DNA of 64,000 nt, from the NCBI GenBank assembly GCA_945787805.1, contig CALZID010000003.1:62001-126000 (forward strand). Reading direction: 5' to 3'. Below the pieces are notes generated by a model. It saw nothing but the letters and a program-made list of their open reading frames with translations. It did no database searches and was not told the origin of the DNA. Numbering within the stretch: position 1 is the stretch's first letter; each line of letters begins with the position of its first letter. This stretch comes from an uncultured Clostridia bacterium. GTDB taxonomy: Bacteria > Bacillota > Clostridia > Oscillospirales > Acutalibacteraceae. Shown here piece by piece: positions 1 to 64,000 of this stretch. A program made the position numbers and the translations under genes.

Positions 1-186
1 TTCTGATTTCGGGTGGTCTTGAATATCTTTGATTTCAGCAACAACGATACCTGAAAAATCGCTGCCCTTTAAGAAAATCTCATTTTCAACTTCTGCGGTT
101 GAAAGTGAAAATCTGCGGATTAAGTCCATTTTGTCAAGTCCCGAAAGGTCAACGAAATCACTAATCCAGTTCATTGATAAAAACAT
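1..186 (-). CDS. pheT: Phenylalanyl-tRNA synthetase beta subunit, N-terminal part (cut by window edge)
   Basis: The reverse strand reads 62 codons from an ATG at 186 to the window edge with no stop. The start MFLSMNWISDFVDL is typical of PheT, whose beta subunit forms the alpha2-beta2 enzyme charging tRNA-Phe and edits misacylated tyrosine. A strong AGGAGG site lies just upstream of the ATG. It begins 17 bases after the pheS stop, so the two form the usual pheST operon under the T-box farther upstream. Only the start of the N-terminal domain is visible; the rest lies outside the window. Confidence 0.9.
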   Translation of the reverse strand, partial: MFLSMNWISDFVDLSGLDKMDLIRRFSLSTAEVENEIFLKGSDFSGIVVAEIKDIQDHPKSE

Positions 187-203
187 ATTTTACTCCTCCT
201 TCC

Positions 204-1259
204 TTAATTTTCGTCGTCTGTAAACTGTGAAAGTGCTTTAAGACTGCCACTGTTTAAATCACGAATATCTTTAACACCGTATTTCATCATTGCAAGTCTT
301 GTAAGACCGAGACCGAATGCAAAACCCGTGTATTCTTCGGGGTCAATTCCGCCGGCTTTAAGCACTTCGGGGTGAATCATACCGCATGGGCAAAGCTCAA
401 GCCAACCGCTGTGCTTGCATGAAGGACAACCCTCGCCGCCACAGATAAGACAACTGATGTCAAGCTCAAAGCCCGGTTCAACGAATGGGAAAAATCCCGG
501 ACGAAGTCTGACTTTAATATCTTTTTGGAAAACTTCCGAAAGCATTGTTTTCATAAAGTAAATAAGGTTAGAAATTGAAATGTCCTTATCCACCATAACG
601 CCTTCCATTTGGAAGAATGTGTTTTCGTGACATGCGTCGGTAGCTTCGTTTCTGAAACAACGGCCTGGGAAAATTGCCTTAATGGGCACACCGTCATTTA
701 CAAGTGCATCTTTATACTTTTTGTAAATAGCATTCTGTGCCGCAGATGTCTGCGACTTTAAGAGCTGGCCGTTTTCGAGATAATATGTGTCCTGCATATC
801 ACGGGCAGGGTGGTCCTTGGGAATGTTCAGTGACTCAAAACATTCATAGTCGGTTACAACTTCACTGTAATCTTCAACGGTAAAGCCCATTGACTTGAAA
901 ATTGTTTCGCATTGACGCTGAACCAATGTAATAGGATGATACGAACCGCGAGTTAAGTTTGCGGGAACGGAAATATCAAAAACAGGTGTGCTTTCGATTT
1001 CTTTTTTTAACTCAAGCTCTTTAATTTCTTTGATTTTTTCTGCAATTTTCTGTTCAACAAATGCTCTGACTTCGTTGACAACCTGACCCATAACAGGTCT
1101 TTCTTCTGCTGAAAGTGAGCCCATCATTTTAAGAATTGATGTGAGTTCACCTTTTTTACCGAGTAACTGCACTCTGAAATTTTCAAGTTCAATCAGGTCG
1201 GTAATAGCACTGAGTTCAGCTTCCGCTTTAGTGCGGATAGCCTCAAGCTTTTCTTTCAT
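204..1259 (-). CDS. pheS: Phenylalanyl-tRNA synthetase alpha subunit
   Basis: Catalytic subunit of class II PheRS (Phe + ATP + tRNA-Phe). An N-terminal coiled-coil arm of about 80 residues leads into the catalytic core. Motif 2 is seen as FRNEATDACHENTFFQMEG near residue 202, and motif 3 as GFAFGLGLTRLAMM near 322. A Cys-rich insert (CxxCxxxGCxxC) before GMIHPEV is common in Firmicute PheS proteins. The frame stays open 40 codons farther upstream, but that stretch is the T-box leader. The ATG at 1259 follows an AAAGGA site and gives 351 residues, the normal family length. Regulated by the T-box upstream. Confidence 0.96.
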   Translation of the reverse strand: MKEKLEAIRTKAEAELSAITDLIELENFRVQLLGKKGELTSILKMMGSLSAEERPVMGQVVNEVRAFVEQKIAEKIKEIKELELKKEIESTPVFDISVPANLTRGSYHPITLVQRQCETIFKSMGFTVEDYSEVVTDYECFESLNIPKDHPARDMQDTYYLENGQLLKSQTSAAQNAIYKKYKDALVNDGVPIKAIFPGRCFRNEATDACHENTFFQMEGVMVDKDISISNLIYFMKTMLSEVFQKDIKVRLRPGFFPFVEPGFELDISCLICGGEGCPSCKHSGWLELCPCGMIHPEVLKAGGIDPEEYTGFAFGLGLTRLAMMKYGVKDIRDLNSGSLKALSQFTDDEN

Positions 1260-1302
1260 AGTCTTCAATCCTTTTCTAATATGATAATCGGAAACAGGGA
1301 AT

Positions 1303-1550
1303 AAAAAATCCCATACGAAAAATCGTATGGGACGAATAAAATCCGCGGTACCACCCAAATTTTTGCAAAAAGCAAACACTTCCGTATTCTGTAACGGGAA
1401 TAAACCGTCTTTACCTACTACTATTTCAATAAAGCCACTCCAAAGGGAACTTCAATTAAGCTTTCGACTTTTGTGCTTTCAGCCGTGGCACAATTCTCTG
1501 TTAAGGTTAATCACTTAATTTACTTTCTTTTTCATTGTGTTTTTTATATC
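1303..1550 (-). promoter_or_regulatory. T-box riboswitch leader of pheST (tRNA-Phe sensing)
   Basis: On the minus strand the invariant T-box sequence GGGTGGTACCGCG lies at 1356-1344. It is followed by a terminator hairpin (arms 1310-1318 and 1323-1331) and a T-rich run down to 1303, just before pheS. An AGAGA element typical of stem I lies upstream. A TTC phenylalanine triplet at 1449-1447 is a plausible specifier codon, though I did not fold stem I. Uncharged tRNA-Phe would stabilise the antiterminator and switch on pheST. Confidence 0.92.
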
Positions 1551-1556
1551 TTAGAA

Positions 1557-1585
1557 ATTATATCAAAACATTTTGTTTAAGTCAA
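1557..1585 (-). promoter_or_regulatory. Sigma-A promoter of the T-box/pheST operon
   Basis: On the minus strand, TTGACT (1585-1580) and TATAAT (1562-1557) are separated by exactly 17 bases. This is near-consensus and sits just upstream of the T-box leader. Confidence 0.85.
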
Positions 1586-1600
1586 TACTTATTATATAAC

Positions 1601-1631
1601 AAAAACTCTCACTTTCGGGTGAGAGTTTTTT
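1601..1631 (-). terminator. Rho-independent terminator, bidirectional, after the phosphoesterase gene
   Basis: AAAAACTCTCAC pairs with GTGAGAGTTTTT around a short TTTCGG-type loop, with T-runs on both strands. It lies 15 bases beyond the stop of the phosphoesterase gene and also shields the pheS promoter. Confidence 0.85.
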
Positions 1632-1645
1632 GATATAGGTTTAAA

Positions 1646-4600
1646 TTATAAATCTTCTCTGCGGCGTTTGATTACTGCTGCTGTTGCGATGAAATATGCA
1701 ACCATAAAAGCGATAGCGCCAACCGTTGCAATAAAAACAGTATTTCTCAATTCGGCAGAACCGTTTGTAATGTCATCAATAATGCTGCCGTTAGAACCGT
1801 TGCTGTTGGCAATTATGCTCTCCGTACCGTCAATTACCGTGCCGTCAGGGAGTGTAATAACCTTTGAAATTGCAAATTGGTCAACTCTTGTTTCTTTACC
1901 GTTTTCAACGCTGTATGTATCAAAGAAAAGATTGCCGCCGTCAATTTGAATGTGTGAATATGACGGAACTTCTAAATAAAGAACTGTTTCACCGTCGGGA
2001 ATAAGCTCGCTTGTTTCTGCACTGTCTTTCGGTTTATAGTGTTTAGGTCCGATTGTACCGTTAATTGAGTAAATTGTTCCGTCAGGCTTAATCTTTGTTG
2101 TATATTCAAGACCGTTATATTTGATTGTACCTGTTTCGGTTTCGACAATTGCATTGTCTTTAAGAACATCGGTACGCATATAAACATGGTCGTGTCCTTG
2201 GAATACAAGGTCAATATCAAGCTCGTTCATAAGGGGAAGAAGCTGTGCCCGAATAGCAACAACATCATCATCGTCAAAGTGAGAACCGTTTGAATAAATT
2301 GCTTTGTGAAGAGCGATGAATTTCCACGGCTGCTTTGAATTGCTCATATCTGATTTGAGCCATTCAATTTGTGCATCTGAAAGTGCGTTATTATCATTCA
2401 AATCATTTGTGTTAAGCACTGCGATATGTGCGGTGTTGTAATCAAATGAATAATAAACACCCTTTGTCGTGTCTTGTGTAGGAAGGTTTGAATATACAAA
2501 ATTTTGCATATTTGCGTTTTCACCGCGATTTTCGTGATTTCCCGTACCTGCCATTAAAACTGTGTCCATAAGACTGTCGGCGGCAGAGTTGAACATTCTC
2601 TTCCATTCAACGAAGTCATCGCCGTTATCAACCATATCGCCTGTACTGAGAAGAAAGTCGATATCATGATTATTAAATGCGGTTTGAAGAGCCATAGCCC
2701 AGTTGTTTTTATATTGTTTTTCAGTAACACCCTGTGGGTCGGTAATATGCAAGAAACTGAATGCAGTGCCTTTATCGGCAGTGCTGATTACACCCACATC
2801 GCTCCACCAGCCGCGTTCAGCGTCACCCACACGGTAGCAGTATTTCTGACCGGGTTCAAGTCCCGTAATCTTAACAGTGTGGCGGTTGACCTTTATACCA
2901 TGACTGATAATACCGATGAAGCTTAAATCTATGGCAGAATATTCACGCTCCGCGTCAACTTCACAGTCAGTTGTGATTACAGCACCGATTGAGCGTCTTG
3001 AAAAATCAGGGTTTTCAGAATACGGTACAATTTGAACATCCGTTTCGGTAAGACTGTATTTTGTGAAATAACTGATATTAACCGAAGTTGCTGAATCTTC
3101 ACCGAATGTCACTGCAATATGTGACGGAAGACGAAGATTGTCTTGTGAAAGAGGCACGGCAACTTTACCGTTATAATTAAATGTTCCGTTTAAATCAGCC
3201 ATATAATCTGGGTTTTTGTCGTGTGTTAAATCCTTGAGAATTCTGTAGAATTCACCGTCAATAACATCGTACTGACTTTGAGTAAGATATTCGTCAAGAG
3301 CCGAATAAACAATATCACTGAGAGTGTCGCCGCCCACAATGCCTGAAAGAAGAATGACGGAGATAATATCACCGAGACCGATACCGGTCCAATCGCCCGC
3401 ACCTACAATATCGCGGATAGTATCATAAATACCTTGTGCAATTTCACTCATAGGACCGTTGATACCTATTGAAACAGGGTCAATTTTTATGTCTTTAAGA
3501 ATTGTGCCTTGAATAAGGTCGTCGAGAATAACTGTTAAAAGAGTATCAACAATTGCTTCTGCATTTTGATTGTTATCAAAACGCTCCAACGCATTTTGAA
3601 GAAATTTATCATTTTCTGGAGCTTCATTGTTCATATAATGATATGCAAGAACGGTAGAAGCCAAGTCGCCGAGATTACCTTTTTCATTGTTGCTTCCGAA
3701 TCCGAGAGTGTCTTTGAATGCTGTGCAGGGATAGTCCGAAACCTCCACCGCAAGAAGCTTATCAATCATTGGTTCAAGAGTATCAAGCGTCTTGTCGGGG
3801 TCTTTGAGATATGCGTTTTCAACTTGGTTGAAGAAAGCAATAAGAAGAAATCTGATAGTTCCCGCAGATAAATTACCTATGATTTCGCTTCCCGAAAGTT
3901 CGGCAATAAGCTCTTGAATGCCGATTGTCTGTTCAACATAGTTATAAAGGCCGCCTGCGTCTTTGACATCTTTACCGAATCCGTAACGAAGTTGATATTC
4001 AAGAAGATTCATTACAAAATTTTTGATGTTGTCACCGCCGAAATTATAAATCCACGCAATATTTCTAAAAGGCTTTGCCTGTGCAATTCCGTCAATTACA
4101 ACGGGATAATATTCGTCAACATCGTGCGCCTTATAATCGCAAGTAATGTTGCCGTTTGCGGCAGTGCTTATTTGCACACTTCTGTACATATTGGGATAAC
4201 TGAGAAGTGATGTTGTTGTAAAGTCAACAATCTGTTCACCGTTGTCGTTTATATAAGTTGATGTATCCTGCATGTGAACATGACCTGAAACAGTTACATG
4301 CATACCTGCATCTGCTACGGTATCGGCAATTCTTTCCCAATCACGAAGAACAAAGGCTTGAAAAAGGTCAACTTCTGTTTCAAAGTGCGGAATAAAATTT
4401 GTGTGGCACATACCGATAACTGTTTTACCGTCAGCCTTTGCCTGTTCACATTCACTGAGAATCCAAGCAAGCTGATTTTCTGTAATAGCGCCTGCTGTTT
4501 CCTGCTCATCAAGACCGCTGTCGGTAACATCGGCGGCATAAAGCTGTGCGTCAATGGCGATGAGACGGTAGTTGTTCGGAAGGTCAATAGCATAAGAAAG

Positions 4601-5209
4601 AGAGCCTTCTGAATTCTCGGCACTTGTCTTGTAACGACTGTAATATCCGCCTTCCGGTGTATAACCGAAATCGGCATAGAGTGCTTCAAATTCTTGCGGA
4701 GTTGTGTCAAGAGTATCTCTTAATTCGGGGCTTTTCTTAGCACTTATAAGATTTTCACCGTCATAATATGCAGCTCTCTGGTTGTTAATATCGTGATTAC
4801 CGTTGATAACATAAACCGGGACACCGGTGCTTTGCTCAAATGCTCTTAATTTTGAAGTGAGTTCAAGGTGAGCAGAATACTCTGCATTCTTTGTCAAGTC
4901 GCCGGGAATAAGCACAAAATCAATTTCGCCGTTGTTTGCCGATTCTTCAATGTTTTTGAGTGCAGCGTCTGTAAGCTCAGGCGCAATACCGCTTGTTGAA
5001 TTGTTCATAAGCATCATTTCATTGAATTCCTGTTTGTCCTGTTCTGTGGAACCCATTGCAGAATCCGCAAAATAGTGAAGGTCGCTTAAAATAACGAAAT
5101 TCACATCGTCAGTAGTTGCTGCAAGTGCTGTGAAAGGAACACTGACAGCGAAAACCGCAACAGCAAGAATAACGCAGAAAAGTTTTTTTACAATACTGTT
5201 TCTTTTCAT
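1646..5209 (-). CDS. Large secreted, membrane-anchored protein with two metallophosphoesterase domains
   Basis: About 1187 residues. A signal peptide (hydrophobic stretch ending VPFTALA) is followed by a first calcineurin-like phosphoesterase domain with ILSDLHYF, IPGDLTKNAE, INGNHDIN, MCHTNF and SGHVHMQD. After a long spacer without recognised motifs and a fibronectin-like segment comes a second domain of purple-acid-phosphatase type: HITDPQG, STGDMVDNGD, GTGNHENRG, ALHKAIYS and QGHDHVYMR. A C-terminal membrane helix ends in RRRED, consistent with surface anchoring. Substrate unknown; phosphate scavenging from extracellular phosphoesters is an inference. GGAGG at 5223-5219 is best spaced for the ATG at 5209; ATGs at 5215 and 5233 are alternatives. 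Confidence 0.85.
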   Translation of the reverse strand: MKRNSIVKKLFCVILAVAVFAVSVPFTALAATTDDVNFVILSDLHYFADSAMGSTEQDKQEFNEMMLMNNSTSGIAPELTDAALKNIEESANNGEIDFVLIPGDLTKNAEYSAHLELTSKLRAFEQSTGVPVYVINGNHDINNQRAAYYDGENLISAKKSPELRDTLDTTPQEFEALYADFGYTPEGGYYSRYKTSAENSEGSLSYAIDLPNNYRLIAIDAQLYAADVTDSGLDEQETAGAITENQLAWILSECEQAKADGKTVIGMCHTNFIPHFETEVDLFQAFVLRDWERIADTVADAGMHVTVSGHVHMQDTSTYINDNGEQIVDFTTTSLLSYPNMYRSVQISTAANGNITCDYKAHDVDEYYPVVIDGIAQAKPFRNIAWIYNFGGDNIKNFVMNLLEYQLRYGFGKDVKDAGGLYNYVEQTIGIQELIAELSGSEIIGNLSAGTIRFLLIAFFNQVENAYLKDPDKTLDTLEPMIDKLLAVEVSDYPCTAFKDTLGFGSNNEKGNLGDLASTVLAYHYMNNEAPENDKFLQNALERFDNNQNAEAIVDTLLTVILDDLIQGTILKDIKIDPVSIGINGPMSEIAQGIYDTIRDIVGAGDWTGIGLGDIISVILLSGIVGGDTLSDIVYSALDEYLTQSQYDVIDGEFYRILKDLTHDKNPDYMADLNGTFNYNGKVAVPLSQDNLRLPSHIAVTFGEDSATSVNISYFTKYSLTETDVQIVPYSENPDFSRRSIGAVITTDCEVDAEREYSAIDLSFIGIISHGIKVNRHTVKITGLEPGQKYCYRVGDAERGWWSDVGVISTADKGTAFSFLHITDPQGVTEKQYKNNWAMALQTAFNNHDIDFLLSTGDMVDNGDDFVEWKRMFNSAADSLMDTVLMAGTGNHENRGENANMQNFVYSNLPTQDTTKGVYYSFDYNTAHIAVLNTNDLNDNNALSDAQIEWLKSDMSNSKQPWKFIALHKAIYSNGSHFDDDDVVAIRAQLLPLMNELDIDLVFQGHDHVYMRTDVLKDNAIVETETGTIKYNGLEYTTKIKPDGTIYSINGTIGPKHYKPKDSAETSELIPDGETVLYLEVPSYSHIQIDGGNLFFDTYSVENGKETRVDQFAISKVITLPDGTVIDGTESIIANSNGSNGSIIDDITNGSAELRNTVFIATVGAIAFMVAYFIATAAVIKRRREDL

Positions 5210-5280
5210 TCTCATATACCTCCGCTTTGGCATTATTAAAGAAATACCAAGTTATTATACAAATACATATTATAACATAA

Positions 5281-5327
5281 AAAAAGGAAAAATGCTACGC
5301 TTTTTGTAACATTTTTCCGTTTTTTTG
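5281..5327 (-). terminator. Bidirectional terminator after the ABC ATPase gene
   Basis: GGAAAAATG (5286-5294) pairs with CATTTTTCC (5310-5318). A T-rich run follows on either strand. It lies 25 bases past the stop of the minus-strand ABC gene. Confidence 0.75.
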
Positions 5328-5350
5328 TTCTGTGTATATAATGGTCAAAT

Positions 5351-6040
5351 TTAACCTTTTTTGTTTAAAAAATCGGCAACAATTTGACCGTCTGAAATTC
5401 TGATAACACGCTCTGCTTCGTCGGCAATATCATTGTCGTGAGTGATAAGAATAACCGTGCGCCCTTCTTCGTGTAATTCGTGAAGAATTTTCATAACTTC
5501 AACGCCCGAATGTGAGTCAAGGTTACCTGTTGGCTCATCAGCGAGAATAATAGGCGGGCGAGCGGCAACCGCACGGGCAATGGCAACACGCTGCTGCTGA
5601 CCGCCCGACATCTGTTTCGGCAAATGGTCAAGTCTGTGAGAAAGCCCCACTCTGTCAAGTGCTTCAAGAGCCAATTTGTTGCGCTCTTCTTTTTTCATTC
5701 CGCGATATACAAGCGGCAATTCAACATTTTCAACTGCTGTAAGACTTGGAATAAGGTTGAAGCCTTGAAAGATAAATCCGATTTTTTTGTTACGGATTTC
5801 CGAAAGCTCATCATCAGTCATATCTTTGACATCAACACCGTCGAGAATATATGTTCCGCTTGTGGGAATATCAAGAAGACCCAACATATTCATAAGTGTT
5901 GATTTTCCTGAACCCGATTGACCGACAATAGCTAAAAATTCACCGTGTTCAACGGTGAGACTGACTCCGTCAAGGGCACGGACCTCGTTTTCGCCGGGAT
6001 TATATATTTTGTAAATATCGTGAATTTCAATAAGGCTCAT
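5351..6040 (-). CDS. ABC transporter ATP-binding protein, MacB/LolD type
   Basis: A 229-residue stand-alone nucleotide-binding domain. Visible motifs: Walker [11 protein letters not shown]-loop FIFQGFNL, signature MSGGQQQR, Walker [13 protein letters not shown] and H-loop LITHD. The sequence class matches ATPases that partner with FtsX-like permeases in peptide, lipoprotein or antimicrobial export (family knowledge). No permease is adjacent: the upstream neighbour is an unrelated flavoprotein and the downstream gene a phosphoesterase, so the partner must be elsewhere. A GGTGAT site precedes the ATG. A terminator follows, so the gene probably forms its own unit. Confidence 0.9.
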
Positions 6041-6127
6041 TTTATCACCAACTAATAAATTATGGAAATATTTTACATTTATTAAACCGTAAAAGCAATA
6101 AACAAATTGTAAACAAATTTGAAATAT

Positions 6128-6625
6128 TTACTCAACAATCACTTTTAAAATTTCACCCACATATATTCTGTGAAAATCGTTTTCCTTATAGTTGTTCATA
6201 ATACTGTCATCAATAAATCCGTTGGGGTTCATATCCTGATATGCAATCTTTTTCATATAAACGGTAATCTTCGCCTGCTCAAAACCGATTGATTCGCCGA
6301 TTGATACGGGTGTAAATCCTGTTTCGGCAATTTTATCAACATCCTTGCCCGATTTGCTTCCGCAAATGCCAAGCTCTTTTTTATATTCGCCGCCGAAAAA
6401 AGAAAGGGTGAAGTAATCGTTGTTTTCGATAAACTGATATGTGTATCTTTGCGGTCGCACAAAAAGAAAAGCAACATCTTTGTTCCAAAGCTCACCGATA
6501 CCGCCCCAGCTGACAGTCATTGTGTTGAAACGGTCATCTTTGCCGGCAGTGAGAAGCGCCCAGTCTTCACTGAGCATTTTTACAAAATTGCTTTTTAATT
6601 CTCTGATTGATATTTCTTTAGCCAT
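6128..6625 (-). CDS. Flavin reductase-like domain protein
   Basis: 165 residues resembling the FMN-binding split-barrel flavin reductase-like family. Typical segments are DWALLTAGKDDRFNTMTVSWGGIGELW and, after it, FVRPQRYTYQFIENNDYFTLSFF. Such proteins bind FMN and reduce flavins or act as flavin-linked oxidoreductases; the exact substrate is unknown. The frame can be extended four codons to a TTG, but that overlaps the GGAG ribosome site, so the ATG at 6625 is preferred. It stands alone between an ABC gene and a divergent regulator. Confidence 0.8.
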   Translation of the reverse strand: MAKEISIRELKSNFVKMLSEDWALLTAGKDDRFNTMTVSWGGIGELWNKDVAFLFVRPQRYTYQFIENNDYFTLSFFGGEYKKELGICGSKSGKDVDKIAETGFTPVSIGESIGFEQAKITVYMKKIAYQDMNPNGFIDDSIMNNYKENDFHRIYVGEILKVIVE

Positions 6626-6902
6626 AATAATCTCCAATCACAAAAAAATGTTATATTTAATTATACACATAATTCTCCGAAAATACAACCCGAACGCACA
6701 TAAAAGAAGGGCAAATAAAGAACGAATATAATTTTTCTATGCACAAATTGTCGAAAACTATTGTAAAAGTTACCAAAAAATTCAATAAAAATTTGTATAG
6801 TTATTTTTATTCTACATCTTCACAAATAAAAAAAACTGTGATAATATATCAAGGCTAATTCTTGCTGTGTAAAAAAACAGCATATTTTTTGAGGGTGTGA
6901 AA

Positions 6903-7127
6903 ATGGATTTCAGTGAAAGATTAAAATATTTAAGATGTGCGAAAATACCTACATTGACGCAGAAAGACCTGGCAAATGCTTTGGGCGTTACTCAAAGAAA
7001 AATTTCTTTTATGGAAACGGGCACAACCGAGCCGTCAATTAAAGATATCAAAGCATTGTGCAACTTCTTTAATGTGTCGGCAGACTATCTGTTGGGCTTG
7101 CCGAAAAATATGAATTATCCGGAGTAA
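6903..7127 (+). CDS. Small XRE-family transcriptional regulator
   Basis: 74 residues forming one Cro/CI-type helix-turn-helix. TLTQKDLANALGVTQRKISFMETGTTEPSIKDIKALCNFF covers the five-helix fold (quoted here by span; recognition helix around VTQRKISFME). It ends NVSADYLLG, as in many Gram-positive SinR-like regulators. GAGGG at 6891-6895 is spaced 7 bases from the ATG at 6903; a GTG two codons earlier overlaps the ribosome site. It sits 3 bases before nth, so the two are likely cotranscribed. Target genes unknown. Confidence 0.85.
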   Translation: MDFSERLKYLRCAKIPTLTQKDLANALGVTQRKISFMETGTTEPSIKDIKALCNFFNVSADYLLGLPKNMNYPE

Positions 7128-7130
7128 TCT

Positions 7131-7757
7131 ATGACTAAAAAACAAAGAGCATTGTTGCTGGTTGAAGGCTTGAAAAGAGAATATCCCGAAGCGATTTGCT
7201 CACTTGTTGCGGACAATCCCTTTGAATTGCTTGTGGCAACCCGACTTTCGGCACAGTGTACAGATGCGAGAGTTAATTTAGTAACTCCCGCACTTTTTGA
7301 CAAATACAAAACACTTGACGATTATGTAAATGCAGATGTAAAGGATATTGAGAATATTATTCATTCTTGCGGCTTTTATCACGGAAAAGCCCGTGATATT
7401 ATTGAAATGGCAAGGGGAGTGCGTGACCGATTCGGCGGTGTTGTCCCCGATAATATTGAAGATTTAACATCCTTGCAGGGCGTGGGAAGAAAAACTGCAA
7501 ACTTAATTGTGGGCGATGTTTATAAGAAGCCTGCGGTCGTGGCGGATACTCATTTGATAAGGCTTGCTAACAGAATGGGGCTTGTGAGTACAAAAGACCC
7601 TAAAAAGGTTGAGATAGAATTAAAGAAAATTCTGCCCCCTGAAGAAAGCAACGATTTTTGCCATCGTGCAGTGCTTCACGGCAGAGCGGTGTGTACGGCC
7701 CGCAAAGCAGATTGCAAAAACTGTTCTTTAAGCGACGCCTGTAAAAGAATAATATAG
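7131..7757 (+). CDS. nth: Endonuclease III (DNA glycosylase/AP lyase)
   Basis: 208 residues, normal length. It removes oxidised pyrimidines in base excision repair. The helix-hairpin-helix LQGVGRKTANLIVG carries the catalytic Lys. The catalytic Asp is in VVADTHLIRLANRMG. The C-terminal Cys pattern C-x6-C-x2-C-x5-C (CTARKADCKNCSLSDAC) binds the 4Fe-4S cluster. All key residues are present. The start ATG lies 3 bases after the XRE stop. Confidence 0.95.
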   Translation: MTKKQRALLLVEGLKREYPEAICSLVADNPFELLVATRLSAQCTDARVNLVTPALFDKYKTLDDYVNADVKDIENIIHSCGFYHGKARDIIEMARGVRDRFGGVVPDNIEDLTSLQGVGRKTANLIVGDVYKKPAVVADTHLIRLANRMGLVSTKDPKKVEIELKKILPPEESNDFCHRAVLHGRAVCTARKADCKNCSLSDACKRII

Positions 7758-7776
7758 TTTATTACGGTGTTTCTTA

Positions 7777-7806
7777 TTGTATTTTATTTGCGATTTATGT
7801 TATACT
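7777..7806 (+). promoter_or_regulatory. Probable sigma-A promoter of the 7837 membrane protein gene
   Basis: TTGTAT (7777-7782) and TATACT (7801-7806) are spaced 18 bases apart, about 30 bases before the start codon. Confidence 0.45.
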
Positions 7807-7836
7807 ATTAACATATTATGGAAAAGAGGTAATATT

Positions 7837-9597
7837 ATGAATCCAATCAATGTTGACTTCGGCGGAAAAAACAGAAAAGCTAAAGCTGTTGAGCCAAAGG
7901 GCAGCACCATTAAAAGAGTTGTTATCAGTTTAATAATTACTCTTGTTTTAGGCGCAGTTATTTATTATTTTATGCTTCCTGCTTTAAATTTCAAAGCATT
8001 TGAACTATATCTCTATGTAGGAATAGTTATTTTTGCCTATATCGGTATTTTCGGTATAGTGTCAAAAGCATATTTCAGACCTGAATATATGGAATATGCA
8101 AAAAATAAAGTGAAAATTCCCCTGATTTTGCTTCTTGTTCTTGCAGTAATTGCCGGAATCGGATATCTTACAGGTGTTGAATTGTTCCGTGCAAAAGACT
8201 ATGCAGAAATCATTCAGGTTAAAGAAGGCGATTTTGCTGAAGATATCGCAGAAATTGATTTTTCAAGCGTACCCCGACTTGACAGAGATTCATCAAGTAT
8301 GATTGCAACCCGTGCTCTCGGCGAGCTGTCGGATTATGTTTCACAGTTTGTTGTAAACGGTTATTATTCGACACAGATAAACTATAAGGGAACACCTGTC
8401 CGTGTGCAGTCACTTGATTACGGCGATGTTTTCAAATGGATTAAAAATACAAAGAACGGTATTCCTGCTTATATCATTGTGGATATGACAACTCAAAAGG
8501 CAGAAACGGTCCGTCTTGAAGAAGGAATGAAATATTCACCTGCCGAGCATTTCAACGAATATCTCATTCGCCATGTCCGTTTTAAATATCCGTCACTTAT
8601 TTTAAGCGAGCCGTCATTTGAAATTGATGAAACAGGCAGACCTTATTGGATTGTACCCGTGCTTGATAAAACTATCGGTCTTTTCGGCGGAACGGATGTA
8701 ATCGGTGCGGTTGTTGTTGACTCAATCAACGGTGAAACAACTCTTGTTTCTACAAGTCTTGACAAAACAACAAAGCTTCCCACAGACAAGTTTGTCACAG
8801 ATAAAGAATATCAGTGGATTGACCAGGTTTATTCTGCATCCATTTTGAATCAGCAGTATAATTACTACGGTAAATATAACAATGGTTTCTGGAACTCAAT
8901 TATCGGTCAGGAAAATGTTAAAATCACAAGCCAAGGCTATAACTATATCGCTCTCAATGATGATGTTTATATGTACACGGGCGTTACCTCGATAAGCTCC
9001 GACCAATCAATTATCGGCTTTGTTCTTATTAACCAAAGAACAAAGGAAGCAAGATATTATCAGGTTTCAGGCGCTCTTGAAAATACAGCGATGACATCGG
9101 CACAGGGTAAGGTTCAGCAGTACGGCTATATTTCAACATTCCCGATTCTTCTCAATGTCAGCGGCGAGCCCACATACTTTATGGCACTTAAAGACTCAAG
9201 CCAGCTTGTAAAAATGTATGCAATGGTAAATGTTAAGCAATCAACTGTTGTAGGCGTCGGTTCAAGCCTTTCGGAGTGTACCGAAAACTATGCTTCGGAG
9301 CTTCAAAAGAACGGCGTCAATGTTCAGGTAGATGTTGATTCAATGGGCGAAGACAAAGAGAATGTACCCCATGAAACAGAAACTGTTGAAGTTGCGGGTA
9401 CGGTAGCAGAAATAAAAAGCGTCATCACAGGCGGAGAAACTTATTTCTATATTAAACTTGCAGATAATAACTCATATTATAAGGTCGCAGTGAAAGATGC
9501 TGAAAAGATTGTCATTCTCAATGTAGGGGACACAATCACATTCACAGTCCAAAAAGATGCAACAGGCGATATTATTTCCGTAATTTCAGTAAAATAA
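7837..9597 (+). CDS. Unrecognised membrane protein with large extracellular part
   Basis: 586 residues; I do not recognise a family. The first 110 residues contain three hydrophobic helices (around VVISLIITLVLGAVIYYFML, LYVGIVIFAYIGIFGIV and IPLILLLVLAVIAGIGYL). About 470 mostly soluble residues follow, with many aromatic and beta-prone stretches. The last 70 residues (AGTVAEIKSVITGGETYFYI onward) look like a small OB-like beta barrel. The start at 7837 has a GAGGT site; an upstream in-frame ATG lies in the promoter region. Transcribed alone, with its own promoter and terminator. Function unknown; an envelope role is inferred from topology only. Confidence 0.8.
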   Translation: MNPINVDFGGKNRKAKAVEPKGSTIKRVVISLIITLVLGAVIYYFMLPALNFKAFELYLYVGIVIFAYIGIFGIVSKAYFRPEYMEYAKNKVKIPLILLLVLAVIAGIGYLTGVELFRAKDYAEIIQVKEGDFAEDIAEIDFSSVPRLDRDSSSMIATRALGELSDYVSQFVVNGYYSTQINYKGTPVRVQSLDYGDVFKWIKNTKNGIPAYIIVDMTTQKAETVRLEEGMKYSPAEHFNEYLIRHVRFKYPSLILSEPSFEIDETGRPYWIVPVLDKTIGLFGGTDVIGAVVVDSINGETTLVSTSLDKTTKLPTDKFVTDKEYQWIDQVYSASILNQQYNYYGKYNNGFWNSIIGQENVKITSQGYNYIALNDDVYMYTGVTSISSDQSIIGFVLINQRTKEARYYQVSGALENTAMTSAQGKVQQYGYISTFPILLNVSGEPTYFMALKDSSQLVKMYAMVNVKQSTVVGVGSSLSECTENYASELQKNGVNVQVDVDSMGEDKENVPHETETVEVAGTVAEIKSVITGGETYFYIKLADNNSYYKVAVKDAEKIVILNVGDTITFTVQKDATGDIISVISVK

Positions 9598-9608
9598 ACA
9601 AAAAGAAT

Positions 9609-9640
9609 GACGGTTGGGGTAAAACTCAACCGTCTTTTTT
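9609..9640 (+). terminator. Rho-independent terminator after the membrane protein gene
   Basis: GACGGTTG (9609-9616) pairs with CAACCGTC (9627-9634) and is followed by six T residues. Confidence 0.9.
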
Positions 9641-9660
9641 GCGATTTTATACATTATATT

Positions 9661-9757
9661 ATGTATAAATGCATAAAAATTCAAAAATATGTAAACAAAT
9701 TGCATAAAATGAGAGTAAATATTCATAAAATATGTAAATTATTGTATAAAAATACAA
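9661..9757 (+). promoter_or_regulatory. Cluster of ARG-box-like operators upstream of argG
   Basis: AT-rich palindromes resembling ArgR/AhrC boxes lie just before the arginine cluster. The clearest are TGCATAAAAATTCA (9670-9683), close to the TGAAT-N4-ATTCA consensus, and TTGTATAAAAATACAA (9742-9757), whose half-sites are perfect inverted repeats. Weaker copies occur around 9701-9710 and 9721-9735. Arginine-responsive repression is inferred from position and family knowledge. Confidence 0.6.
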
Positions 9758-9785
9758 AAATTTTGAAAAAATATCAGAAAAACGC

Positions 9786-9813
9786 TTGATTTCTTTATAA
9801 ATGAGTGTATAAT
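9786..9813 (+). promoter_or_regulatory. Promoter of the argGHCJBDF cluster
   Basis: TTGATT (9786-9791) and TATAAT (9808-9813) have a 16-base spacer. The pair sits just downstream of the ARG-box-like palindromes. Confidence 0.65.
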
Positions 9814-9869
9814 ATAACCCGTACTACAGGTTGCACAAAAAATGAGCAATTTTTTCGGAGGAATACACA

Positions 9870-11099
9870 ATGAATAAAAAAGACATTAAAAAGGTAGTTT
9901 TAGCTTATTCGGGCGGTCTTGATACATCAATCATCATCCCTTGGCTTAAAGAGAATTATAACAACTGTGAAGTTATTGCGGTTTCGGGTGATGTGGGCCA
10001 GGGTACCGAGCTTGACGGACTTGAAGAGAAAGCAATTGCAACAGGCGCTTCAAAGCTCTATGTTCTTGACTTGAAAGACGAATATGTTGAAGAATATATC
10101 TGGCCTTGCCTTAAAGCAGGCGCCGAATATGAGCAGTATCTTCTCGGCACATCACATGCCCGTCCCTGCATTGCAAAGGGACTTGCCGAAATCGCTATCA
10201 AAGAAGGCGCAGACGCTATTTGCCACGGCTGTACAGGTAAGGGTAACGACCAGGTTCGTTTTGAATTAACGCTTAAAGCATTTGCTCCCGAAATGGCAAT
10301 TATCGCACCTTGGCGTGAATGGGATATCAAATCCCGTGAAGAAGAAATTGCCTATGCCGAAGCACACAATATTCCTTTGAAAATCAACCGTGAAACAAAC
10401 TATTCAAAAGATAAGAATGTTTGGCACTTATCCCACGAAGGTCTTGACCTTGAAGACCCGGCAAACGAACCACAGTATAATAAAGAGGGCTTCTTGGAAT
10501 TGGGCGTTTCACCAGAACAGGCACCCGATGTACCCACATATATTACAATTCACTTTGAAAAGGGTGTTCCCACGGCAATTGACGGCGTAGAGATGAAAGG
10601 TCTTGCAATTGTTGAAAAACTCAATGAAATAGGCGGTAAGAACGGCATCGGTCTTCTCGACATTGTTGAAAACCGTCTTGTTGGTATGAAATCCCGCGGT
10701 GTTTATGAAACTCCCGGCGGTGCAATTCTTTATAAGGCACACGAACTTCTTGAAATGATTACGCTTGACCGTGAAACTTCACACTATAAGAAGCTTATAG
10801 CACAAAAATTCGGCGAAGTTGTTTATAACGGACTTTGGTTCACACCACTTCGTGAAGCACTTTCCGCTTTCGTTGACGAAACACAGAAAACAGTAACGGG
10901 TGATGTTAAACTCAAGCTCTATAAGGGCAATATCATCAATGCGGGTATTACTTCACCCTATTCACTCTATGATGAAAATGTTGCATCATTCGGTGACGAC
11001 GGCGGCGCTTATGACCAGAAAGATTCAGCAGGATTTATCAATCTCTTTGGTCTTTCGATTAAAGTTAAAGCATTGCTTGATAAACAGCGCGGAGAATAA
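9870..11099 (+). CDS. argG: Argininosuccinate synthase
   Basis: 409 residues, normal length. It joins citrulline and aspartate with ATP to give argininosuccinate, the penultimate step of arginine synthesis. The PP-loop [15 protein letters not shown] lies at residues 11-25, and the conserved [14 protein letters not shown] motif follows near residue 116. A GGAGG site precedes the ATG. It is the first gene of a seven-gene arginine cluster and is likely repressed through the ARG-box-like sites upstream. Confidence 0.97.
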
Positions 11100-11171
11100 T
11101 TTATAACAAAAAATACAAACGGCAAAGGGATTTTTCTCTTTGTCGTATTGTGCTAATATAGGAGAATAAAT

Positions 11172-12542
11172 ATGCAGCTTTGGAAAGGCAGATTTTCAAA
11201 AGAAATCGACCCGAAAACCAACGATTTTAACTCATCAATTAAGTTTGACAGTCGAATGTATAAAGAAGATATTGACGGCAGTCTGGCTCATGCGGCAATG
11301 CTCTGCGCCCAAGGGATAATCTCTGCACAAGATTTGGCACAGATTACCGACGGGCTCAAAGCCATCAAAGCAGAAATTGAAAGCGGAGAGTTGGAAATCG
11401 ACCCCAACGCAGAAGATATTCATACTTTTGTCGAAGGGGAATTGACACAGAGAATAGGCTCTGCGGGTAAAAGATTACATACCGCACGAAGCCGAAACGA
11501 CCAGGTTGCACTTGACATCAGGCTTTATCTCCGCCACGAATGTGAAGACCTATATAAGCAACTTACAGAATTAGTTGATGTGCTTTGCAATAAGGCGGAA
11601 AAATATGCAGACGCCGTAATGCCCGGTTATACTCACCTTCAAAGAGCGCAGCCCATTACATTCGGTCATCACTTAATGGCTTATGCGGAAATGCTTCTTC
11701 GTGATAAAGAAAGACTTTCTCAAGCGGTTGACCGTATGAATTACTGTCCGCTTGGCTCTTGCGCATTGGCGGGAACAACATATAATACCGACCGTGAAAT
11801 GACTGCAAAAGCCTTGGGCTTTAACGGTGCAATGCAAAATTCTCTCGACGGGGTTTCCGACAGAGATTTCTGTATAGAACTTGCATCGGCACTGTCAATT
11901 ATTATGGTGCACCTTTCCCGTTTTTCCGAAGAAATCGTACTGTGGTGTTCTTGGGAATTCAAATTTGTGGAACTTGACGACGCATTCAGCACGGGCTCGT
12001 CCATTATGCCGCAGAAGAAAAATCCCGATATTACCGAACTTATCCGCGGTAAATCGGGCAGAGTGTTCGGTGATTTGACAACACTTCTCACAATGATGAA
12101 AGGCTTGCCCCTTGCATATAATAAAGATATGCAAGAAGATAAAGAGGCAATTTTTGATGCATTCGATACTGTTAAAATGTGCCTGACAGCATTTATTCCC
12201 ATGCTTGACACAATGACAGCACTTCCCGAAAATATGCGAAAAGCGGCGGCAGGGGGATTTATCAACGCAACCGACTGCGCCGATTATCTTGTAGGTAAAG
12301 GGCTTCCTTTCCGTGATGCTTATAAGGCAACAGGAGAACTTGTGGCACTCTGCATTAAAAAAGGTCTGACCCTTGAAACATTACCCTTAGAAGAATACAA
12401 AGCAGTTTGCGATATTTTTGATGACGGAGTTTATGACGCCATCAATCTTGATAAATGCGTAAATGACAGAACATCACTCGGCGGCCCTGCTTCGCAGAAT
12501 GTTCTGGCACAGGTAAAGAGAGTAAAAGAAATCAACAAATAA
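11172..12542 (+). CDS. argH: Argininosuccinate lyase
   Basis: 456 residues. It splits argininosuccinate into arginine and fumarate, the last step of the pathway. Visible fumarase/ASL superfamily marks are HTARSRNDQVALDIRLYLR, the TH pair in GYTHLQRAQP and the signature GSSIMPQKKNPDITELIRGK with the catalytic Ser loop. AGGAG lies upstream of the ATG. It follows argG by 72 bases without an obvious terminator, so cotranscription is likely. Confidence 0.97.
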   Translation: MQLWKGRFSKEIDPKTNDFNSSIKFDSRMYKEDIDGSLAHAAMLCAQGIISAQDLAQITDGLKAIKAEIESGELEIDPNAEDIHTFVEGELTQRIGSAGKRLHTARSRNDQVALDIRLYLRHECEDLYKQLTELVDVLCNKAEKYADAVMPGYTHLQRAQPITFGHHLMAYAEMLLRDKERLSQAVDRMNYCPLGSCALAGTTYNTDREMTAKALGFNGAMQNSLDGVSDRDFCIELASALSIIMVHLSRFSEEIVLWCSWEFKFVELDDAFSTGSSIMPQKKNPDITELIRGKSGRVFGDLTTLLTMMKGLPLAYNKDMQEDKEAIFDAFDTVKMCLTAFIPMLDTMTALPENMRKAAAGGFINATDCADYLVGKGLPFRDAYKATGELVALCIKKGLTLETLPLEEYKAVCDIFDDGVYDAINLDKCVNDRTSLGGPASQNVLAQVKRVKEINK

Positions 12543-12727
12543 TGTAGGGCGGGGGAGATTCCTCTGTTAGAGAAATGTCCGTTTTATAAGGTAGGGCGGG
12601 GGCGCGGGTGTCCGGTGGACACCTCTGCAAATGAAATGAGCAGAAGCGCTGTCTGAACCGGCAGGTGAGTAATGCTTGCTCCCGCCGAAAGGTGCCTGAA
12701 TTCGGAGAATTTGCTCCCGCCGAAAAG
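12543..12727 (+). repeat. Palindromic GC-rich intergenic repeats between argH and argC
   Basis: This gap is much richer in G and C than its surroundings. It holds two copies of GTAGGGCGGGGG (near 12543 and 12592) and two of TTGCTCCCGCCGAAA (near 12674 and 12710), which can pair with each other. The same pair of modules recurs as a compact hairpin at 15199-15225. The last copy runs into the AAAAGGAC ribosome site of argC. I read it as a degenerate cluster of REP-like elements. No small gene is evident. Confidence 0.65.
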
Positions 12728-12735
12728 GACATATT

Positions 12736-13668
12736 ATGACTAAAATATTTATTGACGGAAGTCAGGGTACAACCGGACTTAAAATTTTTGACAGACTAAA
12801 AAAGAGAGACGATATTGAACTTATCACTCTTCCCGAAAATTTAAGAAAAGATACAAATGCCCGAAAAGAAGCATTAAATTCTGCCGATATTGCTTTTCTC
12901 TGTCTGCCCGATGCGGCGGCAATTGAAGCAGTAAGTCTTGTTGAAAACGATAAAACAGTCATCATCGACACTTCAACTGCCCACCGTACAAATGATGGTT
13001 GGGCATACGGATTTCCCGAATTGTCAGAGGAGTTTGAAAATAAACTTAAAAATTCCAAGAGAATTGCAGTGCCCGGCTGTTACGCAAGCGGATTTATTGC
13101 ACTTGTGAAACCCCTTGTTGATGCAGAGTTTATAGACAAAAATCTTTGCATCGCTTGTCATGCAATTTCAGGTTACAGCGGTGCGGGTAAAAACGGAATT
13201 GCCCAATATGAAGATGAAAACCGTGACGCACTTTTAGATGCGCCCAGAGAATATGCTCTCACTCAGCAGCATAAACACTTAAAAGAAATGAAAGCCATTT
13301 CAGGACTTTATAACGAGCCCATATTCTCACCCTATATCTGCGACTATTTCAGCGGTATGGTAATGACCGTGCCGATTTTCAAAAAAGATTTGAAAGACGG
13401 CAAAACAATAGAAGATATTAAATCTCTCTATAAAGCAAAATACAATTCAAGCATTGTAATGTATAAAGAAAGTATTGACGAAAACGGATTTATCTCAGGT
13501 AACAAAATGAGCGAAAAGGACTCAATGGAAGTTACGGTTTGCGGTAATGAAGACAGAATTCTTTTAATCGCAAGATACGATAATTTAGGCAAGGGTGCTT
13601 CGGGTGCCGCAGTGCAGTGCCTTAATGTGAAGATGGGTATTGCTCCTGAATTTCAACTTGATTTATAA
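12736..13668 (+). CDS. argC: N-acetyl-gamma-glutamyl-phosphate reductase, short (type 2) form
   Basis: 310 residues, typical of the short AGPR family rather than the roughly 345-residue type 1. It reduces N-acetylglutamyl phosphate with NADPH to the semialdehyde. The Rossmann start is KIFIDGSQGTTGLKIFDRL. The catalytic Cys is in VPGCYASGF. DTSTAHR and HAISGYSGAGK are conserved active-site regions. The ribosome site AAAAGGAC lies at the end of the repeat cluster upstream. Third gene of the arginine cluster. Confidence 0.95.
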   Translation: MTKIFIDGSQGTTGLKIFDRLKKRDDIELITLPENLRKDTNARKEALNSADIAFLCLPDAAAIEAVSLVENDKTVIIDTSTAHRTNDGWAYGFPELSEEFENKLKNSKRIAVPGCYASGFIALVKPLVDAEFIDKNLCIACHAISGYSGAGKNGIAQYEDENRDALLDAPREYALTQQHKHLKEMKAISGLYNEPIFSPYICDYFSGMVMTVPIFKKDLKDGKTIEDIKSLYKAKYNSSIVMYKESIDENGFISGNKMSEKDSMEVTVCGNEDRILLIARYDNLGKGASGAAVQCLNVKMGIAPEFQLDL

Positions 13669-13688
13669 TCCGGAAAGGTATAAATATT

Positions 13689-14909
13689 ATGAATATTGAA
13701 TTTATCAACGGCGGTGTTACCGCACCGAAAGGATTTCTTGCAAGCGGTGTGCACTGTGGAATTCGCAAGAATAAAACAAAGAAAGATTTAGCACTCATTT
13801 TCTGCGAAACAGAATGTGATGTTGCCGCAGTATATACACAAAATCTTGTTTACGGCGCACCTATTACCGTTACAAGAAACAATATTGCCGACGGAAAAGC
13901 CAGGGCGGTAATCTGTAACAGCGGTATTGCAAATACCTGTAATGCGGACGGCGTGGAAAAAGCCGAAATGATGTGCGAACTTGCCGCAAAAGAACTTAAT
14001 ATAAAACCTACTGACTTTGTTGTTGCCTCAACAGGCGTAATCGGTCAGCCCATTGATATTGAACCGATTAAAAAAGGTATGCCGCAACTTGTAAAAGAGT
14101 TAAGCGCAGACGGCTCCGATTCTGCGGCTCAGGCAATTATGACAACCGATACAGTTAAAAAAGAATTTGCGGTTGAATTTACTCTCGGCGGGAAAAAATG
14201 CAAAATCGGTGCAATCTCAAAGGGTAGCGGAATGATTCATCCCAATATGGCAACAATGCTGGGATTTATCACAACCGACGCAAATATTTCAAGCAATATG
14301 CTCAAAAAAGCGCTTCTTGAAGCAGTAAAAGACAGTTTTAATATGCTTTCGGTTGACGGCGATACTTCAACCAACGATACTGTTGCGGTTCTGGCATCGG
14401 GACTTTGCGAAAACGAAAGAATAGAAAGCGAAAACGAAGATTATTTTATATTCCTTTCAGCACTTAATTCAATTTGTGAAAAGTTAGTTAAACTTATGGC
14501 AAAAGACGGTGAAGGCGCAACAAAACTTGTCGAATGTCAGGTCAGCGGCGCAAAAACCGTCGAAATTGCAAAGACCTGCGCAAAGGCGGTAATCTGCTCG
14601 TCACTTGTTAAAGCTGCAATGTTCGGTGCAGATGCTAACTGGGGCAGAATTCTCTGTGCTCTCGGATATTCAGGTGCGGATATTGATGTTAATAAAGTTG
14701 ATGTTTCATTCAAGTCAAAGGGCGGAGAAATAGCAGTCTGCAAAAACGGTGCAGGTATTGAGTTTTCGGAAGAAATCGCAAAATATGTGCTTGTTGAAGA
14801 TGAAATTTTTATCATAGTTTCTCTCAATGACGGAGAAGCAACTGCAACCGCATACGGCTGCGACCTGACTTATGACTATGTAAAAATCAACGGAGATTAC
14901 CGTACATAA
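13689..14909 (+). CDS. argJ: Bifunctional ornithine acetyltransferase / N-acetylglutamate synthase
   Basis: 406 residues, normal length. It transfers acetyl from N-acetylornithine to glutamate, making the acetyl cycle self-sustaining; many ArgJ enzymes also use acetyl-CoA. The self-cleavage site is visible in GMIHPNMATMLGFITTDA near residue 187: the Thr of TMLGF becomes the nucleophile of the beta chain. SVDGDTSTND and ANWGRI are conserved. It lies 20 bases after argC. No argA is seen, consistent with a cyclic pathway. Confidence 0.96.
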   Translation: MNIEFINGGVTAPKGFLASGVHCGIRKNKTKKDLALIFCETECDVAAVYTQNLVYGAPITVTRNNIADGKARAVICNSGIANTCNADGVEKAEMMCELAAKELNIKPTDFVVASTGVIGQPIDIEPIKKGMPQLVKELSADGSDSAAQAIMTTDTVKKEFAVEFTLGGKKCKIGAISKGSGMIHPNMATMLGFITTDANISSNMLKKALLEAVKDSFNMLSVDGDTSTNDTVAVLASGLCENERIESENEDYFIFLSALNSICEKLVKLMAKDGEGATKLVECQVSGAKTVEIAKTCAKAVICSSLVKAAMFGADANWGRILCALGYSGADIDVNKVDVSFKSKGGEIAVCKNGAGIEFSEEIAKYVLVEDEIFIIVSLNDGEATATAYGCDLTYDYVKINGDYRT

Positions 14910-14917
14910 TTTCCAAT

Positions 14918-15190
14918 AGCACGCACATTTCGCACTTTTCACACGGCAACTCGCGTATACAATATACGCTTCACCGTGCGAAAAGCACAAACTGCACGCA
15001 CTCTTGAAAATTATGTAAAATCAATAGAGACAGCACGCACATTTTGCACTTTTCACACGGCAACTCGCGTATACAATATACGCTTCGCCATGCGAAAAGC
15101 ACAAACTGTACGCACTCTTGAAAATTATGTAAAATCAATAGAGACAGCACGCACATTTTGCACTTTTCACACGGCAACTTGCGTATACCA
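14918..15190 (+). repeat. 114-bp tandem repeat (about 2.4 copies) with internal hairpin
   Basis: The block beginning AGCACGCACATTT starts at 14918, 15032 and 15146, an exact 114-bp spacing. The third copy is cut short near 15190. Within each unit CTTTTCACACGG pairs with CCGTGCGAAAAG (or the CCATGCG variant), and GCGTATA pairs with TATACGC, so every copy can form a long hairpin. Copies differ at only a few bases. It lies between argJ and argB; small open frames through it are products of the repeat. Confidence 0.9.
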
Positions 15191-15198
15191 CAGCGAAA

Positions 15199-15225
15199 GT
15201 AGGGCGGGGGCTTGCTCCCGCCGTG
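15199..15225 (+). repeat. Short GC-rich palindrome (REP-like)
   Basis: GGCGGGGG pairs with CTCCCGCC around CTTG. It has the same modules as the 12543-12727 cluster and lies just upstream of argB. Confidence 0.65.
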
Positions 15226-15261
15226 CAGACAATAATTATCCTATTTCTCGGAGGCAAACTA

Positions 15262-16122
15262 ATGGATATTTCAAATCTTTCTCACGCTGACCGCAGCGAA
15301 GTGCTTGTTCAGGCACTACCGTATATTCAAAAATATCACAATAAAATAGTTGTTATTAAATACGGCGGCAACGCAATGATAAATGAAGACTTGCAGGACG
15401 CAGTTATGACCGATATTGTTCTTCTTCGTTCCGTTGGCATCAATGTTGTTTTAGTTCACGGCGGCGGACCCGAAATTAACGATATGCTCGGTAAAATCGG
15501 CAAAGAGTCGAAATTTGTTGACGGACTTCGCTACACGGACGAAGAAACTATTGATGTTGTTCAGATGGTTCTTGCGGGTAAAGTCAACAAAAGACTCGTC
15601 CATCTTCTTCATCATCACGGCGGTCACGCAATCGGTATCTGCGGACTTGATGACGGAATGATTAAAGCGGAAAAGGTTGAGAAAGATATTGGCTTTGTAG
15701 GTGACATTGTGAATGTTGATACAACTCTTATTCACGGAATTCTCGACCAACATTATATCCCTGTAATCTCAACTGTCGGCGGCGGCAAAAACGGTGAAGT
15801 TTTCAATATCAATGCAGATATTGCGGCGGCAAAAATTGCGGCGGCATTGGGTGCCGAAAAGCTTCTGCTTATGACGGATGTTCGCGGACTTTTAAGAGAT
15901 AAAGATGACGAAGACACACTCATTCATGTTGTAACCGCAAGTGAAGTGCCCCAGCTTAAAAGCCGGGGAATAATCAAAGGCGGAATGATTCCGAAAATCG
16001 ATTGCTGTGTTGAAGCAGTCCGTCGCGGTGTTAAGCGCACACATATTATTGACGGCAGAATTCCCCATTCAATACTTATCGAAATGCTTACCGATAGCGG
16101 TATCGGTACAATGTTCTTATAA
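15262..16122 (+). CDS. argB: Acetylglutamate kinase
   Basis: 286 residues. It phosphorylates N-acetylglutamate, the usual control point of the pathway. The amino acid kinase fold is shown by VVIKYGGNAM (Lys and Gly-rich loop), VLVHGGGPEI, and the ISTVGGGKNGEVFNINAD region. The frame opens 13 codons earlier in the repeat region, but GGAGG spaced 7 bases from the ATG at 15262 fixes the start. Followed by argD after 12 bases. Confidence 0.96.
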   Translation: MDISNLSHADRSEVLVQALPYIQKYHNKIVVIKYGGNAMINEDLQDAVMTDIVLLRSVGINVVLVHGGGPEINDMLGKIGKESKFVDGLRYTDEETIDVVQMVLAGKVNKRLVHLLHHHGGHAIGICGLDDGMIKAEKVEKDIGFVGDIVNVDTTLIHGILDQHYIPVISTVGGGKNGEVFNINADIAAAKIAAALGAEKLLLMTDVRGLLRDKDDEDTLIHVVTASEVPQLKSRGIIKGGMIPKIDCCVEAVRRGVKRTHIIDGRIPHSILIEMLTDSGIGTMFL

Positions 16123-16134
16123 GAAGGTGTTAAA

Positions 16135-17313
16135 ATGAATTTAGAAAATATTAAAAATCTTGCTGATAATAATTTAATGCCGACTTATGCGCATTTCCCC
16201 GTTTCGATTGAAAAGGGCAGCGGCGCAACATTTATTGACAGCGAAGGCAATGAAGTTATCGACTTCGGCTCGGGTATCGGTGTAAATTCACTGGGTTATA
16301 ATAACGAAGGCTGGATAAAAGCAGTAACAGAACAGCTTTTAAAGGTTCAGCACACATCAAACCTTTACTATAATTCAACTGTTGCGGAATATGCACAAAT
16401 GCTTACGGAAAAAACCGGTTTTAACAGAGTTTTTCTTTGCAATTCCGGTGCAGAAGCAAACGAGTGTGCAATCAAACTTGCAAGAAAATACAGTTTTGAT
16501 AAATACGGTGAAAACCGTCACAATATAATCACTTTGGTAAACTCTTTCCACGGCAGAACAATGGCTACAATTACCGCAACGGGACAAGAGCATTATCACC
16601 GGTTCTTTAACCCCTTTGTGCAAGGCTTTAAATATTGCCAATCGGGTAATACAGAAGAATTTTTAGAAATGGCAGATGAGTCGGTTTGTGCAATCATCCT
16701 TGAAATCGTGCAAGGCGAAGGCGGAGTAGTGCCCACCGATTTCGGCTTTCTTAAAACTGTCGAAAAAGTATGCAACGAGAAAGATATTCTTTTGATAATC
16801 GACGAAGTGCAAACGGGTATGGGCAGAACGGGTAAGCTTTTTGCTTATGAATATGCAGAAATTAAGCCCGATGTCGTGACAACCGCAAAGGGTATCGGTA
16901 ACGGGCTTCCCATGGGCGCTTGTCTTAGCACGGAAAAGTGTGCAAATGTATTGACAGCGGGTGCTCACGGAACAACATTCGGCGGAAATCCCGTAGCATG
17001 TGCGGGCGCTAAATATGTGCTTAATACACTCACAGATGATTTTTTGAACGAAGTTACTGAAAAAGGTGAATACATAAGAAAAAAACTTCTTGAAATAGAA
17101 GAAGTTAAATCAATCAGCGGTCTCGGTATGATGCTCGGTATCGAACTTAAAACCAAAAATGCCGGTGAAATCGCAAAAAAATGCAGTGAGAACGGACTTT
17201 TAATTCTCACCGCAAAGAATAAACTCAGAATGTTACCGCCATTGGTAATTACAAAAGAAGAAATCCACAAGGGAATTGAAATTCTCAAAGGATTTTTGGA
17301 GGCTAAACAATGA
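16135..17313 (+). CDS. argD: Acetylornithine aminotransferase
   Basis: 392 residues, class III PLP aminotransferase. It converts N-acetylglutamate semialdehyde to N-acetylornithine using glutamate. Visible motifs are FCNSGAEANECAIKLARKY, IIDEVQTGMGRTG and the PLP-lysine segment VTTAKGIGNGLPMG. GGAGGCTAAACA ending the gene supplies the ribosome site of argF, whose ATG overlaps the argD stop by 4 bases, indicating translational coupling. Confidence 0.95.
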   Translation: MNLENIKNLADNNLMPTYAHFPVSIEKGSGATFIDSEGNEVIDFGSGIGVNSLGYNNEGWIKAVTEQLLKVQHTSNLYYNSTVAEYAQMLTEKTGFNRVFLCNSGAEANECAIKLARKYSFDKYGENRHNIITLVNSFHGRTMATITATGQEHYHRFFNPFVQGFKYCQSGNTEEFLEMADESVCAIILEIVQGEGGVVPTDFGFLKTVEKVCNEKDILLIIDEVQTGMGRTGKLFAYEYAEIKPDVVTTAKGIGNGLPMGACLSTEKCANVLTAGAHGTTFGGNPVACAGAKYVLNTLTDDFLNEVTEKGEYIRKKLLEIEEVKSISGLGMMLGIELKTKNAGEIAKKCSENGLLILTAKNKLRMLPPLVITKEEIHKGIEILKGFLEAKQ

Positions 17314-18221
17314 ACCATCTTTTAAGTATGCTTTCACTTTCAACAGAAGAGATTACGAAAATTTTAAATCTTGCCGACCAGTTGAAATATGAAACAAAAA
17401 ATCATATAACACACCACAGACTCGCAGGTCAGACTCTCGGTATGATTTTCCAGAAATCATCAACCAGAACCCGTGTTTCTTTTGAAACAGGTATGTATCA
17501 GTTGGGCGGTCAGGCATTGTTTCTTTCAAACAGAGATTTGCAGATAGGCAGGGGAGAGCCGATTCAAGATACTGCCCGTGTACTTTCCCGTTACCTTGAC
17601 GGTATTATGATTAGAACTTTCGAGCAAAAAGAAGTTGAAGATCTTGCAAAATACGGCTCAATTCCCATAATAAACGGACTCACAGATTTTTGCCATCCCT
17701 GTCAGGTACTTGCAGATTTAATGACGGTCCGTGAACATAAAGGCCATCTTGACGGACTTAAAATGACATATATCGGCGACGGCAATAATATGGCAAACTC
17801 GCTTATTGTGGGCGGTCTTAAAATGGGTATGAATGTCACGGTTGCCTGTCCCGAAAATTTTGACCCCGACCAAAAAGTTCTCGACTTTGCAAGAGAATAC
17901 AGCGGATTCGGTCTCTACCGTGACCCTGTTGAAGCATGTGCCGGTGCAGATGTAATTTTTACTGATGTTTGGGCGTCAATGGGGCAAGAAGATGAAGCCG
18001 CAGAGCGCAGAAAGGTCTTTGAAGGTATCTATCAAATCAACGATAAAACATTAGAAGCGGCAAATCCCGGATGTATGGTTCAGCATTGCCTTCCTGCCCA
18101 CCGCGGTGAAGAAATTACCGAAAAAGTTTTTGAATCACACGCAGACGAAATCTTTGACGAAGCCGAAAACAGACTCCACGCACAAAAAGCAGTAATGGTA
18201 TCTTTAATGGAACGCAAATAA
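17310..18221 (+). CDS. argF: Ornithine carbamoyltransferase
   Basis: 303 residues. It makes citrulline from ornithine and carbamoyl phosphate. The carbamoyl-phosphate loop SSTRTRVSFE (near residue 48), DFCHPCQVLADL and the ornithine-binding HCLPAHRGEE near the C-terminus are all present. Its start overlaps the end of argD by 4 bases. It is the last gene of the cluster. No anabolic carbamoyl phosphate synthase gene is next to it. Confidence 0.96.
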   Translation: MNHLLSMLSLSTEEITKILNLADQLKYETKNHITHHRLAGQTLGMIFQKSSTRTRVSFETGMYQLGGQALFLSNRDLQIGRGEPIQDTARVLSRYLDGIMIRTFEQKEVEDLAKYGSIPIINGLTDFCHPCQVLADLMTVREHKGHLDGLKMTYIGDGNNMANSLIVGGLKMGMNVTVACPENFDPDQKVLDFAREYSGFGLYRDPVEACAGADVIFTDVWASMGQEDEAAERRKVFEGIYQINDKTLEAANPGCMVQHCLPAHRGEEITEKVFESHADEIFDEAENRLHAQKAVMVSLMERK

Positions 18222-18275
18222 TACTTTTGAGCATATTTTCCAATAATTCGCTTTGAAATATCGGTATAAGTATAA

Positions 18276-18584
18276 AATAAAAACTCCCTTGGGGTCTCTC
18301 AATTAGGGATTTAACAGCCTTAAATCAATGATTTTGGCACAGAACATCGTTAAAATGCTTGAAATCCGTCAGGATTCCTACGCATTTATGCCTCGTTCTG
18401 CACTCAAACTTATAAGATTTAAGGTGCAAGGCAGTTTTAATCCATATAATTTTCGTTTAGACAAAATGATAAAAGCCTCGCAAGGCTGACGCCTTGTGAG
18501 GCTTTTTCGTGAAGTATTAACGGAAAGGATAGGATTAAAACCTATTAAATCCCTAACTGAGAGACCCCTTTCGGGAGCTTTTAT
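18276..18584. mobile_element. MITE-like element with long imperfect terminal inverted repeats
   Basis: GGGGTCTCTCAATTAGGG near 18291 is the inverted complement of CCCTAACTGAGAGACCCC near 18551, and the match extends outward into AAAACTCCC / GGGAGCTTTT, about 35 bp per arm. The roughly 230-bp interior contains a strong hairpin (AGCCTCGCAAGGC / GCCTTGTGAGGCT plus a T-run near 18474-18507) and no convincing gene. It fills the space between convergent argF and nanA; its right arm reaches the nanA stop. It may act as terminator for both genes. Confidence 0.7.
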
Positions 18585-19507
18585 TTTGTCCATTTATTGA
18601 TTGCATCTTCAACAAGTTTAACAACCTTGTCAACGATTATCTCATCACCGTCTTGAAGATTTAACAGCGGCTCTCTGACACCGCCAAGGTCGAGTCCCGC
18701 TCTCTTTTTAAGGGCGGCCTTTGCTGTTGCATACATATTTCCCTTTGTACTGCACATTGTGTAGATAATCTCATTTATATCGTCTTGCAATGCTCCCGCA
18801 TCTTTAACATCGCCGTCTTTAATCATTTGGTTTAGCTTCACAAAAAGCTCGGGCATAACACCGTAAGTGCCGCCGATACCGCCTTGGGCGCCAATCATAC
18901 GGCCGCCGACGAATTGCTCGTCAGGACCGTTGAAAATAATAACCTCTCTGTTATTAAGTTTTGCCTGACGGCAGAACATTTGAATATCTTGAATTGGCAT
19001 TGATGAATTCTTTACACCGATAACCCGTGGATTTTTAAGCATTTCATCAAAAAGGCTTAGCGTGAGCGCAACACCCGCAAGCTGCGGAATGTTATAAATA
19101 ATATAATCCGTATTAGGTGCAGCAGCCGAAATATCATTCCAATATTTTGCAATAGCACTTTCGGGTAATCTGAAATATATGGGTGGAATTGTAGCAATAG
19201 CGTCAACACCTAAGGCTTCGGCATGACGGGCAAGCTCGCAACTGTCCTTTGTGTTGTTACAAGCCACATGAGCGATGATTGTAATTCTGCCCTTGTTTGC
19301 TTCCATAACTGCTTCAAGCGTCTTTTTGCGGTCTTCAACACTTAAATAAATACATTCACCCGATGAACCGCCCACATAAAGACCGTCAACACCTTTTGCA
19401 ATGAGAAATTCAACTAACGCCTTTGTACCGTCAACAGAAATCTCACCGTTTTTATCATAACAAGCATAAAAAGCGGGAATAACACCCTTGTATTTTTCAA
19501 GACTCAT
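18581..19507 (-). CDS. nanA: N-acetylneuraminate lyase (DHDPS/NAL superfamily)
   Basis: 308 residues, TIM-barrel aldolase. It cleaves sialic acid to N-acetylmannosamine and pyruvate. Visible features are the carboxylate-binding GGSSGE loop, the Tyr of YIIYNIPQ and the Schiff-base Lys of RVIGVKNSSMP. These match sialic acid lyases better than dihydrodipicolinate synthase, although only a search would settle substrate. The adjacent upstream epimerase (5-base gap) strongly supports sialic acid catabolism. Confidence 0.85.
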   Translation of the reverse strand: MSLEKYKGVIPAFYACYDKNGEISVDGTKALVEFLIAKGVDGLYVGGSSGECIYLSVEDRKKTLEAVMEANKGRITIIAHVACNNTKDSCELARHAEALGVDAIATIPPIYFRLPESAIAKYWNDISAAAPNTDYIIYNIPQLAGVALTLSLFDEMLKNPRVIGVKNSSMPIQDIQMFCRQAKLNNREVIIFNGPDEQFVGGRMIGAQGGIGGTYGVMPELFVKLNQMIKDGDVKDAGALQDDINEIIYTMCSTKGNMYATAKAALKKRAGLDLGGVREPLLNLQDGDEIIVDKVVKLVEDAINKWTK

Positions 19508-19512
19508 TTTTA

Positions 19513-20709
19513 TTAACCTCTTTCTTCAATTTCCTTTATTATTTGGTCAAGCATAATAAGACATCTCGGCACATGGAAAGGTCCTTTAAATGTTGACCCG
19601 ATACAGGCGGGGAGAGTGGGCAATCCGTCTCTGCGAAGATAACCGTACCATTCACCGCAGGGAGCAACGGAGAAATGCTCTTTTGTATAATCAAAAATTT
19701 TATTGAAAATATCAAGATACTTTTTATCATTTGTATCTCTGTAAATCATCAATGAGGCAATAAGCGCTTCATTGTGGGGCCACCAAAGCTTCATATCGTG
19801 CTCATAAGCCTCAGGGGGATTTCCGAGACAGTCGAAGAAATACAGAATTCCGCCGAATTCTTTGTCCCAACCCTTGTTATAAGCCATATCAAAAATCTCA
19901 ATTGCCTTTTTATGTAATTCTTTGTCACCGATTTGATTTGCCCTTTCCATAAGGAACCAACTACATTCAATATCGTGACCGGGATTTACAACTCTGCCTT
20001 CTGTAATATTAAGACGGGGAGTACCGTCAAGCGAAACCGATTCAAGAGTGCAACCTAAATCTTTCTTAACATGGTATTTTAGAATATCTTCAACACATTC
20101 GTCTGCTCTCTTGTTATAAAGCTCGGCATTTTCAGGGTCAACACGAAGAAGTACCGATGTTACATTTAAAAGAATCATAGGAATACCAAGGGCACGGCCT
20201 GTGCGTGTTGCAGGTTCGGTCTTCGCACCGAGTCCCGTAGGGTCCGCCATTCCGTGATTAAGCTTCCAATACATATCATAGGCACGGCGAGCTCTGTCTA
20301 AATGCTCTTTTTCACCTGTAATACCGTAATATTCCGCATTTGCAATACAATAAAATGCTTCAGAATAGCAATATCTTCTCTGACGAAGCGGCTTTCCGTC
20401 TTCGGTAACCGTGAAATAGAGTCTTCCGCCGGCATTTTTGTTAATGCAATAGTTTTCGAGAAAGTCAAGACAGCTCTTTGAAGCTGCCAGCCATTCTTCT
20501 TTTACACCGTAAATACGGCAAAGATAAGCGAAAATCCAACCGCATCTGCCTTGCATCCAAACACTTTTATCAGTAGAAAAAACTTTTCCGTCTTTGTCAA
20601 GACAAGTGTAAACACCGCCGTTCACTTTATCCATACCGTTTAAAAGCCAAAAGTCAGCAACGCTGTCGAGCTCTTTTAAAACCCATTGCCTTTGTTCTTT
20701 AAGATTCAT
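19513..20709 (-). CDS. N-acylglucosamine 2-epimerase (AGE/RnBP family)
   Basis: 398 residues, alpha/alpha-barrel epimerase. It interconverts N-acetylmannosamine and N-acetylglucosamine, the step after NanA. Conserved regions are GRCGWIFAYLCR, NPGHDIECSWFLMERA and KLWWPHNEALIASL, the latter two carrying the family His residues. The frame is open 36 codons farther, but the ATG at 20709 follows a GAGGTGG site and gives standard length. It forms a two-gene unit with nanA; no transporter or kinase is next to it. Confidence 0.9.
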   Translation of the reverse strand: MNLKEQRQWVLKELDSVADFWLLNGMDKVNGGVYTCLDKDGKVFSTDKSVWMQGRCGWIFAYLCRIYGVKEEWLAASKSCLDFLENYCINKNAGGRLYFTVTEDGKPLRQRRYCYSEAFYCIANAEYYGITGEKEHLDRARRAYDMYWKLNHGMADPTGLGAKTEPATRTGRALGIPMILLNVTSVLLRVDPENAELYNKRADECVEDILKYHVKKDLGCTLESVSLDGTPRLNITEGRVVNPGHDIECSWFLMERANQIGDKELHKKAIEIFDMAYNKGWDKEFGGILYFFDCLGNPPEAYEHDMKLWWPHNEALIASLMIYRDTNDKKYLDIFNKIFDYTKEHFSVAPCGEWYGYLRRDGLPTLPACIGSTFKGPFHVPRCLIMLDQIIKEIEERG

Positions 20710-20845
20710 TGTTTCCACCTCATAAAAATCAAAAGAATATATAAAAATTTTAGCACAAAGCAAGATACTTTGTAAAGAAAATAAACAGTGAAAATTCCTT
20801 AGAATAATAATTTTCAAAAAAGTAAAAAATATTTGTAAAAATATG

Positions 20846-20874
20846 TTGACAAAATAAAAGTCTTATATTATAAT
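20846..20874 (+). promoter_or_regulatory. Consensus sigma-A promoter of the tRNA-Met/tRNA-Glu unit
   Basis: TTGACA (20846-20851), a 17-base spacer and TATAAT (20869-20874), 30 bases before tRNA-Met. Both hexamers are perfect. Confidence 0.92.
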
Positions 20875-20903
20875 AATCAAGCCGTCTTAATGACGGCAAC
20901 TAT

Positions 20904-20980
20904 GGCGGCATAGCTTAGTTGGCTAGAGCGTCCGGTTCATACCCGGAAGGTCACAGGTTCAAGTCCCGTTGCCGCTACCA
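20904..20980 (+). tRNA. tRNA-Met (CAT), elongator type
   Basis: A 77-base cloverleaf with acceptor GGCGGCA/TGCCGCT, anticodon stem TCCGG/CCGGA enclosing loop TTCATAC (anticodon CAT), T-loop TTCAAGT and encoded CCA. A paired first base and overall similarity to Bacillus elongator tRNA-Met argue against initiator. A lysidine-modified tRNA-Ile2 cannot be ruled out by eye. Confidence 0.93.
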
Positions 20981-21008
20981 AATCGCGGCAAGCAGTTGCC
21001 GCGCATAC

Positions 21009-21083
21009 GGCCCGGTGGTCAAGCGGTTAAGACACCGCCCTTTCACGGCGGTAACACGAGTTCGATTCTCGTCCGGGTCACCA
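21009..21083 (+). tRNA. tRNA-Glu (TTC)
   Basis: A 75-base cloverleaf with acceptor GGCCCGG/CCGGGTC, anticodon stem CCGCC/GGCGG around CTTTCAC (anticodon TTC), T-arm CGAGTTCGATTCTCG and encoded CCA. It lies 28 bases after tRNA-Met in the same transcript. Confidence 0.95.
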
Positions 21084-21090
21084 TAAAAAA

Positions 21091-21125
21091 CGGCAGTCCG
21101 ATAAATTCGGGCTGTTATTTTTTTA
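21091..21125 (+). terminator. Terminator of the tRNA-Met/tRNA-Glu unit
   Basis: CAGTCCGA pairs with TCGGGCTG (one G-U pair) around a TAAAT loop, followed by TTATTTTTTT. Confidence 0.8.
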
Positions 21126-21283
21126 TGTCAAGAGAATCGAACTCGGGAGAGTTTCAGCGCAAAGAAAACGATTCGGTGAATCGTTTTTAGCTGAAAGCGG
21201 TGAGGCGGGTACCGAACGCAGAGCGTTGGGTCGCCGAGCCGGCAGTATGCGAAGCAGACGGTCGATTCTCGTCCGGGTCACCA
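21126..21283. repeat. tRNA-Glu-derived repeat: inverted and direct tRNA-Glu 3' fragments
   Basis: A 22-bp direct copy of the tRNA-Glu 3' end (TCGATTCTCGTCCGGGTCACCA starting at 21262) lies exactly 200 bp after the original (21062). A 14-bp inverted copy of the T-arm (GAGAATCGAACTCG) lies at 21132-21145. Between them is a nested hairpin: TTTCAGC/GCTGAAA enclosing AAAACGATTC/GAATCGTTTT. No gene is seen. It could be the scar of an element that used tRNA-Glu as attachment site, or a tRNA-derived repeat. Confidence 0.7.
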
Positions 21284-21321
21284 AAAAGAAAAGTCGCACG
21301 AAAGTGTGGCTTTTCTTTTTG
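21284..21321 (+). terminator. Terminator-like hairpin
   Basis: AAAAGAAAAGTCGCAC pairs with GTGTGGCTTTTCTTTT around GAAA, then T residues. A near-identical hairpin ends the acetyltransferase gene at 22331-22362. The remaining bases to 21461 contain short repeats of AATGAATAATGA and no gene. Confidence 0.8.
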
Positions 21322-21461
21322 TATTATTCATTCTTCACTTTTCATTATTCATTTACGGTTACGACTTTTCTTAATGAATAATGAAACCGCTTGCGCTGAT
21401 GAATAATGAATAATTGATTTTTATTCTCTTTTGTGATACTCTGTATAAAAGGGTGGTTGTT

Positions 21462-21812
21462 TTGAAAGAAAATGTTTTAATAGACAAGTCTGTTTTATTT
21501 GCAGCAAGAATTGTGAAACTTAACAAGTATTTGGTAAAAGAAAAGAAAGAGTATGTTATATCGAAACAAATTGTACGGAGTGGAACAAGTATCGGCGCAA
21601 ATATAAATGAAGCAAATTACGGTCAAAGCAAAGCCGATTTTATTTCTAAAATGCACATTGCACTTAAAGAAACGGCAGAAACAGAGTATTGGATTAGATT
21701 GCTTGTTATGTCGGAATACATCGACGAGAAAACAGGTGATTCTCTCCTGAAAGACTGCATTGAATTAAAACGAATACTAATTGCTTCTGTAAATACTGCC
21801 AAAGAGAAATAA
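21462..21812 (+). CDS. Four-helix-bundle protein, S23/23S rRNA intervening-sequence family
   Basis: 116 residues, normal length. The conserved core RSGTSIGANINEANYGQSKADFISKMHIALKE (residues about 40-71) defines the family. The function is not established; it is often found near mobile or variable loci and, in some genera, inside 23S rRNA intervening sequences. The best start is TTG at 21462 behind a GGGTGG site, because upstream ATGs in frame lack a ribosome site. It is followed one base later by the acetyltransferase, so they form a pair. Confidence 0.82.
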   Translation: MKENVLIDKSVLFAARIVKLNKYLVKEKKEYVISKQIVRSGTSIGANINEANYGQSKADFISKMHIALKETAETEYWIRLLVMSEYIDEKTGDSLLKDCIELKRILIASVNTAKEK

Positions 21813-21813
21813 T

Positions 21814-22326
21814 ATGAATGAAGTTGTTATAAGAAAAATGAAGGATTTCGACGAGGATTATCGGTTGCTTGTAAAATGGTATCACACTCCACAGGTAAAA
21901 GAATATTTTCACCCGCAAATCAAAAATTTGAAACAAGCAAAGGAAAAGTATCAGCCGAGAATTATCGGGAAAGTTCCTATAATTCCGTATATTGTCGAAA
22001 CAGACGGAAAACCAATCGGTTATGTTCAAACACAACCGATTATTGAAGGTTTTGAAAAATATAATGTTTATGACTATAAAAATCCTTTTATTTTGGATTT
22101 GTTTATCGGAGAAAGTGAGTATCTCGGAAAGGGGTTCGGCACAAAAATATTGAACAAAGCAGTTGACTTGCTTTTTGAACAAGATGCTGATGTAATTGTA
22201 TTGGAAGTTATGTGTAAAAATGAAAAAGCATTATCTTGTTATGAAAAATGTAACGCAAAAGTAATTAAGTCTTTTTATGATGAAGATTATATGAATGAAA
22301 TTTGTATTTTACATATTACCAAGTAA
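21814..22326 (+). CDS. GNAT acetyltransferase, AAC(6')-like
   Basis: 170 residues. The N-terminal pattern MKDFDEDYRLLVKWYHTPQVKEYF and IGYVQTQPI, then FIGESEYLGKGFGTKIL (acetyl-CoA-binding loop) and EVMCKNEKALSCYEKC, match the GNAT_8 group containing aminoglycoside 6'-N-acetyltransferases. Substrate is unknown and drug resistance should not be assumed. The ATG lies one base after the preceding stop. A hairpin terminator follows. Confidence 0.82.
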   Translation: MNEVVIRKMKDFDEDYRLLVKWYHTPQVKEYFHPQIKNLKQAKEKYQPRIIGKVPIIPYIVETDGKPIGYVQTQPIIEGFEKYNVYDYKNPFILDLFIGESEYLGKGFGTKILNKAVDLLFEQDADVIVLEVMCKNEKALSCYEKCNAKVIKSFYDEDYMNEICILHITK

Positions 22327-22330
22327 TGAG

Positions 22331-22362
22331 AAGAAAAGTCACACGAAAGTGTGGCTTTTCTT
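22331..22362 (+). terminator. Terminator of the four-helix/GNAT pair
   Basis: AAGAAAAGTCACAC pairs with GTGTGGCTTTTCTT around GAAA; nearly the same hairpin as at 21284. Confidence 0.8.
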
Positions 22363-22391
22363 GATAAGTTTTAATATTTTTCAAAAAACTG

Positions 22392-22420
22392 TTGACATTT
22401 TGCGTTGCAAATGTTATTAT
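22392..22420 (+). promoter_or_regulatory. Promoter of tRNA-Arg
   Basis: TTGACA (22392-22397), a 17-base spacer and TATTAT (22415-22420), 25 bases before the tRNA. Confidence 0.85.
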
Positions 22421-22445
22421 ATTCGGGCAATTGAAAGTCATATAT

Positions 22446-22522
22446 GCGCCGGTAGCTCAGCTGGATAGAGTGTTTGGCTACGAACCAAAAGGTCGGGGGT
22501 TCGAATCCCTTCCGGCGTGCCA
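22446..22522 (+). tRNA. tRNA-Arg (ACG); probable ICE integration site
   Basis: A 77-base cloverleaf with acceptor GCGCCGG/CCGGCGT, anticodon stem TTTGG/CCAAA around CTACGAA (anticodon ACG), discriminator G and encoded CCA. A phage-type integrase gene begins reading toward it 100 bases downstream. The 3' half of this tRNA is therefore the likely attL core; attR is not in the window. Confidence 0.94.
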
Positions 22523-22527
22523 AGTTA

Positions 22528-22571
22528 AAAGTCTCAAAACCATTGATTTTGCGTGGGTTTGAGGCTTTTTT
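22528..22571. terminator. Bidirectional terminator between tRNA-Arg and the integrase gene
   Basis: AAGTCTCAAAACC pairs with GGGTTTGAGGCTT, followed by a T-run on the plus strand and a shorter one on the minus strand. It ends tRNA-Arg transcription and may also end the integrase transcript. Confidence 0.8.
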
Positions 22572-22621
22572 CTTTTTCTCTTGAATTTTGTTTAATTAGT
22601 GAGAAAACTGCTTTAGACCAC

Positions 22622-23875
22622 TTATGGACCACTTATCGTTTCTGAATTGGTATCTAGATTTTCAATCATTTTATTGCTTTCTGCTTGATTAAAACCTATT
22701 TCAAAGGCACTTTGCATCTTATCTGCTGCAGACTGTTTAAGTTTATCTGTGGCATGAATGTATGTATTCATCGTAAATCCACAGTCTGTATGTCCAAGCA
22801 TATTTGATACCGCTTTAATATCAACACCTTCTTCAAGAGCAATCGTTGCACAGGTGTGTCTTAAATCATGGAATCTTACATCGGGTAATTTGGCTCTTTT
22901 GAGCATTCTTTTAAGTTGTCTTAAAACTCCGTTTTGGTCACGATATGTACCGGTCACAGGAGACGGAAACATTAGTTTAGTTTCTTTTGCTTGTTGCTTT
23001 TTTAATCTGTTCAATATATCTACACAACTCTTGTTTAATGCTATAGTTCTGATTGATGCTTTTGTTTTTGGTGTTTCAGGTCTGATTACACCATCTATTC
23101 TTTGTGCTTGTTTGTTTATTCTCAATGACATTTTCTCAGCATCGAAGTCTTCCCATTCCAATGCAGTTATTTCACCAAGTCGCAAGCCCGTTGTTAATTC
23201 AAGATAATAAAATTCAAAGCAACCGCTATTATGTGCTTCTACGAGCAAACGGTTGCTTTCTTCTTTTGTTAATGTTCTCATTCCTCTTTCTCTACCTTTA
23301 GGAAGATTAAGATTATTGGTAGGATTTTTTATTATAATTTCTTCATCCACTGCTTTCTGTAAAGCCGCATGAAGAACGATTTTTACCGATTTGATTGTTC
23401 TTGAACTTAAACCAACCTCTTTCTGATTGTTTTTAGCTCGTTCTTTATTCACCCTGCCATTCTCATAAATATCCATTATGTATTGTTGGCAAGTCAATGT
23501 AGTTAAATCTTTTAAATGCAGATTACCAATATATGGGTTGATGTAACTTTTTATAATAGCTTCATAACCATCTACTGTTGTAGGTTTGAGATAACCTTTG
23601 CAATAGTTGTTAATCCATATTTCTATCCATTCTTTAACGGTTGGATTTTTACAATTATTATATCTATTTTCCGTAGTTTCATTTGCTTGTTTTTCTGCTT
23701 CTGCTTTTTCATCAAGCAATGCTTTTAGTCTTTCTTCACATTCGTATTTCTTTTTACATACAACTGTCTTATATATGTTCTTTCCGTTTTCGTCTTTTCC
23801 AATGATAATACGGCCTTCCCATCGTCCATCACTTCTTTTTCTTAATGTACCTGAACCCCTTGCTCTTTTAGCCAT
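22622..23875 (-). CDS. int: Tyrosine recombinase integrase of the ICE
   Basis: 417 residues. It integrates and excises the element at the tRNA-Arg site. An AP2-like arm-binding N-terminus (SDGRWEGRIIIGKDENGKN), a SAM-like core-binding domain (about 75-170) and a C-terminal catalytic domain are visible. Catalytic residues are in ELTTGLRLGEITALEW (Arg), FHDLRHTCATIALEEG (His, Arg), and LGHTDCGFTMNTYIHA (His, Tyr). AAGGAG spaced 7 bases from the ATG at 23875 fixes the start; an upstream in-frame ATG lacks a site. Confidence 0.95.
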   Translation of the reverse strand: MAKRARGSGTLRKRSDGRWEGRIIIGKDENGKNIYKTVVCKKKYECEERLKALLDEKAEAEKQANETTENRYNNCKNPTVKEWIEIWINNYCKGYLKPTTVDGYEAIIKSYINPYIGNLHLKDLTTLTCQQYIMDIYENGRVNKERAKNNQKEVGLSSRTIKSVKIVLHAALQKAVDEEIIIKNPTNNLNLPKGRERGMRTLTKEESNRLLVEAHNSGCFEFYYLELTTGLRLGEITALEWEDFDAEKMSLRINKQAQRIDGVIRPETPKTKASIRTIALNKSCVDILNRLKKQQAKETKLMFPSPVTGTYRDQNGVLRQLKRMLKRAKLPDVRFHDLRHTCATIALEEGVDIKAVSNMLGHTDCGFTMNTYIHATDKLKQSAADKMQSAFEIGFNQAESNKMIENLDTNSETISGP

Positions 23876-23937
23876 TTTCTCACTCCTTTGTAACAACAAA
23901 CAGTATCACACTATTTGTTCAAAGTCCATATAAATTT

Positions 23938-24135
23938 TTAATGTTTTGTATGCTTGGTTACCCATTCCTTAAAACCATCGCGTGGAATTACTTTCCGCCG
24001 ACCGCAAATAACTACAGGAAAGGTTTTATCATTATTTGCGAGATTATATACTCCGGCAGTTGAAAGTCCTAATAAATCTGAAATCTCTTTCACCGTTAAA
24101 AACATAGGCATATCCTCATAGTTTGCATATGACAT
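23938..24135 (-). CDS. xis: Excisionase / helix-turn-helix DNA-binding protein
   Basis: 65 residues with an HTH_17/MerR-like winged domain: FLTVKEISDLLGLSTAGVYN then RRKVIPRDGFKEW. Small proteins of this kind just before an integrase gene act as recombination directionality factors. GAGGTG precedes the ATG. It is 62 bases upstream of int on the same strand. Confidence 0.88.
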   Translation of the reverse strand: MSYANYEDMPMFLTVKEISDLLGLSTAGVYNLANNDKTFPVVICGRRKVIPRDGFKEWVTKHTKH

Positions 24136-24614
24136 AATTTCACCTCATTTAATTTATATAATCGGCGGTTGTCTGCACTTTACAGGCAACCGCCTTTTTA
24201 GTATCAATCGTTACTTGTATTTATCCTCGATACCCCCAAGCAAAAGGGAACACATTTTCCAGTCATGCTTTTGACTTCATTGGAATCTCACCACTCCCAG
24301 GTTCTCTGCGAGGCGCTCTCCTTTGTTGCGACGGCTCACGATTGTTCAATCGCTTCAACGCTCGACTTTAGGACTAAACGCAAGTATCATTATTTCTCCT
24401 GCCTGTCATCGCCTTCGATATAGAGGCACTATATCGTCTGAGTCCTGAAGACCGAACAAAAAACTTGTCCAATGTTCGCTCATGTAGCTCGTCAGCATCG
24501 CCAACAGCAGAAGGGAAGTAAAAAATGTGCTGTGTATTCACTTATCAAGGTTCACGAAAAGTATATCCTTTCACTTGTATAGGGTAAGAAGTCGACGTTT
24601 TGGTCGGAATTTTT
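24136..24614 (-). other. GC-richer structured intergenic region upstream of xis, with a possible 11-codon leader peptide
   Basis: Between the sigma-like gene and xis, about 330 bases (24200-24530) are clearly richer in G and C than the neighbouring genes. Hairpins visible on the minus strand include CGATATAG/CTATATCG, CGATTG-AA-CAATCG, and GGCGGTTG/CAACCGCC just before xis. A minute frame (24390-24355, minus) begins MILAFSPKVER after AGGAG spaced 5 bases. I see no larger gene. A regulatory RNA or translation-attenuation leader is possible but not shown. Confidence 0.5.
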
Positions 24615-25034
24615 TTAATATTTTAGATGTTTTTTTATTTTTGTTATTAATTTATGCTTTATATCATGAACTGTACTTTTCGGTATTTGCAAAACTTGTG
24701 CAATTTTTCTTTCGGTTAATTCATCTATAAATGATAACTTAAATATCTCTATTTCTAGTCTTGAACACATCTTCAAATAACAAATGATTTCCTCAAAAAT
24801 TAGTTTGTTTGCTATATATTCACTACAGTCATCACAAATAATAAACTCAGAAAAATTTTCGTAACATCCTATTAATGAACTAAATTGAATTTCATGTAAA
24901 TAGAAACTTTTATCATTGTTCTTTATCGCCCATGATGTTCTTGTATAAATCTCATAAACTTCTTTTGTTACCTCAACTTTTTCAGTTTTTCCAGTCATAG
25001 TGTTATGTACATATAAATAATATTTTTTTGACAT
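24615..25034 (-). CDS. Sigma-70 region 4-like regulator of the ICE
   Basis: 139 residues. The C-terminal third, EIEIFKLSFIDELTERKIAQ followed by VLQIPKSTVHDIKHKLITKI, is a sigma region 4 helix-turn-helix. Similar small sigma-like proteins sit near int/xis in Tn916- and Tn1549-type elements and control transfer genes (family knowledge). No region 2 is visible, so it may be an anti-terminator or activator rather than a true sigma factor. AAAGGAG precedes the ATG at 25034; the longer frame upstream is not supported. Confidence 0.78.
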   Translation of the reverse strand: MSKKYYLYVHNTMTGKTEKVEVTKEVYEIYTRTSWAIKNNDKSFYLHEIQFSSLIGCYENFSEFIICDDCSEYIANKLIFEEIICYLKMCSRLEIEIFKLSFIDELTERKIAQVLQIPKSTVHDIKHKLITKIKKHLKY

Positions 25035-25153
25035 TTTAATAGTCTCCTTTGATTTTTTTATTGGTTGAAATAAAAAATTAGAGACTACGGATATTTCGCG
25101 ATATACGGTAACCAATAAACTATCATTTATTGCCCTTTCTTTCCGAAGGACAA

Positions 25154-25192
25154 TAAAAAATAGAAGCCCAACGAAAATTCGTCAGACTTCTA
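25154..25192 (-). terminator. Terminator after the zinc-ribbon gene
   Basis: TAGAAG and CTTCTA arms (25161-25192) enclose ACGAA/TTCGT. On the minus strand the hairpin is followed by six T residues. Confidence 0.75.
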
Positions 25193-25237
25193 TCTTCATG
25201 AAGCACTGTACATATAATTTAATAGTTTCTATTAAGT

Positions 25238-25420
25238 CTACTGTATGGATATTCCTATTTTGTTTCCACACTTGTAACACTTTAATACAATTTCACTTTT
25301 CATATTCTTTTTATCAAAAAATATTTGTTCCGATATTTTCACATCACACAATCTCCCACCACAAACGGGACAATGCACCTTTTTAACATCGAATTCAACA
25401 ACTCTTGATAAAGTAATCAT
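25238..25420 (-). CDS. Small zinc-ribbon protein
   Basis: 60 residues with two Cys pairs, HCPVCGGRLC and KCYKCGN, about 30 residues apart, forming a treble-clef or rubredoxin-like zinc ribbon similar to phage Com-type proteins. Function unknown. A GGGGAAC site precedes the ATG at 25420. It lies 57 bases after the XRE gene at the end of the agrD-agrB-XRE run and has its own terminator, so it is probably the last gene of that transcript. Confidence 0.65.
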   Translation of the reverse strand: MITLSRVVEFDVKKVHCPVCGGRLCDVKISEQIFFDKKNMKSEIVLKCYKCGNKIGISIQ

Positions 25421-25477
25421 TTTTGTTCCCCAATGGCTAACACTCACGATAAAAAATATATCCCTTAAGGGACATAT

Positions 25478-25861
25478 TTATTTCATCATGTCTTTCAAAA
25501 GTTCATCCCAAAATTCATTTGACTTATTTTGCTTGTCTGCTTCTCTAATGACATTCTTTACATTTGACTGTTCATTTATATAACGAGCAACATCAACTGG
25601 TGAATAGAAACTGTTTTTATCATGTTCAGACTTGCTTTTAGCGGCAAGGTCAAAGAATATAATTTTAGATTCATTATCCAAATTCAGAGCATTTGCTAAC
25701 TCCATCAGAGCCACATCACTAGGTGGAGCTTTACCACCACTCTCTACATTATATAAATAGATGTGCGATAGCCCTGATAACTCAGCTAATCTTCTTAGAG
25801 ATAAATCTTTCTGCAGACGCTTCTCTTTTAAAAAGAGTCCAAAGAAATTTGTGTTATCCAT
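25478..25861 (-). CDS. XRE-family regulator attached to the agr locus
   Basis: 127 residues. The N-terminal helix-turn-helix reads KEKRLQKDLSLRRLAELSGL then SHIYLYNVESGGKAPPSDVA. A charged alpha-helical tail follows, with a possible interaction role. Its ATG overlaps the agrB stop by one base (TAATG), so it is translated with agrB. It could feed back on the agr promoter or control element excision; neither is shown by sequence. Confidence 0.85.
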   Translation of the reverse strand: MDNTNFFGLFLKEKRLQKDLSLRRLAELSGLSHIYLYNVESGGKAPPSDVALMELANALNLDNESKIIFFDLAAKSKSEHDKNSFYSPVDVARYINEQSNVKNVIREADKQNKSNEFWDELLKDMMK

Positions 25862-26442
25862 TATTTTTTGATTAACCTTTTAATCTTTCCTAAAACAAGC
25901 AATATACTTTCTAATATTAAACTCATACAGCAAGGATACATTATAAATTCAAGTTTGAAATACCATCCAATGCTTATCATAAGCACTATCAAAAGCAATA
26001 TTAACCATGATATTTTACGAAAGTATTTATATTCTTCTTTTGTTAGTGGCTTTTCTGGCGTATCAAGCGGACATAAAATAAATATATAAATAGCCGCAAT
26101 CATTGTTGGTATCAATATCGGCATTTGTATGTTATTTGTTTCACATAGCTTGGTGCATAAAAGACAAAGAAAAATTGATATTGTGGTTATTAAAGTGCAT
26201 TTCATTTCACTTGAAGCATGAAAACCACCAGCATATCTTCTAATCAAGCTAAAAGCAATATAAAAAGCCATACTTTCAATTATAATATTAAAAATACTTC
26301 CAAGAATAAGTGTTATAGTCACATATATGACATTAGAAAGAAGAATAAAAAAACCATACTCATAAAGACTACGCTCACTCTCATCAATCTGGTTGTTATT
26401 AATGAGAGTGTTTGTTAGTCTTTTTCCTAACTTATTTAGCAT
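25861..26442 (-). CDS. agrB: AgrB-like peptide-processing membrane protease
   Basis: 193 residues with several hydrophobic segments. It matches accessory gene regulator B, which cleaves AgrD and forms the thiolactone or lactone ring. The catalytic pair is visible in RRYAGGFHASSEMKC: His and Cys are 7 residues apart, as in AgrB His77/Cys84. Its ATG lies inside the last codons of agrD. Located in the cytoplasmic membrane. Confidence 0.92.
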   Translation of the reverse strand: MLNKLGKRLTNTLINNNQIDESERSLYEYGFFILLSNVIYVTITLILGSIFNIIIESMAFYIAFSLIRRYAGGFHASSEMKCTLITTISIFLCLLCTKLCETNNIQMPILIPTMIAAIYIFILCPLDTPEKPLTKEEYKYFRKISWLILLLIVLMISIGWYFKLEFIMYPCCMSLILESILLVLGKIKRLIKK

Positions 26443-26572
26443 TTTTAGAGAATTTTTTCAATTCTGCTGGTGCTTTAGGTTGAAAACAAAGAAAACTAGT
26501 TGTACTATTAGCGTTTATTTTCATTGAATTTTCAACTGCTTTTTTGCAAATCTTTGAAATTGTTTTTTTCAT
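26432..26572 (-). CDS. agrD: AgrD-like cyclic autoinducer precursor peptide
   Basis: 46 codons from ATG at 26572 behind AAAGGAG. The order is an amphipathic basic N-terminal helix (MKKTISKICKKAVENSMK), a core NSTTSFLCFQPKAPAE and a charged tail ending KFSKNAK. The Cys followed by a hydrophobic residue and the QPKxPxEL motif are hallmarks of Clostridial cyclic lactone autoinducers. The ring is expected to use this Cys, giving a short thiolactone near SFLCF; the exact cleavage points cannot be read. The gene overlaps agrB by 11 bases. Confidence 0.92.
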   Translation of the reverse strand: MKKTISKICKKAVENSMKINANSTTSFLCFQPKAPAELKKFSKNAK

Positions 26573-26654
26573 AAACAAACTCTCCTTTCTAAAGTTTTGT
26601 GCTTTTGTTTATATTTAAAATTATCAAATTAATAATTGAACTTCAACATTTAAA

Positions 26655-26685
26655 TACAAATGCAGAATTAATTGACTTTAATACT
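26655..26685 (-). promoter_or_regulatory. Candidate AgrA-type operator upstream of agrD
   Basis: On the minus strand the sequence from 26685 to 26655 contains AGTATTAAAGTCAATTAATT then CTGCATTTGTA. It matches the block upstream of the rhs gene (29264-29294) at 21 of 31 positions, including TTCTGCATTT. A possible -10 element GATAAT lies at 26625-26620 without a good -35, as expected of an activated promoter. Confidence 0.5.
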
Positions 26686-26818
26686 GATTTTTAAAGTAAT
26701 TTCAAACAGATTTTATTGAATCGCAACAAATTAAAATAAAAACAAAGAAATTTGCTATCAATTTATTCTTTTGCAATATATGTAATGATAAAATATTATT
26801 GTGTAGGGAGTTGATGAT

Positions 26819-27130
26819 ATGAGTATTAATTTAAAACAATTTGGTAAAAGAATAACACTTAGACGAGAAGAATTAGATATGAGTCAAAAAGTGTTATCAG
26901 AAAAAATACATATATCACCAACACACCTATCGAACATTGAAAACGGCAAATCTATGCCAAGCTTTGGCACTTTTATAGACATATGTTCAGTGTTAAAAAT
27001 AAACTCAGACTATTTAATAAGTGGTACGGTTTATTCGGATATTAACGAAGAAATTATAGATAAAATCAAAATGTGTTCTGATGATAATAAAGTTATTCTA
27101 TCAAAAATTGTCGATGCATTTATCAAGTAA
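26819..27130 (+). CDS. XRE-family regulator, divergent from agrD
   Basis: 103 residues. The helix-turn-helix ITLRREELDMSQKVLSEKIH then ISPTHLSNIENGKSMPSFGT is canonical. The remainder is a short helical tail. GGGAG precedes the ATG. The gene begins 246 bases from agrD on the opposite strand and precedes the AgrA/AgrC pair, with a hairpin terminator between. It is a candidate repressor of the divergent agr promoters. Confidence 0.85.
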   Translation: MSINLKQFGKRITLRREELDMSQKVLSEKIHISPTHLSNIENGKSMPSFGTFIDICSVLKINSDYLISGTVYSDINEEIIDKIKMCSDDNKVILSKIVDAFIK

Positions 27131-27165
27131 AATGAAAACTTGAAATATATTTTGTTGTAGTGTAT

Positions 27166-27196
27166 AATCAAGTCCAAAAGGACTTGATTATTTTTG
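27166..27196 (+). terminator. Terminator after the XRE gene, before the AgrA-like gene
   Basis: AATCAAGTCC and GGACTTGATT pair perfectly around AAAA, followed by ATTTTT. Confidence 0.85.
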
Positions 27197-27208
27197 TGTG
27201 GTGATAAA

Positions 27209-27916
27209 ATGAAGATTGGAATATGTGATGATATTTTTGAATATTGCAGTTCTATAAAAAGTTATGTAGAGTATTACTTTAAAATGAATAACACTAAATA
27301 TGAAGTTCGCACTTTCTCTAATGGTAATGACCTTATAAATTCTAATATCAATTTTGATATTTTGTTTCTTGATATCGAACTTGATGATATCAGTGGAATT
27401 AGTGTGGCTGAGCATATATTAAATTACAGCCCAAACACAATTATCATCATTGTGACTAACTATCGAAAATATCTTGATGCTGCAATGGATTTGAATGCCT
27501 TGAGGTTTATTGATAAGCCTGTAACTCAAGATAGAATTACCTCCGTTCTTGATAAAGCCGTTTCAGAGCTTAATAATGGTAGTATTACTATTCATACTAA
27601 AACTACTGAAATAAAGAAGATTAAAAAGTGCGATATTATATATGTTGAAGTTGTAAGAAAAACAACTACTTTTTATACTAAAAATGGAATTTTAGAATGT
27701 AATGAACCAATAACCAAATTTAGAGATATTCTTAATTCTTCATATTTTGCTATTCCACACAACAGTTATATAGTTAATCTCAACTATGTATTATCATATA
27801 AAAGAGATAGACTTGAAATGGATTTTGGCGAAGAACCTCATACAATTTCAATTGCTACAAGAAAACAACCTGAATTCAAACAGAAATTCATGAGTTTTAT
27901 AGGAGAAAATCGATGA
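27209..27916 (+). CDS. agrA: AgrA-like response regulator with LytTR DNA-binding domain
   Basis: 235 residues. The receiver domain begins MKIGICDDIF; the phospho-acceptor is Asp55 in ILFLDIEL, and the conserved Lys is in FIDKPV. The C-terminal half (from about 130) has LytTR features: IKKCDIIYVEVVRKTTTFYT and AIPHNSYIVNLNYVLSY. Such regulators bind pairs of direct repeats two helical turns apart. The GTGGTG site supports the ATG at 27209. Its stop is one base from the kinase ATG. Expected targets are the shared blocks before agrD and rhs. Confidence 0.88.
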   Translation: MKIGICDDIFEYCSSIKSYVEYYFKMNNTKYEVRTFSNGNDLINSNINFDILFLDIELDDISGISVAEHILNYSPNTIIIIVTNYRKYLDAAMDLNALRFIDKPVTQDRITSVLDKAVSELNNGSITIHTKTTEIKKIKKCDIIYVEVVRKTTTFYTKNGILECNEPITKFRDILNSSYFAIPHNSYIVNLNYVLSYKRDRLEMDFGEEPHTISIATRKQPEFKQKFMSFIGENR

Positions 27917-27917
27917 T

Positions 27918-29219
27918 ATGAATACAGAAAAACTTATAATTGATTTTTTCCAATATATTTTCGAGGCATTTGTATTTTGGTTGTATGCTGGAATGATTTC
28001 AAATCCAAAGAAAAAGAATAGTATTTCTATTTCTTGTATCATATTAGGCTATTCAATACTTCTTATTGTCTATGAATTTAATAATTTACTTGCCACAGGT
28101 TTAAGTATTATAGTGATATGCACATGGCTTTTTAGATTTTTCTATTCAATGAGTTTTAAGAATTCACTTTTCCAATCGTTTATATTGTTTGGCGTTATGG
28201 TAGGAAGTGAATTTGCTTCTATGTCAATAGTTACTCTTATTACAAAAGCTGCTTTCGATATACAAAATATTAGTTCTAATGTATATTTTGCTGATGTAGT
28301 TATCAGTAGATTAGTTTATTTTGTTATTTTGGTAATCATTGCAAGAATTTTTGCGAAAAAAGAGAACAAAGAATATAACGCCAAGCCATATTGGTTAATG
28401 CTTATAATGCCCTTATCAAGTATTGTAATGATAGCTATTTTTAGAAATATTTCCATATCTTCACCTTTGTCATCAAAAAACTATATTTTATGGATTTTTT
28501 CTGCATTACTTGTATTGTTTTCAAATGTTATTGTTTTTATTATTTTTGAAACTTCACAAAAAGATGCTATTGAATTGAGTGACCTTAAAGCCATTCAGCA
28601 GCAAGCAGAAAATGATGAAAGATATTTTGAGGTTATAGAACAAAGTAATAAAGATATGCAAGTTTTCGCACACGATGTTAAGAATCATTTTATACAAATC
28701 AGAAATATGGAAGATTTGGAAAGTGCTAAAAACTACATTGATTCAATATATCCTCAAATAGAAACATTTAGTTCAATTGGTATCAGTCAAAACAAAATGC
28801 TTGATTTAATCATTAGCAAATATATTAAACTCTGTGAAAGTAAAGATATTAAGTTTTCAATTGATGTAAAAACTGCTAACCTAAATTATATTTTAGATTC
28901 TGATTTATCAACATTATTAAACAACTTACTTGACAATGCAGTAGAAGCAGCAGAACAAACCAAAGAAAAGAAAATAACATTAAAGATTTATTCAAAGAGC
29001 AAGACATTTGATGCTTTAACTCTATCAAATTCATGTAGTAGTCCGCCAATCTCATCTGGCAAAAAGTTGCAAACCACAAAGAAAAATAAAAGGTTTCACG
29101 GCATTGGTCTTAAAAGCGTAATAAAAGTTGTTGATAGATACAATGGAATATATGATTGGAATTATGATGAAAAATCCAATACGTTCGAAACAATAATTGC
29201 TTTTTCTAAAAATAAATAA
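27918..29219 (+). CDS. agrC: AgrC-like sensor histidine kinase
   Basis: 433 residues. About six or seven membrane helices fill residues 1-215, the expected peptide-sensing part. The phospho-His box AHDVKNHFIQIRNMED lies near residue 250. A GHKL ATPase follows, with N-box NNLLDNAVEAAEQ near 334 and G-box HGIGLKSVIKVV near 394. The D-box loop appears shortened, ALTLSNSC, as in other AgrC proteins. It pairs with the AgrA-like regulator one base upstream. A terminator follows. Confidence 0.88.
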   Translation: MNTEKLIIDFFQYIFEAFVFWLYAGMISNPKKKNSISISCIILGYSILLIVYEFNNLLATGLSIIVICTWLFRFFYSMSFKNSLFQSFILFGVMVGSEFASMSIVTLITKAAFDIQNISSNVYFADVVISRLVYFVILVIIARIFAKKENKEYNAKPYWLMLIMPLSSIVMIAIFRNISISSPLSSKNYILWIFSALLVLFSNVIVFIIFETSQKDAIELSDLKAIQQQAENDERYFEVIEQSNKDMQVFAHDVKNHFIQIRNMEDLESAKNYIDSIYPQIETFSSIGISQNKMLDLIISKYIKLCESKDIKFSIDVKTANLNYILDSDLSTLLNNLLDNAVEAAEQTKEKKITLKIYSKSKTFDALTLSNSCSSPPISSGKKLQTTKKNKRFHGIGLKSVIKVVDRYNGIYDWNYDEKSNTFETIIAFSKNK

Positions 29220-29228
29220 ACCATATTA

Positions 29229-29264
29229 AAAAAGTGCACCATTTTCAAGTGGTGCACTTTTTTT
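29229..29264 (+). terminator. Terminator of the agrAC-like pair
   Basis: AAAGTGCACCA pairs with TGGTGCACTTT around TTTTCAAG, followed by TTTT. Confidence 0.88.
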
Positions 29265-29336
29265 GCATTTAGGTCAAATTCTTCTGCATTTACGAAAAAA
29301 AGTTAAATTAGTAATTGGTATTTGTTACTATATAAT
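29264..29336 (+). promoter_or_regulatory. Candidate AgrA-responsive promoter of the rhs gene
   Basis: TGCATTTAGG and TGCATTTACG begin at 29264 and 29285, exactly 21 bp apart. That is two helical turns, the spacing favoured by LytTR dimers. TATAAT follows at 29331-29336 with no recognisable -35. The 29264-29294 block matches the agrD upstream block. Confidence 0.5.
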
Positions 29337-29378
29337 CGTTTAAATGTGCTTTTGTAAAAAATATAGGAGGATATGCTT

Positions 29379-32300
29379 ATGAAAAAAGGTATTAAAACAT
29401 TTTGCAAAGTGTTGTCAGTATTTCTTGCCGTTCTTTTCATTCTTGAAGTACTGCCTACACAAGTTATGGCAGAAGCGTATACTGCTGCTGTCGCCGAAAA
29501 ACAATTTATCGAAGAACTTGTGAATAATCCTACTGATGTTGAAAATGCAGACTCAGCAGAGATTCTTTATGAAGTCGAAGAGAAACGAGACGAGTTTACA
29601 AAGGTATATAAAAAGACCGATGGGTCATATACTGCCATCGTTTCTAAAGAACCACTTCATTATTTATATAATGGTGTGTGGGAAGAAATTGACAATAGTT
29701 TATCAAGTGATGGTAATACTTTTACCAATGCAAGTAACATCTTTAATGCTATATTTCCTAAATCACTTGATGATAATGCTCAAATTAGTATTGAAAATGG
29801 CGAAAGCGAAATCGCTTTCTCTGTAAACAATGTTAGTGAGAGTGACGGTGTTGTTGAAAATGCTATCGGCAAAAGTGATACACAGATTGATGCCGTAGAT
29901 AATGCTATTGCTAATACACAATCAAGCATCACTTATGAAGATGTTGAAGCAGACACAGACATTCAATATATAGTTACACCTAACTCGATTAAAGAAAATG
30001 TTATTGTTTCCGATAAAAATAGTGTTAAAGATTCATATTCATTTACAATTGAAAAAGGAAATTTAACTTGTGTTCTTGCAGATGACGGAAGTGTTTCTTT
30101 TAAGAATTTAGATAACAAAGTTGAATTTAGTATCCCGCGCCCTGTTATGACTGATGCTAATTTCGCATTTTCATACGATATCGGTGTTTCATTAACTGAA
30201 AATACTAATGGTACGGTGACACTTGAATATGCACCGTCCATTGATTGGACAAGCAGTTCTGACCGTTCATATCCTATCACTATTGACCCTGCAATTGTAG
30301 TTGACAGTGAGGAACCGGACTTTATCGAAGATACATACGTATGTTACAATAGTGACAAACCCGAAGTAGCTGATGAAAACGGTGCCGATGAGTATCTTAC
30401 GGCATTAACTAATATGTTCACCGGAGAAAACAGCGACGGAACAACTTCAACTCTCGATTCCGAAGTATATACAAAAATCAATACCGACTTTTTCAAGAAT
30501 TTAGGCAACGACATTGTTTTCACAGAAGTGCAATATGTTGTTGCCGGCGCAACAAACACTGATGGAAAATTGTTTGCAAGAGAAATTTTAGGAGATTGGA
30601 ATGTTAACACCGTAACATACAACACTAAACCGGCATTATCAAATGAAATAATTGACTATTATACTTCCCCATTGCCTGAGGGTGAAGAATTTAATAATTT
30701 TACAATTATTCATTTCAATATTACAGAAATTTTTAATGAATGGTTTAACGGCAAAATTAATAAAGGATTTGCCATAACCGCCGCAGAGAACACCTTTTCT
30801 ATCATGGTTATTAATGGCAGTTCTGAAAATACTGCAATGGTTATGGACTACGTTGATTTAGGTGGCTATAACGAAAACCTTAATTATCACAGCCAATCAG
30901 CAGGCAGAGCCGGAACAGGTTATGTAAACGATTTCACACAACACCTTTCAGTGATTCGTGATGACCTTTCAATTGACGGAAATATTATGCCTGTAACCGT
31001 AGGTATGATATATGATACTGCAACTTACGCAAAGGTTGAAGCTTTAAACTATAACAGCATATTGACATACGGCAATAACTGGATTCCAAATTATTTGCGA
31101 GCATTTTTAGTTGATGACGATAATCAACTTACATATTATACAGATACAGGTGCTTCAATTGACTATACACGTTCAACTGATGAAAACGGCGAAGTTGTTT
31201 TTACCGAAACCTATTCTGATATTTACGGTGAACATGGTTACGAAATAAAATACCATGCCGCAACAGAAACAGCAGACGAATATATTACAATAACAAGACC
31301 TGACGGCTATGTTGAACAGTTTAACAGTAATGGACTTTTAGTTTCTGTAACAAATCCCGATTATCCTGAACAAACGATTAATGTTGTTTATGATTCAAGA
31401 ACTCGAATTGACTATATAACTGACGGTGTTGGCAGAAAATATGACTATGTTTACGATGCAACAACTAATTTGTTGATAAAAGTTAAATGCTATTCTGCCA
31501 ATGGTACTGCAATTACTGCAGGAACAACTGAATTGCCGCTTGAAGTTAGTTATGCTTATGATGAAAACAATAACCTTGAAACTGTAACATACCCTGACGG
31601 CAAATCTGTAACATATACATACGAAAACGGCAATTTGACCTCAATGACAAATATTGATGGCTATCGTGTTAAATACGATTACGATTCTAACGGTAGAATT
31701 ACAGAAATTACCGAGCAGGCGTATAATGGCACAAATTATATTGACGGCAACTCCCTGACTTATGAGAGATTGAGTTCAACTCAGATAAAACTTACAGACG
31801 GTACAGATAACTTTGAAATCTATCAGTTTGGCAAGTCCGGAAATCTTCTTTATACCGTTGATAGTTTGGGTAACTATGTTATGAACGAAAGTTCAGGCTC
31901 AACTGACGACACATATTTTATTGCATCATCAGATTACGGCGTGAATTCTGAAAACTTATTACTTAATCCAAGTTTTGAAACTGAGTACAGCGCATTAAAT
32001 ACAGGCCGTGCAAAATATTGGGAGAGTTCGAACTCTCCTTTTGAAAGAGCAACATATGAAAACGCATATTTCGGTGACTATGTTCTCAAAACAGTAAGTA
32101 ATAATGAAGGTGCTGCAGAACAAATTATTCCTGTGATTTCAGGTGGAGATTACACATTATCAGCATATGTTAAATCAAATGCTGAAAGTGGTCAGAAATT
32201 AAATTTGACTTTATATTCTATTGACGATTCGGGTGACGCTGACGACGGAAATACAACAACTATTGAGTCAACAGGGGGTGAATGGCAAAGATACACCGTT

Positions 32301-35300
32301 ACAATCACTGCACCTGAAAATGCAGAAGAACTTGTTGTTGGATTGTCTAATGAAAATGGCGGAACATTCTATATTGACAATGTTCAACTTGAACAGTCAT
32401 TGTCAGCAAGTTCATATAATTATATTACAAATGGCGGATTTAGAAACAATTTAGATTATTGGACTGGCTCAGATGATTTCATAACTGCCGAATCAACAAT
32501 CAATGAAGAAACTGTTAATGCGGTTACTCTACCCGGTGGAACAGATGCAGTAAATACAATCTATCAGACAGTTACAATTAACGGTAAAAAAGATGATGTG
32601 TTTACAGTTGGCGGCTGGTTAAAAGGCTGTTTTGTAAATTCTACTACTAACAACGCTTGGCTGCATAAGATAATTGAAGAATCAGCAGACCCTAAAATCT
32701 GCAATTTCACCGAAGACCGCTACGCACAAATTGAAGTGAGATATCAATATAATGAAATAACAGGTGGAGAAACCGAAGAAACAATAGTAACACATGAAGA
32801 AGAAATCGAAATACCATTTGCTGAAAATATTGATGATTGGCAGTTTGCAGCAAAAAATTTCGTGCTTAAAGGTGATTGCGAAACTATAACAGTTATTGTT
32901 CGTTATTCAAAGCATACTCAAACTGCGTTAGTATCAAATATCGAACTTTCAAAAGATGAAGATGCAGTTGTAATCAGTGAAGATGAAAAAAACACCGAAG
33001 AAAACACCGAAGAAAACACTGAAACTTGTCCTTGTGAAGATTGCGAAGAAGAAAATTGCATTTGTGCTTGTGAAAGCGAAGCGCTTTGCAACTGCACGCT
33101 TTGCAAACGCAGAAGCGACATAAGCGCAAAAGATTCTTTCGGCAACATTACATCAAGCAGTAGTATTGACGGAGTTAAAACTATTCAGACTCTTTCAAAT
33201 TATACCGCAGACGGCAATTATCTCACCTCTGAAATCGATGCTGACGGAAATACTGTTACTTACGATTACAACACTCTCAATGGCATTTTAACCGCAATAA
33301 CCGATGCCAATGGCAATAAAACTTCATATTCTTATGATGCCAATGGTATGTTAACACAAGTTTCGGCAGATAATTCATTGACAAGTTCTGCAAACTATGT
33401 TTATAATAACGATAGATTAGTTGCCATTAGTCATAATGGTTTCACATACAACTTGACTTATGATATATGGGGTCAGTTAACAAGTGTTTCTGTTGGTGAT
33501 ACTACCATTATTTCATATAAATATGGTTCAGGAGCAAATCGTGATAGAATTACACAATCAACCTATCATAACGGCGACTTTGAAAATTCATCAACTACTA
33601 CAACTAAGTATGAGTATAAAAATGGAAATGTCAGCAAAGTCAGAGTCAATAATGTAGTCAAGTATTTGTATGAATATGACTCACAAGGAAATCTTTCTTC
33701 TGTTAGTGAAATAAATAGCCGTACAGTTAAGTATACGGATGGTAGAACAGATGTAATAGATTACAAAACTAAAGATATTATTTACTCATCATATACCAAC
33801 GATGACGGCGAGTTTATCGAAATTATCGGCGGTGTGACATATACATCAAAATCCTACGACAGCGCTTATGACATTACAACTGGTATCACTACTGAGTTTA
33901 GCGATGTTTCTACTTCTAATGGCAAAACAATAGGTACTGTTGATAAGCAGGATTGGTTCGGCAGATACACAGAAAGCATTGTTAAAACTGAAAGTGCAAC
34001 TGACACAAAAGATGAAAACACTTTCGCCGCAGTCAAGACAGAATATACCTATCCCGAATACGCTGACAACAAAACCTCAAACCGTATTGAAAGTTATGTT
34101 AACAAGGTGTATTACGGCACAGACACAGATAACAGTTATACATCATACACAGGCTATTCCTATGATTATGATTCTAACGGTAATATTATTGCAGAGTATA
34201 GCCTTGACGCAGGCGGAACGGAAACTTTGCGTTACGGATATGTATATGATGGACTGAATCAGCTTGTCCGTGTTAATGATGCTGTTGCGCAAAAGACTTA
34301 CACTTATACCTACGACGGTGCAGGTAATATTCTTGCAAAAACAACATATCCTTATACCACAGGTGATTTAGGTACTGCAAGCGGAAGTGTAAATTACACC
34401 TATGACTTAACTTGGAAAGATAAACTTGTTTCATACGGCAATACAAGCCTTACCTATGACAATATAGGCAATCCATTAACCATTGGTGACAAATCGTTTA
34501 CTTGGAGCGGCCGTCAACTTGAAACCTACACGCAAGGAACAAAAACCATTGAATTTGAATATGATGAAAACGGATTAAGACACCGTAAAACCGTGACAGA
34601 AAACGGTGTTGTAACAGAACGGTATGACTATGTATGGGCTAATGGCTCATTAGTTTCACAAACCTACACAACATATTCAAATGGTGAAGTAGCTACAACT
34701 AACAGTGCTAAATTCATTTATGATTCTTGGGGAACTTTGCAAGGATTTGTTCTCAATGATACAGCAACATATCTTTATACAAAGAATTTGCAAGGTGACA
34801 TTACATCAGTTGTAAATGAAAACGGACAGACAATTCTCAATTACACCTATGACGCTTGGGGTGCAGTAACTTTCTCTGCAACTTCAATGCAGAATATGTT
34901 GTTAGCATATACTCTTTCATATGTCAGCCCGTTCACCTATCGTGGTTATTGCTATGACTATGATATTGAACTTTATTATTTGCAATCAAGATACTATTCA
35001 CCTGAAATCGGTAGATTTATTAATGCGGATAGTACGGATTATTTAGGCGCTACGGGAACAGTATTGAGCTTTAATCTGTTCTCTTATTGTGAGAATAATC
35101 CAGTTCTAAGCGAGGATGCAAACGGTGCATTTTCTGCTACAATAGTTTTTAACGCATTAAAAAATGTTTTCAACTTTTTAAAAACTTCGTTTTTCAATAG
35201 TTTGCAAAAACCATGGTCTGTAGAAAATGGATATTTGAATATAAGAACAAGTGCAATAGGACGAGTAATTAATTTTATTATTAAGCAATTTGTTGCGGGA

Positions 35301-35687
35301 AAAACAGTGGGAATAGCTACTGATTTATTGGGAGATATAATGGTTAAATATCTTAAGTCTAATAAAAATCTTGCTATTAAAATTGCAAGAAATATAATTG
35401 ACTTTTTGATAAATAGTAGTGTGGGTAAATTTATACTAAAAACTATTGTTGGCTCAATACTTGCAAAAAAATTTCACTTCAAAAGTAGTTTAAAAGACCA
35501 TGTTGTAAGTAGCATTATTCAAGACATTATAGCAATTAAAAGCAAAATAGGTGAAAAGATTTATATAGTCATTTCTTCGTTTGGCTCAATCGGTGATATT
35601 TTGGCATTATTTTTATTTGATATGATAGATGGTAATATTGATGGAAAGTTTAGAATAAAAGTAAATTCAAAAGGGAAAGTGACATAA
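29379..35687 (+). CDS. Secreted Rhs/YD-repeat polymorphic-toxin-like protein
   Basis: 2102 residues. A signal peptide ends near VLPTQVMAEA. A DNRLRE-like segment (about 315-435) with TDGKLFAREILGDWNVNTVTYN follows. YD repeats start near 700. Two carbohydrate-binding-like beta domains (about 870-1010 and 1030-1190) and a Cys-rich linker (CPCEDCEEENCICACES) precede the main Rhs barrel. The core ends with YLQSRYYSPEIGRFINADST and ENNPVLSEDANG near 1916. The last 185 residues form a different, hydrophobic tip with three possible membrane helices and no recognised toxin fold. AGGAGG spaced 8 bases supports ATG 29379. Exported, likely contact-dependent effector (inference). Confidence 0.88.
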   Translation: MKKGIKTFCKVLSVFLAVLFILEVLPTQVMAEAYTAAVAEKQFIEELVNNPTDVENADSAEILYEVEEKRDEFTKVYKKTDGSYTAIVSKEPLHYLYNGVWEEIDNSLSSDGNTFTNASNIFNAIFPKSLDDNAQISIENGESEIAFSVNNVSESDGVVENAIGKSDTQIDAVDNAIANTQSSITYEDVEADTDIQYIVTPNSIKENVIVSDKNSVKDSYSFTIEKGNLTCVLADDGSVSFKNLDNKVEFSIPRPVMTDANFAFSYDIGVSLTENTNGTVTLEYAPSIDWTSSSDRSYPITIDPAIVVDSEEPDFIEDTYVCYNSDKPEVADENGADEYLTALTNMFTGENSDGTTSTLDSEVYTKINTDFFKNLGNDIVFTEVQYVVAGATNTDGKLFAREILGDWNVNTVTYNTKPALSNEIIDYYTSPLPEGEEFNNFTIIHFNITEIFNEWFNGKINKGFAITAAENTFSIMVINGSSENTAMVMDYVDLGGYNENLNYHSQSAGRAGTGYVNDFTQHLSVIRDDLSIDGNIMPVTVGMIYDTATYAKVEALNYNSILTYGNNWIPNYLRAFLVDDDNQLTYYTDTGASIDYTRSTDENGEVVFTETYSDIYGEHGYEIKYHAATETADEYITITRPDGYVEQFNSNGLLVSVTNPDYPEQTINVVYDSRTRIDYITDGVGRKYDYVYDATTNLLIKVKCYSANGTAITAGTTELPLEVSYAYDENNNLETVTYPDGKSVTYTYENGNLTSMTNIDGYRVKYDYDSNGRITEITEQAYNGTNYIDGNSLTYERLSSTQIKLTDGTDNFEIYQFGKSGNLLYTVDSLGNYVMNESSGSTDDTYFIASSDYGVNSENLLLNPSFETEYSALNTGRAKYWESSNSPFERATYENAYFGDYVLKTVSNNEGAAEQIIPVISGGDYTLSAYVKSNAESGQKLNLTLYSIDDSGDADDGNTTTIESTGGEWQRYTVTITAPENAEELVVGLSNENGGTFYIDNVQLEQSLSASSYNYITNGGFRNNLDYWTGSDDFITAESTINEETVNAVTLPGGTDAVNTIYQTVTINGKKDDVFTVGGWLKGCFVNSTTNNAWLHKIIEESADPKICNFTEDRYAQIEVRYQYNEITGGETEETIVTHEEEIEIPFAENIDDWQFAAKNFVLKGDCETITVIVRYSKHTQTALVSNIELSKDEDAVVISEDEKNTEENTEENTETCPCEDCEEENCICACESEALCNCTLCKRRSDISAKDSFGNITSSSSIDGVKTIQTLSNYTADGNYLTSEIDADGNTVTYDYNTLNGILTAITDANGNKTSYSYDANGMLTQVSADNSLTSSANYVYNNDRLVAISHNGFTYNLTYDIWGQLTSVSVGDTTIISYKYGSGANRDRITQSTYHNGDFENSSTTTTKYEYKNGNVSKVRVNNVVKYLYEYDSQGNLSSVSEINSRTVKYTDGRTDVIDYKTKDIIYSSYTNDDGEFIEIIGGVTYTSKSYDSAYDITTGITTEFSDVSTSNGKTIGTVDKQDWFGRYTESIVKTESATDTKDENTFAAVKTEYTYPEYADNKTSNRIESYVNKVYYGTDTDNSYTSYTGYSYDYDSNGNIIAEYSLDAGGTETLRYGYVYDGLNQLVRVNDAVAQKTYTYTYDGAGNILAKTTYPYTTGDLGTASGSVNYTYDLTWKDKLVSYGNTSLTYDNIGNPLTIGDKSFTWSGRQLETYTQGTKTIEFEYDENGLRHRKTVTENGVVTERYDYVWANGSLVSQTYTTYSNGEVATTNSAKFIYDSWGTLQGFVLNDTATYLYTKNLQGDITSVVNENGQTILNYTYDAWGAVTFSATSMQNMLLAYTLSYVSPFTYRGYCYDYDIELYYLQSRYYSPEIGRFINADSTDYLGATGTVLSFNLFSYCENNPVLSEDANGAFSATIVFNALKNVFNFLKTSFFNSLQKPWSVENGYLNIRTSAIGRVINFIIKQFVAGKTVGIATDLLGDIMVKYLKSNKNLAIKIARNIIDFLINSSVGKFILKTIVGSILAKKFHFKSSLKDHVVSSIIQDIIAIKSKIGEKIYIVISSFGSIGDILALFLFDMIDGNIDGKFRIKVNSKGKVT

Positions 35688-35689
35688 TT

Positions 35690-36376
35690 ATGAGAATTAA
35701 TATTAAAAACTGTAGTCAAACTGATTTTTTAATTAAAATTAATAATTCTGTGTCATTTCAATTGTTTCCAAATGAAGTTAGAACGGTTGAAATTAGTAAC
35801 AAAACTAAACTTTCACTATGCTATAATTATACAAGCACTTATAACAAGGTGAAAATTGGATGGACAAAAAGAAAAATTGCAAATATAGTTTTAGATACTC
35901 ATTATATTCTAAAAGATATTGATAACATAGGTGAAATTAGAGTTCACACAGTTCGAGAAGCGGTAGCCAAACCTTTAAATTTGTATTATGAATATTTTGT
36001 AATTGATAATATTGATGTTGGTTGTTCTATGAATTGTTTCTATACGGTATGTGGAAAAGAAGAATTTGAATATGTTTATAAAAAGGCCTATAGAAAAGAA
36101 GTTATTGATAGAGTTATATCTTCATCAATTGCGGGTATAATTACTAGTATATCCTTAGGTGCCATTTTGAAGTATAATATATCAATTATAATCTTAATTA
36201 TGTTGTTTTTTGTGCTTGGAATAATTATAGAACTATTAATCATCTTTTCTGAACGCAAAAAGATTAAAATTATAGATGGCATAAATGATACATTCATTAG
36301 TTCTTTCTTTTCTTCAGTTAATCGTCCAACATATATGACATGGAAGGATGGGAAACCTTTCCCCCAAAAATATTAA
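35690..36376 (+). CDS. Putative immunity protein for the Rhs tip; two-helix membrane protein
   Basis: 228 residues, no family recognised. A beta-rich N-terminal half (INNSVSFQLFPNEVRTVEIS) is followed near residues 145-185 by two adjacent membrane helices, SSIAGIITSISLGAIL and ISIIILIMLFFVLGIIIELL. The ATG lies two bases after the rhs stop, so translation is coupled. A small gene in this position usually neutralises the variable Rhs tip. Because both tip and partner are membrane-prone, a membrane-acting toxin is a reasonable guess, not evidence. Confidence 0.6.
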   Translation: MRINIKNCSQTDFLIKINNSVSFQLFPNEVRTVEISNKTKLSLCYNYTSTYNKVKIGWTKRKIANIVLDTHYILKDIDNIGEIRVHTVREAVAKPLNLYYEYFVIDNIDVGCSMNCFYTVCGKEEFEYVYKKAYRKEVIDRVISSSIAGIITSISLGAILKYNISIIILIMLFFVLGIIIELLIIFSERKKIKIIDGINDTFISSFFSSVNRPTYMTWKDGKPFPQKY

Positions 36377-36382
36377 GTCAAT

Positions 36383-36508
36383 CAGGGGACGGTTAGCGTG
36401 AATCGGGAATGCACAGGGGACGGGGAATGCACAGGGGACGGGAATGCACAGGGGACGGTTCCTTGTGTTGACGGTTAACTTTGTAGGGGCAGGTCTTCGC
36501 ACCTGTCC
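36383..36508. repeat. REP-like array (four GGGGACGG units) plus a palindrome
   Basis: GGGGACGG occurs at about 36385, 36416, 36434 and 36451, three preceded by ATGCACA. The last copy is followed by TTCCTTGTGTTGACGG, allowing CACAGG/CCTTGTG pairing. A separate hairpin GGGGCAGGT/ACCTGTCC lies at 36486-36507. The same unit recurs just before the RAYT gene at 37015-37045. No gene is present. Confidence 0.75.
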
Positions 36509-36520
36509 TTAATTCATTTA

Positions 36521-37015
36521 CTATTGTAACTCTTTCAAATTATACCGCAGACGGCAATTATCTCACATCTGAAACAGATGCGGACGGAAATACGGTTAAT
36601 TATGACTACAATACTCTTAACGGTATTTTAACTGCTGTTACTGATGCTAACGGCAACAGAACAAACTATTCTTATAATGCAAACGGTGCTTTAACACAAG
36701 TTTCGGCCGATAATGCGTTGACAAACTCTGCAAATTATGTGTATAATAACGATAGATTAGTTGCCATTAGTCATAATGGTTTCACATACAACTTGACTTA
36801 TGATATATGGGGTCAGTTAACAAGTGTTTCTGTTGGTGATACTACCATTATTTCATATAAATATGGTTCAGGAGCAAATCGTGATAGAATTACACAATCA
36901 ACCTATCATAACGGCGACTTTGAAAATTCATCAACTACTACAACTAAGTATGAGTATAAAAATGGAAATGTCAGCAAAGTCAGAGTCAATAATGTAGTCA
37001 AGTATTTGTATGAAT
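36521..37015 (+). pseudogene. Orphan fragment of the rhs gene
   Basis: These 495 bases are collinear, with no gaps, with 33181-33675 of the large rhs gene (constant offset 3340). I count 41 mismatches in the first 221 bases. The last 274 bases (36742-37015) are identical. The fragment has no start region and ends abruptly where the REP sequence begins. It encodes YD-repeat sequence without tip or core and is interpreted as a displaced Rhs segment. Confidence 0.88.
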
Positions 37016-37045
37016 TGCACAGGGGACGGTTCCTTGTGTTGACGG
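37015..37045. repeat. REP-like unit upstream of the RAYT gene
   Basis: GCACAGGGGACGG followed by TTCCTTGTGTTGACGG, the same sequence as at 36446-36474. It abuts the truncated rhs fragment. Confidence 0.75.
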
Positions 37046-37084
37046 AAATGGTATAATGTGGTATAATTGTTTTGGTGATGAAAT

Positions 37085-37837
37085 ATGCCAAGACAAGCAC
37101 GAAAGAAAAGTGAAAGTGGAATATATCACATAATGCTTAGAGGAATAAACCAACAGCAGATATTTGAAGATACAGAAGACTGCGAAAAGTTTATTCAAAT
37201 ACTACATGAATGTAAGGCAGTAAGTGATTTTAAGATATTCGCTTACTGCCTTATGAATAATCATATACATTTATTAATCAAGTTTGAAAAAGAACCTATT
37301 GAACAGGTTTTTAAGAGAATTGGTGCAAGATATGTATATTGGTTCAATGTTAAATATCAGAGGGTAGGACATTTGTTTCAAGACCGTTTTAAAAGTGAAC
37401 CTGTTGACGATGACTCATATTTCTTAACGGTATTGCGATATATTCATCAAAATCCGGTCAAAGCGGGAATTTGTAAGAAAGTTGAAGATTACAAACACAG
37501 TAGTTATAAAGAATACATTACAAAAACTTGGTTAGTTGATACGGATTTTGTATTTGATATGATTTCAAAGAAAGAATTTGTCAGATACAACAATGAAGTA
37601 AATTTTGACAAATGCCTTGAAATTGAAGAAACAACAAAAATTCGTGTAACTGATGAACAGGCAAAACGAATTATTAAAAAGATTTCAAATTGTGAGAATT
37701 CAACTGAATTTCAAGCCCTTGACCCGAGACTTCGCGATGAATACATTGCCATTCTAAAACAAAACGGTTTGTCAATAAGACAAATCAGCAGATTGACTGG
37801 AATAAGTTTTGGTGTTGTTAGAAAAAGATTTGATTGA
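37085..37837 (+). CDS. REP-associated tyrosine transposase (RAYT, Y1/HUH family)
   Basis: 250 residues. The HUH motif is in YCLMNNHIHLLIKF near residue 60. The catalytic Tyr is expected in FLTVLRYIHQNPVKAG near 115-130, and HLFQDRFKSEP is conserved. A C-terminal helix-turn-helix (LSIRQISRLTGISFGVVRKRF) is typical of RAYTs. These single-strand transposases act on REP palindromes, and matching repeats lie on its left side. A GGTGATG site precedes the ATG. The gene appears intact. Confidence 0.9.
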   Translation: MPRQARKKSESGIYHIMLRGINQQQIFEDTEDCEKFIQILHECKAVSDFKIFAYCLMNNHIHLLIKFEKEPIEQVFKRIGARYVYWFNVKYQRVGHLFQDRFKSEPVDDDSYFLTVLRYIHQNPVKAGICKKVEDYKHSSYKEYITKTWLVDTDFVFDMISKKEFVRYNNEVNFDKCLEIEETTKIRVTDEQAKRIIKKISNCENSTEFQALDPRLRDEYIAILKQNGLSIRQISRLTGISFGVVRKRFD

Positions 37838-37879
37838 TGTGTTAATAATGATTTTTTAAAACTTAGTAGTCACATTAAA

Positions 37880-37920
37880 AGCCGATGGGGTTATATCAAA
37901 TAATCTCATCGGCTGTTTTT
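37880..37920 (+). terminator. Terminator after the RAYT gene
   Basis: AGCCGATGGGG pairs with CTCATCGGCT, followed by GTTTTT. Confidence 0.75.
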
Positions 37921-37966
37921 GTCGAAAAAAGCAAAATTATTATCACAAAACACATCTTTTACACGA

Positions 37967-38149
37967 TTTATATTATTGAGGATGAACGATATAATCGTAA
38001 GATAGAATGTCAATATTTGACAATCTGTTCTTTATCTTGATAAGAGAATAATTTAATAAAGAACAGTCCACTTCCCATCTCAACCCATCTATCTGTATCA
38101 TCCTACACCTCATCCCCAGCCGATGGTTCACCCCATCGGCTATTTTTTA
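37967..38149 (+). ncRNA. Candidate small RNA with C-rich loop region and intrinsic terminator
   Basis: A promoter-like pair, TTTATA (37967-37972) and TATAAT (37990-37995) spaced 17, predicts a start near 38002. The transcript would contain TGTCAATATTTGACA (perfect palindrome, 38008-38022), GTTCTTTAT/ATAAAGAAC (38027-38064), and an unstructured C/T-rich stretch with CTTCCCATC and CTCATCCCC. It ends at AGCCGATGG/CCCATCGGCT plus a T-run (38118-38148). No coding frame is convincing. It could instead be a leader of the next operon. The bases 38150-38380 are AT-rich with nothing recognisable. Confidence 0.5.
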
Positions 38150-38396
38150 TCAATATATTTCAAGTTCAAACTAAACCATCTTCAACTTTTATTGACAAAT
38201 TTCTACATTTGTACCCCAATTTTATACATTTATGAAATTGTATTGATTTCATATTTAAGAAATGTCATTATTAATTTAATTACAAAAATTAATTTTTATA
38301 GAAGCAAAAGATTTTACTTGTTTTTTAGTAAACTATTATTAAATATTAACATTATGCAAGTAAAATCAACATTATGACAATTAAAGGAGAATCTTG

Positions 38397-39209
38397 ATGA
38401 TTAATGAAGAAAAAAACGGCAATGAAATACATTTCGTTAAAACCAAAAGACCCCGTGTCTTTACAAACGCATTATCTAAACTTGTTTTAATGTATATGGG
38501 AAAAAGAGATGGAAAAAAAGGGATTCCTTCTGACAGAAACAATGCTGAATGGATGTCCCCTACTTTAAGAAAAGAATATGCAAAAATAGACGAAAAAATG
38601 GCAAAAGTTTGGTATGATGTTGATGAAAAATGTGGAGAATTATATGCAAAAACTGAATCGCTTATATCTGATTTTGAACAGAATGCATTAGAAATCAAAC
38701 GCATTCACACATATATTCTCAGGGAAGGTATTCTATACAAAGATGTAATAGGCAATAATCACACCTTACCAAAAGAATTACATGATATGATAAATGCAAA
38801 AAGAAACAGTGAAGGGAAATGTGATGCATTAGGATTAAGATTGCGTAGATATAATGAATACAATAAATTGATTCATAACGCTAAAGAACATTTTTTTAGA
38901 AAGAGAATAAAGTTGAAAAGTGATTTTCAGGAAATTAAAAGAAATTATCAAGTAATCATCACATTAGAGTCTGAACTTGATATTTTCTTTTGGGAGTTGT
39001 GTTCCAATATTGAAAGAAGGACATCTTGGTATTGGCAGGGTGTTTTATTAAAACACCCACAAAAAAATATTATGCCACAAACACCCCCAAAAGCTAATAA
39101 TAATTATATTAATAACATACACAAAGAAAGACGTGAGGGTCTGAAAAATAAGATTGCATCGATTGAGACATGTCATAAAGAAATTTTAGAACTTGAATAT
39201 GTCGAATAA
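38397..39209 (+). CDS. Unrecognised coiled-coil protein, first gene of a four-gene cassette
   Basis: 270 residues, mostly charged and alpha-helical, no signal peptide or membrane segment. Long helices occur around AKIDEKMAKVWYDVDEKCGE and FQEIKRNYQVIITLESELDI. AAAGGAG spaced 7 bases before the ATG at 38397 supports this start. It is followed within 12 bases by a second coiled-coil gene and then by two membrane proteins on the same strand. I do not recognise the family; a cytoplasmic partner of the membrane complex is a contextual guess. Confidence 0.7.
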   Translation: MINEEKNGNEIHFVKTKRPRVFTNALSKLVLMYMGKRDGKKGIPSDRNNAEWMSPTLRKEYAKIDEKMAKVWYDVDEKCGELYAKTESLISDFEQNALEIKRIHTYILREGILYKDVIGNNHTLPKELHDMINAKRNSEGKCDALGLRLRRYNEYNKLIHNAKEHFFRKRIKLKSDFQEIKRNYQVIITLESELDIFFWELCSNIERRTSWYWQGVLLKHPQKNIMPQTPPKANNNYINNIHKERREGLKNKIASIETCHKEILELEYVE

Positions 39210-39221
39210 GGAGGAATAATA

Positions 39222-39647
39222 GTGTCAATATTTACTAGCAAAAAACGTTCTAAACCTAATTTGAGGTCCGTTTCTAGAATACCCTATGGTGACCTTTCAT
39301 TAAATGTTTATAAGATACGTCCATACACCATTAGTTTAGTAGAAGGATTAAATGATCAATTGAATGAAATTATTAATAATGCTCCAGATTGTATAGATGG
39401 TCAGAATGGTGATATATTAGATAATTACATAAAAAATTGGGAAAACAGAGCAAAAGCCAACCTTAATACACAGCGTGCATTAAGAATAAATATAATTAAT
39501 CAAATTGACTGTTCAAGAAAAGCTAATGTGAAAAATGCTAAAGATTGGCTTGATGTTGAAAAGAAAAATTTGGCACAAATTCAACAGGAACTGTCAATAA
39601 TTCAACAAAAATACGAAGAAGAAAGACAAAAATATACAAATTGGTAA
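39222..39647 (+). CDS. Small coiled-coil protein, second cassette gene
   Basis: 141 residues from GTG at 39222, with AAGGAGG spaced 7 bases. The basic N-terminus (SKKRSKPNLRSVSR) is followed by helices; the last 40 residues (DWLDVEKKNLAQIQQELSII onward) form a clear coiled coil. Family unknown. Tight spacing to both neighbours (12 and 18 bases) shows it belongs to the cassette. Confidence 0.68.
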   Translation: MSIFTSKKRSKPNLRSVSRIPYGDLSLNVYKIRPYTISLVEGLNDQLNEIINNAPDCIDGQNGDILDNYIKNWENRAKANLNTQRALRINIINQIDCSRKANVKNAKDWLDVEKKNLAQIQQELSIIQQKYEEERQKYTNW

Positions 39648-39665
39648 TAGATAAGAAGGTTATTT

Positions 39666-40649
39666 ATGATTAGTATAAAAGGAAAAATAAAAGAAAACAA
39701 AGTCGACGCCGAAATAGATGATTATGGAGATTTCTCCGCGTTTGAAGCCGGTGGAGCGAATTGGGAAGCAAAAGTCCATAAATCAAAAACTGAAAAGGAA
39801 TTTGAAAGAGATGAGTATCAATACACAGGAATTCAACAAATAGGAACATCCTTTCCAAATCCTTATACAAGAGACCAGCTAATTAAACTTAAATTTGCTA
39901 ATAATACAATATTTCAAGATTCAATAGTTGCAATTATTGTAACCATAATAGCGGTTGTTATCGACGTAATATGTTATGGGTTGTTAATTGAAGAAAATAT
40001 TCCTGCTGATGAAAGTATGAATATTTTAGATTATTTACCAGCTTTGGGAGCAGCTATAGCTATTGATGTTTTGCCAATGTTTTTTGCTCAAAATTTACAT
40101 AGAATAAATGTTAGTAAGAAGAAAGTAATTAAAATTTTTGGTGTTTTAAGCATTACATTAATCTTTATATTTTTAATAATTATATCAGCTTATCGAATTT
40201 GCGCATTATATTTTGTTGATGATCCAAGACCAATTGTTGATTATATTTGGGCAATATTTATGGTTATGATTCCAATTGCCACAACAATGATGTGCTTTAT
40301 AGTAAACTATATTTCTTTTAATCCCATTAAAAATGAATTAATGCGTTTAAAAAATCAAGAATTGTTCATTCAGGAAAATATTTTTGAAATTGATGCAATG
40401 ATAACAGAAGCTGAGGCAATACCTAATTACAAGGAAAATCTTATTATTCAGGATAATGCTTTATATGAGTCTGCGTGTGACTTAATTGAAACTATTGGAG
40501 AATATTATAAAAGTTATATCCGAACAGAAATAATACCAATATTACACTCTCCGGCTGACACAACAGAACTCTCAGCAGATAGAAATGCAAAGTCTATTAA
40601 AAGTATTAAATTGCCTGTTTATACTATAAATGAAGGAGAAAACCAATGA
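39666..40649 (+). CDS. Four-TM membrane protein with cytoplasmic coiled tail, third cassette gene
   Basis: 327 residues. Hydrophobic helices lie at about 86-108, 123-143, 153-183 and 190-217. Asp100 and Asp134 sit inside the first and second helices. About 110 helical residues follow. This architecture, with an OmpA-like partner encoded next (4-base ATGA overlap), recalls MotA/ZorA-type stator subunits, but I see no sequence motif proving that relation. Family not recognised. The overlap implies a stoichiometric membrane complex with the next protein. Confidence 0.7.
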   Translation: MISIKGKIKENKVDAEIDDYGDFSAFEAGGANWEAKVHKSKTEKEFERDEYQYTGIQQIGTSFPNPYTRDQLIKLKFANNTIFQDSIVAIIVTIIAVVIDVICYGLLIEENIPADESMNILDYLPALGAAIAIDVLPMFFAQNLHRINVSKKKVIKIFGVLSITLIFIFLIIISAYRICALYFVDDPRPIVDYIWAIFMVMIPIATTMMCFIVNYISFNPIKNELMRLKNQELFIQENIFEIDAMITEAEAIPNYKENLIIQDNALYESACDLIETIGEYYKSYIRTEIIPILHSPADTTELSADRNAKSIKSIKLPVYTINEGENQ

Positions 40650-41857
40650 AAAAGAGACTAATAATTTTTTTGATATTGGTGATTGTAGTATTGGCATCTG
40701 CTTTTTTATGTAAATCTTGCGTAGACAAACAGCCTAAAACCGACATTTGTTTTGTTATTGGAAATACTAGAAATGTAAAACAGATAAGTACCAATATTTT
40801 ACAAGACGAGATTTGGTATGCGATGGAAAATAACAGTAATTATTCTGTAATCGTCATTGATGGTAATCCTAATGAAATCTCAATTAGTGGTCAAATGACG
40901 ACTTCCAACCGAGTTTTTGTTGGAGAAGATAATAATCAGGAAATACTTAATAATCGTTTAAAAGAAATTTCAACCTGCAATCCTAATGATGAAGAAATTG
41001 ATATATTAGCAGCATTAAACTATGCATCAAAAACAATTGATAAAAATGCAGATAATAAAAAAATTGTTATATATAGTTCCGGAATTTCAACTACTGGCGA
41101 ATTAAATTTTTCACAAAATCCAGAATTAATTTATGACGACCCACTCGAAATTATTGAGCTATTAAAGAGTAGACATGCTTTACCCGATTTGTCTAATATA
41201 GAAATTGTATGGTATGGACTAAATCATGTTGAAGGAGAACAAAAAGAATTCGGTGCATTTGAATTATACAAACTCAAAAATTTATGGGGACAAATATTAC
41301 AAGAATGTGGTGTAAAATTTGAAAATATAAATGAAATTTTTAATGAAAAACCTCCACAAATAATATCAACTGAAAATACAGTTGATAAGATTGATTTCCC
41401 TAAAGTAAGTACAGCAGAAATTGGAGGAATTCCTTTTTCAATAGAAGATTTTAATTTTAAACCTGGCACTTCTATTTTGCAAAATAAAGAAATGACTATT
41501 GAAATATTGAAGCCAATCGTACAGGATATTAAAAACGCAGGCTATCCTCAATTCTATGTAATAGGAAGTACTGCCTCTGCTGACTCGCACAAAGATTGCA
41601 TCGAATTAAGTTTAGAACGTGCGAAAGTAATTAAAAATATGCTTAATGATTTAGGTATACCAGAAAGTTGTCTTAAAATTTATGGAATAGGCAGAGAGTA
41701 TATAGACGACAATTATCGTTGGAGGGTAAATGACCTAACTGCGAATGGTAAACTTGATCCTGTACTTTCCCAACAAAATAGAAAGGTAATGCTTATTCCT
41801 ATCGACTCCAACAGTGGTGATGATTTTATAAAAGATTACAACAAATATTTTAATTAA
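40646..41857 (+). CDS. Membrane-anchored OmpA-like protein with a central VWA-like domain
   Basis: 403 residues. A single N-terminal membrane helix (residues 4-22, IIFLILVIVVLASAFLC) leads to an alternating alpha/beta region (about 33-215) resembling a von Willebrand A fold without a clear MIDAS site. The C-terminal region (about 265-395) is OmpA/MotB-like: YVIGSTASADS, LSLERAKVIKNMLNDLGIPE, YGIGREY and QQNRKVMLI. Such domains bind peptidoglycan. OmpA-like domains are uncommon in Gram-positives outside flagellar MotB. Its start overlaps the four-TM gene by 4 bases, implying a joint complex across membrane and cell wall. Confidence 0.75.
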   Translation: MKKRLIIFLILVIVVLASAFLCKSCVDKQPKTDICFVIGNTRNVKQISTNILQDEIWYAMENNSNYSVIVIDGNPNEISISGQMTTSNRVFVGEDNNQEILNNRLKEISTCNPNDEEIDILAALNYASKTIDKNADNKKIVIYSSGISTTGELNFSQNPELIYDDPLEIIELLKSRHALPDLSNIEIVWYGLNHVEGEQKEFGAFELYKLKNLWGQILQECGVKFENINEIFNEKPPQIISTENTVDKIDFPKVSTAEIGGIPFSIEDFNFKPGTSILQNKEMTIEILKPIVQDIKNAGYPQFYVIGSTASADSHKDCIELSLERAKVIKNMLNDLGIPESCLKIYGIGREYIDDNYRWRVNDLTANGKLDPVLSQQNRKVMLIPIDSNSGDDFIKDYNKYFN

Positions 41858-41998
41858 ACTAATAACTTGTACATTAAAACCGCTCATTTAATGGGTGGTT
41901 TTAATCTATGAAGGTTGCTTAATATGATAAAACTAAACATTGTTAAAACAATCTAGTCATTATAATTGATTTTCAATTATACTAAAAAGGAGATTAAA

Positions 41999-44203
41999 AT
42001 GAAAGAATTAAAAGTAAATTTAGAGAATTGTTATGGAATATCAAAATTGGAATATAAATTTGATTTTTCTGATGAACGTGCATACATAATATACGCCTCT
42101 AATGGCCTGATGAAAACATCATTCACTAAAACATTTGATGCAATTTGTAACGGTAAAAAGCCAGTTGAAGAAATTTTTGGGAGAGATCCAATTTGCGACG
42201 TTACTGATGAGACAGATGTTCCAATTCCATATGATAATATTTTTATAGTTAAATCATATGATGAAAGTTATTCATCTAAAAATATGTCTACATTACTTAT
42301 GAATGAAAAACTAAAGAAAAAGTATGATGATGCTGTAAAGAATATTTTAGCAAAAAAGCAAGACTTAATTAATCGATTGAATTATGGATTTGATAAAAAT
42401 TCAACTTTTGAAACGGAGTTTAACTCAACATTTGCATGTGACGATTTTCTAAAAAAGCTAGAAGAGATTTATAATAATGGAACTGGCAAAGAGTATAAGT
42501 TGGATTTTAGTAAAATACCATATTCCGACATGTTTAATGATAAAGTAAAGGAATTTATAAACAGTAATTATAAAGAATTAATGGAATATAAAAATGAATA
42601 TGAAGACCTTATTAGTAGCTGTAAGTATTTTAAAAAAGGCATTTTTAGCCAATATAATGCTGATAACATTAGTGCTTCATTAAGCGAAAACGGTTATTTT
42701 GATGCCGGACATAGGCTTTTGTTGAATGATAGTTCGCAAATATTAACTGCTGTGGAACTTGAAGAATTGTTGCAACGAGAAAAAGAAAAAGTCTTTACAG
42801 ACCCTAAATTAGTAAAAAAATTTAATTCCATAAACAAAAAACTATCTAAAAACAATCAATTGAGAAATTTTAGAAAAATAATTGAAAATGATTTAGATTT
42901 AATTAGTGAGTTGGTACCTTTTGAATCTTTTAAACAAAAATGTTGGAATAGCATACTGAAAGAAAACTGGGTTGATATAGAAAAACTTGTTATTGAATAC
43001 AAAAAATCTAAACACGATATTGAAAATTTGCAAAAAGAAGCATCTTCACAAGAAAACCAGTGGCGAAAGGTACTAGAGATATTTGAAGAACGTTTCCATG
43101 TGCCTTTCAAAGTGGAAATTGCTAATCAGGAAGATGTTGTTTTAAAGAATAGCGTACCTACTCTCGTCTTTAAATACAAGGATAAATATAGTGGAGATGA
43201 GGTTACTATCGATAGAAGTAAACTTCAGTCGTTACTTAGTGGTGGCGAAAGAAGAGCACTGTATTTGATGAATATTATTTTTGAATTAGAGTCATTAAAA
43301 CAAAAAAATAAACAAATGCTTATCATTTGTGACGATATTGCTGAATCATTTGACTATAAAAATAAATATGCAATTATTGAATATTTGTATGAAAATCATA
43401 ATTATAATAATTTTAATTTTATAATTTTAACACATAATTTTGACTTCTTTAGAACAGTATCGTCAAGATTGTTAAATAGAAATAGAGAGCACTCTTTGAT
43501 GGCTAATTATGATATAGCCAATAATCAAATTAAATTGTCTAATGGTGAATATTTGAAAAATGTTTTTGCATATTGGCGTCAAAATATTCATAAGAATGAT
43601 GCAATTGTTATAGCAACAATACCATTTATTAGAAATATCATAGAGTATACCAAATCAGAAAAGGATGATACTTATCTTTTCTTGACAAGTTTGTTACATT
43701 ATAAAAAATTCTCTTCTCCATCAACAGATAAAATCACATTAGGTGAACTTAACGATGCTATAAAAACTGTGTGGAAAGATGTGGATATAATTAAAGATAG
43801 AGATGCAAATGAATCGGTATTATCTTTACTTATTGGTAATGCTCGTAATATTATGAATACAAAAGCGGATACGGAAGTTAATTTAGAAGATAAAATAGTA
43901 TTATCAATTGCTAGTCGTATAATAGGCGAAAAGTTAATTGTAGACGACTTGCTTCGTAGCGGGGATTATGAAAACGAAATTAAAAAAATGGATAGAAATC
44001 AGACACGGGAGTTAATAAATTTATACAAAAGCGTTTACGGGAACAATGCTGAACTAGTCAAAATTATAGAACCTATATCACTTTTTACTTCGGAAAATAT
44101 TCATCTTAACTCTTTCATGTATGAACCACTTATTGATACTAGTCCAAATGAGTTAAAGAGATTACTTACTATCCTCATTCCTTTATGTGAAGTGACACCA
44201 TAA
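41999..44203 (+). CDS. SMC/ABC-type ATPase with variant Walker A (RloC/PrrC-like ATPase fold)
   Basis: 734 residues. Walker A is IYASNGLMKTSF (about 31-42), where the usual GK is MK; this variant is familiar in a family of AAA ATPases linked to phage defence. A central coiled region follows. Then come the ABC signature LLSGGERRALYL (about 413), Walker B MLIICDDIAESFD (about 440) and H-loop ILTHNFDFF (about 477). The last 220 residues are helical with no recognised nuclease motif. AAAAGGAG precedes the ATG. A 141-base gap with only a weak hairpin separates it from the OmpA cassette, so coexpression is possible. Confidence 0.75.
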   Translation: MKELKVNLENCYGISKLEYKFDFSDERAYIIYASNGLMKTSFTKTFDAICNGKKPVEEIFGRDPICDVTDETDVPIPYDNIFIVKSYDESYSSKNMSTLLMNEKLKKKYDDAVKNILAKKQDLINRLNYGFDKNSTFETEFNSTFACDDFLKKLEEIYNNGTGKEYKLDFSKIPYSDMFNDKVKEFINSNYKELMEYKNEYEDLISSCKYFKKGIFSQYNADNISASLSENGYFDAGHRLLLNDSSQILTAVELEELLQREKEKVFTDPKLVKKFNSINKKLSKNNQLRNFRKIIENDLDLISELVPFESFKQKCWNSILKENWVDIEKLVIEYKKSKHDIENLQKEASSQENQWRKVLEIFEERFHVPFKVEIANQEDVVLKNSVPTLVFKYKDKYSGDEVTIDRSKLQSLLSGGERRALYLMNIIFELESLKQKNKQMLIICDDIAESFDYKNKYAIIEYLYENHNYNNFNFIILTHNFDFFRTVSSRLLNRNREHSLMANYDIANNQIKLSNGEYLKNVFAYWRQNIHKNDAIVIATIPFIRNIIEYTKSEKDDTYLFLTSLLHYKKFSSPSTDKITLGELNDAIKTVWKDVDIIKDRDANESVLSLLIGNARNIMNTKADTEVNLEDKIVLSIASRIIGEKLIVDDLLRSGDYENEIKKMDRNQTRELINLYKSVYGNNAELVKIIEPISLFTSENIHLNSFMYEPLIDTSPNELKRLLTILIPLCEVTP

Positions 44204-44277
44204 GTGTACTCATTATAATTTCTTTTCTGCTGTTTATCTTCTAGTGAGTAGTTCACTTTCCACTATCGTAATGACAG

Positions 44278-44335
44278 GAGCCACCTACCAACTGAAGGGC
44301 ATAGTTGTCACTTGGTTGTAGATGGCTCTTTTTTC
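44278..44335 (+). terminator. Terminator after the ATPase gene (convergent junction)
   Basis: GAGCCACCTACCAA pairs imperfectly with TTGGTTGTAGATGGCTC, followed by six T residues. Confidence 0.8.
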
Positions 44336-44336
44336 G

Positions 44337-44591
44337 TTATAACAATCTGAACAACAAACTACTTGTTGCACCATTTGTTCTATATCTTTGTTCGGTTTCA
44401 AGCATTCGTTCTTTTCTTAAATCGTTCAGAGCTCGTCTAACTGTTGATTGAGACATTTTCAAATCTTTTGAGATTGTAGCTATTGATGGCCAACATTCAT
44501 TCTTTTCGTTAGCTCGGTCATATAGATACAGATAAACAAGAACTGCTCTACTTGGTAATTCAGATTGATACACATGGTTTAAATTACCCAT
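44337..44591 (-). CDS. Helix-turn-helix protein (HTH_36 type), replication or plasmid-function regulator
   Basis: 84 residues. The winged helix-turn-helix begins LPSRAVLVYLYLYDRANEKN and continues CWPSIATISKDLKMSQSTVR and RALNDLRKERMLE. This type is common in Tn1549-like elements and replication initiator N-termini. It overlaps the 3' end of the coupling-protein gene by 8 bases and has a GGAGG site inside it. Last gene of the transfer operon. Confidence 0.82.
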   Translation of the reverse strand: MGNLNHVYQSELPSRAVLVYLYLYDRANEKNECWPSIATISKDLKMSQSTVRRALNDLRKERMLETEQRYRTNGATSSLLFRLL

Positions 44592-46449
44592 TTTTCATCG
44601 CCTCCGCTATAGTTCTATGTTTTGTTATGTGATTTACTGGGACTATACGCAATTGTGTCTTATCTTTCCCATTTTTATGTTGTGTAATATCGTGTTCGTC
44701 TGTATCGTCTTCGTTCGTTTCATGATGTAACCATTCAGGATGAAATTTAGCAACAATAGCATTCATCAACTCTTTTCGTGAAGCATATTCGACTTTTCTG
44801 TTAGCATTATCAGATACGATATATGGTTTACTCTCATCAAATTCTATTCCCCATTCAAAGAAAAGTTTGAGTTTAGTTTTCATTGGATTAACACCTGTTT
44901 TCATTACAATAAACTGACCTTTAGGTAGTGATTTAAGCTCGTCAGGAGTCATTAATGGTCTTTCAATCATCTGTAAACTCTGTGATGGGTCATTCTTACC
45001 ACGGGATACTGAACCAGACATTACTGTTCTACTACCTAATGCTTTAGAAAGTTCTTCAGCAGAACTACTGTTAGGAGCAAAGCCACCGAATAAGGTTATT
45101 TGTGTATTATCTACGATAATATCTGCACCTTCTTTCCCATAGTTTTTTTCAAGTTGTCTGAATGACTGAATAATAGGCACTATCTGTAATCTACGAGAAC
45201 GAGACGCACTAAACATCATTTCGGCAGATTCAATCTTTGGAAGTGTACCAAACTCATCACAGAAAAATACACATCTGTTTTTGAGTTTTCCACCTTGTTC
45301 ATCGGCTACTGCAAGTATTTCTCGATATAACTGTTGAATAATAAGAGATACCATAAAGAAGGTGTTGGGATTTTCTTCGGGCATATTGATAAAGATTGCA
45401 CACTTTTCTGAACAGAACTTCTCGGCATCTATTTCGGTATCAAAACACAATAATTGCTCTAACTCTGAATCAAGAAAAGTATTCAGTCTTGATAATGCTG
45501 TACTCATAACACTTGCCATTGTGTTTTCGGAAGTGGTTAGAGCCGCACCTGCGAACCACTTTGCTTTATGGTCATCAGGTAACATAGATATTAAGTTTTG
45601 GAATTGATTTTTACCTTTCTCTTGTGTAGGCTCAAGCAGTTCTTGTATAACCTTGAATACAGAAACAATATGTCTTTTACTCGGCTCACAAAATTCTGCT
45701 ACAAGCAATATTGTTGCAGTAAGGATGCCTTCAGATGCATCGTAGAAATATGCATTCTGTCCGAATGAAGCAGCATCCATACCCGATAAGATAATTGTTT
45801 TAGATATAATCTTGGCATATTTCTCTGCTTTTGCTTTGTAAGAGAGTTTATCAGGATTAGATAGATATAAGTCCATATATTTATTAACGAGGTGTAAAAG
45901 GTTGTTTCCGTTTGAACGAGTCGGATTTCTTAAATCAATTACTGCTACACTATAGCCATAGTCTTTGGCTATGTAACCATAGTTTCGCATAATATCGCCT
46001 TTGGTATCTGTTGATAAAAAAGACATACCACTCGCACAGGCATATTCAATACAAGGATAAAGCCAATATGCAGTCTTACCCACACCTGCCGCACCAATCA
46101 TCAACACATGAACATCTCCTGTATCAACCAATGCAGTTGTGTTATGTTTTCCACCTTTGCAACCCACAACTATTCCTTGAGGCAATGGTTGTTCTTTCTT
46201 CTTTATTGATACAGTTGGAGTTTTGCCATTTAATGCTTGTTTACGCCATTTCTTTGGTGTAAATGGAATGTGTTTGTAAATCTTTTGTAGTTCTGACTTA
46301 GTTGCCCATCGAGCAGTACCGTGTTGTCCGTCACCAACAGTTTTGCTCTTGATATTATTCAGGTTGTATATGTGAGCAATGAGGGATATACTACCGAACA
46401 GACAAAACATTACCACAAAGGCAATAATCAAAGTTGCAATGTTTGACAT
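44584..46449 (-). CDS. Type IV coupling protein, VirD4/TraG family
   Basis: 621 residues. It links the relaxase-DNA complex to the conjugation channel. One N-terminal membrane helix (IATLIIAFVVMFCLFG), Walker A MIGAAGVGKTAYW (about 118), and Walker B CVFFCDEFGTLPKI (about 388) are visible, with QITLFGGFAPNSSSAEELS and PLMTPDELKSLPKGQFIVM typical of the TraG group. A GAGG site precedes the ATG. It sits 17 bases after the primase gene. Confidence 0.93.
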   Translation of the reverse strand: MSNIATLIIAFVVMFCLFGSISLIAHIYNLNNIKSKTVGDGQHGTARWATKSELQKIYKHIPFTPKKWRKQALNGKTPTVSIKKKEQPLPQGIVVGCKGGKHNTTALVDTGDVHVLMIGAAGVGKTAYWLYPCIEYACASGMSFLSTDTKGDIMRNYGYIAKDYGYSVAVIDLRNPTRSNGNNLLHLVNKYMDLYLSNPDKLSYKAKAEKYAKIISKTIILSGMDAASFGQNAYFYDASEGILTATILLVAEFCEPSKRHIVSVFKVIQELLEPTQEKGKNQFQNLISMLPDDHKAKWFAGAALTTSENTMASVMSTALSRLNTFLDSELEQLLCFDTEIDAEKFCSEKCAIFINMPEENPNTFFMVSLIIQQLYREILAVADEQGGKLKNRCVFFCDEFGTLPKIESAEMMFSASRSRRLQIVPIIQSFRQLEKNYGKEGADIIVDNTQITLFGGFAPNSSSAEELSKALGSRTVMSGSVSRGKNDPSQSLQMIERPLMTPDELKSLPKGQFIVMKTGVNPMKTKLKLFFEWGIEFDESKPYIVSDNANRKVEYASRKELMNAIVAKFHPEWLHHETNEDDTDEHDITQHKNGKDKTQLRIVPVNHITKHRTIAEAMKNG

Positions 46450-46466
46450 TGTTTTTCAACCTCACT

Positions 46467-47345
46467 TTATTTAGAAAATATTAAATCCTCATTCCAATCT
46501 TTGTGCTTTGGAACGAGGATTTTCGATTTGATATTTAATGCATTCAGTTTGTTTTGAATTCGGTTGTTAGCTTCTTGTCCTGGAATGTCATTATCAAAGC
46601 ACAGATAGACGAACTGGATGTTAGGATTGTCTTTAAGACATTGAAAAAGCACCCTGTCTGATACCGAACAAGATGCCGCATAACTATGTTTCTTCCAATC
46701 CTTTTTATTCATTGAGATAAAGGATAGTATATCAATTGGAGCTTCAAACAAGAACAGATATCTACTTTCTCCGTGTCTATGAAAACTATATTCAGGAATA
46801 CTGCCACTCACATTTCCTTTATATGTACTATTTGTACCTATGCCTCTTTTGTGAGCGTGACGAGGTACACTATTTTTATCAAATCCAATGAATATGGCAC
46901 TATGATAGTCTTTTGATTCATATAGCATTTGCTCATGCACAAATGAATATATGATTTCTTTGTCTATTCCTCGTTTAATGGTTAAGTAGTTAAATACTCG
47001 ACTCATATCATTATTTTTAGTTGGTGGTATAAACTCTTTGATTTGTTTTTCTTTCTTATCTTGTTGAGTTCGGATTATTGTACAACTGCTATTGCCAAGC
47101 AAATATTCCACGGCATCTTGAAAAGATTTGTTATAGAACCTACGGACAAAGTCAATTACATCTCCACCAACTCTTTCATATTGATGGAACCATAAGTTAT
47201 CTCTTATGGTTATTTTTTGCGAGTTGTAGAGCCATTCATACTCTGAACCTGATTTCTTAACTTGCTCACCTTGACTTTGCAAAAGACTAACAATGTCAGT
47301 TTGTCGTGCTTGTTGTTTCTGTTCTTCCGTAAAATGAATATACAC
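46467..47345 (-). CDS. DNA primase-like protein (DUF3991/TOPRIM)
   Basis: 292 residues. The N-terminal domain resembles the primase zinc-finger region in layout (VSLLQSQGEQVKKSGSEYEW, then GGDVIDFVRRFYNKSFQDAV), but the Cys ligands are missing. A TOPRIM domain follows with LFLFEAPIDILSFISM and VYLCFDNDIPGQEANNRI, carrying Glu and the acidic cluster. It probably primes the transferred strand or supports plasmid-like replication of the element. Followed by the coupling-protein gene. Confidence 0.85.
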   Translation of the reverse strand: MYIHFTEEQKQQARQTDIVSLLQSQGEQVKKSGSEYEWLYNSQKITIRDNLWFHQYERVGGDVIDFVRRFYNKSFQDAVEYLLGNSSCTIIRTQQDKKEKQIKEFIPPTKNNDMSRVFNYLTIKRGIDKEIIYSFVHEQMLYESKDYHSAIFIGFDKNSVPRHAHKRGIGTNSTYKGNVSGSIPEYSFHRHGESRYLFLFEAPIDILSFISMNKKDWKKHSYAASCSVSDRVLFQCLKDNPNIQFVYLCFDNDIPGQEANNRIQNKLNALNIKSKILVPKHKDWNEDLIFSK

Positions 47346-47444
47346 TTTTTCACCTCCTAGATTATATAAAAGTTAATCTTTTTATCACAAAATTGCACTT
47401 TTTTGCGATTTATATTGTAAAGGAAAAATTATTGAGGTGATACA

Positions 47445-47741
47445 ATGAGTAAAAAAGAAATACGCAAACTCAAAGATGATTTTGAATTTGAATGTTATCT
47501 TCGAGATGATATATGTTACATAATGATGAAGTATGGTTTTTATGTTGGTATAGCATTTTCAATTATCAATATGATTTTTTGTTTAGTTTCTATTTTTGTA
47601 CCTTATTTCATTGAACAACCTCTTGTTCAATTGTATATCTGTTTAGTGCTTTTAACGGTTATGCTTATTGGTGCATTTTTTTATACAGTAGGAAATATAT
47701 TGTTTAAGGTATTGTTTAAGAGACAACTTAAAACATATTAA
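47445..47741 (+). CDS. Small two-helix membrane protein
   Basis: 98 residues. A charged N-terminus (SKKEIRKLKDDFEFECYLRD) precedes two membrane helices near residues 30-54 and 62-85. GAGGTG spaced 6 bases and a clear terminator support it as a real gene. It is one of few plus-strand genes in the transfer region, divergent from the primase. Function unknown; entry exclusion or a transfer regulator would fit the place but has no sequence support. Confidence 0.62.
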   Translation: MSKKEIRKLKDDFEFECYLRDDICYIMMKYGFYVGIAFSIINMIFCLVSIFVPYFIEQPLVQLYICLVLLTVMLIGAFFYTVGNILFKVLFKRQLKTY

Positions 47742-47752
47742 AAATATTTTTA

Positions 47753-47783
47753 AACAGTTTACTGTTCGTAGACTGTTTTTTTA
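47753..47783 (+). terminator. Terminator of the small membrane protein gene
   Basis: AACAGTTTAC pairs with GTAGACTGTT, followed by a T-run. Confidence 0.78.
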
Positions 47784-47885
47784 TTTGCCTAAAAACACAT
47801 GAAAAACTCTCTTGCTTGCTTTTTTGTAATTTGTAAATTCATATACTAAAAAAGGACTCCCAAATAGGAAGTCCAAGAGTTCTCA

Positions 47886-48425
47886 TTATAATTCAATTAT
47901 TTCAACATTTAATATATCCTTAAAGTCTTGACCGGTTAAGTACATTTGAGAATGTTCAACAAAAAAAGTTTCTGGATAACATTTATGTTTTTGCTCGTCT
48001 TTTTCTGAAAGAGTAAGATGAGCATTCGTTGTGCTATCTATACGATGATAAAGAATGTAATCTGTTTCTTGCAATTTAGACTTATAACTATCAGGAATTT
48101 TTGAAGGGTCAAAATCAACAATTATTTTGCTTTGTAAAATTGTTGGTATGAGATAAAAATACAAAATTCTTTCTTCTATCTTTGAATAATATTGGCTACC
48201 ACAAATCAACTTATCATTAACTATGTTTTTCTTAATCAAGTTATATACAACAGGTGCTTTATTTTCGGTAACTATATTGATATCTTTAAGTTTTTGCAAC
48301 CCTAAAAGATGTTTAAGATTGTGTTTGGAAAAGGTAATTTCTAATTGCATATTACCTTCAATATGTAAAACATATTTTTTATTTAACAGTTTATTGTAAA
48401 TATTAAAGCAATCTTTTATTCCCAT
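47886..48425 (-). CDS. PBECR4-like domain protein (possible nuclease)
   Basis: 179 residues from the ATG at 48425. The segment LEITFSKHNLKHLLGLQKLK (about 30-50) resembles the PBECR4 family, a predicted RNase-like group related to Barnase-EndoU-Colicin E5/RelE toxins. Catalytic residues are not assigned here. The frame is open another 61 codons upstream, but that part forms a structured RNA directly behind a perfect promoter. AGAAGG spaced 6 bases supports 48425. An isolated transcription unit between the primase and relaxase genes, it may be toxin-like cargo. Confidence 0.68.
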   Translation of the reverse strand: MGIKDCFNIYNKLLNKKYVLHIEGNMQLEITFSKHNLKHLLGLQKLKDINIVTENKAPVVYNLIKKNIVNDKLICGSQYYSKIEERILYFYLIPTILQSKIIVDFDPSKIPDSYKSKLQETDYILYHRIDSTTNAHLTLSEKDEQKHKCYPETFFVEHSQMYLTGQDFKDILNVEIIEL

Positions 48426-48608
48426 AAACATCCTTCTAAACAGTAAGAGCACTTCGGTAACCCGAAGTGCCCAACTAGTTTCGCATCGCATTTTTTTGCC
48501 TAAAGACATAGTCAGAGTACGGACAAATGCTAACCGAGATAGCGGCTCAGGTCCACCCACTGACTGGGCAGATACCTTCATAGCCCGTGCAAAGATTTCT
48601 CTTTGCAC
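48426..48608 (-). ncRNA. Structured leader RNA upstream of the PBECR4-like gene
   Basis: Transcription from the promoter at 48641-48613 should begin near 48606. The RNA opens with GTGCAAAGA-GAAA-TCTTTGCAC (48608-48587), a perfect stem with a GAAA tetraloop. AGTCAG and CTGACT then close a larger domain containing GGAC/GTCC and CCG/CGG arms. It ends with GCACTTCGG-GTTA-CCGAAGTGC just before the ribosome site. I do not recognise a known riboswitch class. It could be a cis leader or a processed RNA. Confidence 0.6.
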
Positions 48609-48612
48609 TTAT

Positions 48613-48641
48613 ATTATATGCAAAAGCATCGTAAATGTCAA
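48613..48641 (-). promoter_or_regulatory. Perfect consensus sigma-A promoter of the leader RNA/PBECR4 unit
   Basis: On the minus strand TTGACA (48641-48636), a 17-base spacer and TATAAT (48618-48613). Both hexamers are perfect. The bases from 48642 to 48934 are AT-rich with no convincing gene. Confidence 0.88.
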
Positions 48642-48934
48642 TGTTTATATATGAAAAATATTGTAAAAAAATACAAATTATTTTTTGAATATTATTTATC
48701 CTTATCGCTAATGTTATTCTTTCTAAATAGTTTAGCATTATCCTTTATAGCAGTTTTTTCTTTTTCACTTATTTTGCTATTAACTATTTTGTGAACTTCA
48801 CTCTTTTGTAGGATGTAAAGACTGCTCTTGGGTATTGAATTAACAATCATTTATATCATTCTTTCATTAATATAATTTATCAGCAATTAGGATAAATTAT
48901 TTCTCTTTCATTGTCAAGAAAAAATATTTGTTTA

Positions 48935-50335
48935 TTACATCTTCTGCCCTTGAGCCATCTTCTTTTCTTCAATCTTTTGTTGAAGTTTCTTTTCGATGTG
49001 TTGATTGATATTGTTGTTTCTCTCGATATCTTCTTGTATGATTTGAGAAATTCGAGCAAACAATCTTAGCGAGGAAAGAGCAATTGAAGCAGCTGAAACT
49101 TTGTTGTCTATATAACCTTTACGCGATGTCACTTTTGAGGTGGCATCGCTTTTTTCTTTTTGGACATTATTGTTTATCTCTTTTTTGGTATCTTCGACTA
49201 CTTTTTCTTGTTGTTCATCTTCTTGTAAAATAAGTTTGAACGCTTCATTTACAACTGCATTACGAATACTTTTGAATTCTTTGTTCTGTGATAAGGGAAT
49301 CTTCTTTGGCAAGTTATCCTGATATGTATGAATAACATTGTTTCTTTGTTCATACCACAGCGAATACAAAACAGAAACTTTTTCATCCTTTGCAATATCG
49401 TCAACAATAGCATCAATAATATTTTTCGCAGATTTAGGAAGGTAGCCATATACCTTTCTGCCGGTATAATCACCAAGCTCATTAGTAAGTTTTTCGATTA
49501 ACATTTCGACTGTTTTGTTCTCATAATGACCTTTACTAATCTGCTCACTAATATCGTTTAATATTTCTCTGCTGCGTTCTTTAATATCGTCACGATACAT
49601 AGTTTGTTTTGAATAAATCTGTAACAAATCTTGCCTGAATATATCTCTCGCAAATGCAGACTTGAGTTTAAGAATTCCTTGTTCTGTCATATACGGCTCT
49701 TTACCAACAGAGTAAGCAACCACATGGACATGAGGATGATGACCTTCATTGTGAAACGCCGCATACCATCTTAAATCTTCAATAGGAACTTTCATACTCT
49801 CTGCCATTGCAGGAACATTGGAACGGATTAACTTTTGCCAAGCATAAGAGTTATCATATCCTAATCGTTCTGCATCTTCCCTTTTCAATGAGATAATATC
49901 AGTCCAGACTATGCCTTTATGATTTGCAACTGTTTCTGAAACTTTTGAGAGATTTATAGTCATATTATCATCAGTAAACAAACCATGAGAACCCCGTTTT
50001 TCAACTCTTGGTCTTTTAGCAATATACTCCACATACTTTCTTTTTTGGTTTATAACTTCAGGATTATCTTCTATAGCACGAGATATGAATTCAGAAGCAT
50101 TCTTCCTTGTCGGTGAAGATAAGTAATCCTTGTATTCAAAGTTTGAAACTGTATCAGGTAAATCTTTCACAATTTCATCAATCAACCTTTGTTGTTTAAC
50201 AGTTGCAGGAAAGAATTCCCACGAGGCATCTATCTTTTCAACACCATCTCTTGTAGCTATATAGTTGATTAAATTTTTTGAATGTTTAAAGTTACCTGAT
50301 TTTATGTATCTGCATTTTAATATTATCTTAGCCAA
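48935..50335 (-). CDS. Relaxase, MobP family
   Basis: 466 residues. It nicks oriT and carries the strand covalently. The metal-binding HUH signature is in WYAAFHNEGHHPHVHVVAYS (about 205). The N-terminal NLINYIATRDGVEK region is typical of MobP relaxases in Firmicute elements (MobP3-like); the catalytic Tyr is probably in this region. The C-terminal 200 residues are coiled and charged. The start lies just after the stop of the MobC-like gene (14-base gap). The oriT candidate lies upstream of both. Confidence 0.9.
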   Translation of the reverse strand: MAKIILKCRYIKSGNFKHSKNLINYIATRDGVEKIDASWEFFPATVKQQRLIDEIVKDLPDTVSNFEYKDYLSSPTRKNASEFISRAIEDNPEVINQKRKYVEYIAKRPRVEKRGSHGLFTDDNMTINLSKVSETVANHKGIVWTDIISLKREDAERLGYDNSYAWQKLIRSNVPAMAESMKVPIEDLRWYAAFHNEGHHPHVHVVAYSVGKEPYMTEQGILKLKSAFARDIFRQDLLQIYSKQTMYRDDIKERSREILNDISEQISKGHYENKTVEMLIEKLTNELGDYTGRKVYGYLPKSAKNIIDAIVDDIAKDEKVSVLYSLWYEQRNNVIHTYQDNLPKKIPLSQNKEFKSIRNAVVNEAFKLILQEDEQQEKVVEDTKKEINNNVQKEKSDATSKVTSRKGYIDNKVSAASIALSSLRLFARISQIIQEDIERNNNINQHIEKKLQQKIEEKKMAQGQKM

Positions 50336-50349
50336 TAAAAGTTTCCTTT

Positions 50350-50760
50350 CTATTCGTAGTTTTGAAATGATACTGCATCTTCAAGTCTGATTGTACCTTG
50401 AATTTTCTTGACTTCATCAACGCACATTCCACGAAGGGCGTTTAAAGTATCTTTTTCAATATTATTACTTGCCGCAGTTACATGAAGCATCATTGCAATC
50501 TCGACTGCCATTTTGAAAAGTAATCTTGCCATTCTGTTTTCAAAACTATCCAGCGTTCCTTTCATAGTAGAGATAACAACATTCGGTAAGTATTCGCGAT
50601 AATTTGGCGCAGTAAGGAATCCACAATAAAAGATTATGGCTTTCTCAATAAACTCTGATTTAGTCTTGCATCCATCCTTTTTATATAACTCATTTATCTT
50701 CAATTCTGTTTCAGGATAATACCATAACTGAAATTTCTTTTTGCCTTTTGGATTTGCCAT
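50350..50760 (-). CDS. MobC-like relaxosome accessory protein
   Basis: 136 residues. The N-terminus FQLWYYPETELKINELYKKD and SEFIEKAIIFYCGF looks like a ribbon-helix-helix DNA-binding domain; a helical tail follows. Small proteins in this position bind oriT and assist the relaxase. AAAGGAG precedes the ATG. It is cotranscribed with the relaxase gene. Confidence 0.78.
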   Translation of the reverse strand: MANPKGKKKFQLWYYPETELKINELYKKDGCKTKSEFIEKAIIFYCGFLTAPNYREYLPNVVISTMKGTLDSFENRMARLLFKMAVEIAMMLHVTAASNNIEKDTLNALRGMCVDEVKKIQGTIRLEDAVSFQNYE

Positions 50761-51120
50761 ATACTGTCACTCCTTTTACTCTAAATTGTGTAGCAACCAT
50801 GCTCTAAATGGCTAAACAGCGCAGTTTCTTGATTTTGCAGTCAAAATGCGATTTTTTAGTGCCATTTGCAACCCATTTTTTGAAAGTCCAAAACTCCTTG
50901 ATACAGCCCGCGTTGCGGGCTGTTGTGAACGGGGCACAGGCGCTTTGCAACCGTCCCCCTTTTTCCTGCAACAAAATCGGACAGTGAAAACTGCTGATTT
51001 TCTCTCATTTAAGTTAGTTTGAAAAATTGCCCCACAAAATCGTTTAGATAGATTTATCGGGGACTTACTCGATTTTCTACCGAAAAAGCTTTACAGGGCT
51101 TTTTTTGCGGTCACAATTTG
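50761..51120. other. Candidate origin of transfer (oriT)
   Basis: A gene-free 360-base gap directly upstream of the MobC-like and relaxase genes, richer in G and C than its flanks. It holds a perfect inverted repeat, ACAGCCCGC-GTT-GCGGGCTGT (50903-50923), followed by GAACGGGGCACAGGCG and AACCGTCCCCC, which resemble nick-region sequences. Its position and structure suggest oriT; the nick site cannot be fixed by eye. Confidence 0.6.
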
Positions 51121-51369
51121 CTATTCTTTGTTTTCATTATCTGTGACCGCCAAAGCTTCTTTCTTTCGTCTTTTGGGAGCATGAGTGACTCTGCCACTCT
51201 TCATCTCAATAAACTCTCTTACGTTCTGTGGTACATACTTTGCATAGACAACTTCAGTAGCTTTTTCAATTTCGTCTTCAAGTGATACACCTTTTTGTGC
51301 GAGATAGATTTTTAATGCATTTAATTTTTCTTCATCGTACGAAAAATTAATGGGTACTTTTTTTATCAT
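51121..51369 (-). CDS. DUF6103-like small conjugative-element protein
   Basis: 82 residues. VPINFSYDEEKLNALKIYLA then QKGVSLEDEIEKATEVVYAK resembles a ribbon-helix-helix-like domain recurring in Tn1549-type elements (DUF6103, from memory). A basic tail PKRRKKEA follows. Located just before oriT, so it could act in DNA processing. Ribosome site AAAGGATG. Confidence 0.72.
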   Translation of the reverse strand: MIKKVPINFSYDEEKLNALKIYLAQKGVSLEDEIEKATEVVYAKYVPQNVREFIEMKSGRVTHAPKRRKKEALAVTDNENKE

Positions 51370-51383
51370 ACATTCATCATCCT

Positions 51384-52160
51384 TTATATTTCTTGTTTAA
51401 TAGTTGCTACGGGTTCTTCTTCCCATTCTAAAAGAAAAGAAGATACATTTTTCATGTTTGCTTTCGATATGTCTGTGTCAATCCACTGTACATCTACTAT
51501 GCATGAATTCAAAAAATCCATATTTGTTACATTGGTTTTTAAGAACTTTGCATTAGCAAAATTAGAGTGAGTATAAACGCCATTTTGCATATCACATTTA
51601 ATGAATTCCGCATCTGTAAAATCAGCTTCTTCAGCAGTTGCTTTTTCCATATAACAACCCTCAAATGATGTTCCGATACATTCTGCAAAGCACATCTGTG
51701 TATCATGAAAACTGCAGTTAATGAGTTTTGAACCACTGAATATTGCACTGTTCAATTCAAGACCATTGAAGTCATAGTTGTCAAAAAACATATTTCTGAA
51801 GTCTGCCTGAACACCACCGTACTCATCGTTAAGCCAAAGAAAATGTTTCGCTAATTGAATTTTTACTTCTTGTGGAGTAGGAACAAATAAATTGTCTTTT
51901 GTTTCTTCATTGAGATATTCTGGCTTGATAATAAACTGTATTTCACCACAGTAAAAACAAGGAACTTCAACTTCTTCTCTTTCCGATAGCATATCCATTA
52001 ACAATGTTTGATCTATTGATTTCATACCGAACTCCTGACTCATTGAATCAATATCAAGAAGATAGCGACCATTATGTTGTCCTTTTATTGCTCTCTGAAC
52101 ACATTCGTCAGCTATCTCTTTCATTTTGTCAGTATAGACTTTTAAGTTTTTATAATCCAT
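51384..52160 (-). CDS. Pentapeptide-repeat protein
   Basis: 258 residues. The N-terminal 105 residues are helical with a CFYCG pair. From about 110 on, pentapeptide repeats (A/N-D/F-L/F-x-x pattern) are clear: ADFRNMFFDNYDFNGLELNS, TSFEGCYMEKATAEEADFTD and SNFANAKFLKTNVTNMDFLN. These fold as a right-handed beta-helix. The role is unknown; some such proteins mimic DNA and inhibit gyrase. It lies in the transfer operon between DUF6329-like and DUF6103-like genes. Confidence 0.82.
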   Translation of the reverse strand: MDYKNLKVYTDKMKEIADECVQRAIKGQHNGRYLLDIDSMSQEFGMKSIDQTLLMDMLSEREEVEVPCFYCGEIQFIIKPEYLNEETKDNLFVPTPQEVKIQLAKHFLWLNDEYGGVQADFRNMFFDNYDFNGLELNSAIFSGSKLINCSFHDTQMCFAECIGTSFEGCYMEKATAEEADFTDAEFIKCDMQNGVYTHSNFANAKFLKTNVTNMDFLNSCIVDVQWIDTDISKANMKNVSSFLLEWEEEPVATIKQEI

Positions 52161-52170
52161 TTTCTACACC

Positions 52171-52533
52171 TCATATTGATATATCAGAGCCCATATCCTC
52201 TGATAAATTTTTAAGATTGATATCGTTATTGATATCAAAAATCTTTCGTGCTTCAGGAAGAAATGAAACATACCTTGCATAAGCACTACCTTGTGCATCA
52301 ACGAGAATTCCGTCATTACTATTTTCAGATAACACCAACATACAACAACGAACATCATCTTCGTATCCCATGCAATCACGGTTTTCTAAAATAAAATCAT
52401 AATTGTTAAGTAAGTGTTTTGAGAAATAATCAAAGTCGCTTTGTGTTAACTCTATAGTTTTTGTCACTTTACATTTTTCTGTTTCAATGTCTGCTTCTTT
52501 TCGTCTGAATGTAGCGTTAAAAATTAAACTCAT
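52171..52533 (-). CDS. DUF6329-like protein of the transfer operon
   Basis: 120 residues, soluble. NATFRRKEADIETEKCKVTK then IELTQSDFDYFSKHLLNNYD and CMLVLSENSNDGILVDAQGS match a small uncharacterised family seen in similar elements (assignment from memory). AGGAGG precedes the ATG at 52533, which overlaps the stop of the NlpC/P60 gene (ATGA), indicating coupling. No function known. Confidence 0.7.
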   Translation of the reverse strand: MSLIFNATFRRKEADIETEKCKVTKTIELTQSDFDYFSKHLLNNYDFILENRDCMGYEDDVRCCMLVLSENSNDGILVDAQGSAYARYVSFLPEARKIFDINNDINLKNLSEDMGSDISI

Positions 52534-53567
52534 ATATTTTCCTCCTGTTCTAAATATTCGATATATGGTATCCTCAACCAATGTGTCCAAGCGGTTGAGG
52601 ATACCTTTGTTCGTATAACTCCCACTTGAGTGTTAGCTGCCTGAACGACTTCACCGTTACCTATGTAAATACCGATATGACCTTTATGCCAAACAGCAAG
52701 TCCGGGTATTTCGGGGAGCGTATCAATCGTTCCTTTTTCATTTGCATTCTCAAACATCTTGTCTGCACCAATGTCAGGCATACCATTTGAGCTGATAATT
52801 GTTTTCTTATTCTCTGTGTCATACCAACTGTATCCTTTGATGAGACCTACACAGTCTGCAGTTCTCTTACCAAGCCAGTTATCCGTTATGAAGTCAACAT
52901 TATTTCCGACCATATCGGGATACTGTTGAGTTTTCAGTTCAAGCATACTTTTATCAAGAACTGTTCCGTATGTACCGTAAACATATCCCCAATTATTATC
53001 TGCCGCACTACAAGCCCATGTGACAAGGTCAAGATTGTTCTTGGTTGTTGCATCCACATATCCTGATGTGTCAATGTAAGCAGAACGGATACCGTTCATT
53101 ACATTTAAGAAATCATCAACAGACAAGTCTGTTCCAAAGGTTGAATTGACTTTTGAGATTAACTGTTCATCGGTTTGGTTAGCTGAAAAACAAGCAGTTA
53201 GTTTTGAAACAAAGTCATTCTGCTTTGCATAATCAGAAAGCCCAAGCACATAAAGTATTTGGGCTTCTTTTATCTGATTTTCTGAATGACCGGCTTCGGT
53301 CATTGCCAAATCAATATTGTACATTGTATCTTCAACAAACTGTAACTTTGCTTGTTCTTCTGCAGTTAAACTTGATATAACGGATTCTTCTGTTCCGCTT
53401 GTATCTAATTCAATGTTGCCACTGAAAAAATACACGACTGCCACTATGGGCATCAGCAAGCCCACCACAACAGAAAGGACAATACAGAGAACCTTTTTCA
53501 AGGTTTCGGGTTCTGTGACAATGGCGAGTGCAATTTTCTTTAATGCGGCGGCAATGGTAGCAGACAT
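52530..53567 (-). CDS. NlpC/P60-type cell-wall hydrolase of the conjugation system
   Basis: 345 residues. One membrane helix near residues 24-49 (VLCIVLSVVVGLLMPIVAVV) is followed by a linker. The peptidase domain has its catalytic Cys in RTADCVGLIKGYSW (about 240) and His in VWHKGHIGIYIGNGEVVQA (about 295). It would open peptidoglycan locally for the transfer channel, like Tn916 Orf14. The ATG overlaps the virB4 stop by one base. Confidence 0.88.
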   Translation of the reverse strand: MSATIAAALKKIALAIVTEPETLKKVLCIVLSVVVGLLMPIVAVVYFFSGNIELDTSGTEESVISSLTAEEQAKLQFVEDTMYNIDLAMTEAGHSENQIKEAQILYVLGLSDYAKQNDFVSKLTACFSANQTDEQLISKVNSTFGTDLSVDDFLNVMNGIRSAYIDTSGYVDATTKNNLDLVTWACSAADNNWGYVYGTYGTVLDKSMLELKTQQYPDMVGNNVDFITDNWLGKRTADCVGLIKGYSWYDTENKKTIISSNGMPDIGADKMFENANEKGTIDTLPEIPGLAVWHKGHIGIYIGNGEVVQAANTQVGVIRTKVSSTAWTHWLRIPYIEYLEQEENI

Positions 53568-55393
53568 TATCTGCCACCAGCCTTTCCAAACAATGCAGAT
53601 TTGTAGTCAGGTGCGATTACCTGTAACAGATATCTCTCATTACCGCAACGATAAAGGCAAGTACCACGTTCAGGGTATTTAATCAACTCAAATTCACTCG
53701 GTTCAATCTGCAATGCCTCCATAAAATCCTTGGGATTAATTTGACCTGCATTGAATAAAAACTGATGTGTAGGAATAGAGAACAACGGTTTTGTAAACTC
53801 TCTGATAGACGGAATCAAAAAGTCCTCAATATTCTGACTTGCAAGAATGATTGAGGATTCTTTTTTTCGTACTCTTTTCATTGAGTTACGGATATATTCA
53901 ATTGCTGTCATATTAGTTAAGAATAGATAAAGTTCATCAATGGATGCGGTTGTGTTACCTACACCGAGCAACTGATTGCTCATATATGACAAGATATTAA
54001 AGAGCATTGCATCTTTGAGCCTTTTGTTTGTATCCATAAGTCCTTTGACACCAAACACCAAGAATGCATCATCAGTAATATTTGTGTGTCCATTGAAATA
54101 TTTGCTTTCAGCACCTACACACATACTGTGAATACCCAAACAGATTTCTTGCAAAGTATCTTCTGTGTAAAGATGCTTGTAGTGATTGTTGTATGTCATA
54201 AATTCTTTTTCACACAAGTCATACAAATCTTTCATAACAGGGAAGTCCTTAGGCTTCATTTTACTGTAATCTGTTGTATCGGTAATATTAAACTTTTCAT
54301 ACAACTTGGAGAGCATAATTTCAATAGTATCAATCTGTGCATCTGTAAAGTCCTTGTAGCTTCTGAAAAAGTCTTTAAGGAATGCAATGTGTTGTGACAA
54401 TCTTGATACCTTTCTGAATGCTTCAGGAGCAGACAAGTCATCTTCATCAAAATCTTCTCCCCATGCTTTAGGTTCAAGTGGATTGATTGTGTATTTGCCT
54501 GACATAAAGTCAATATAACAACCATCAAGAGATGAGCAAAGTTCTTCGTATTCAGCTTCAGGGTCAAGGCAGATAATCTTCTTACCCGACTCGCGAATAT
54601 TTGTTAGCAACAGTTTAAGAAGATAACTTTTACCCTGACCACTATTACCGAGGATAAGAATATTTGATGTTGTCTTATCTTCTGCTCGTCTGTCAAAGTC
54701 AACAAGAATGTTCGTACCATATTTATCTCTGCCGATGTAGATACCATTAGGGTCTGTCTTACCTGAAAAATTAAATGGATATAAGTTTGCCACAGAGCTT
54801 GCAGGAAGCACTCTTTCAAACTGTGTACCAAACTGATTAAATCCCACAGGCAGAACAGATAAAAAACCTTCTTTTTGTCGCAAAGTGAGACGCTCAACTG
54901 AAATCTTCGAACGAGTAAGTTCCATCGCGACTTCACTCTGTAATTCCTTTAACTCATCCATACTTTTTGCTTTTAATTCGATGAATACGGAACAATGAAG
55001 TAGCGGTTCTCTGTTCTTACGAAGGTTTGCAAGCATTTCAATTACATCCTGTAAATTGCCTTCAGCTTCAATGGTTTCATTTACATCGTTGCCACCACTT
55101 TTGAGTTTGTTTCTTCTTGTTGCATTCTGGATAATCTTACGCTGTTCCATACTTTCAACAAGACGATGGTAGATTCTCAATGTAACGCCATTTCTATCGG
55201 CAAGTTGTGAGAGTATTGCCTGTTCTTCAGTTGCTGGTGGATATTCTCTTACTGCCCATGCGCAACGATATGAGTCACCAACTATATAGTGGTCAGAGAG
55301 GAATTTGATTGTGCTTGGAAGAATACAATCAAAGAAATTTTTTGTACGAATTTCTTCAATCTGTTCGGGAGTTAGTTCTTTATGTTTTTTCAT
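53567..55393 (-). CDS. VirB4-like conjugation ATPase
   Basis: 608 residues. It energises assembly and transfer in the type IV system. Walker A is NILILGNSGQGKSYLLKLL (about 247-265), Walker B STASIDELYLFL (about 486), and the sensor region ILASQNIEDFL follows. The usual N-terminal CagE/TrbE-like domain is short here and is probably supplied by the separate 56862-57464 protein. Ribosome site AGGAGG lies just before the ATG. Confidence 0.92.
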   Translation of the reverse strand: MKKHKELTPEQIEEIRTKNFFDCILPSTIKFLSDHYIVGDSYRCAWAVREYPPATEEQAILSQLADRNGVTLRIYHRLVESMEQRKIIQNATRRNKLKSGGNDVNETIEAEGNLQDVIEMLANLRKNREPLLHCSVFIELKAKSMDELKELQSEVAMELTRSKISVERLTLRQKEGFLSVLPVGFNQFGTQFERVLPASSVANLYPFNFSGKTDPNGIYIGRDKYGTNILVDFDRRAEDKTTSNILILGNSGQGKSYLLKLLLTNIRESGKKIICLDPEAEYEELCSSLDGCYIDFMSGKYTINPLEPKAWGEDFDEDDLSAPEAFRKVSRLSQHIAFLKDFFRSYKDFTDAQIDTIEIMLSKLYEKFNITDTTDYSKMKPKDFPVMKDLYDLCEKEFMTYNNHYKHLYTEDTLQEICLGIHSMCVGAESKYFNGHTNITDDAFLVFGVKGLMDTNKRLKDAMLFNILSYMSNQLLGVGNTTASIDELYLFLTNMTAIEYIRNSMKRVRKKESSIILASQNIEDFLIPSIREFTKPLFSIPTHQFLFNAGQINPKDFMEALQIEPSEFELIKYPERGTCLYRCGNERYLLQVIAPDYKSALFGKAGGR

Positions 55394-55506
55394 TTTTACC
55401 TCCTATGAAATAGAAAAAGACCGCTTTGTTTTTAACAAGACGGCCGAATTTAATAGTTATACTTTGAAGTATAATTATTTAGAGTATAATTCTTTAGTTA
55501 TAAAAT

Positions 55507-55545
55507 ACAAAACAAAAGACCACTTTGCTTTAACACAAAATGGTC
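55507..55545 (-). terminator. Terminator after the HipA-like gene
   Basis: On the minus strand GACCATTTTG pairs with CAAAGTGGTC and is followed by TTTTGTTTT. A related degenerate hairpin (GACCGCTTTG/CAAGACGGCC) lies at 55412-55438 next to the virB4 start. The gap also holds the palindrome TATACTTTGAAGTATA near 55447. Confidence 0.65.
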
Positions 55546-55552
55546 AATTAGT

Positions 55553-56779
55553 TTACATATTTAAGGTATAATCCTCGGCAACATCTTGATTCACGTCATC
55601 ATCAATATTATCAACTATCTGACGGCTAGATATTGCGATACCTTGAAGATATTCAATTCGACTCTCAACAGATGAAATAATTGCATTTACTCTGTCTGCA
55701 TCGATATACTCACCAGCATTTTCAAATACTTTCTTAATATCTCTGTTGATTCCTTTTAACGCTTCAAAATTAATCCAATCAAAAGAGGTAACAAGATTTA
55801 ATTGTTCTTCATGAGTCTTTTCAAATGGTTTGCACTCTATTGTTTTGCCAGAGAGGATTTGATTTGTAAGTTTATCGTATCCAAGGGATGAACCGCTATC
55901 ATAAACAGGTGCAGGATACAACCATTCCAGAGTATTTGCATCACGAACAAGACCAAAGTTATTTTGATGACGGTCTTCATTGGCGATAATGTAATCAACA
56001 ACAATCATTTGGTCAATTGCATGAATAATATTTTTCACACCATACAATTCACAACAATTGATATAATGCTGATATACAGAAACATCACTTCTCTTTTTAT
56101 TAGCTTGCATCACACGCCACGCACTGACTAATTCGGTATTCCCTGTAATAAAATCCTCACATACGCTATATGGTTGACCATTTTCATCGAAAATTACAGA
56201 ATATGAAACATGAGGAATATTTAACCTATCCATTATTATCGATGCAATTACTTCGTTGAAAGGTTGCTGCATAAACGGAGTACTGCCTGATTTTAACAAG
56301 CAACGTTTTCCATTAACAATTTTCCAACGCTTTTTAAGACAACCATCCGAAGTATTATCAGGCGAATGATAATTAACATCATCTTTATTAAGTCGTTTTC
56401 CCCAAAGAACGTCACCAATATCTTCAGAAAACTCATTATCAAAGAAATTAACTGTTTCCCAAGATATGTTTTCGTTTTGAGGTTTAATCCAATACTGGTC
56501 TGAAAGGCTTAAACCAAAGCATTTAGTTAACAAAATTTTGGGATTAGAAATATTCAATACTTCTAATGCTTTTTTTACACCCGAACGGCTTGCGGGGATT
56601 GAACGGTCAACCCACCAATCATTGAGGGCGACACGGTCGGCAATACCATTCTTGTCAACTATTCCCACAGGGAAATGTTGTACATTAAATATTTTTACAA
56701 TCTTTAATATGTGTCCGGTTTCGTTATCTAAATCCAAATCTGCAACCAAGACATTTTTATGCATTAATGAATATTCCAT
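55553..56779 (-). CDS. HipA-like Ser/Thr kinase-fold protein
   Basis: 408 residues. LLKSGSTPFMQQPFNEVIAS (ATP-binding Lys/Ser loop), VVDYIIANEDRHQNNFGL (catalytic Asp, Asn) and PAPVYDSGSSLG (metal-binding Asp) match the HipA C-terminal kinase fold. The first 130 residues differ from HipA_N. No hipB-like antitoxin gene is adjacent. It is inserted between the two VirB4-related genes, with a terminator after it and GGAGG before it, so it may be transcribed with the transfer operon. Toxin activity is not shown. Confidence 0.78.
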   Translation of the reverse strand: MEYSLMHKNVLVADLDLDNETGHILKIVKIFNVQHFPVGIVDKNGIADRVALNDWWVDRSIPASRSGVKKALEVLNISNPKILLTKCFGLSLSDQYWIKPQNENISWETVNFFDNEFSEDIGDVLWGKRLNKDDVNYHSPDNTSDGCLKKRWKIVNGKRCLLKSGSTPFMQQPFNEVIASIIMDRLNIPHVSYSVIFDENGQPYSVCEDFITGNTELVSAWRVMQANKKRSDVSVYQHYINCCELYGVKNIIHAIDQMIVVDYIIANEDRHQNNFGLVRDANTLEWLYPAPVYDSGSSLGYDKLTNQILSGKTIECKPFEKTHEEQLNLVTSFDWINFEALKGINRDIKKVFENAGEYIDADRVNAIISSVESRIEYLQGIAISSRQIVDNIDDDVNQDVAEDYTLNM

Positions 56780-56861
56780 TCATGCCACCTCCATTCATTT
56801 CGTTTCTTTTCAAGTTATTGTACCACACTTTCATATAATAAATCAATAATTTTAATGTTTT

Positions 56862-57464
56862 TCAAAGCGAATCTATGCTAACGAATTGCTCACCATCAAT
56901 ATCAGGCATCTTTTCACCATTCATTGATGCGCCAAAATACAAGGCAAAGAACCTCTTAATATCTTCTTTTTTCATTCGTCTCACCTCGAAGCCTTGCTCG
57001 GATATGAGTTTCTCTACCTTGTTGGCAGAGGAGAAGACCTGTTCAGGTTTTTGTGAACGGTATCGGGTAACAAAAACAAACTGTCGGGCAGTTGCCATTT
57101 CAATCTGTATATCATCAAGAAAGTCCATATCATTTTTAAGGATTTTCTTGACCTTTGAATTTGGTTCTTCCTCATATCTGCTCTGTAAATACATCTTATT
57201 GTTATCAAAGCATTCTGATGCATCTGTACAAGCAAATTCAATATCAGGTAATGCTGATAAAAGCATCATGAAGTGCCTAATTTTGTTTTCGATATTTACA
57301 CTTGAAAGCACAGAGATATTGGTCGGTGCAATCGTATAGAAAACAAGTTCACCACGATTGGTTTCTACACCATATTGGGTGAACTTGGTAACGCCGATTA
57401 AGTCCTGAACTGAATGTCCTTTTTTCTTTTTATCTTTCTTTGTCAAAAAATCACTTCCATTCAT
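56862..57464 (-). CDS. VirB4 N-terminal-like component (split VirB4)
   Basis: 200 residues. LIGVTKFTQYGVETNRGELV then FYTIAPTNISVLSSVNIENK and FVFVTRYRSQ match the N-terminal CagE/TrbE/VirB domain, with no ATPase motifs. It overlaps the PrgI gene by 14 bases, and the ATPase follows only after the HipA-like gene. It is likely a subunit working with VirB4 at the channel base. Confidence 0.7.
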   Translation of the reverse strand: MNGSDFLTKKDKKKKGHSVQDLIGVTKFTQYGVETNRGELVFYTIAPTNISVLSSVNIENKIRHFMMLLSALPDIEFACTDASECFDNNKMYLQSRYEEEPNSKVKKILKNDMDFLDDIQIEMATARQFVFVTRYRSQKPEQVFSSANKVEKLISEQGFEVRRMKKEDIKRFFALYFGASMNGEKMPDIDGEQFVSIDSL

Positions 57465-57711
57465 AATATTGTTGGGTTGAAATGAAGTATCTCACTGCAT
57501 ATTTTATAAAATCCAATATTGTGGTTTCATCCATACGGATAGTTAAAAAGCCATAGCACAAGGTTACGGCAATTGGAATTAACCATTTAAACTGCACTAG
57601 AACAACAATGGATAAAAGCAGAGACACTCCTAATATTGTAAAATCTTTAAGACTCCACAACCATAAGTTTGCGGTAGCTTTGAGATTTTGTGGATATAAG
57701 TATTGTGTCAT
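57451..57711 (-). CDS. PrgI-family / VirB3-like membrane protein
   Basis: 86 residues with two membrane helices (FTILGVSLLLSIVVLVQ and WLIPIAVTLCYGFLTI), ending with the typical YFISTQQYYEWK. PrgI proteins are VirB3-like inner channel parts in Gram-positive transfer systems. It lies 15 bases after the TrbL-like gene and overlaps the next gene. Confidence 0.85.
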   Translation of the reverse strand: MTQYLYPQNLKATANLWLWSLKDFTILGVSLLLSIVVLVQFKWLIPIAVTLCYGFLTIRMDETTILDFIKYAVRYFISTQQYYEWK

Positions 57712-57726
57712 TATTTTTCTCCTTTT

Positions 57727-58656
57727 TTATCTTGCTCTTGCAAGTGAACGTGTCATATTTACAGCAGTTGTTGATGCATGAACTACCGACATCATATTTA
57801 CCTTTACGCTTGAATCAAGACCAAACTGTTGAGCTATTCTCGGCACTTCATTTGCGGCAAGCATAATACCAAGTGCGAGAAGCATATTGTCAGGGAATGT
57901 TATTAAGCCAAGGTATAGCAAGGTTGTCTGTAAAAATGCTGTTAAGCATAAAGCAGCAATCTGTTTCATCCATTGATTGAAGCCATCCGTATATCCTCTC
58001 GGAACGGAGAACATATATAGCGAACCGACTGCCATCTGCACAAGCAGAATTCCACCTCGTTTGATATTCTGAAAGAAAATCTTAACAACACAGTAACCAA
58101 ACACAATAAGGGCAATCAAACTATACAGTGTAATCTGCATAGTTTGAGGTGCCATAAATGTTGAGGTTAATATGTTCAATGCTTTTTGTGACAAATTGAT
58201 ACCTTGTTCGTTTGCAAAGATACTTGCAAGGTCATGCGAGAATGTATTCTGTAAGTTTATGCAGAACTTGTACAATTCTACTGGTACTATACCTATCAGC
58301 GAGCAGGCAAAAAAGCCCTTTAAGATATTGATTGCAGTTGTCTTTACATTGGCACGACCTTGCTGATATTCAATTGCAACATCAAATACTGCTACAACCG
58401 TACCAGCGGTGAACAGTGTCCAACCGAACAAAGTAAATATCATTATTGTTGCATCTACCCATTCAAGTTCAAAGATTTCTGCACCGAGATTACCCATAAC
58501 CGTAAAAAAGTCGGCAATAGCACCATACACCATTTCATAAATCCAACGCAATGCGGTGTCCCAAATAGTTCTTGCTATCTGTTCGCCAAGAGTATCAAAG
58601 ACTGTGCCTATTGAATCTCCTATACCGGAGATAAGGTCACCGAGCCAATCAAACAT
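57727..58656 (-). CDS. TrbL/VirB6-like conjugation membrane protein
   Basis: 309 residues with about six membrane helices. An amphipathic N-terminus (MFDWLGDLISGIGDSIGTVF) precedes them; GGILLVQMAVGSLYMFSVPR and a QQFGLDSSVKV tail are typical of the CD0411/TrbL-like group in Clostridial elements. It forms part of the membrane channel. Located between the pilin-like and PrgI genes, the conserved order for this family. Confidence 0.87.
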   Translation of the reverse strand: MFDWLGDLISGIGDSIGTVFDTLGEQIARTIWDTALRWIYEMVYGAIADFFTVMGNLGAEIFELEWVDATIMIFTLFGWTLFTAGTVVAVFDVAIEYQQGRANVKTTAINILKGFFACSLIGIVPVELYKFCINLQNTFSHDLASIFANEQGINLSQKALNILTSTFMAPQTMQITLYSLIALIVFGYCVVKIFFQNIKRGGILLVQMAVGSLYMFSVPRGYTDGFNQWMKQIAALCLTAFLQTTLLYLGLITFPDNMLLALGIMLAANEVPRIAQQFGLDSSVKVNMMSVVHASTTAVNMTRSLARAR

Positions 58657-58672
58657 GCTCTACACCTCCGCA

Positions 58673-59005
58673 TCAGATAATTGTCCAGATGTACAATGGA
58701 GCAGTAAGTGTAAAGATAAGACAGGCAAATAAAATGCACGGTGCAGTAAATTCAAACTGACCATGCTTTTTATACTCAAAATATGCTGTTCCGACTTTTA
58801 CAAAAAAAAGGATTGCAAGAATCATGTCAACCACAGGGAAGACAACATTGTTTACAACCTGTTGTACCTGACCTTTAGCTGCATTCCAAGTATTTTCAAC
58901 TGCACCTGCAACATCTCCTGCAGCAAATGCCATTACAGAAAAGCTGCAGATAATCAAAGTAACAAGCAGTGCCGCACCAATTGTTTTTAAGTGTTTGTTT
59001 TTCAT
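58673..59005 (-). CDS. DUF3852-like small membrane protein, VirB2/pilin-like
   Basis: 110 residues. A cleavable-looking signal (LLVTLIICSFSVMAFA) is followed by two membrane helices (VFPVVDMILAILFFVKVGTA and PCILFACLIFTLTAPLYIWT). This size and topology match VirB2-type pilins; the DUF3852 name is from memory. AGGAGG spaced 7 bases fixes the start at 59005; the longer frame runs into the adhesin gene. Confidence 0.83.
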   Translation of the reverse strand: MKNKHLKTIGAALLVTLIICSFSVMAFAAGDVAGAVENTWNAAKGQVQQVVNNVVFPVVDMILAILFFVKVGTAYFEYKKHGQFEFTAPCILFACLIFTLTAPLYIWTII

Positions 59006-59021
59006 AAGATTGCCTCCTGAT

Positions 59022-62000
59022 TTATTCTTCATCTTTTTTCTTGATAGTGATAATAACATATGCTACAAGTCCACCAAAAGCAACAGCAGTCATACCAATC
59101 CAGAATCCTAATCTCCATGGCACATCTGTATTAGGAATATTAGGGTTTGGTGTTTCAGATTTAGGTATTTTTTCGTTTGAGATTTCAAGTTCAATTATTG
59201 TGCCATCTTCTGTGATTTCAAAGTAATGATATCCGTCATCTTTGATATATCCGTCTGGGGCTGACTTCTCATAAACGAAGTATCCATTATATCTTAAATC
59301 GTTCATGATATATACACCGACTTCATCCTCTTTGAGTTCGCCTATAAGAATATCAATTTCAGGATTGAATTCTTTGTTTCCGTCAACATCCACATAGATT
59401 TCAAATATTGCTCCTGAAAGTTTTGTTTCAAGGTTATCTTCATCAACTTTTGTTACTTTAACAGAGCCAAGAATAAATTCATTTTCTACAATAAGCTCGA
59501 TAATTTCTCCATCTTCCATAACATTTACCGTATATACTGTAGTGTTTAGTTTGAATGAAGGGGGGGATTTAAGTTCGCGAACAATCCATTTTCCGTATAG
59601 AATATTTTCAAATCCAAACACACCAATTTCATTTGAAGTAGAAATCATAAAGGCAGTTTCTTCTGTGAATTCAGTTTCATTTTCTTCGAAAAGACCGAAG
59701 ACTGCACCTGCGATAGCAAAGCCATCTTCATCAATTTTCTTACCTACAATTGTTCCACGAATAGGCTTGTTTTCAACCACTATTACCACTACTGTAATTC
59801 CACCATCTTCTGTTGCAGTATCCGCAGTAACATCAAAAGATATAGGATTTTTTTCAACTACATATCCGTAAGGTGCCTGAACTTCAACAAGAGTATATCC
59901 TTTACCATAAGGGAGCCTTTCAGGTGTTATGAGTGAACCGCTTGCATCGGTATAGAATGTATCAATGGTTGTGGGTGTAGGATAGGTATATGTCATTGTT
60001 ACAAGTTTGCCATCAGGGTCATAAATCTGGAAACCTGCACCAGCGTATGGAATTGTCTTTCCTGTTTCTGCATCTTTTTTGATTACCTTAACATAGCTTT
60101 CAAAGTTTGCGTTGTTAATGATGTAACGGTATGTCTGACCGTCAGAATTGATTACCACATCAAAGTCAGAAATGAATTCTTTGCCATCTGCACCTTTGGC
60201 TTGATGCACGGTATATGTACCATATGGTAAATCTTTTGTCTGTGCAAAGCCGTTTTCGTCACACACAAGTGTATCTCGTTCTGTTCCTTTTGCCTTATTG
60301 TAACTGCCAGCAGATTTAAGATATACTTGGAATTCAGCACCGACTTCAGGATGCTCAATCTGAGTACTACCATCGTCTGAATGCTTGATAATGGCAATCT
60401 TGCCTTTAATAACCTGTTCTGTTACATTCATTGAGAGTGTATTCTTTTCTACCGTATAGTTCTTTGATTCAGCACCGATTTTATATACTGTTTCATCAAG
60501 AAGATAGCCTTCACTTGCAGTAATCTCTCTCAATGTCCAATTGTCACCGCAAACATATTCTTTTGTTGTAAATTTACCATTAGCATCTGTGGTGTATTCA
60601 TCAATCAACTCATTACCGTTGTAAATGCCATAGACTGCACCTGTGAGAGTTGCATCGCCTTGAGCATAGCCTGTTTTAGAATCTGCTTTTGTAACTGTTA
60701 CTGTGAACTTCTTGAGTACATTATGGAATGATTTTTCAGTTACCTTATTCCATTCAATGTTCGCACTTTGCACTTCAGGTATTACATATTTTGAATCAAC
60801 ATCGACTTCTTCAAGAGTGTAGTTGTTACCCATAAGTACATCATTGAATGTCGCAACACCATTTTTATCAGTTACTGCATATTCATCAACTTTAAGTCCT
60901 GAATGAGATGTTCCGTAAAGGTGGAATTTAATGCCCTTGTTGAAACCATCTTCTGATGTTTTTGTTACTTTCAAGTCTCCTCGTTTGAGAGTGTTATTGA
61001 AAGTTACTGTTGAGGTCTGTCCTGAAACTACAGTTACAGTTCTTGTTTCCTGTGGCTCGTATTTATCCTCAACTATTTCTGTAATGGTGTATGTACCGGG
61101 TTTTAAGTTGCTTATGGTAATTCTGCCGCCATTTTCGGTTTTAACTGTTTTATCAACACCATTACCTTTGATATGGAATGAAATTGCATCAACTTTACCA
61201 TCTTCGGATGTTTTTACAATCTGGACTTTACCGGGTATCTGTTCATTCACAGCATTGATAGTAACTGTTCCTTTATTACTGGAATTTAAAGTTACAGTCC
61301 ATTCTGATTGACCTGATGCTTGATAATTTGTAGGGAATACAGTTTCTTTTACTGTATATGTGCCGTAAGGTATTCTTTCCTGTGTAATTGCATATCCGTT
61401 GCTATTAGTTGGACCAATTTTGTATTGAATGCCTGTTTCTTTATGTGTAGCAACAAACACAGCACCACTTAATGCTTTACCATTGGTATCCTTTTTGTAT
61501 ATTTCAATTACACCATTTTCTTCAATAATCTCTGGAACAATAACTGATGATACTAACTCTGCCGCACCATTTTTTGATAAACCTTCTAAAGTAATAATTT
61601 CAGGACCACGACTGTTGCCCACATGAGTAATGAAGTTTTTACCGTTATATTTACCAGCATACAAGCCGACATGACTTACCGTTCCGCTTGCAGTAAACAC
61701 AATCAACGAACCGATTGGGATTTCTTCATCCGCTGTAAAAGTCTTTCCATCTGAACTTTGCTTAAACGAGATTTCTCTTGCTTTTCCTGATTCAACCCAT
61801 TTCTGTGCAGAAGTTGACCATGCACCTGATGACTTTAGGTTTGTCGGGCGAATATAGTCAGATGTATCCATTCCTACAATGTTAGGAAGGTAATTAAAGT
61901 ATACATATGAGCAATATGAGGCACAGCAGAGACCATACTTCTCAAAACGAGCAAGGTTTGGCGCTTTGCCTGAAATCGTTGATATGTCTGTAATCGTTTC

Positions 62001-62279
62001 TATACCTTCATTTGCAAAACTCGAGTCATAACTAATATTTGACAGAATACTGTCTGATACCATTGAACCATATTTTATAAAAATTTGACCGTTGTTTTTC
62101 AATGCTTGCACATCATATCCTGTGTATGCCAATGCATCAAGATAGACATTATCAAGCATCTCATCAGGAATATCTGATGAAGGTGTAGCAAATACTGTAA
62201 TACTAATTGATGAAAACATTAATGTTATAGCAAGAATGATTGCCAGAATATTTTTAATGTTAATATTTTTATTGAACAT
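59022..62279 (-). CDS. Surface adhesin: NlpC/CHAP-like head with Cna-B/SpaA repeats
   Basis: 1085 residues. After a signal peptide (ending SISITVFA) comes a peptidase-like domain (about 110-225) with CCASYCSYVYFNY and VSHVGLYAG plus a later His. About eight Cna-B/SpaA beta domains follow, each starting with a pattern such as VKVTKVDEDN and holding an isopeptide-type Lys. The C-terminus has NIPNTDVPWR, a non-canonical sortase-like motif, then a membrane helix and KKKDEE. It likely mediates mating-pair contact. AAAGGA precedes ATG 62279. Confidence 0.87.
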   Translation of the reverse strand: MFNKNINIKNILAIILAITLMFSSISITVFATPSSDIPDEMLDNVYLDALAYTGYDVQALKNNGQIFIKYGSMVSDSILSNISYDSSFANEGIETITDISTISGKAPNLARFEKYGLCCASYCSYVYFNYLPNIVGMDTSDYIRPTNLKSSGAWSTSAQKWVESGKAREISFKQSSDGKTFTADEEIPIGSLIVFTASGTVSHVGLYAGKYNGKNFITHVGNSRGPEIITLEGLSKNGAAELVSSVIVPEIIEENGVIEIYKKDTNGKALSGAVFVATHKETGIQYKIGPTNSNGYAITQERIPYGTYTVKETVFPTNYQASGQSEWTVTLNSSNKGTVTINAVNEQIPGKVQIVKTSEDGKVDAISFHIKGNGVDKTVKTENGGRITISNLKPGTYTITEIVEDKYEPQETRTVTVVSGQTSTVTFNNTLKRGDLKVTKTSEDGFNKGIKFHLYGTSHSGLKVDEYAVTDKNGVATFNDVLMGNNYTLEEVDVDSKYVIPEVQSANIEWNKVTEKSFHNVLKKFTVTVTKADSKTGYAQGDATLTGAVYGIYNGNELIDEYTTDANGKFTTKEYVCGDNWTLREITASEGYLLDETVYKIGAESKNYTVEKNTLSMNVTEQVIKGKIAIIKHSDDGSTQIEHPEVGAEFQVYLKSAGSYNKAKGTERDTLVCDENGFAQTKDLPYGTYTVHQAKGADGKEFISDFDVVINSDGQTYRYIINNANFESYVKVIKKDAETGKTIPYAGAGFQIYDPDGKLVTMTYTYPTPTTIDTFYTDASGSLITPERLPYGKGYTLVEVQAPYGYVVEKNPISFDVTADTATEDGGITVVVIVVENKPIRGTIVGKKIDEDGFAIAGAVFGLFEENETEFTEETAFMISTSNEIGVFGFENILYGKWIVRELKSPPSFKLNTTVYTVNVMEDGEIIELIVENEFILGSVKVTKVDEDNLETKLSGAIFEIYVDVDGNKEFNPEIDILIGELKEDEVGVYIMNDLRYNGYFVYEKSAPDGYIKDDGYHYFEITEDGTIIELEISNEKIPKSETPNPNIPNTDVPWRLGFWIGMTAVAFGGLVAYVIITIKKKDEE

Positions 62280-62296
62280 AAATATCGTCCTTTCAA

Positions 62297-62329
62297 ACAA
62301 AAAACTCTGCTACATTAAGTAACAGAGTT
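62297..62329 (-). terminator. Terminator after the CAP lipoprotein gene
   Basis: AACTCTG and CAGAGTT pair, followed on the minus strand by a T-run. It separates the CAP gene from the adhesin. Confidence 0.78.
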
Positions 62330-62348
62330 CCTTTTAATATATTTTGTT

Positions 62349-63140
62349 TTACAAATTATCGCTATTTTCCATAGTAACTGCGATGTCACAATACCACATT
62401 CCACTTTCGTATGTGATTCCTATGCCGATATATTTGTATCGACTGTCACCAACATACGCCCAGTGTCCTGAACTGTTCCTTGTGAGTGTTGCAAATTTCT
62501 TTGCTATCTCATCAGCCGTTCCTACATACCTAGCATTTGCTATTGCTTCGCCAGCATTAGCGGTGTAGTAGGGTTCACCTGACATTCCATACAAGGATGG
62601 GTTAACATACTCACCATATTTGAGTGCAGTAGCGGCAGTTCGTTCATCTTCTGTATCGTGAGCAAAGTTAGATATTAATTGACGACTACGATATTCTGCG
62701 TATTTGGTTAATCCAGGCAGTTTAGTCGCTACGGGAGCACCTTGCTCTTTACGATACTCATTAATGTAATAAACTAACCTTTCCGCTATTGCTTTCTCAT
62801 CAGCCTTTGTAGCATACTGAATAGGATTTGTTGTTTTTGTTTCAGTTTCTTGTGACTTGGGGGTAGTTGTTATGATGGTTGCTTTTGAATCCTTAACAGT
62901 TGTCGTTTCTTTACTATGAGCATTTTGGCCACTTGTTATTTCTTCACTTTTAGGTTTTGTACTTTCTTCTGTAGGTTCGGTAGTGCTTTCAGTTGCTTTC
63001 TCAACTGTTTCTGGTTCGGTTGTGGATTCCTTTACCGTTACATTTGATTGGGTAGTGGTAGTCTGTTCTTCAGTATTTCTGCATCCTGTTATGCTTAGAA
63101 GGAGTGCTATGCATAGAAACATCGATAATGCTCTTTTCAT
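62349..63140 (-). CDS. CAP/SCP-domain lipoprotein
   Basis: 263 residues. A lipoprotein signal with lipobox LSITGC is followed by a Thr/Ser/Glu-rich linker (about 25-105) and a CAP domain (about 118-262): RLVYYINEYRKEQGAPVATK, SRQLISNFAHDT, GEAIANARYV, SSGHWAYVGD and GIGITYESGMWYCDI. CAP proteins bind or process extracellular ligands; the role here is unknown. GAGGTG precedes ATG 63140. Commonly seen in Clostridial elements near the transfer genes. Confidence 0.88.
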   Translation of the reverse strand: MKRALSMFLCIALLLSITGCRNTEEQTTTTQSNVTVKESTTEPETVEKATESTTEPTEESTKPKSEEITSGQNAHSKETTTVKDSKATIITTTPKSQETETKTTNPIQYATKADEKAIAERLVYYINEYRKEQGAPVATKLPGLTKYAEYRSRQLISNFAHDTEDERTAATALKYGEYVNPSLYGMSGEPYYTANAGEAIANARYVGTADEIAKKFATLTRNSSGHWAYVGDSRYKYIGIGITYESGMWYCDIAVTMENSDNL

Positions 63141-63206
63141 AATTTTCACCTCTAACTCATACAATACACAAAAATTTTCAAAAGTCCAGCAAATTGCGAA
63201 TGTTTT

Positions 63207-63590
63207 TTACATATCCTGAGAAACAGCTTCATCCTGTGTAACATCTTCACTCTGCGTCTGATTTTCTCTCATTTCTAACTGTTCTTCATAGGCCTTAAGA
63301 ACAACGCTATTGAGTTCAGCACGAGCTTCTGATGAAATTGGATGGCATACATCTGAATATTTCTGTTCACCATCTTTTGTGTACTTGCTCTGTGGCATTG
63401 ATACGAAAAGACCTTTTTTAGATTCAATTACCTTTACTCCGTGAAAAGCAAAAGCATCAGAAATCGTGATACTTGCAACTGCCTTCACATTACTGTCCTC
63501 ATAATCAACCATCTGTGTGATTTTTGCTTTGATATTAAGTGAAGATTTCTGTTTGTTTGTGTTCTTAAAATTTGATTTTTTGTTTGCCAT
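63207..63590 (-). CDS. SpoVG-like septation/regulatory protein
   Basis: 127 residues. The SpoVG fold is seen in IKAKITQMVDYEDSNVKAVA, ISDAFAFHGVKVIESKKGLF and VSMPQSKYTKDGEQKYSDVC. These are small nucleic-acid-binding proteins. The copy has an acidic tail (about 100-127) and belongs to the element; it is not the chromosomal spoVG. AGGAT-type ribosome site. Follows the DUF3846 gene by 15 bases. Confidence 0.88.
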   Translation of the reverse strand: MANKKSNFKNTNKQKSSLNIKAKITQMVDYEDSNVKAVASITISDAFAFHGVKVIESKKGLFVSMPQSKYTKDGEQKYSDVCHPISSEARAELNSVVLKAYEEQLEMRENQTQSEDVTQDEAVSQDM

Positions 63591-63605
63591 AATGACTATC
63601 CTTTC

Positions 63606-63962
63606 TTAACCATAATAAATTGTGAATCCCATATCATTCTGAACATCTTCTTCGAGGATTTCTTCAGGTTCGGAGAAGCGTTCCATATATTTTTGTACTT
63701 CTTCATCTGTAAGGGAACAGAAGTCATCTTCTGTCAATCCCACCACAAAGAAAGAGCCAGCGATAATTGAAGAACCATTACCGATACGGCGATTACCATC
63801 AAGACCGATGAGTTTACCTTCTTCGTTACATATGATGGCAGTACCATCCTCGTTATAAACAAGTTCGATAAGACCACCAACTGCTTTCTGTTCAGCATCA
63901 AGTGTATGTTCGATTTCAGAAACAAAAGGTTTTCTGTGTGGTTCAACATACAAAATTTGCAT
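63606..63962 (-). CDS. DUF3846-domain protein
   Basis: 118 residues. MQILYVEPHRKPFVSEIEHT, VGGLIELVYNEDGTAIICNE and GSFFVVGLTEDDFCSLTDEE are typical of DUF3846, found in many conjugative elements; function unknown. AGGA spaced about 7 bases precedes the ATG. The same frame is open without a stop from the ATG to the window edge (DESLVHKQDNL reads through), so this may instead be the C-terminal domain of a longer protein. Confidence 0.78.
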   Translation of the reverse strand: MQILYVEPHRKPFVSEIEHTLDAEQKAVGGLIELVYNEDGTAIICNEEGKLIGLDGNRRIGNGSSIIAGSFFVVGLTEDDFCSLTDEEVQKYMERFSEPEEILEEDVQNDMGFTIYYG

Positions 63963-64000
63963 CAGGTTGTCCTGTTTGTGAACAAGTGATTCGTCAAAGT

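Follow-up and report, generated by a model that had tools for sequence, protein, structure and literature searches.

A conserved, apparently undescribed four-gene module of Clostridia-type bacteria encoding a four-transmembrane protein and a VWA/OmpA-type exported protein

Background

Four closely spaced genes in an uncultured Clostridia bacterium raise the question of whether they constitute a single inherited module and, if so, what that module does. The genes occupy positions 38397-41857, on the forward strand, of the 64,000-nucleotide stretch of DNA analyzed here (the window; contig CALZID010000003.1 of assembly GCA_945787805.1, family Acutalibacteraceae). Their successive gaps are 12, 18 and -4 bases, a spacing reported in an earlier note on this DNA and confirmed by recomputed open reading frames. 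The first gene, g1 (38397-39209, with an alternative start at 38394), encodes a soluble, helix-type protein of 270 aa from its ATG, and g2 (39222-39647; GTG start) another of 141 aa. They are followed by g3 (39666-40649; 327 aa), with four transmembrane (TM) segments, and by g4 (40646-41857; 403 aa), an exported protein that combines a (lipo)signal segment, a VWA-type domain and an OmpA-like domain.

The earlier note had called the cassette undescribed, and our scans agree: PADLOC (2023 models), Pfam, NCBIfam and PHROGs yielded no convincing assignment beyond the OmpA and VWA parts. A literature search, with most subscription papers outside its reach, likewise did not return a description of the g1-g4 set. 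In this work we analyze the conservation, protein architecture and genomic context of these genes, which form a conserved module that we could not find described.

Results and discussion

Conservation and distribution

The earlier note had named a lack of conserved linkage as grounds for discarding the cassette. Among 18 collected same-phylum loci with a recognisable g4, all four genes were found in 16 (g1 being present in 16 of the 18), with order and contiguity kept in 15 of these and gaps of -110 to 71 bases between mechanically chosen gene starts. One locus, L033, is rearranged and retains all parts: g2 is joined to the g3 N-terminus in a single fused gene, and g4 is divergent. The reading of L033 as a degenerate locus was ruled out by the g1 gene and the g2-g3 fusion found there. 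Because the same four genes recur in these g4 loci, their linkage goes beyond chance, and their joint inheritance is well supported.

Comparison of two loci (L036 and L073) gave dN values of 0.21-0.28 for g2, g3 and g4, with the third codon position most diverged; dS was 1.8 for g2 and not computable for g3 and g4. This pattern indicates purifying selection on these three genes. By comparison across loci, g1 and g2 are highly divergent, being identified in several cases by position and type, and 'GxxD' and 'YWxG' motifs are common to part of the g1 relatives. The g3 and g4 trees are poorly resolved (3/12 and 3/14 inner branches well supported); they do group L008 with L072, which belongs to a different family within the class, the support in g4 being 100/99.

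The cassette is rare and patchy, occurring in 11 of 398 genomes of the family and in 5 of 394 of the order (its own genome included), with no g3 match in seven same-genus genomes among those listed. A class-level search returned 80 matches at E <= 0.001, most of them with alignments confined to the signal peptide or the OmpA region; eight were examined besides the own genome and G234, and four of the eight are members. Candidates set aside as non-members comprise a cardiolipin-synthase-like protein (G562, locus L039), a VWA-only protein (G912, L075) and false, OmpA-only or other proteins from G179 (L035), G959 (L074), G985 (L076) and G1037 (L077). A scan of named genomes with the window g4 gave no match; a later one returned two loci, L078 and L079, named duplicates of the L006 and L007 contigs that do not add to the locus count. 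Cassette searches of phages gave no match, and viral contigs, scanned once with g3 and once with a g4 alignment, held no relative.

Plasmid searches with g4 queries retrieved three records, and those with g3 queries no match. A recognisable module is present on these three Rhodococcus/Nocardia plasmids, in a four-part version with unchanged gene order on pPE-7 and in four-part versions with broken order on two Rhodococcus plasmids. The window-type g3 and the actinobacterial four-TM proteins are linked with an hhalign probability of 68%, against 0.1-0.5% for four unrelated-family comparisons; the links of g1 and g2 to their plasmid counterparts are weak (1.8% and 21.8%). The module appears to be common to two phyla, although rare.

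Membrane and exported components

A hydropathy script, used here in place of a dedicated TM predictor, finds no TM segments in the charged g1 and g2 proteins and places those of g3 near residues 90, 123, 157 and 194, followed by a cytoplasmic tail of ~115 residues in the window protein and about 80-145 in the set. The loop charges of g3 (K+R 12/0/5/2/10) fit an N-in/C-in topology, with both termini predicted to lie inside. The intramembrane acidic residues pointed out in the earlier note are Asp100 in TM1 and Asp134 in TM2. Asp100 (codon at 39963-39965, forward strand) is invariant in 13/13 aligned g3 proteins, and the TM1 Asp was also read by eye in six further ones (L071, L072, L033, L134, L135 and L136), while the TM2 acid is absent in L032, L038 and the three plasmid versions.

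A multi-TM protein with a helical tail, next to an OmpA-domain partner, follows the general plan of the MotA/MotB stator, a multi-TM protein with a wall-binding partner. It also recalls ZorA/ZorB, which PMC11890865 presents as the motor complex of the Zorya anti-phage system, built from a membrane protein with a cytoplasmic helical tail and an OmpA-domain partner. Together with the buried Asp and with weak matches of the ZorB3 model to 7/64 cassette proteins (best 0.0032), this likeness would suit a true MotAB/ZorAB-type ion-driven rotary motor, in effect a Gram-positive Zorya. We consider such a motor very improbable. The window g3 has no Pfam MotA_ExbB (PF01618) match, its hhalign probability against six MotA relatives is 0.4-0.5%, and it lacks a large TM2-TM3 loop. 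The acid of the cassette sits in g3 and not in the g4 anchor, which ends in a conserved Cys and whose hydrophobic segment is free of acidic residues in 14 aligned members, and the OmpA domain that g4 shares with ZorB best accounts for the ZorB matches. The comparison of g3 with ZorA was made through PADLOC models only. By the same models, ZorC, ZorD and ZorE are absent among six window proteins (the four of the cassette plus those of the two genes that follow) and, in the other loci, from the 25 commonest of 231 PADLOC families. The MotA/MotB or ZorA/ZorB plan put forward in the earlier note is therefore not upheld by the MotA profile comparison or by the g4 anchor; its statement that flagellar context is lacking holds, since a whole-genome profile search for MotA/ExbB genes gave nothing at E <= 0.001.

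The g4 signal segment (40646-40720, forward strand) ends at Cys25, a residue invariant in 17/17 aligned homologues. A lipobox is recognisable in most of them; that of the window protein (LCKSC) departs from the usual form. In most members g4 is of lipoprotein type rather than a MotB/ZorB-type TM protein. The VWA-type domain (40733-41350, forward strand; ~residues 30-235) is devoid of the MIDAS DxSxS motif, which is not visible in any of 14 aligned g4 proteins. It matches Pfam VWA_2 below the cut-off (0.038 in the window; three members match, best 0.0047). The VWA reading is strengthened by a match of the g4 profile to the MIDAS-bearing VWA protein of L075 at 1.2e-13, seven other VWA domains reaching only 0.02 or weaker. 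The OmpA-like domain (41456-41698, forward strand; residues 271-351) matches PF00691 at 2.8e-08, above the Pfam cut-off, and is matched in 17 members of the 64-protein set, where g4 accounts for 18 rows, including one truncated protein. The OmpA and VWA-like composition previously assigned to g4 is thus supported, with the VWA match remaining sub-threshold.

The Asp of the TD motif is one of the two diaminopimelate contacts of OmpA domains. In g4, Arg325 is retained and this Asp is replaced in most members, so that of the "wall-binding" label given in the earlier note the domain stands, and the binding itself is likely rather than demonstrated. The best PDB profile matches are OmpA-type lipoproteins (Pal, YiaD, YfiB), with which g4 shares a lipid-anchor signal and the OmpA-type domain, and from which it differs in its extra VWA-type domain, the mostly replaced TD Asp and the partner genes g1-g3. 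PMC7159879 describes iSTAND/vWA-MoxR ternary conflict systems that include a vWA component, with some members bearing OmpA domains behind a TM segment, which its authors suggest act near the wall. Relative to what is described there, g4 stands apart in uniting VWA and OmpA in one exported protein, and neither a MoxR ATPase nor an iSTAND component was found among the window neighbours scanned by Pfam.

Genomic context

In the window, an integrase-like gene (identified by eye) and virD4 lie on either side of the cassette; this agrees with the conjugative location proposed earlier, and the cassette is apparently cargo of an integrative conjugative element. A coupling-protein (VirD4/TrwB-type) gene is found near 8/18 same-phylum loci (the window, L028, L029, L030, L033, L034, L036 and L071), and the actinobacterial copies are plasmid-borne, a relaxase gene appearing within the stretch examined in two cases. 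The module could accordingly serve the mobile element rather than the host, in surface or entry exclusion or in mating-channel control, a reading to which we assign a modest but real chance. Against it, 10/18 loci have no coupling-protein seed match in the stretch read, and transfer genes do not accompany the cassette throughout, as they would a component of the conjugation apparatus: that of L006 sits between ABC transporter and metabolic genes, and that of L007 adjoins a class I tRNA synthetase (by eye). Furthermore, a related element in the same genus (G1442; virD4 DNA ~74% identical) has other cargo at the cassette position.

TIR or Ser/Thr-kinase genes occur near the cassette in 7/18 loci, the kinase calls resting on Pfam or on a model together with reading, and the neighbour genes on a simple ORF script that may contain wrong frames. 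Pfam analysis of 116 neighbour proteins (within 5 kb, 17 loci; L033 neighbours and proteins longer than 1600 aa left out) identified ten TIR_2, seven T4SS coupling ATPase and four Pkinase proteins. None of these families is among the 25 of 161 listed for the control set (116 proteins drawn from 14 stretches in these genomes, L095 proteins left out to match the number), and since that list reaches one-member families, each occurs there at most once. Before exclusions, with 125 proteins each, controls totaled 43,788 residues and neighbours 53,663. A local TIR model, trained on near-cassette TIR proteins, found none in the control stretches. A 'kinase' seed derived from L032 drew other proteins, apparently leucine-rich repeats, and was discarded, as was an L036 protein that had entered a PP2C model and does not look PP2C-like.

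For the remaining 11/18 loci, to which the window belongs, the flanks that were read (some 1 kb to 9 kb per side, shortened by contig ends in several, e.g. L007, L030, L072 and L073) contain neither a clear TIR gene nor a clear kinase gene, so effector coupling is not universal. Ambiguous loci scored as negative are L072 (TIR model 0.0035 on a protein resembling an HSP90-type ATPase), L030 (PP2C-like 1.8e-6, kinase 0.0035) and L073 (TIR-like by eye, no Pfam family). The immune-type neighbours may simply reflect location in mobile islands. The cassette could also be a passenger with bystander neighbours, its own function lying elsewhere at the surface, in adhesion or contact for instance, as could befit VWA domains, which frequently bind proteins, and neighbours that differ between loci. 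We find this rather unlikely in view of operon-like arrangements: in L008 the genes leading straight into g1-g4 encode, in turn, a TIR protein, a helical protein and a ParA-type ATPase (gaps of 35, -16 and 31 bases); in L070 a TIR-TM protein lies immediately upstream of g4; and in L032 an FHA gene overlaps the g4 end by 7 bases.

The L032 FHA gene is followed by FtsW/RodA (Pfam) and further on, by reading, by PBP, kinase and PP2C-type genes. Together with the OmpA-like domain and the lipoprotein-type signal, which point to the wall, this arrangement suggests control of cell wall or division, with a wall-status sensor feeding kinase and phosphatase signalling in no immune capacity. Such a role is conceivable but unlikely: wall-synthesis genes adjoin the cassette in L032 only, and its patchy distribution, its presence on plasmids and its proximity to conjugation genes fit it poorly.

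In the window, PADLOC matches among the same six proteins are PDC-S46 and PDC-S06, both on one protein, together with two at chance level and a weak one of mad8 to the VirD4-type gene. The PDC-S46 protein (41966-44203, forward strand; 9.8e-231) is a 745-aa SMC/AAA-type ATPase and candidate defence protein encoded 108 bp downstream of the cassette; among cassette loci it occurs only in the window, and a unit shared with the cassette is not demonstrable.

Conclusions

The reading we favor, tentatively and at somewhat below an even chance, is that g1-g4 encode one envelope-spanning complex, a sensor and transducer feeding interchangeable cytosolic effectors, probably for defence. The exported g4 would be held on the outer face of the membrane, either through its signal segment or through a lipid anchor, and contact the cell wall via its OmpA-like domain, leaving the VWA-type domain as a protein-contact or sensing part. 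Its membrane partner would be g3, with the buried TM1 Asp and the cytoplasmic helical tail, and g1 and g2 would lie at the cytoplasmic face. A disturbance of wall or membrane, such as phage entry, would shift g4; g3 would relay the signal inward by changing conformation, perhaps with an accompanying flow of ions; and the g1/g2 platform would switch on a cytosolic effector differing between loci. Candidate effectors are TIR proteins and Ser/Thr kinases; on an actinobacterial plasmid the part may fall to CHAT or NYN proteins, and in the window to PDC-S46. Physical assembly of the four proteins, their sensing, any ion flow, the coupling to effectors and a defensive role are all inferred.

Many bacterial immune systems described so far detect phage inside the cell. 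A bolder and doubtful extension is that the module represents a novel class of immune receptor acting at the cell surface of Bacillota and Actinomycetota, composed of a VWA/OmpA wall lipoprotein, a four-TM transducer with a buried Asp and a two-protein cytosolic platform serving interchangeable effectors: TIR proteins, Ser/Thr kinases and perhaps proteins of the CHAT or NYN type. If true, it would parallel membrane receptors whose signals reach death effectors within the cell, and would be partly spread by conjugative elements and plasmids. Even with a role in conjugation or wall control, three of the four protein families are without a match in the libraries used; a mobile unit that spans the envelope and is linked to TIR and kinase genes in some genomes would provide a testable candidate for surface sensing in single-membrane bacteria.

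The four-gene cassette and its products

Open-reading frame calling re-found the four genes that the earlier note had proposed as a cassette at window positions 38397–41857 (+), with the claimed coordinates and spacing: g1 (38397–39209), g2 (39222–39647), g3 (39666–40649) and g4 (40646–41857). g1 and g2 encode soluble, charged, helix-type proteins of 270 and 141 aa; g3 encodes a 327-aa protein with four transmembrane (TM) segments and a roughly 115-residue tail, and the K+R counts of its loops (12/0/5/2/10) are consistent with a predicted topology with both termini inside; and g4 encodes a 403-aa protein that starts with a signal segment, has an OmpA-like domain exceeding the Pfam cut-off and matches VWA_2 weakly. 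An Asp in TM1 of g3 occurs in 13/13 aligned proteins and, by reading, in six more, and an acidic residue in TM2 is usual in the window's phylum and absent from loci L032 and L038 and the plasmid versions. The g4 signal segment terminates in Cys in all 17 aligned homologues. The box is lipobox-like in 14/15 (pattern matching identified 11, and three with LCGC were recognised by eye) and atypical in the window. Between loci L036 and L073, g3 identity at codon positions 1/2/3 is 0.73/0.83/0.43, a pattern indicating purifying selection.

The N-terminal half of g4 resembles an exported VWA protein with a MIDAS motif from another locus (L075 6967–7731, −; 1.2e-13), against 0.02 or weaker for seven other VWA domains. 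The L075 gene lies near a TM/helical protein gene that runs off the contig end, and the two are maybe a two-gene relative without an OmpA domain. The OmpA part of g4 resembles Pal/YiaD/YfiB (best 3.9e-16 in one profile search, 1.7e-15 in another). In OmpA, diaminopimelate is contacted by the TD-motif Asp and a conserved Arg; g4 proteins retain the Arg and have the Asp mostly substituted. Action of g1–g4 in wall control is a possible reading. At L031 a second lipoprotein-type gene, OmpA-only (8054–8545, −), immediately follows g4.

Comparison with known systems

Scans of the window proteins against NCBIfam, PADLOC and PHROGs returned nothing beyond the OmpA part or weak matches. For 64 cassette proteins from 18 same-phylum loci, PADLOC gave weak matches only (best 0.0018), most commonly to ZorB3 (7 proteins, best 0.0032), and the best 25 of 61 Pfam families comprised OmpA in 17 proteins, VWA_2 in 3 and scattered singles (strongest 1.6e-4). 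The likeness to the MotA/MotB or ZorA/ZorB plan drawn in the earlier note extends to the general plan, which is somewhat like Zorya, and to the OmpA domain, the only Zorya/MotAB feature present among those examined; all others tested are lacking. Some iSTAND ternary systems share with the cassette the combination of vWA and OmpA (PMC7159879); among the scanned window neighbours, neither a MoxR nor an iSTAND gene turned up. The literature searched holds no description of this gene set.

Conserved linkage

A g3 search of 200 family genomes found three relatives beyond the window, each with g1–g4 complete and in order, at 18–37% identity. The g3 profile matched six times in 394 order genomes (own genome included, one false), and the g4 profile 12 times in 398 family genomes (own genome included, one OmpA-only). 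Across 391 class genomes (E ≤ 0.001) g4 gave 80 matches, six of which, including the own genome, span most of g4, the remainder being signal-peptide, OmpA-only or VWA-only as judged by matched ranges; 299 phylum genomes (E ≤ 1e-8) gave 11, full-length in the own genome and G861 only.

Linkage of the four genes, set beforehand as a check, is conserved: all four are kept in 16 of the 18 same-phylum loci, apparently Bacillota, that have a recognisable g4. They are contiguous in 15, separated by −110 to 71 bases when start codons are chosen mechanically, and g1 and g2 were assigned in several loci by position and type only because their sequences diverge widely. In L033 g1 is present, g2 and g3 are fused and g4 is divergent; in L073 the contig ends before g1 and a stop interrupts g4; in the L070 stretch read, g1–g3 were not matched.

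Among 72,556 plasmids, tblastn with g4 returned three records, all Nocardiaceae (21–23% identity, E 2e-12 to 2e-17). Nocardia pPE-7 has the order g1-like, g2-like, four-TM g3-like, a 163-aa gene and g4; on two Rhodococcus plasmids g4 is followed by a four-TM gene and preceded, on the opposite strand, by helical genes. HMM scores were 4e-68 to 7.5e-61 for the plasmid g4 proteins, 2.1e-4 (pPE-7), 0.0034 and 0.016 for the g3-like proteins and 4.8e-8 for the pPE-7 g1-like protein, and profile-profile comparison gave 68% for g3, 21.8% for g2 and 1.8% for g1 (unrelated-family controls, 0.1–0.5%). On these values the relationship, as judged from sequence, is certain for g4, likely for g3 and plausible for g1 and g2. 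TPR genes lie near the cassette genes on both Rhodococcus plasmids, as do CHAT- and NYN-domain genes on the DN22 plasmid.

That the four parts have stayed together while diverging in sequence, being rearranged and apparently moving to another phylum argues, together with the g2-g3 fusion, for a putative single complex of the g1–g4 products.

Genomic setting

The window's source genome comprises 1.84 Mb in 23 contigs. As the earlier note had proposed, the setting looks like that of a conjugative element: the cassette lies between an integrase-like gene (22622–23899, by eye) and virD4 (44584–46449), beyond which is a conjugation-type ATPase gene (53567–55393), and at L132 a fragment resembling the integrase-like gene adjoins a related virD4. 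The cassette is apparently carried by an integrative conjugative element; a relative of this element within the genus has different cargo at its place, and g3 was matched in 0/7 listed same-genus genomes. Coupling-protein genes are close to the cassette in 8/18 loci, and g1–g4 may possibly serve the mobile element itself.

Also in the window is what looks like a polymorphic-toxin type locus (29373–37056), in which a 2104-aa protein with RHS repeats and carbohydrate-binding domains precedes a TM protein of 228 aa and an RHS-like fragment of 112 aa (by eye). Other window genes encode a Y1 (IS200-like) transposase whose C-terminal part gave weak helix-turn-helix matches, immediately upstream of the cassette (37085–37837); a 745-aa SMC/AAA-type ATPase 108 bp after it (41966–44203; PADLOC candidate PDC-S46, 9.8e-231); and a 1092-aa protein resembling SpaA isopeptide-forming pilin-related proteins of Gram-positive plasmids (59022–62300).

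Neighbouring genes and proposed role

TIR genes lie near L008, L036, L070 and L071 (Pfam) and, by a local model, L029 (1.5e-7) and L032 (9e-18); kinase genes occur at L036 and L037 (Pfam) and at L032 and L070 (reading or local model). A TIR or kinase neighbour is thus present at 7/18 loci, with L030, L072 and L073, which are unclear, scored negative. For 116 neighbour proteins within 5 kb of 17 loci (L033 and proteins above 1600 aa excluded), Pfam gave TIR_2 10, T4SS-DNA_transf 7 and Pkinase 4. None of these was in the best 25 of 161 Pfam families for 116 control proteins, which came from the same genomes (14 contig 1 stretches), and since the listed families reach one member, each occurs at most once there. 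No control protein matched the local TIR model, which had near-cassette proteins as its training set. Among the best 25 of 231 PADLOC families, which have no control counterpart, the neighbours matched mad8 (8), SAVED-TIR (4), mad6 (3), ThsB (3), spbK (2), Csm3 (2) and PD-T4-6-type models (at most 4 each).

The clearest putative effector couplings are L008, where TIR, a helical protein, a ParA-type ATPase and g1–g4 form one run; L070, where g4 follows a TIR-TM gene; and L032, where an FHA gene overlaps g4 by 7 bases and opens an FtsW/PBP/kinase/PP2C-type run. Around the solo g4 of L070 (489–18474) is a run of genes that includes three for TIR proteins as well as PP2C-type and kinase genes; by eye, the run also has an acetyltransferase-like gene and one whose product bears a glycine motif like that of FtsZ/tubulin. 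L036 encodes a 1412-aa fusion of a Ser/Thr kinase and a Card1-like endonuclease (13015–17253, −), the endonuclease domain slightly below the Pfam cut-off. A small unnamed family of 104–130 aa lies upstream of the cassette at two loci, L029 (8473–8865) and, in two copies, L032 (7069–7449 and 7558–7872).

By predicted topology, g4 would lie outside the cell, g3 across the membrane and g1 and g2 inside. Taken with the four-part inheritance and the L008, L070 and L032 arrangements, this suggests that g1–g4 would constitute a surface-to-cytosol sensor whose outputs are exchangeable between loci. Against a defence sensor stand the 11/18 loci, the window among them, whose stretches as read contain no clear gene for a TIR protein or kinase. 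We infer that the sensor role most likely serves defence.
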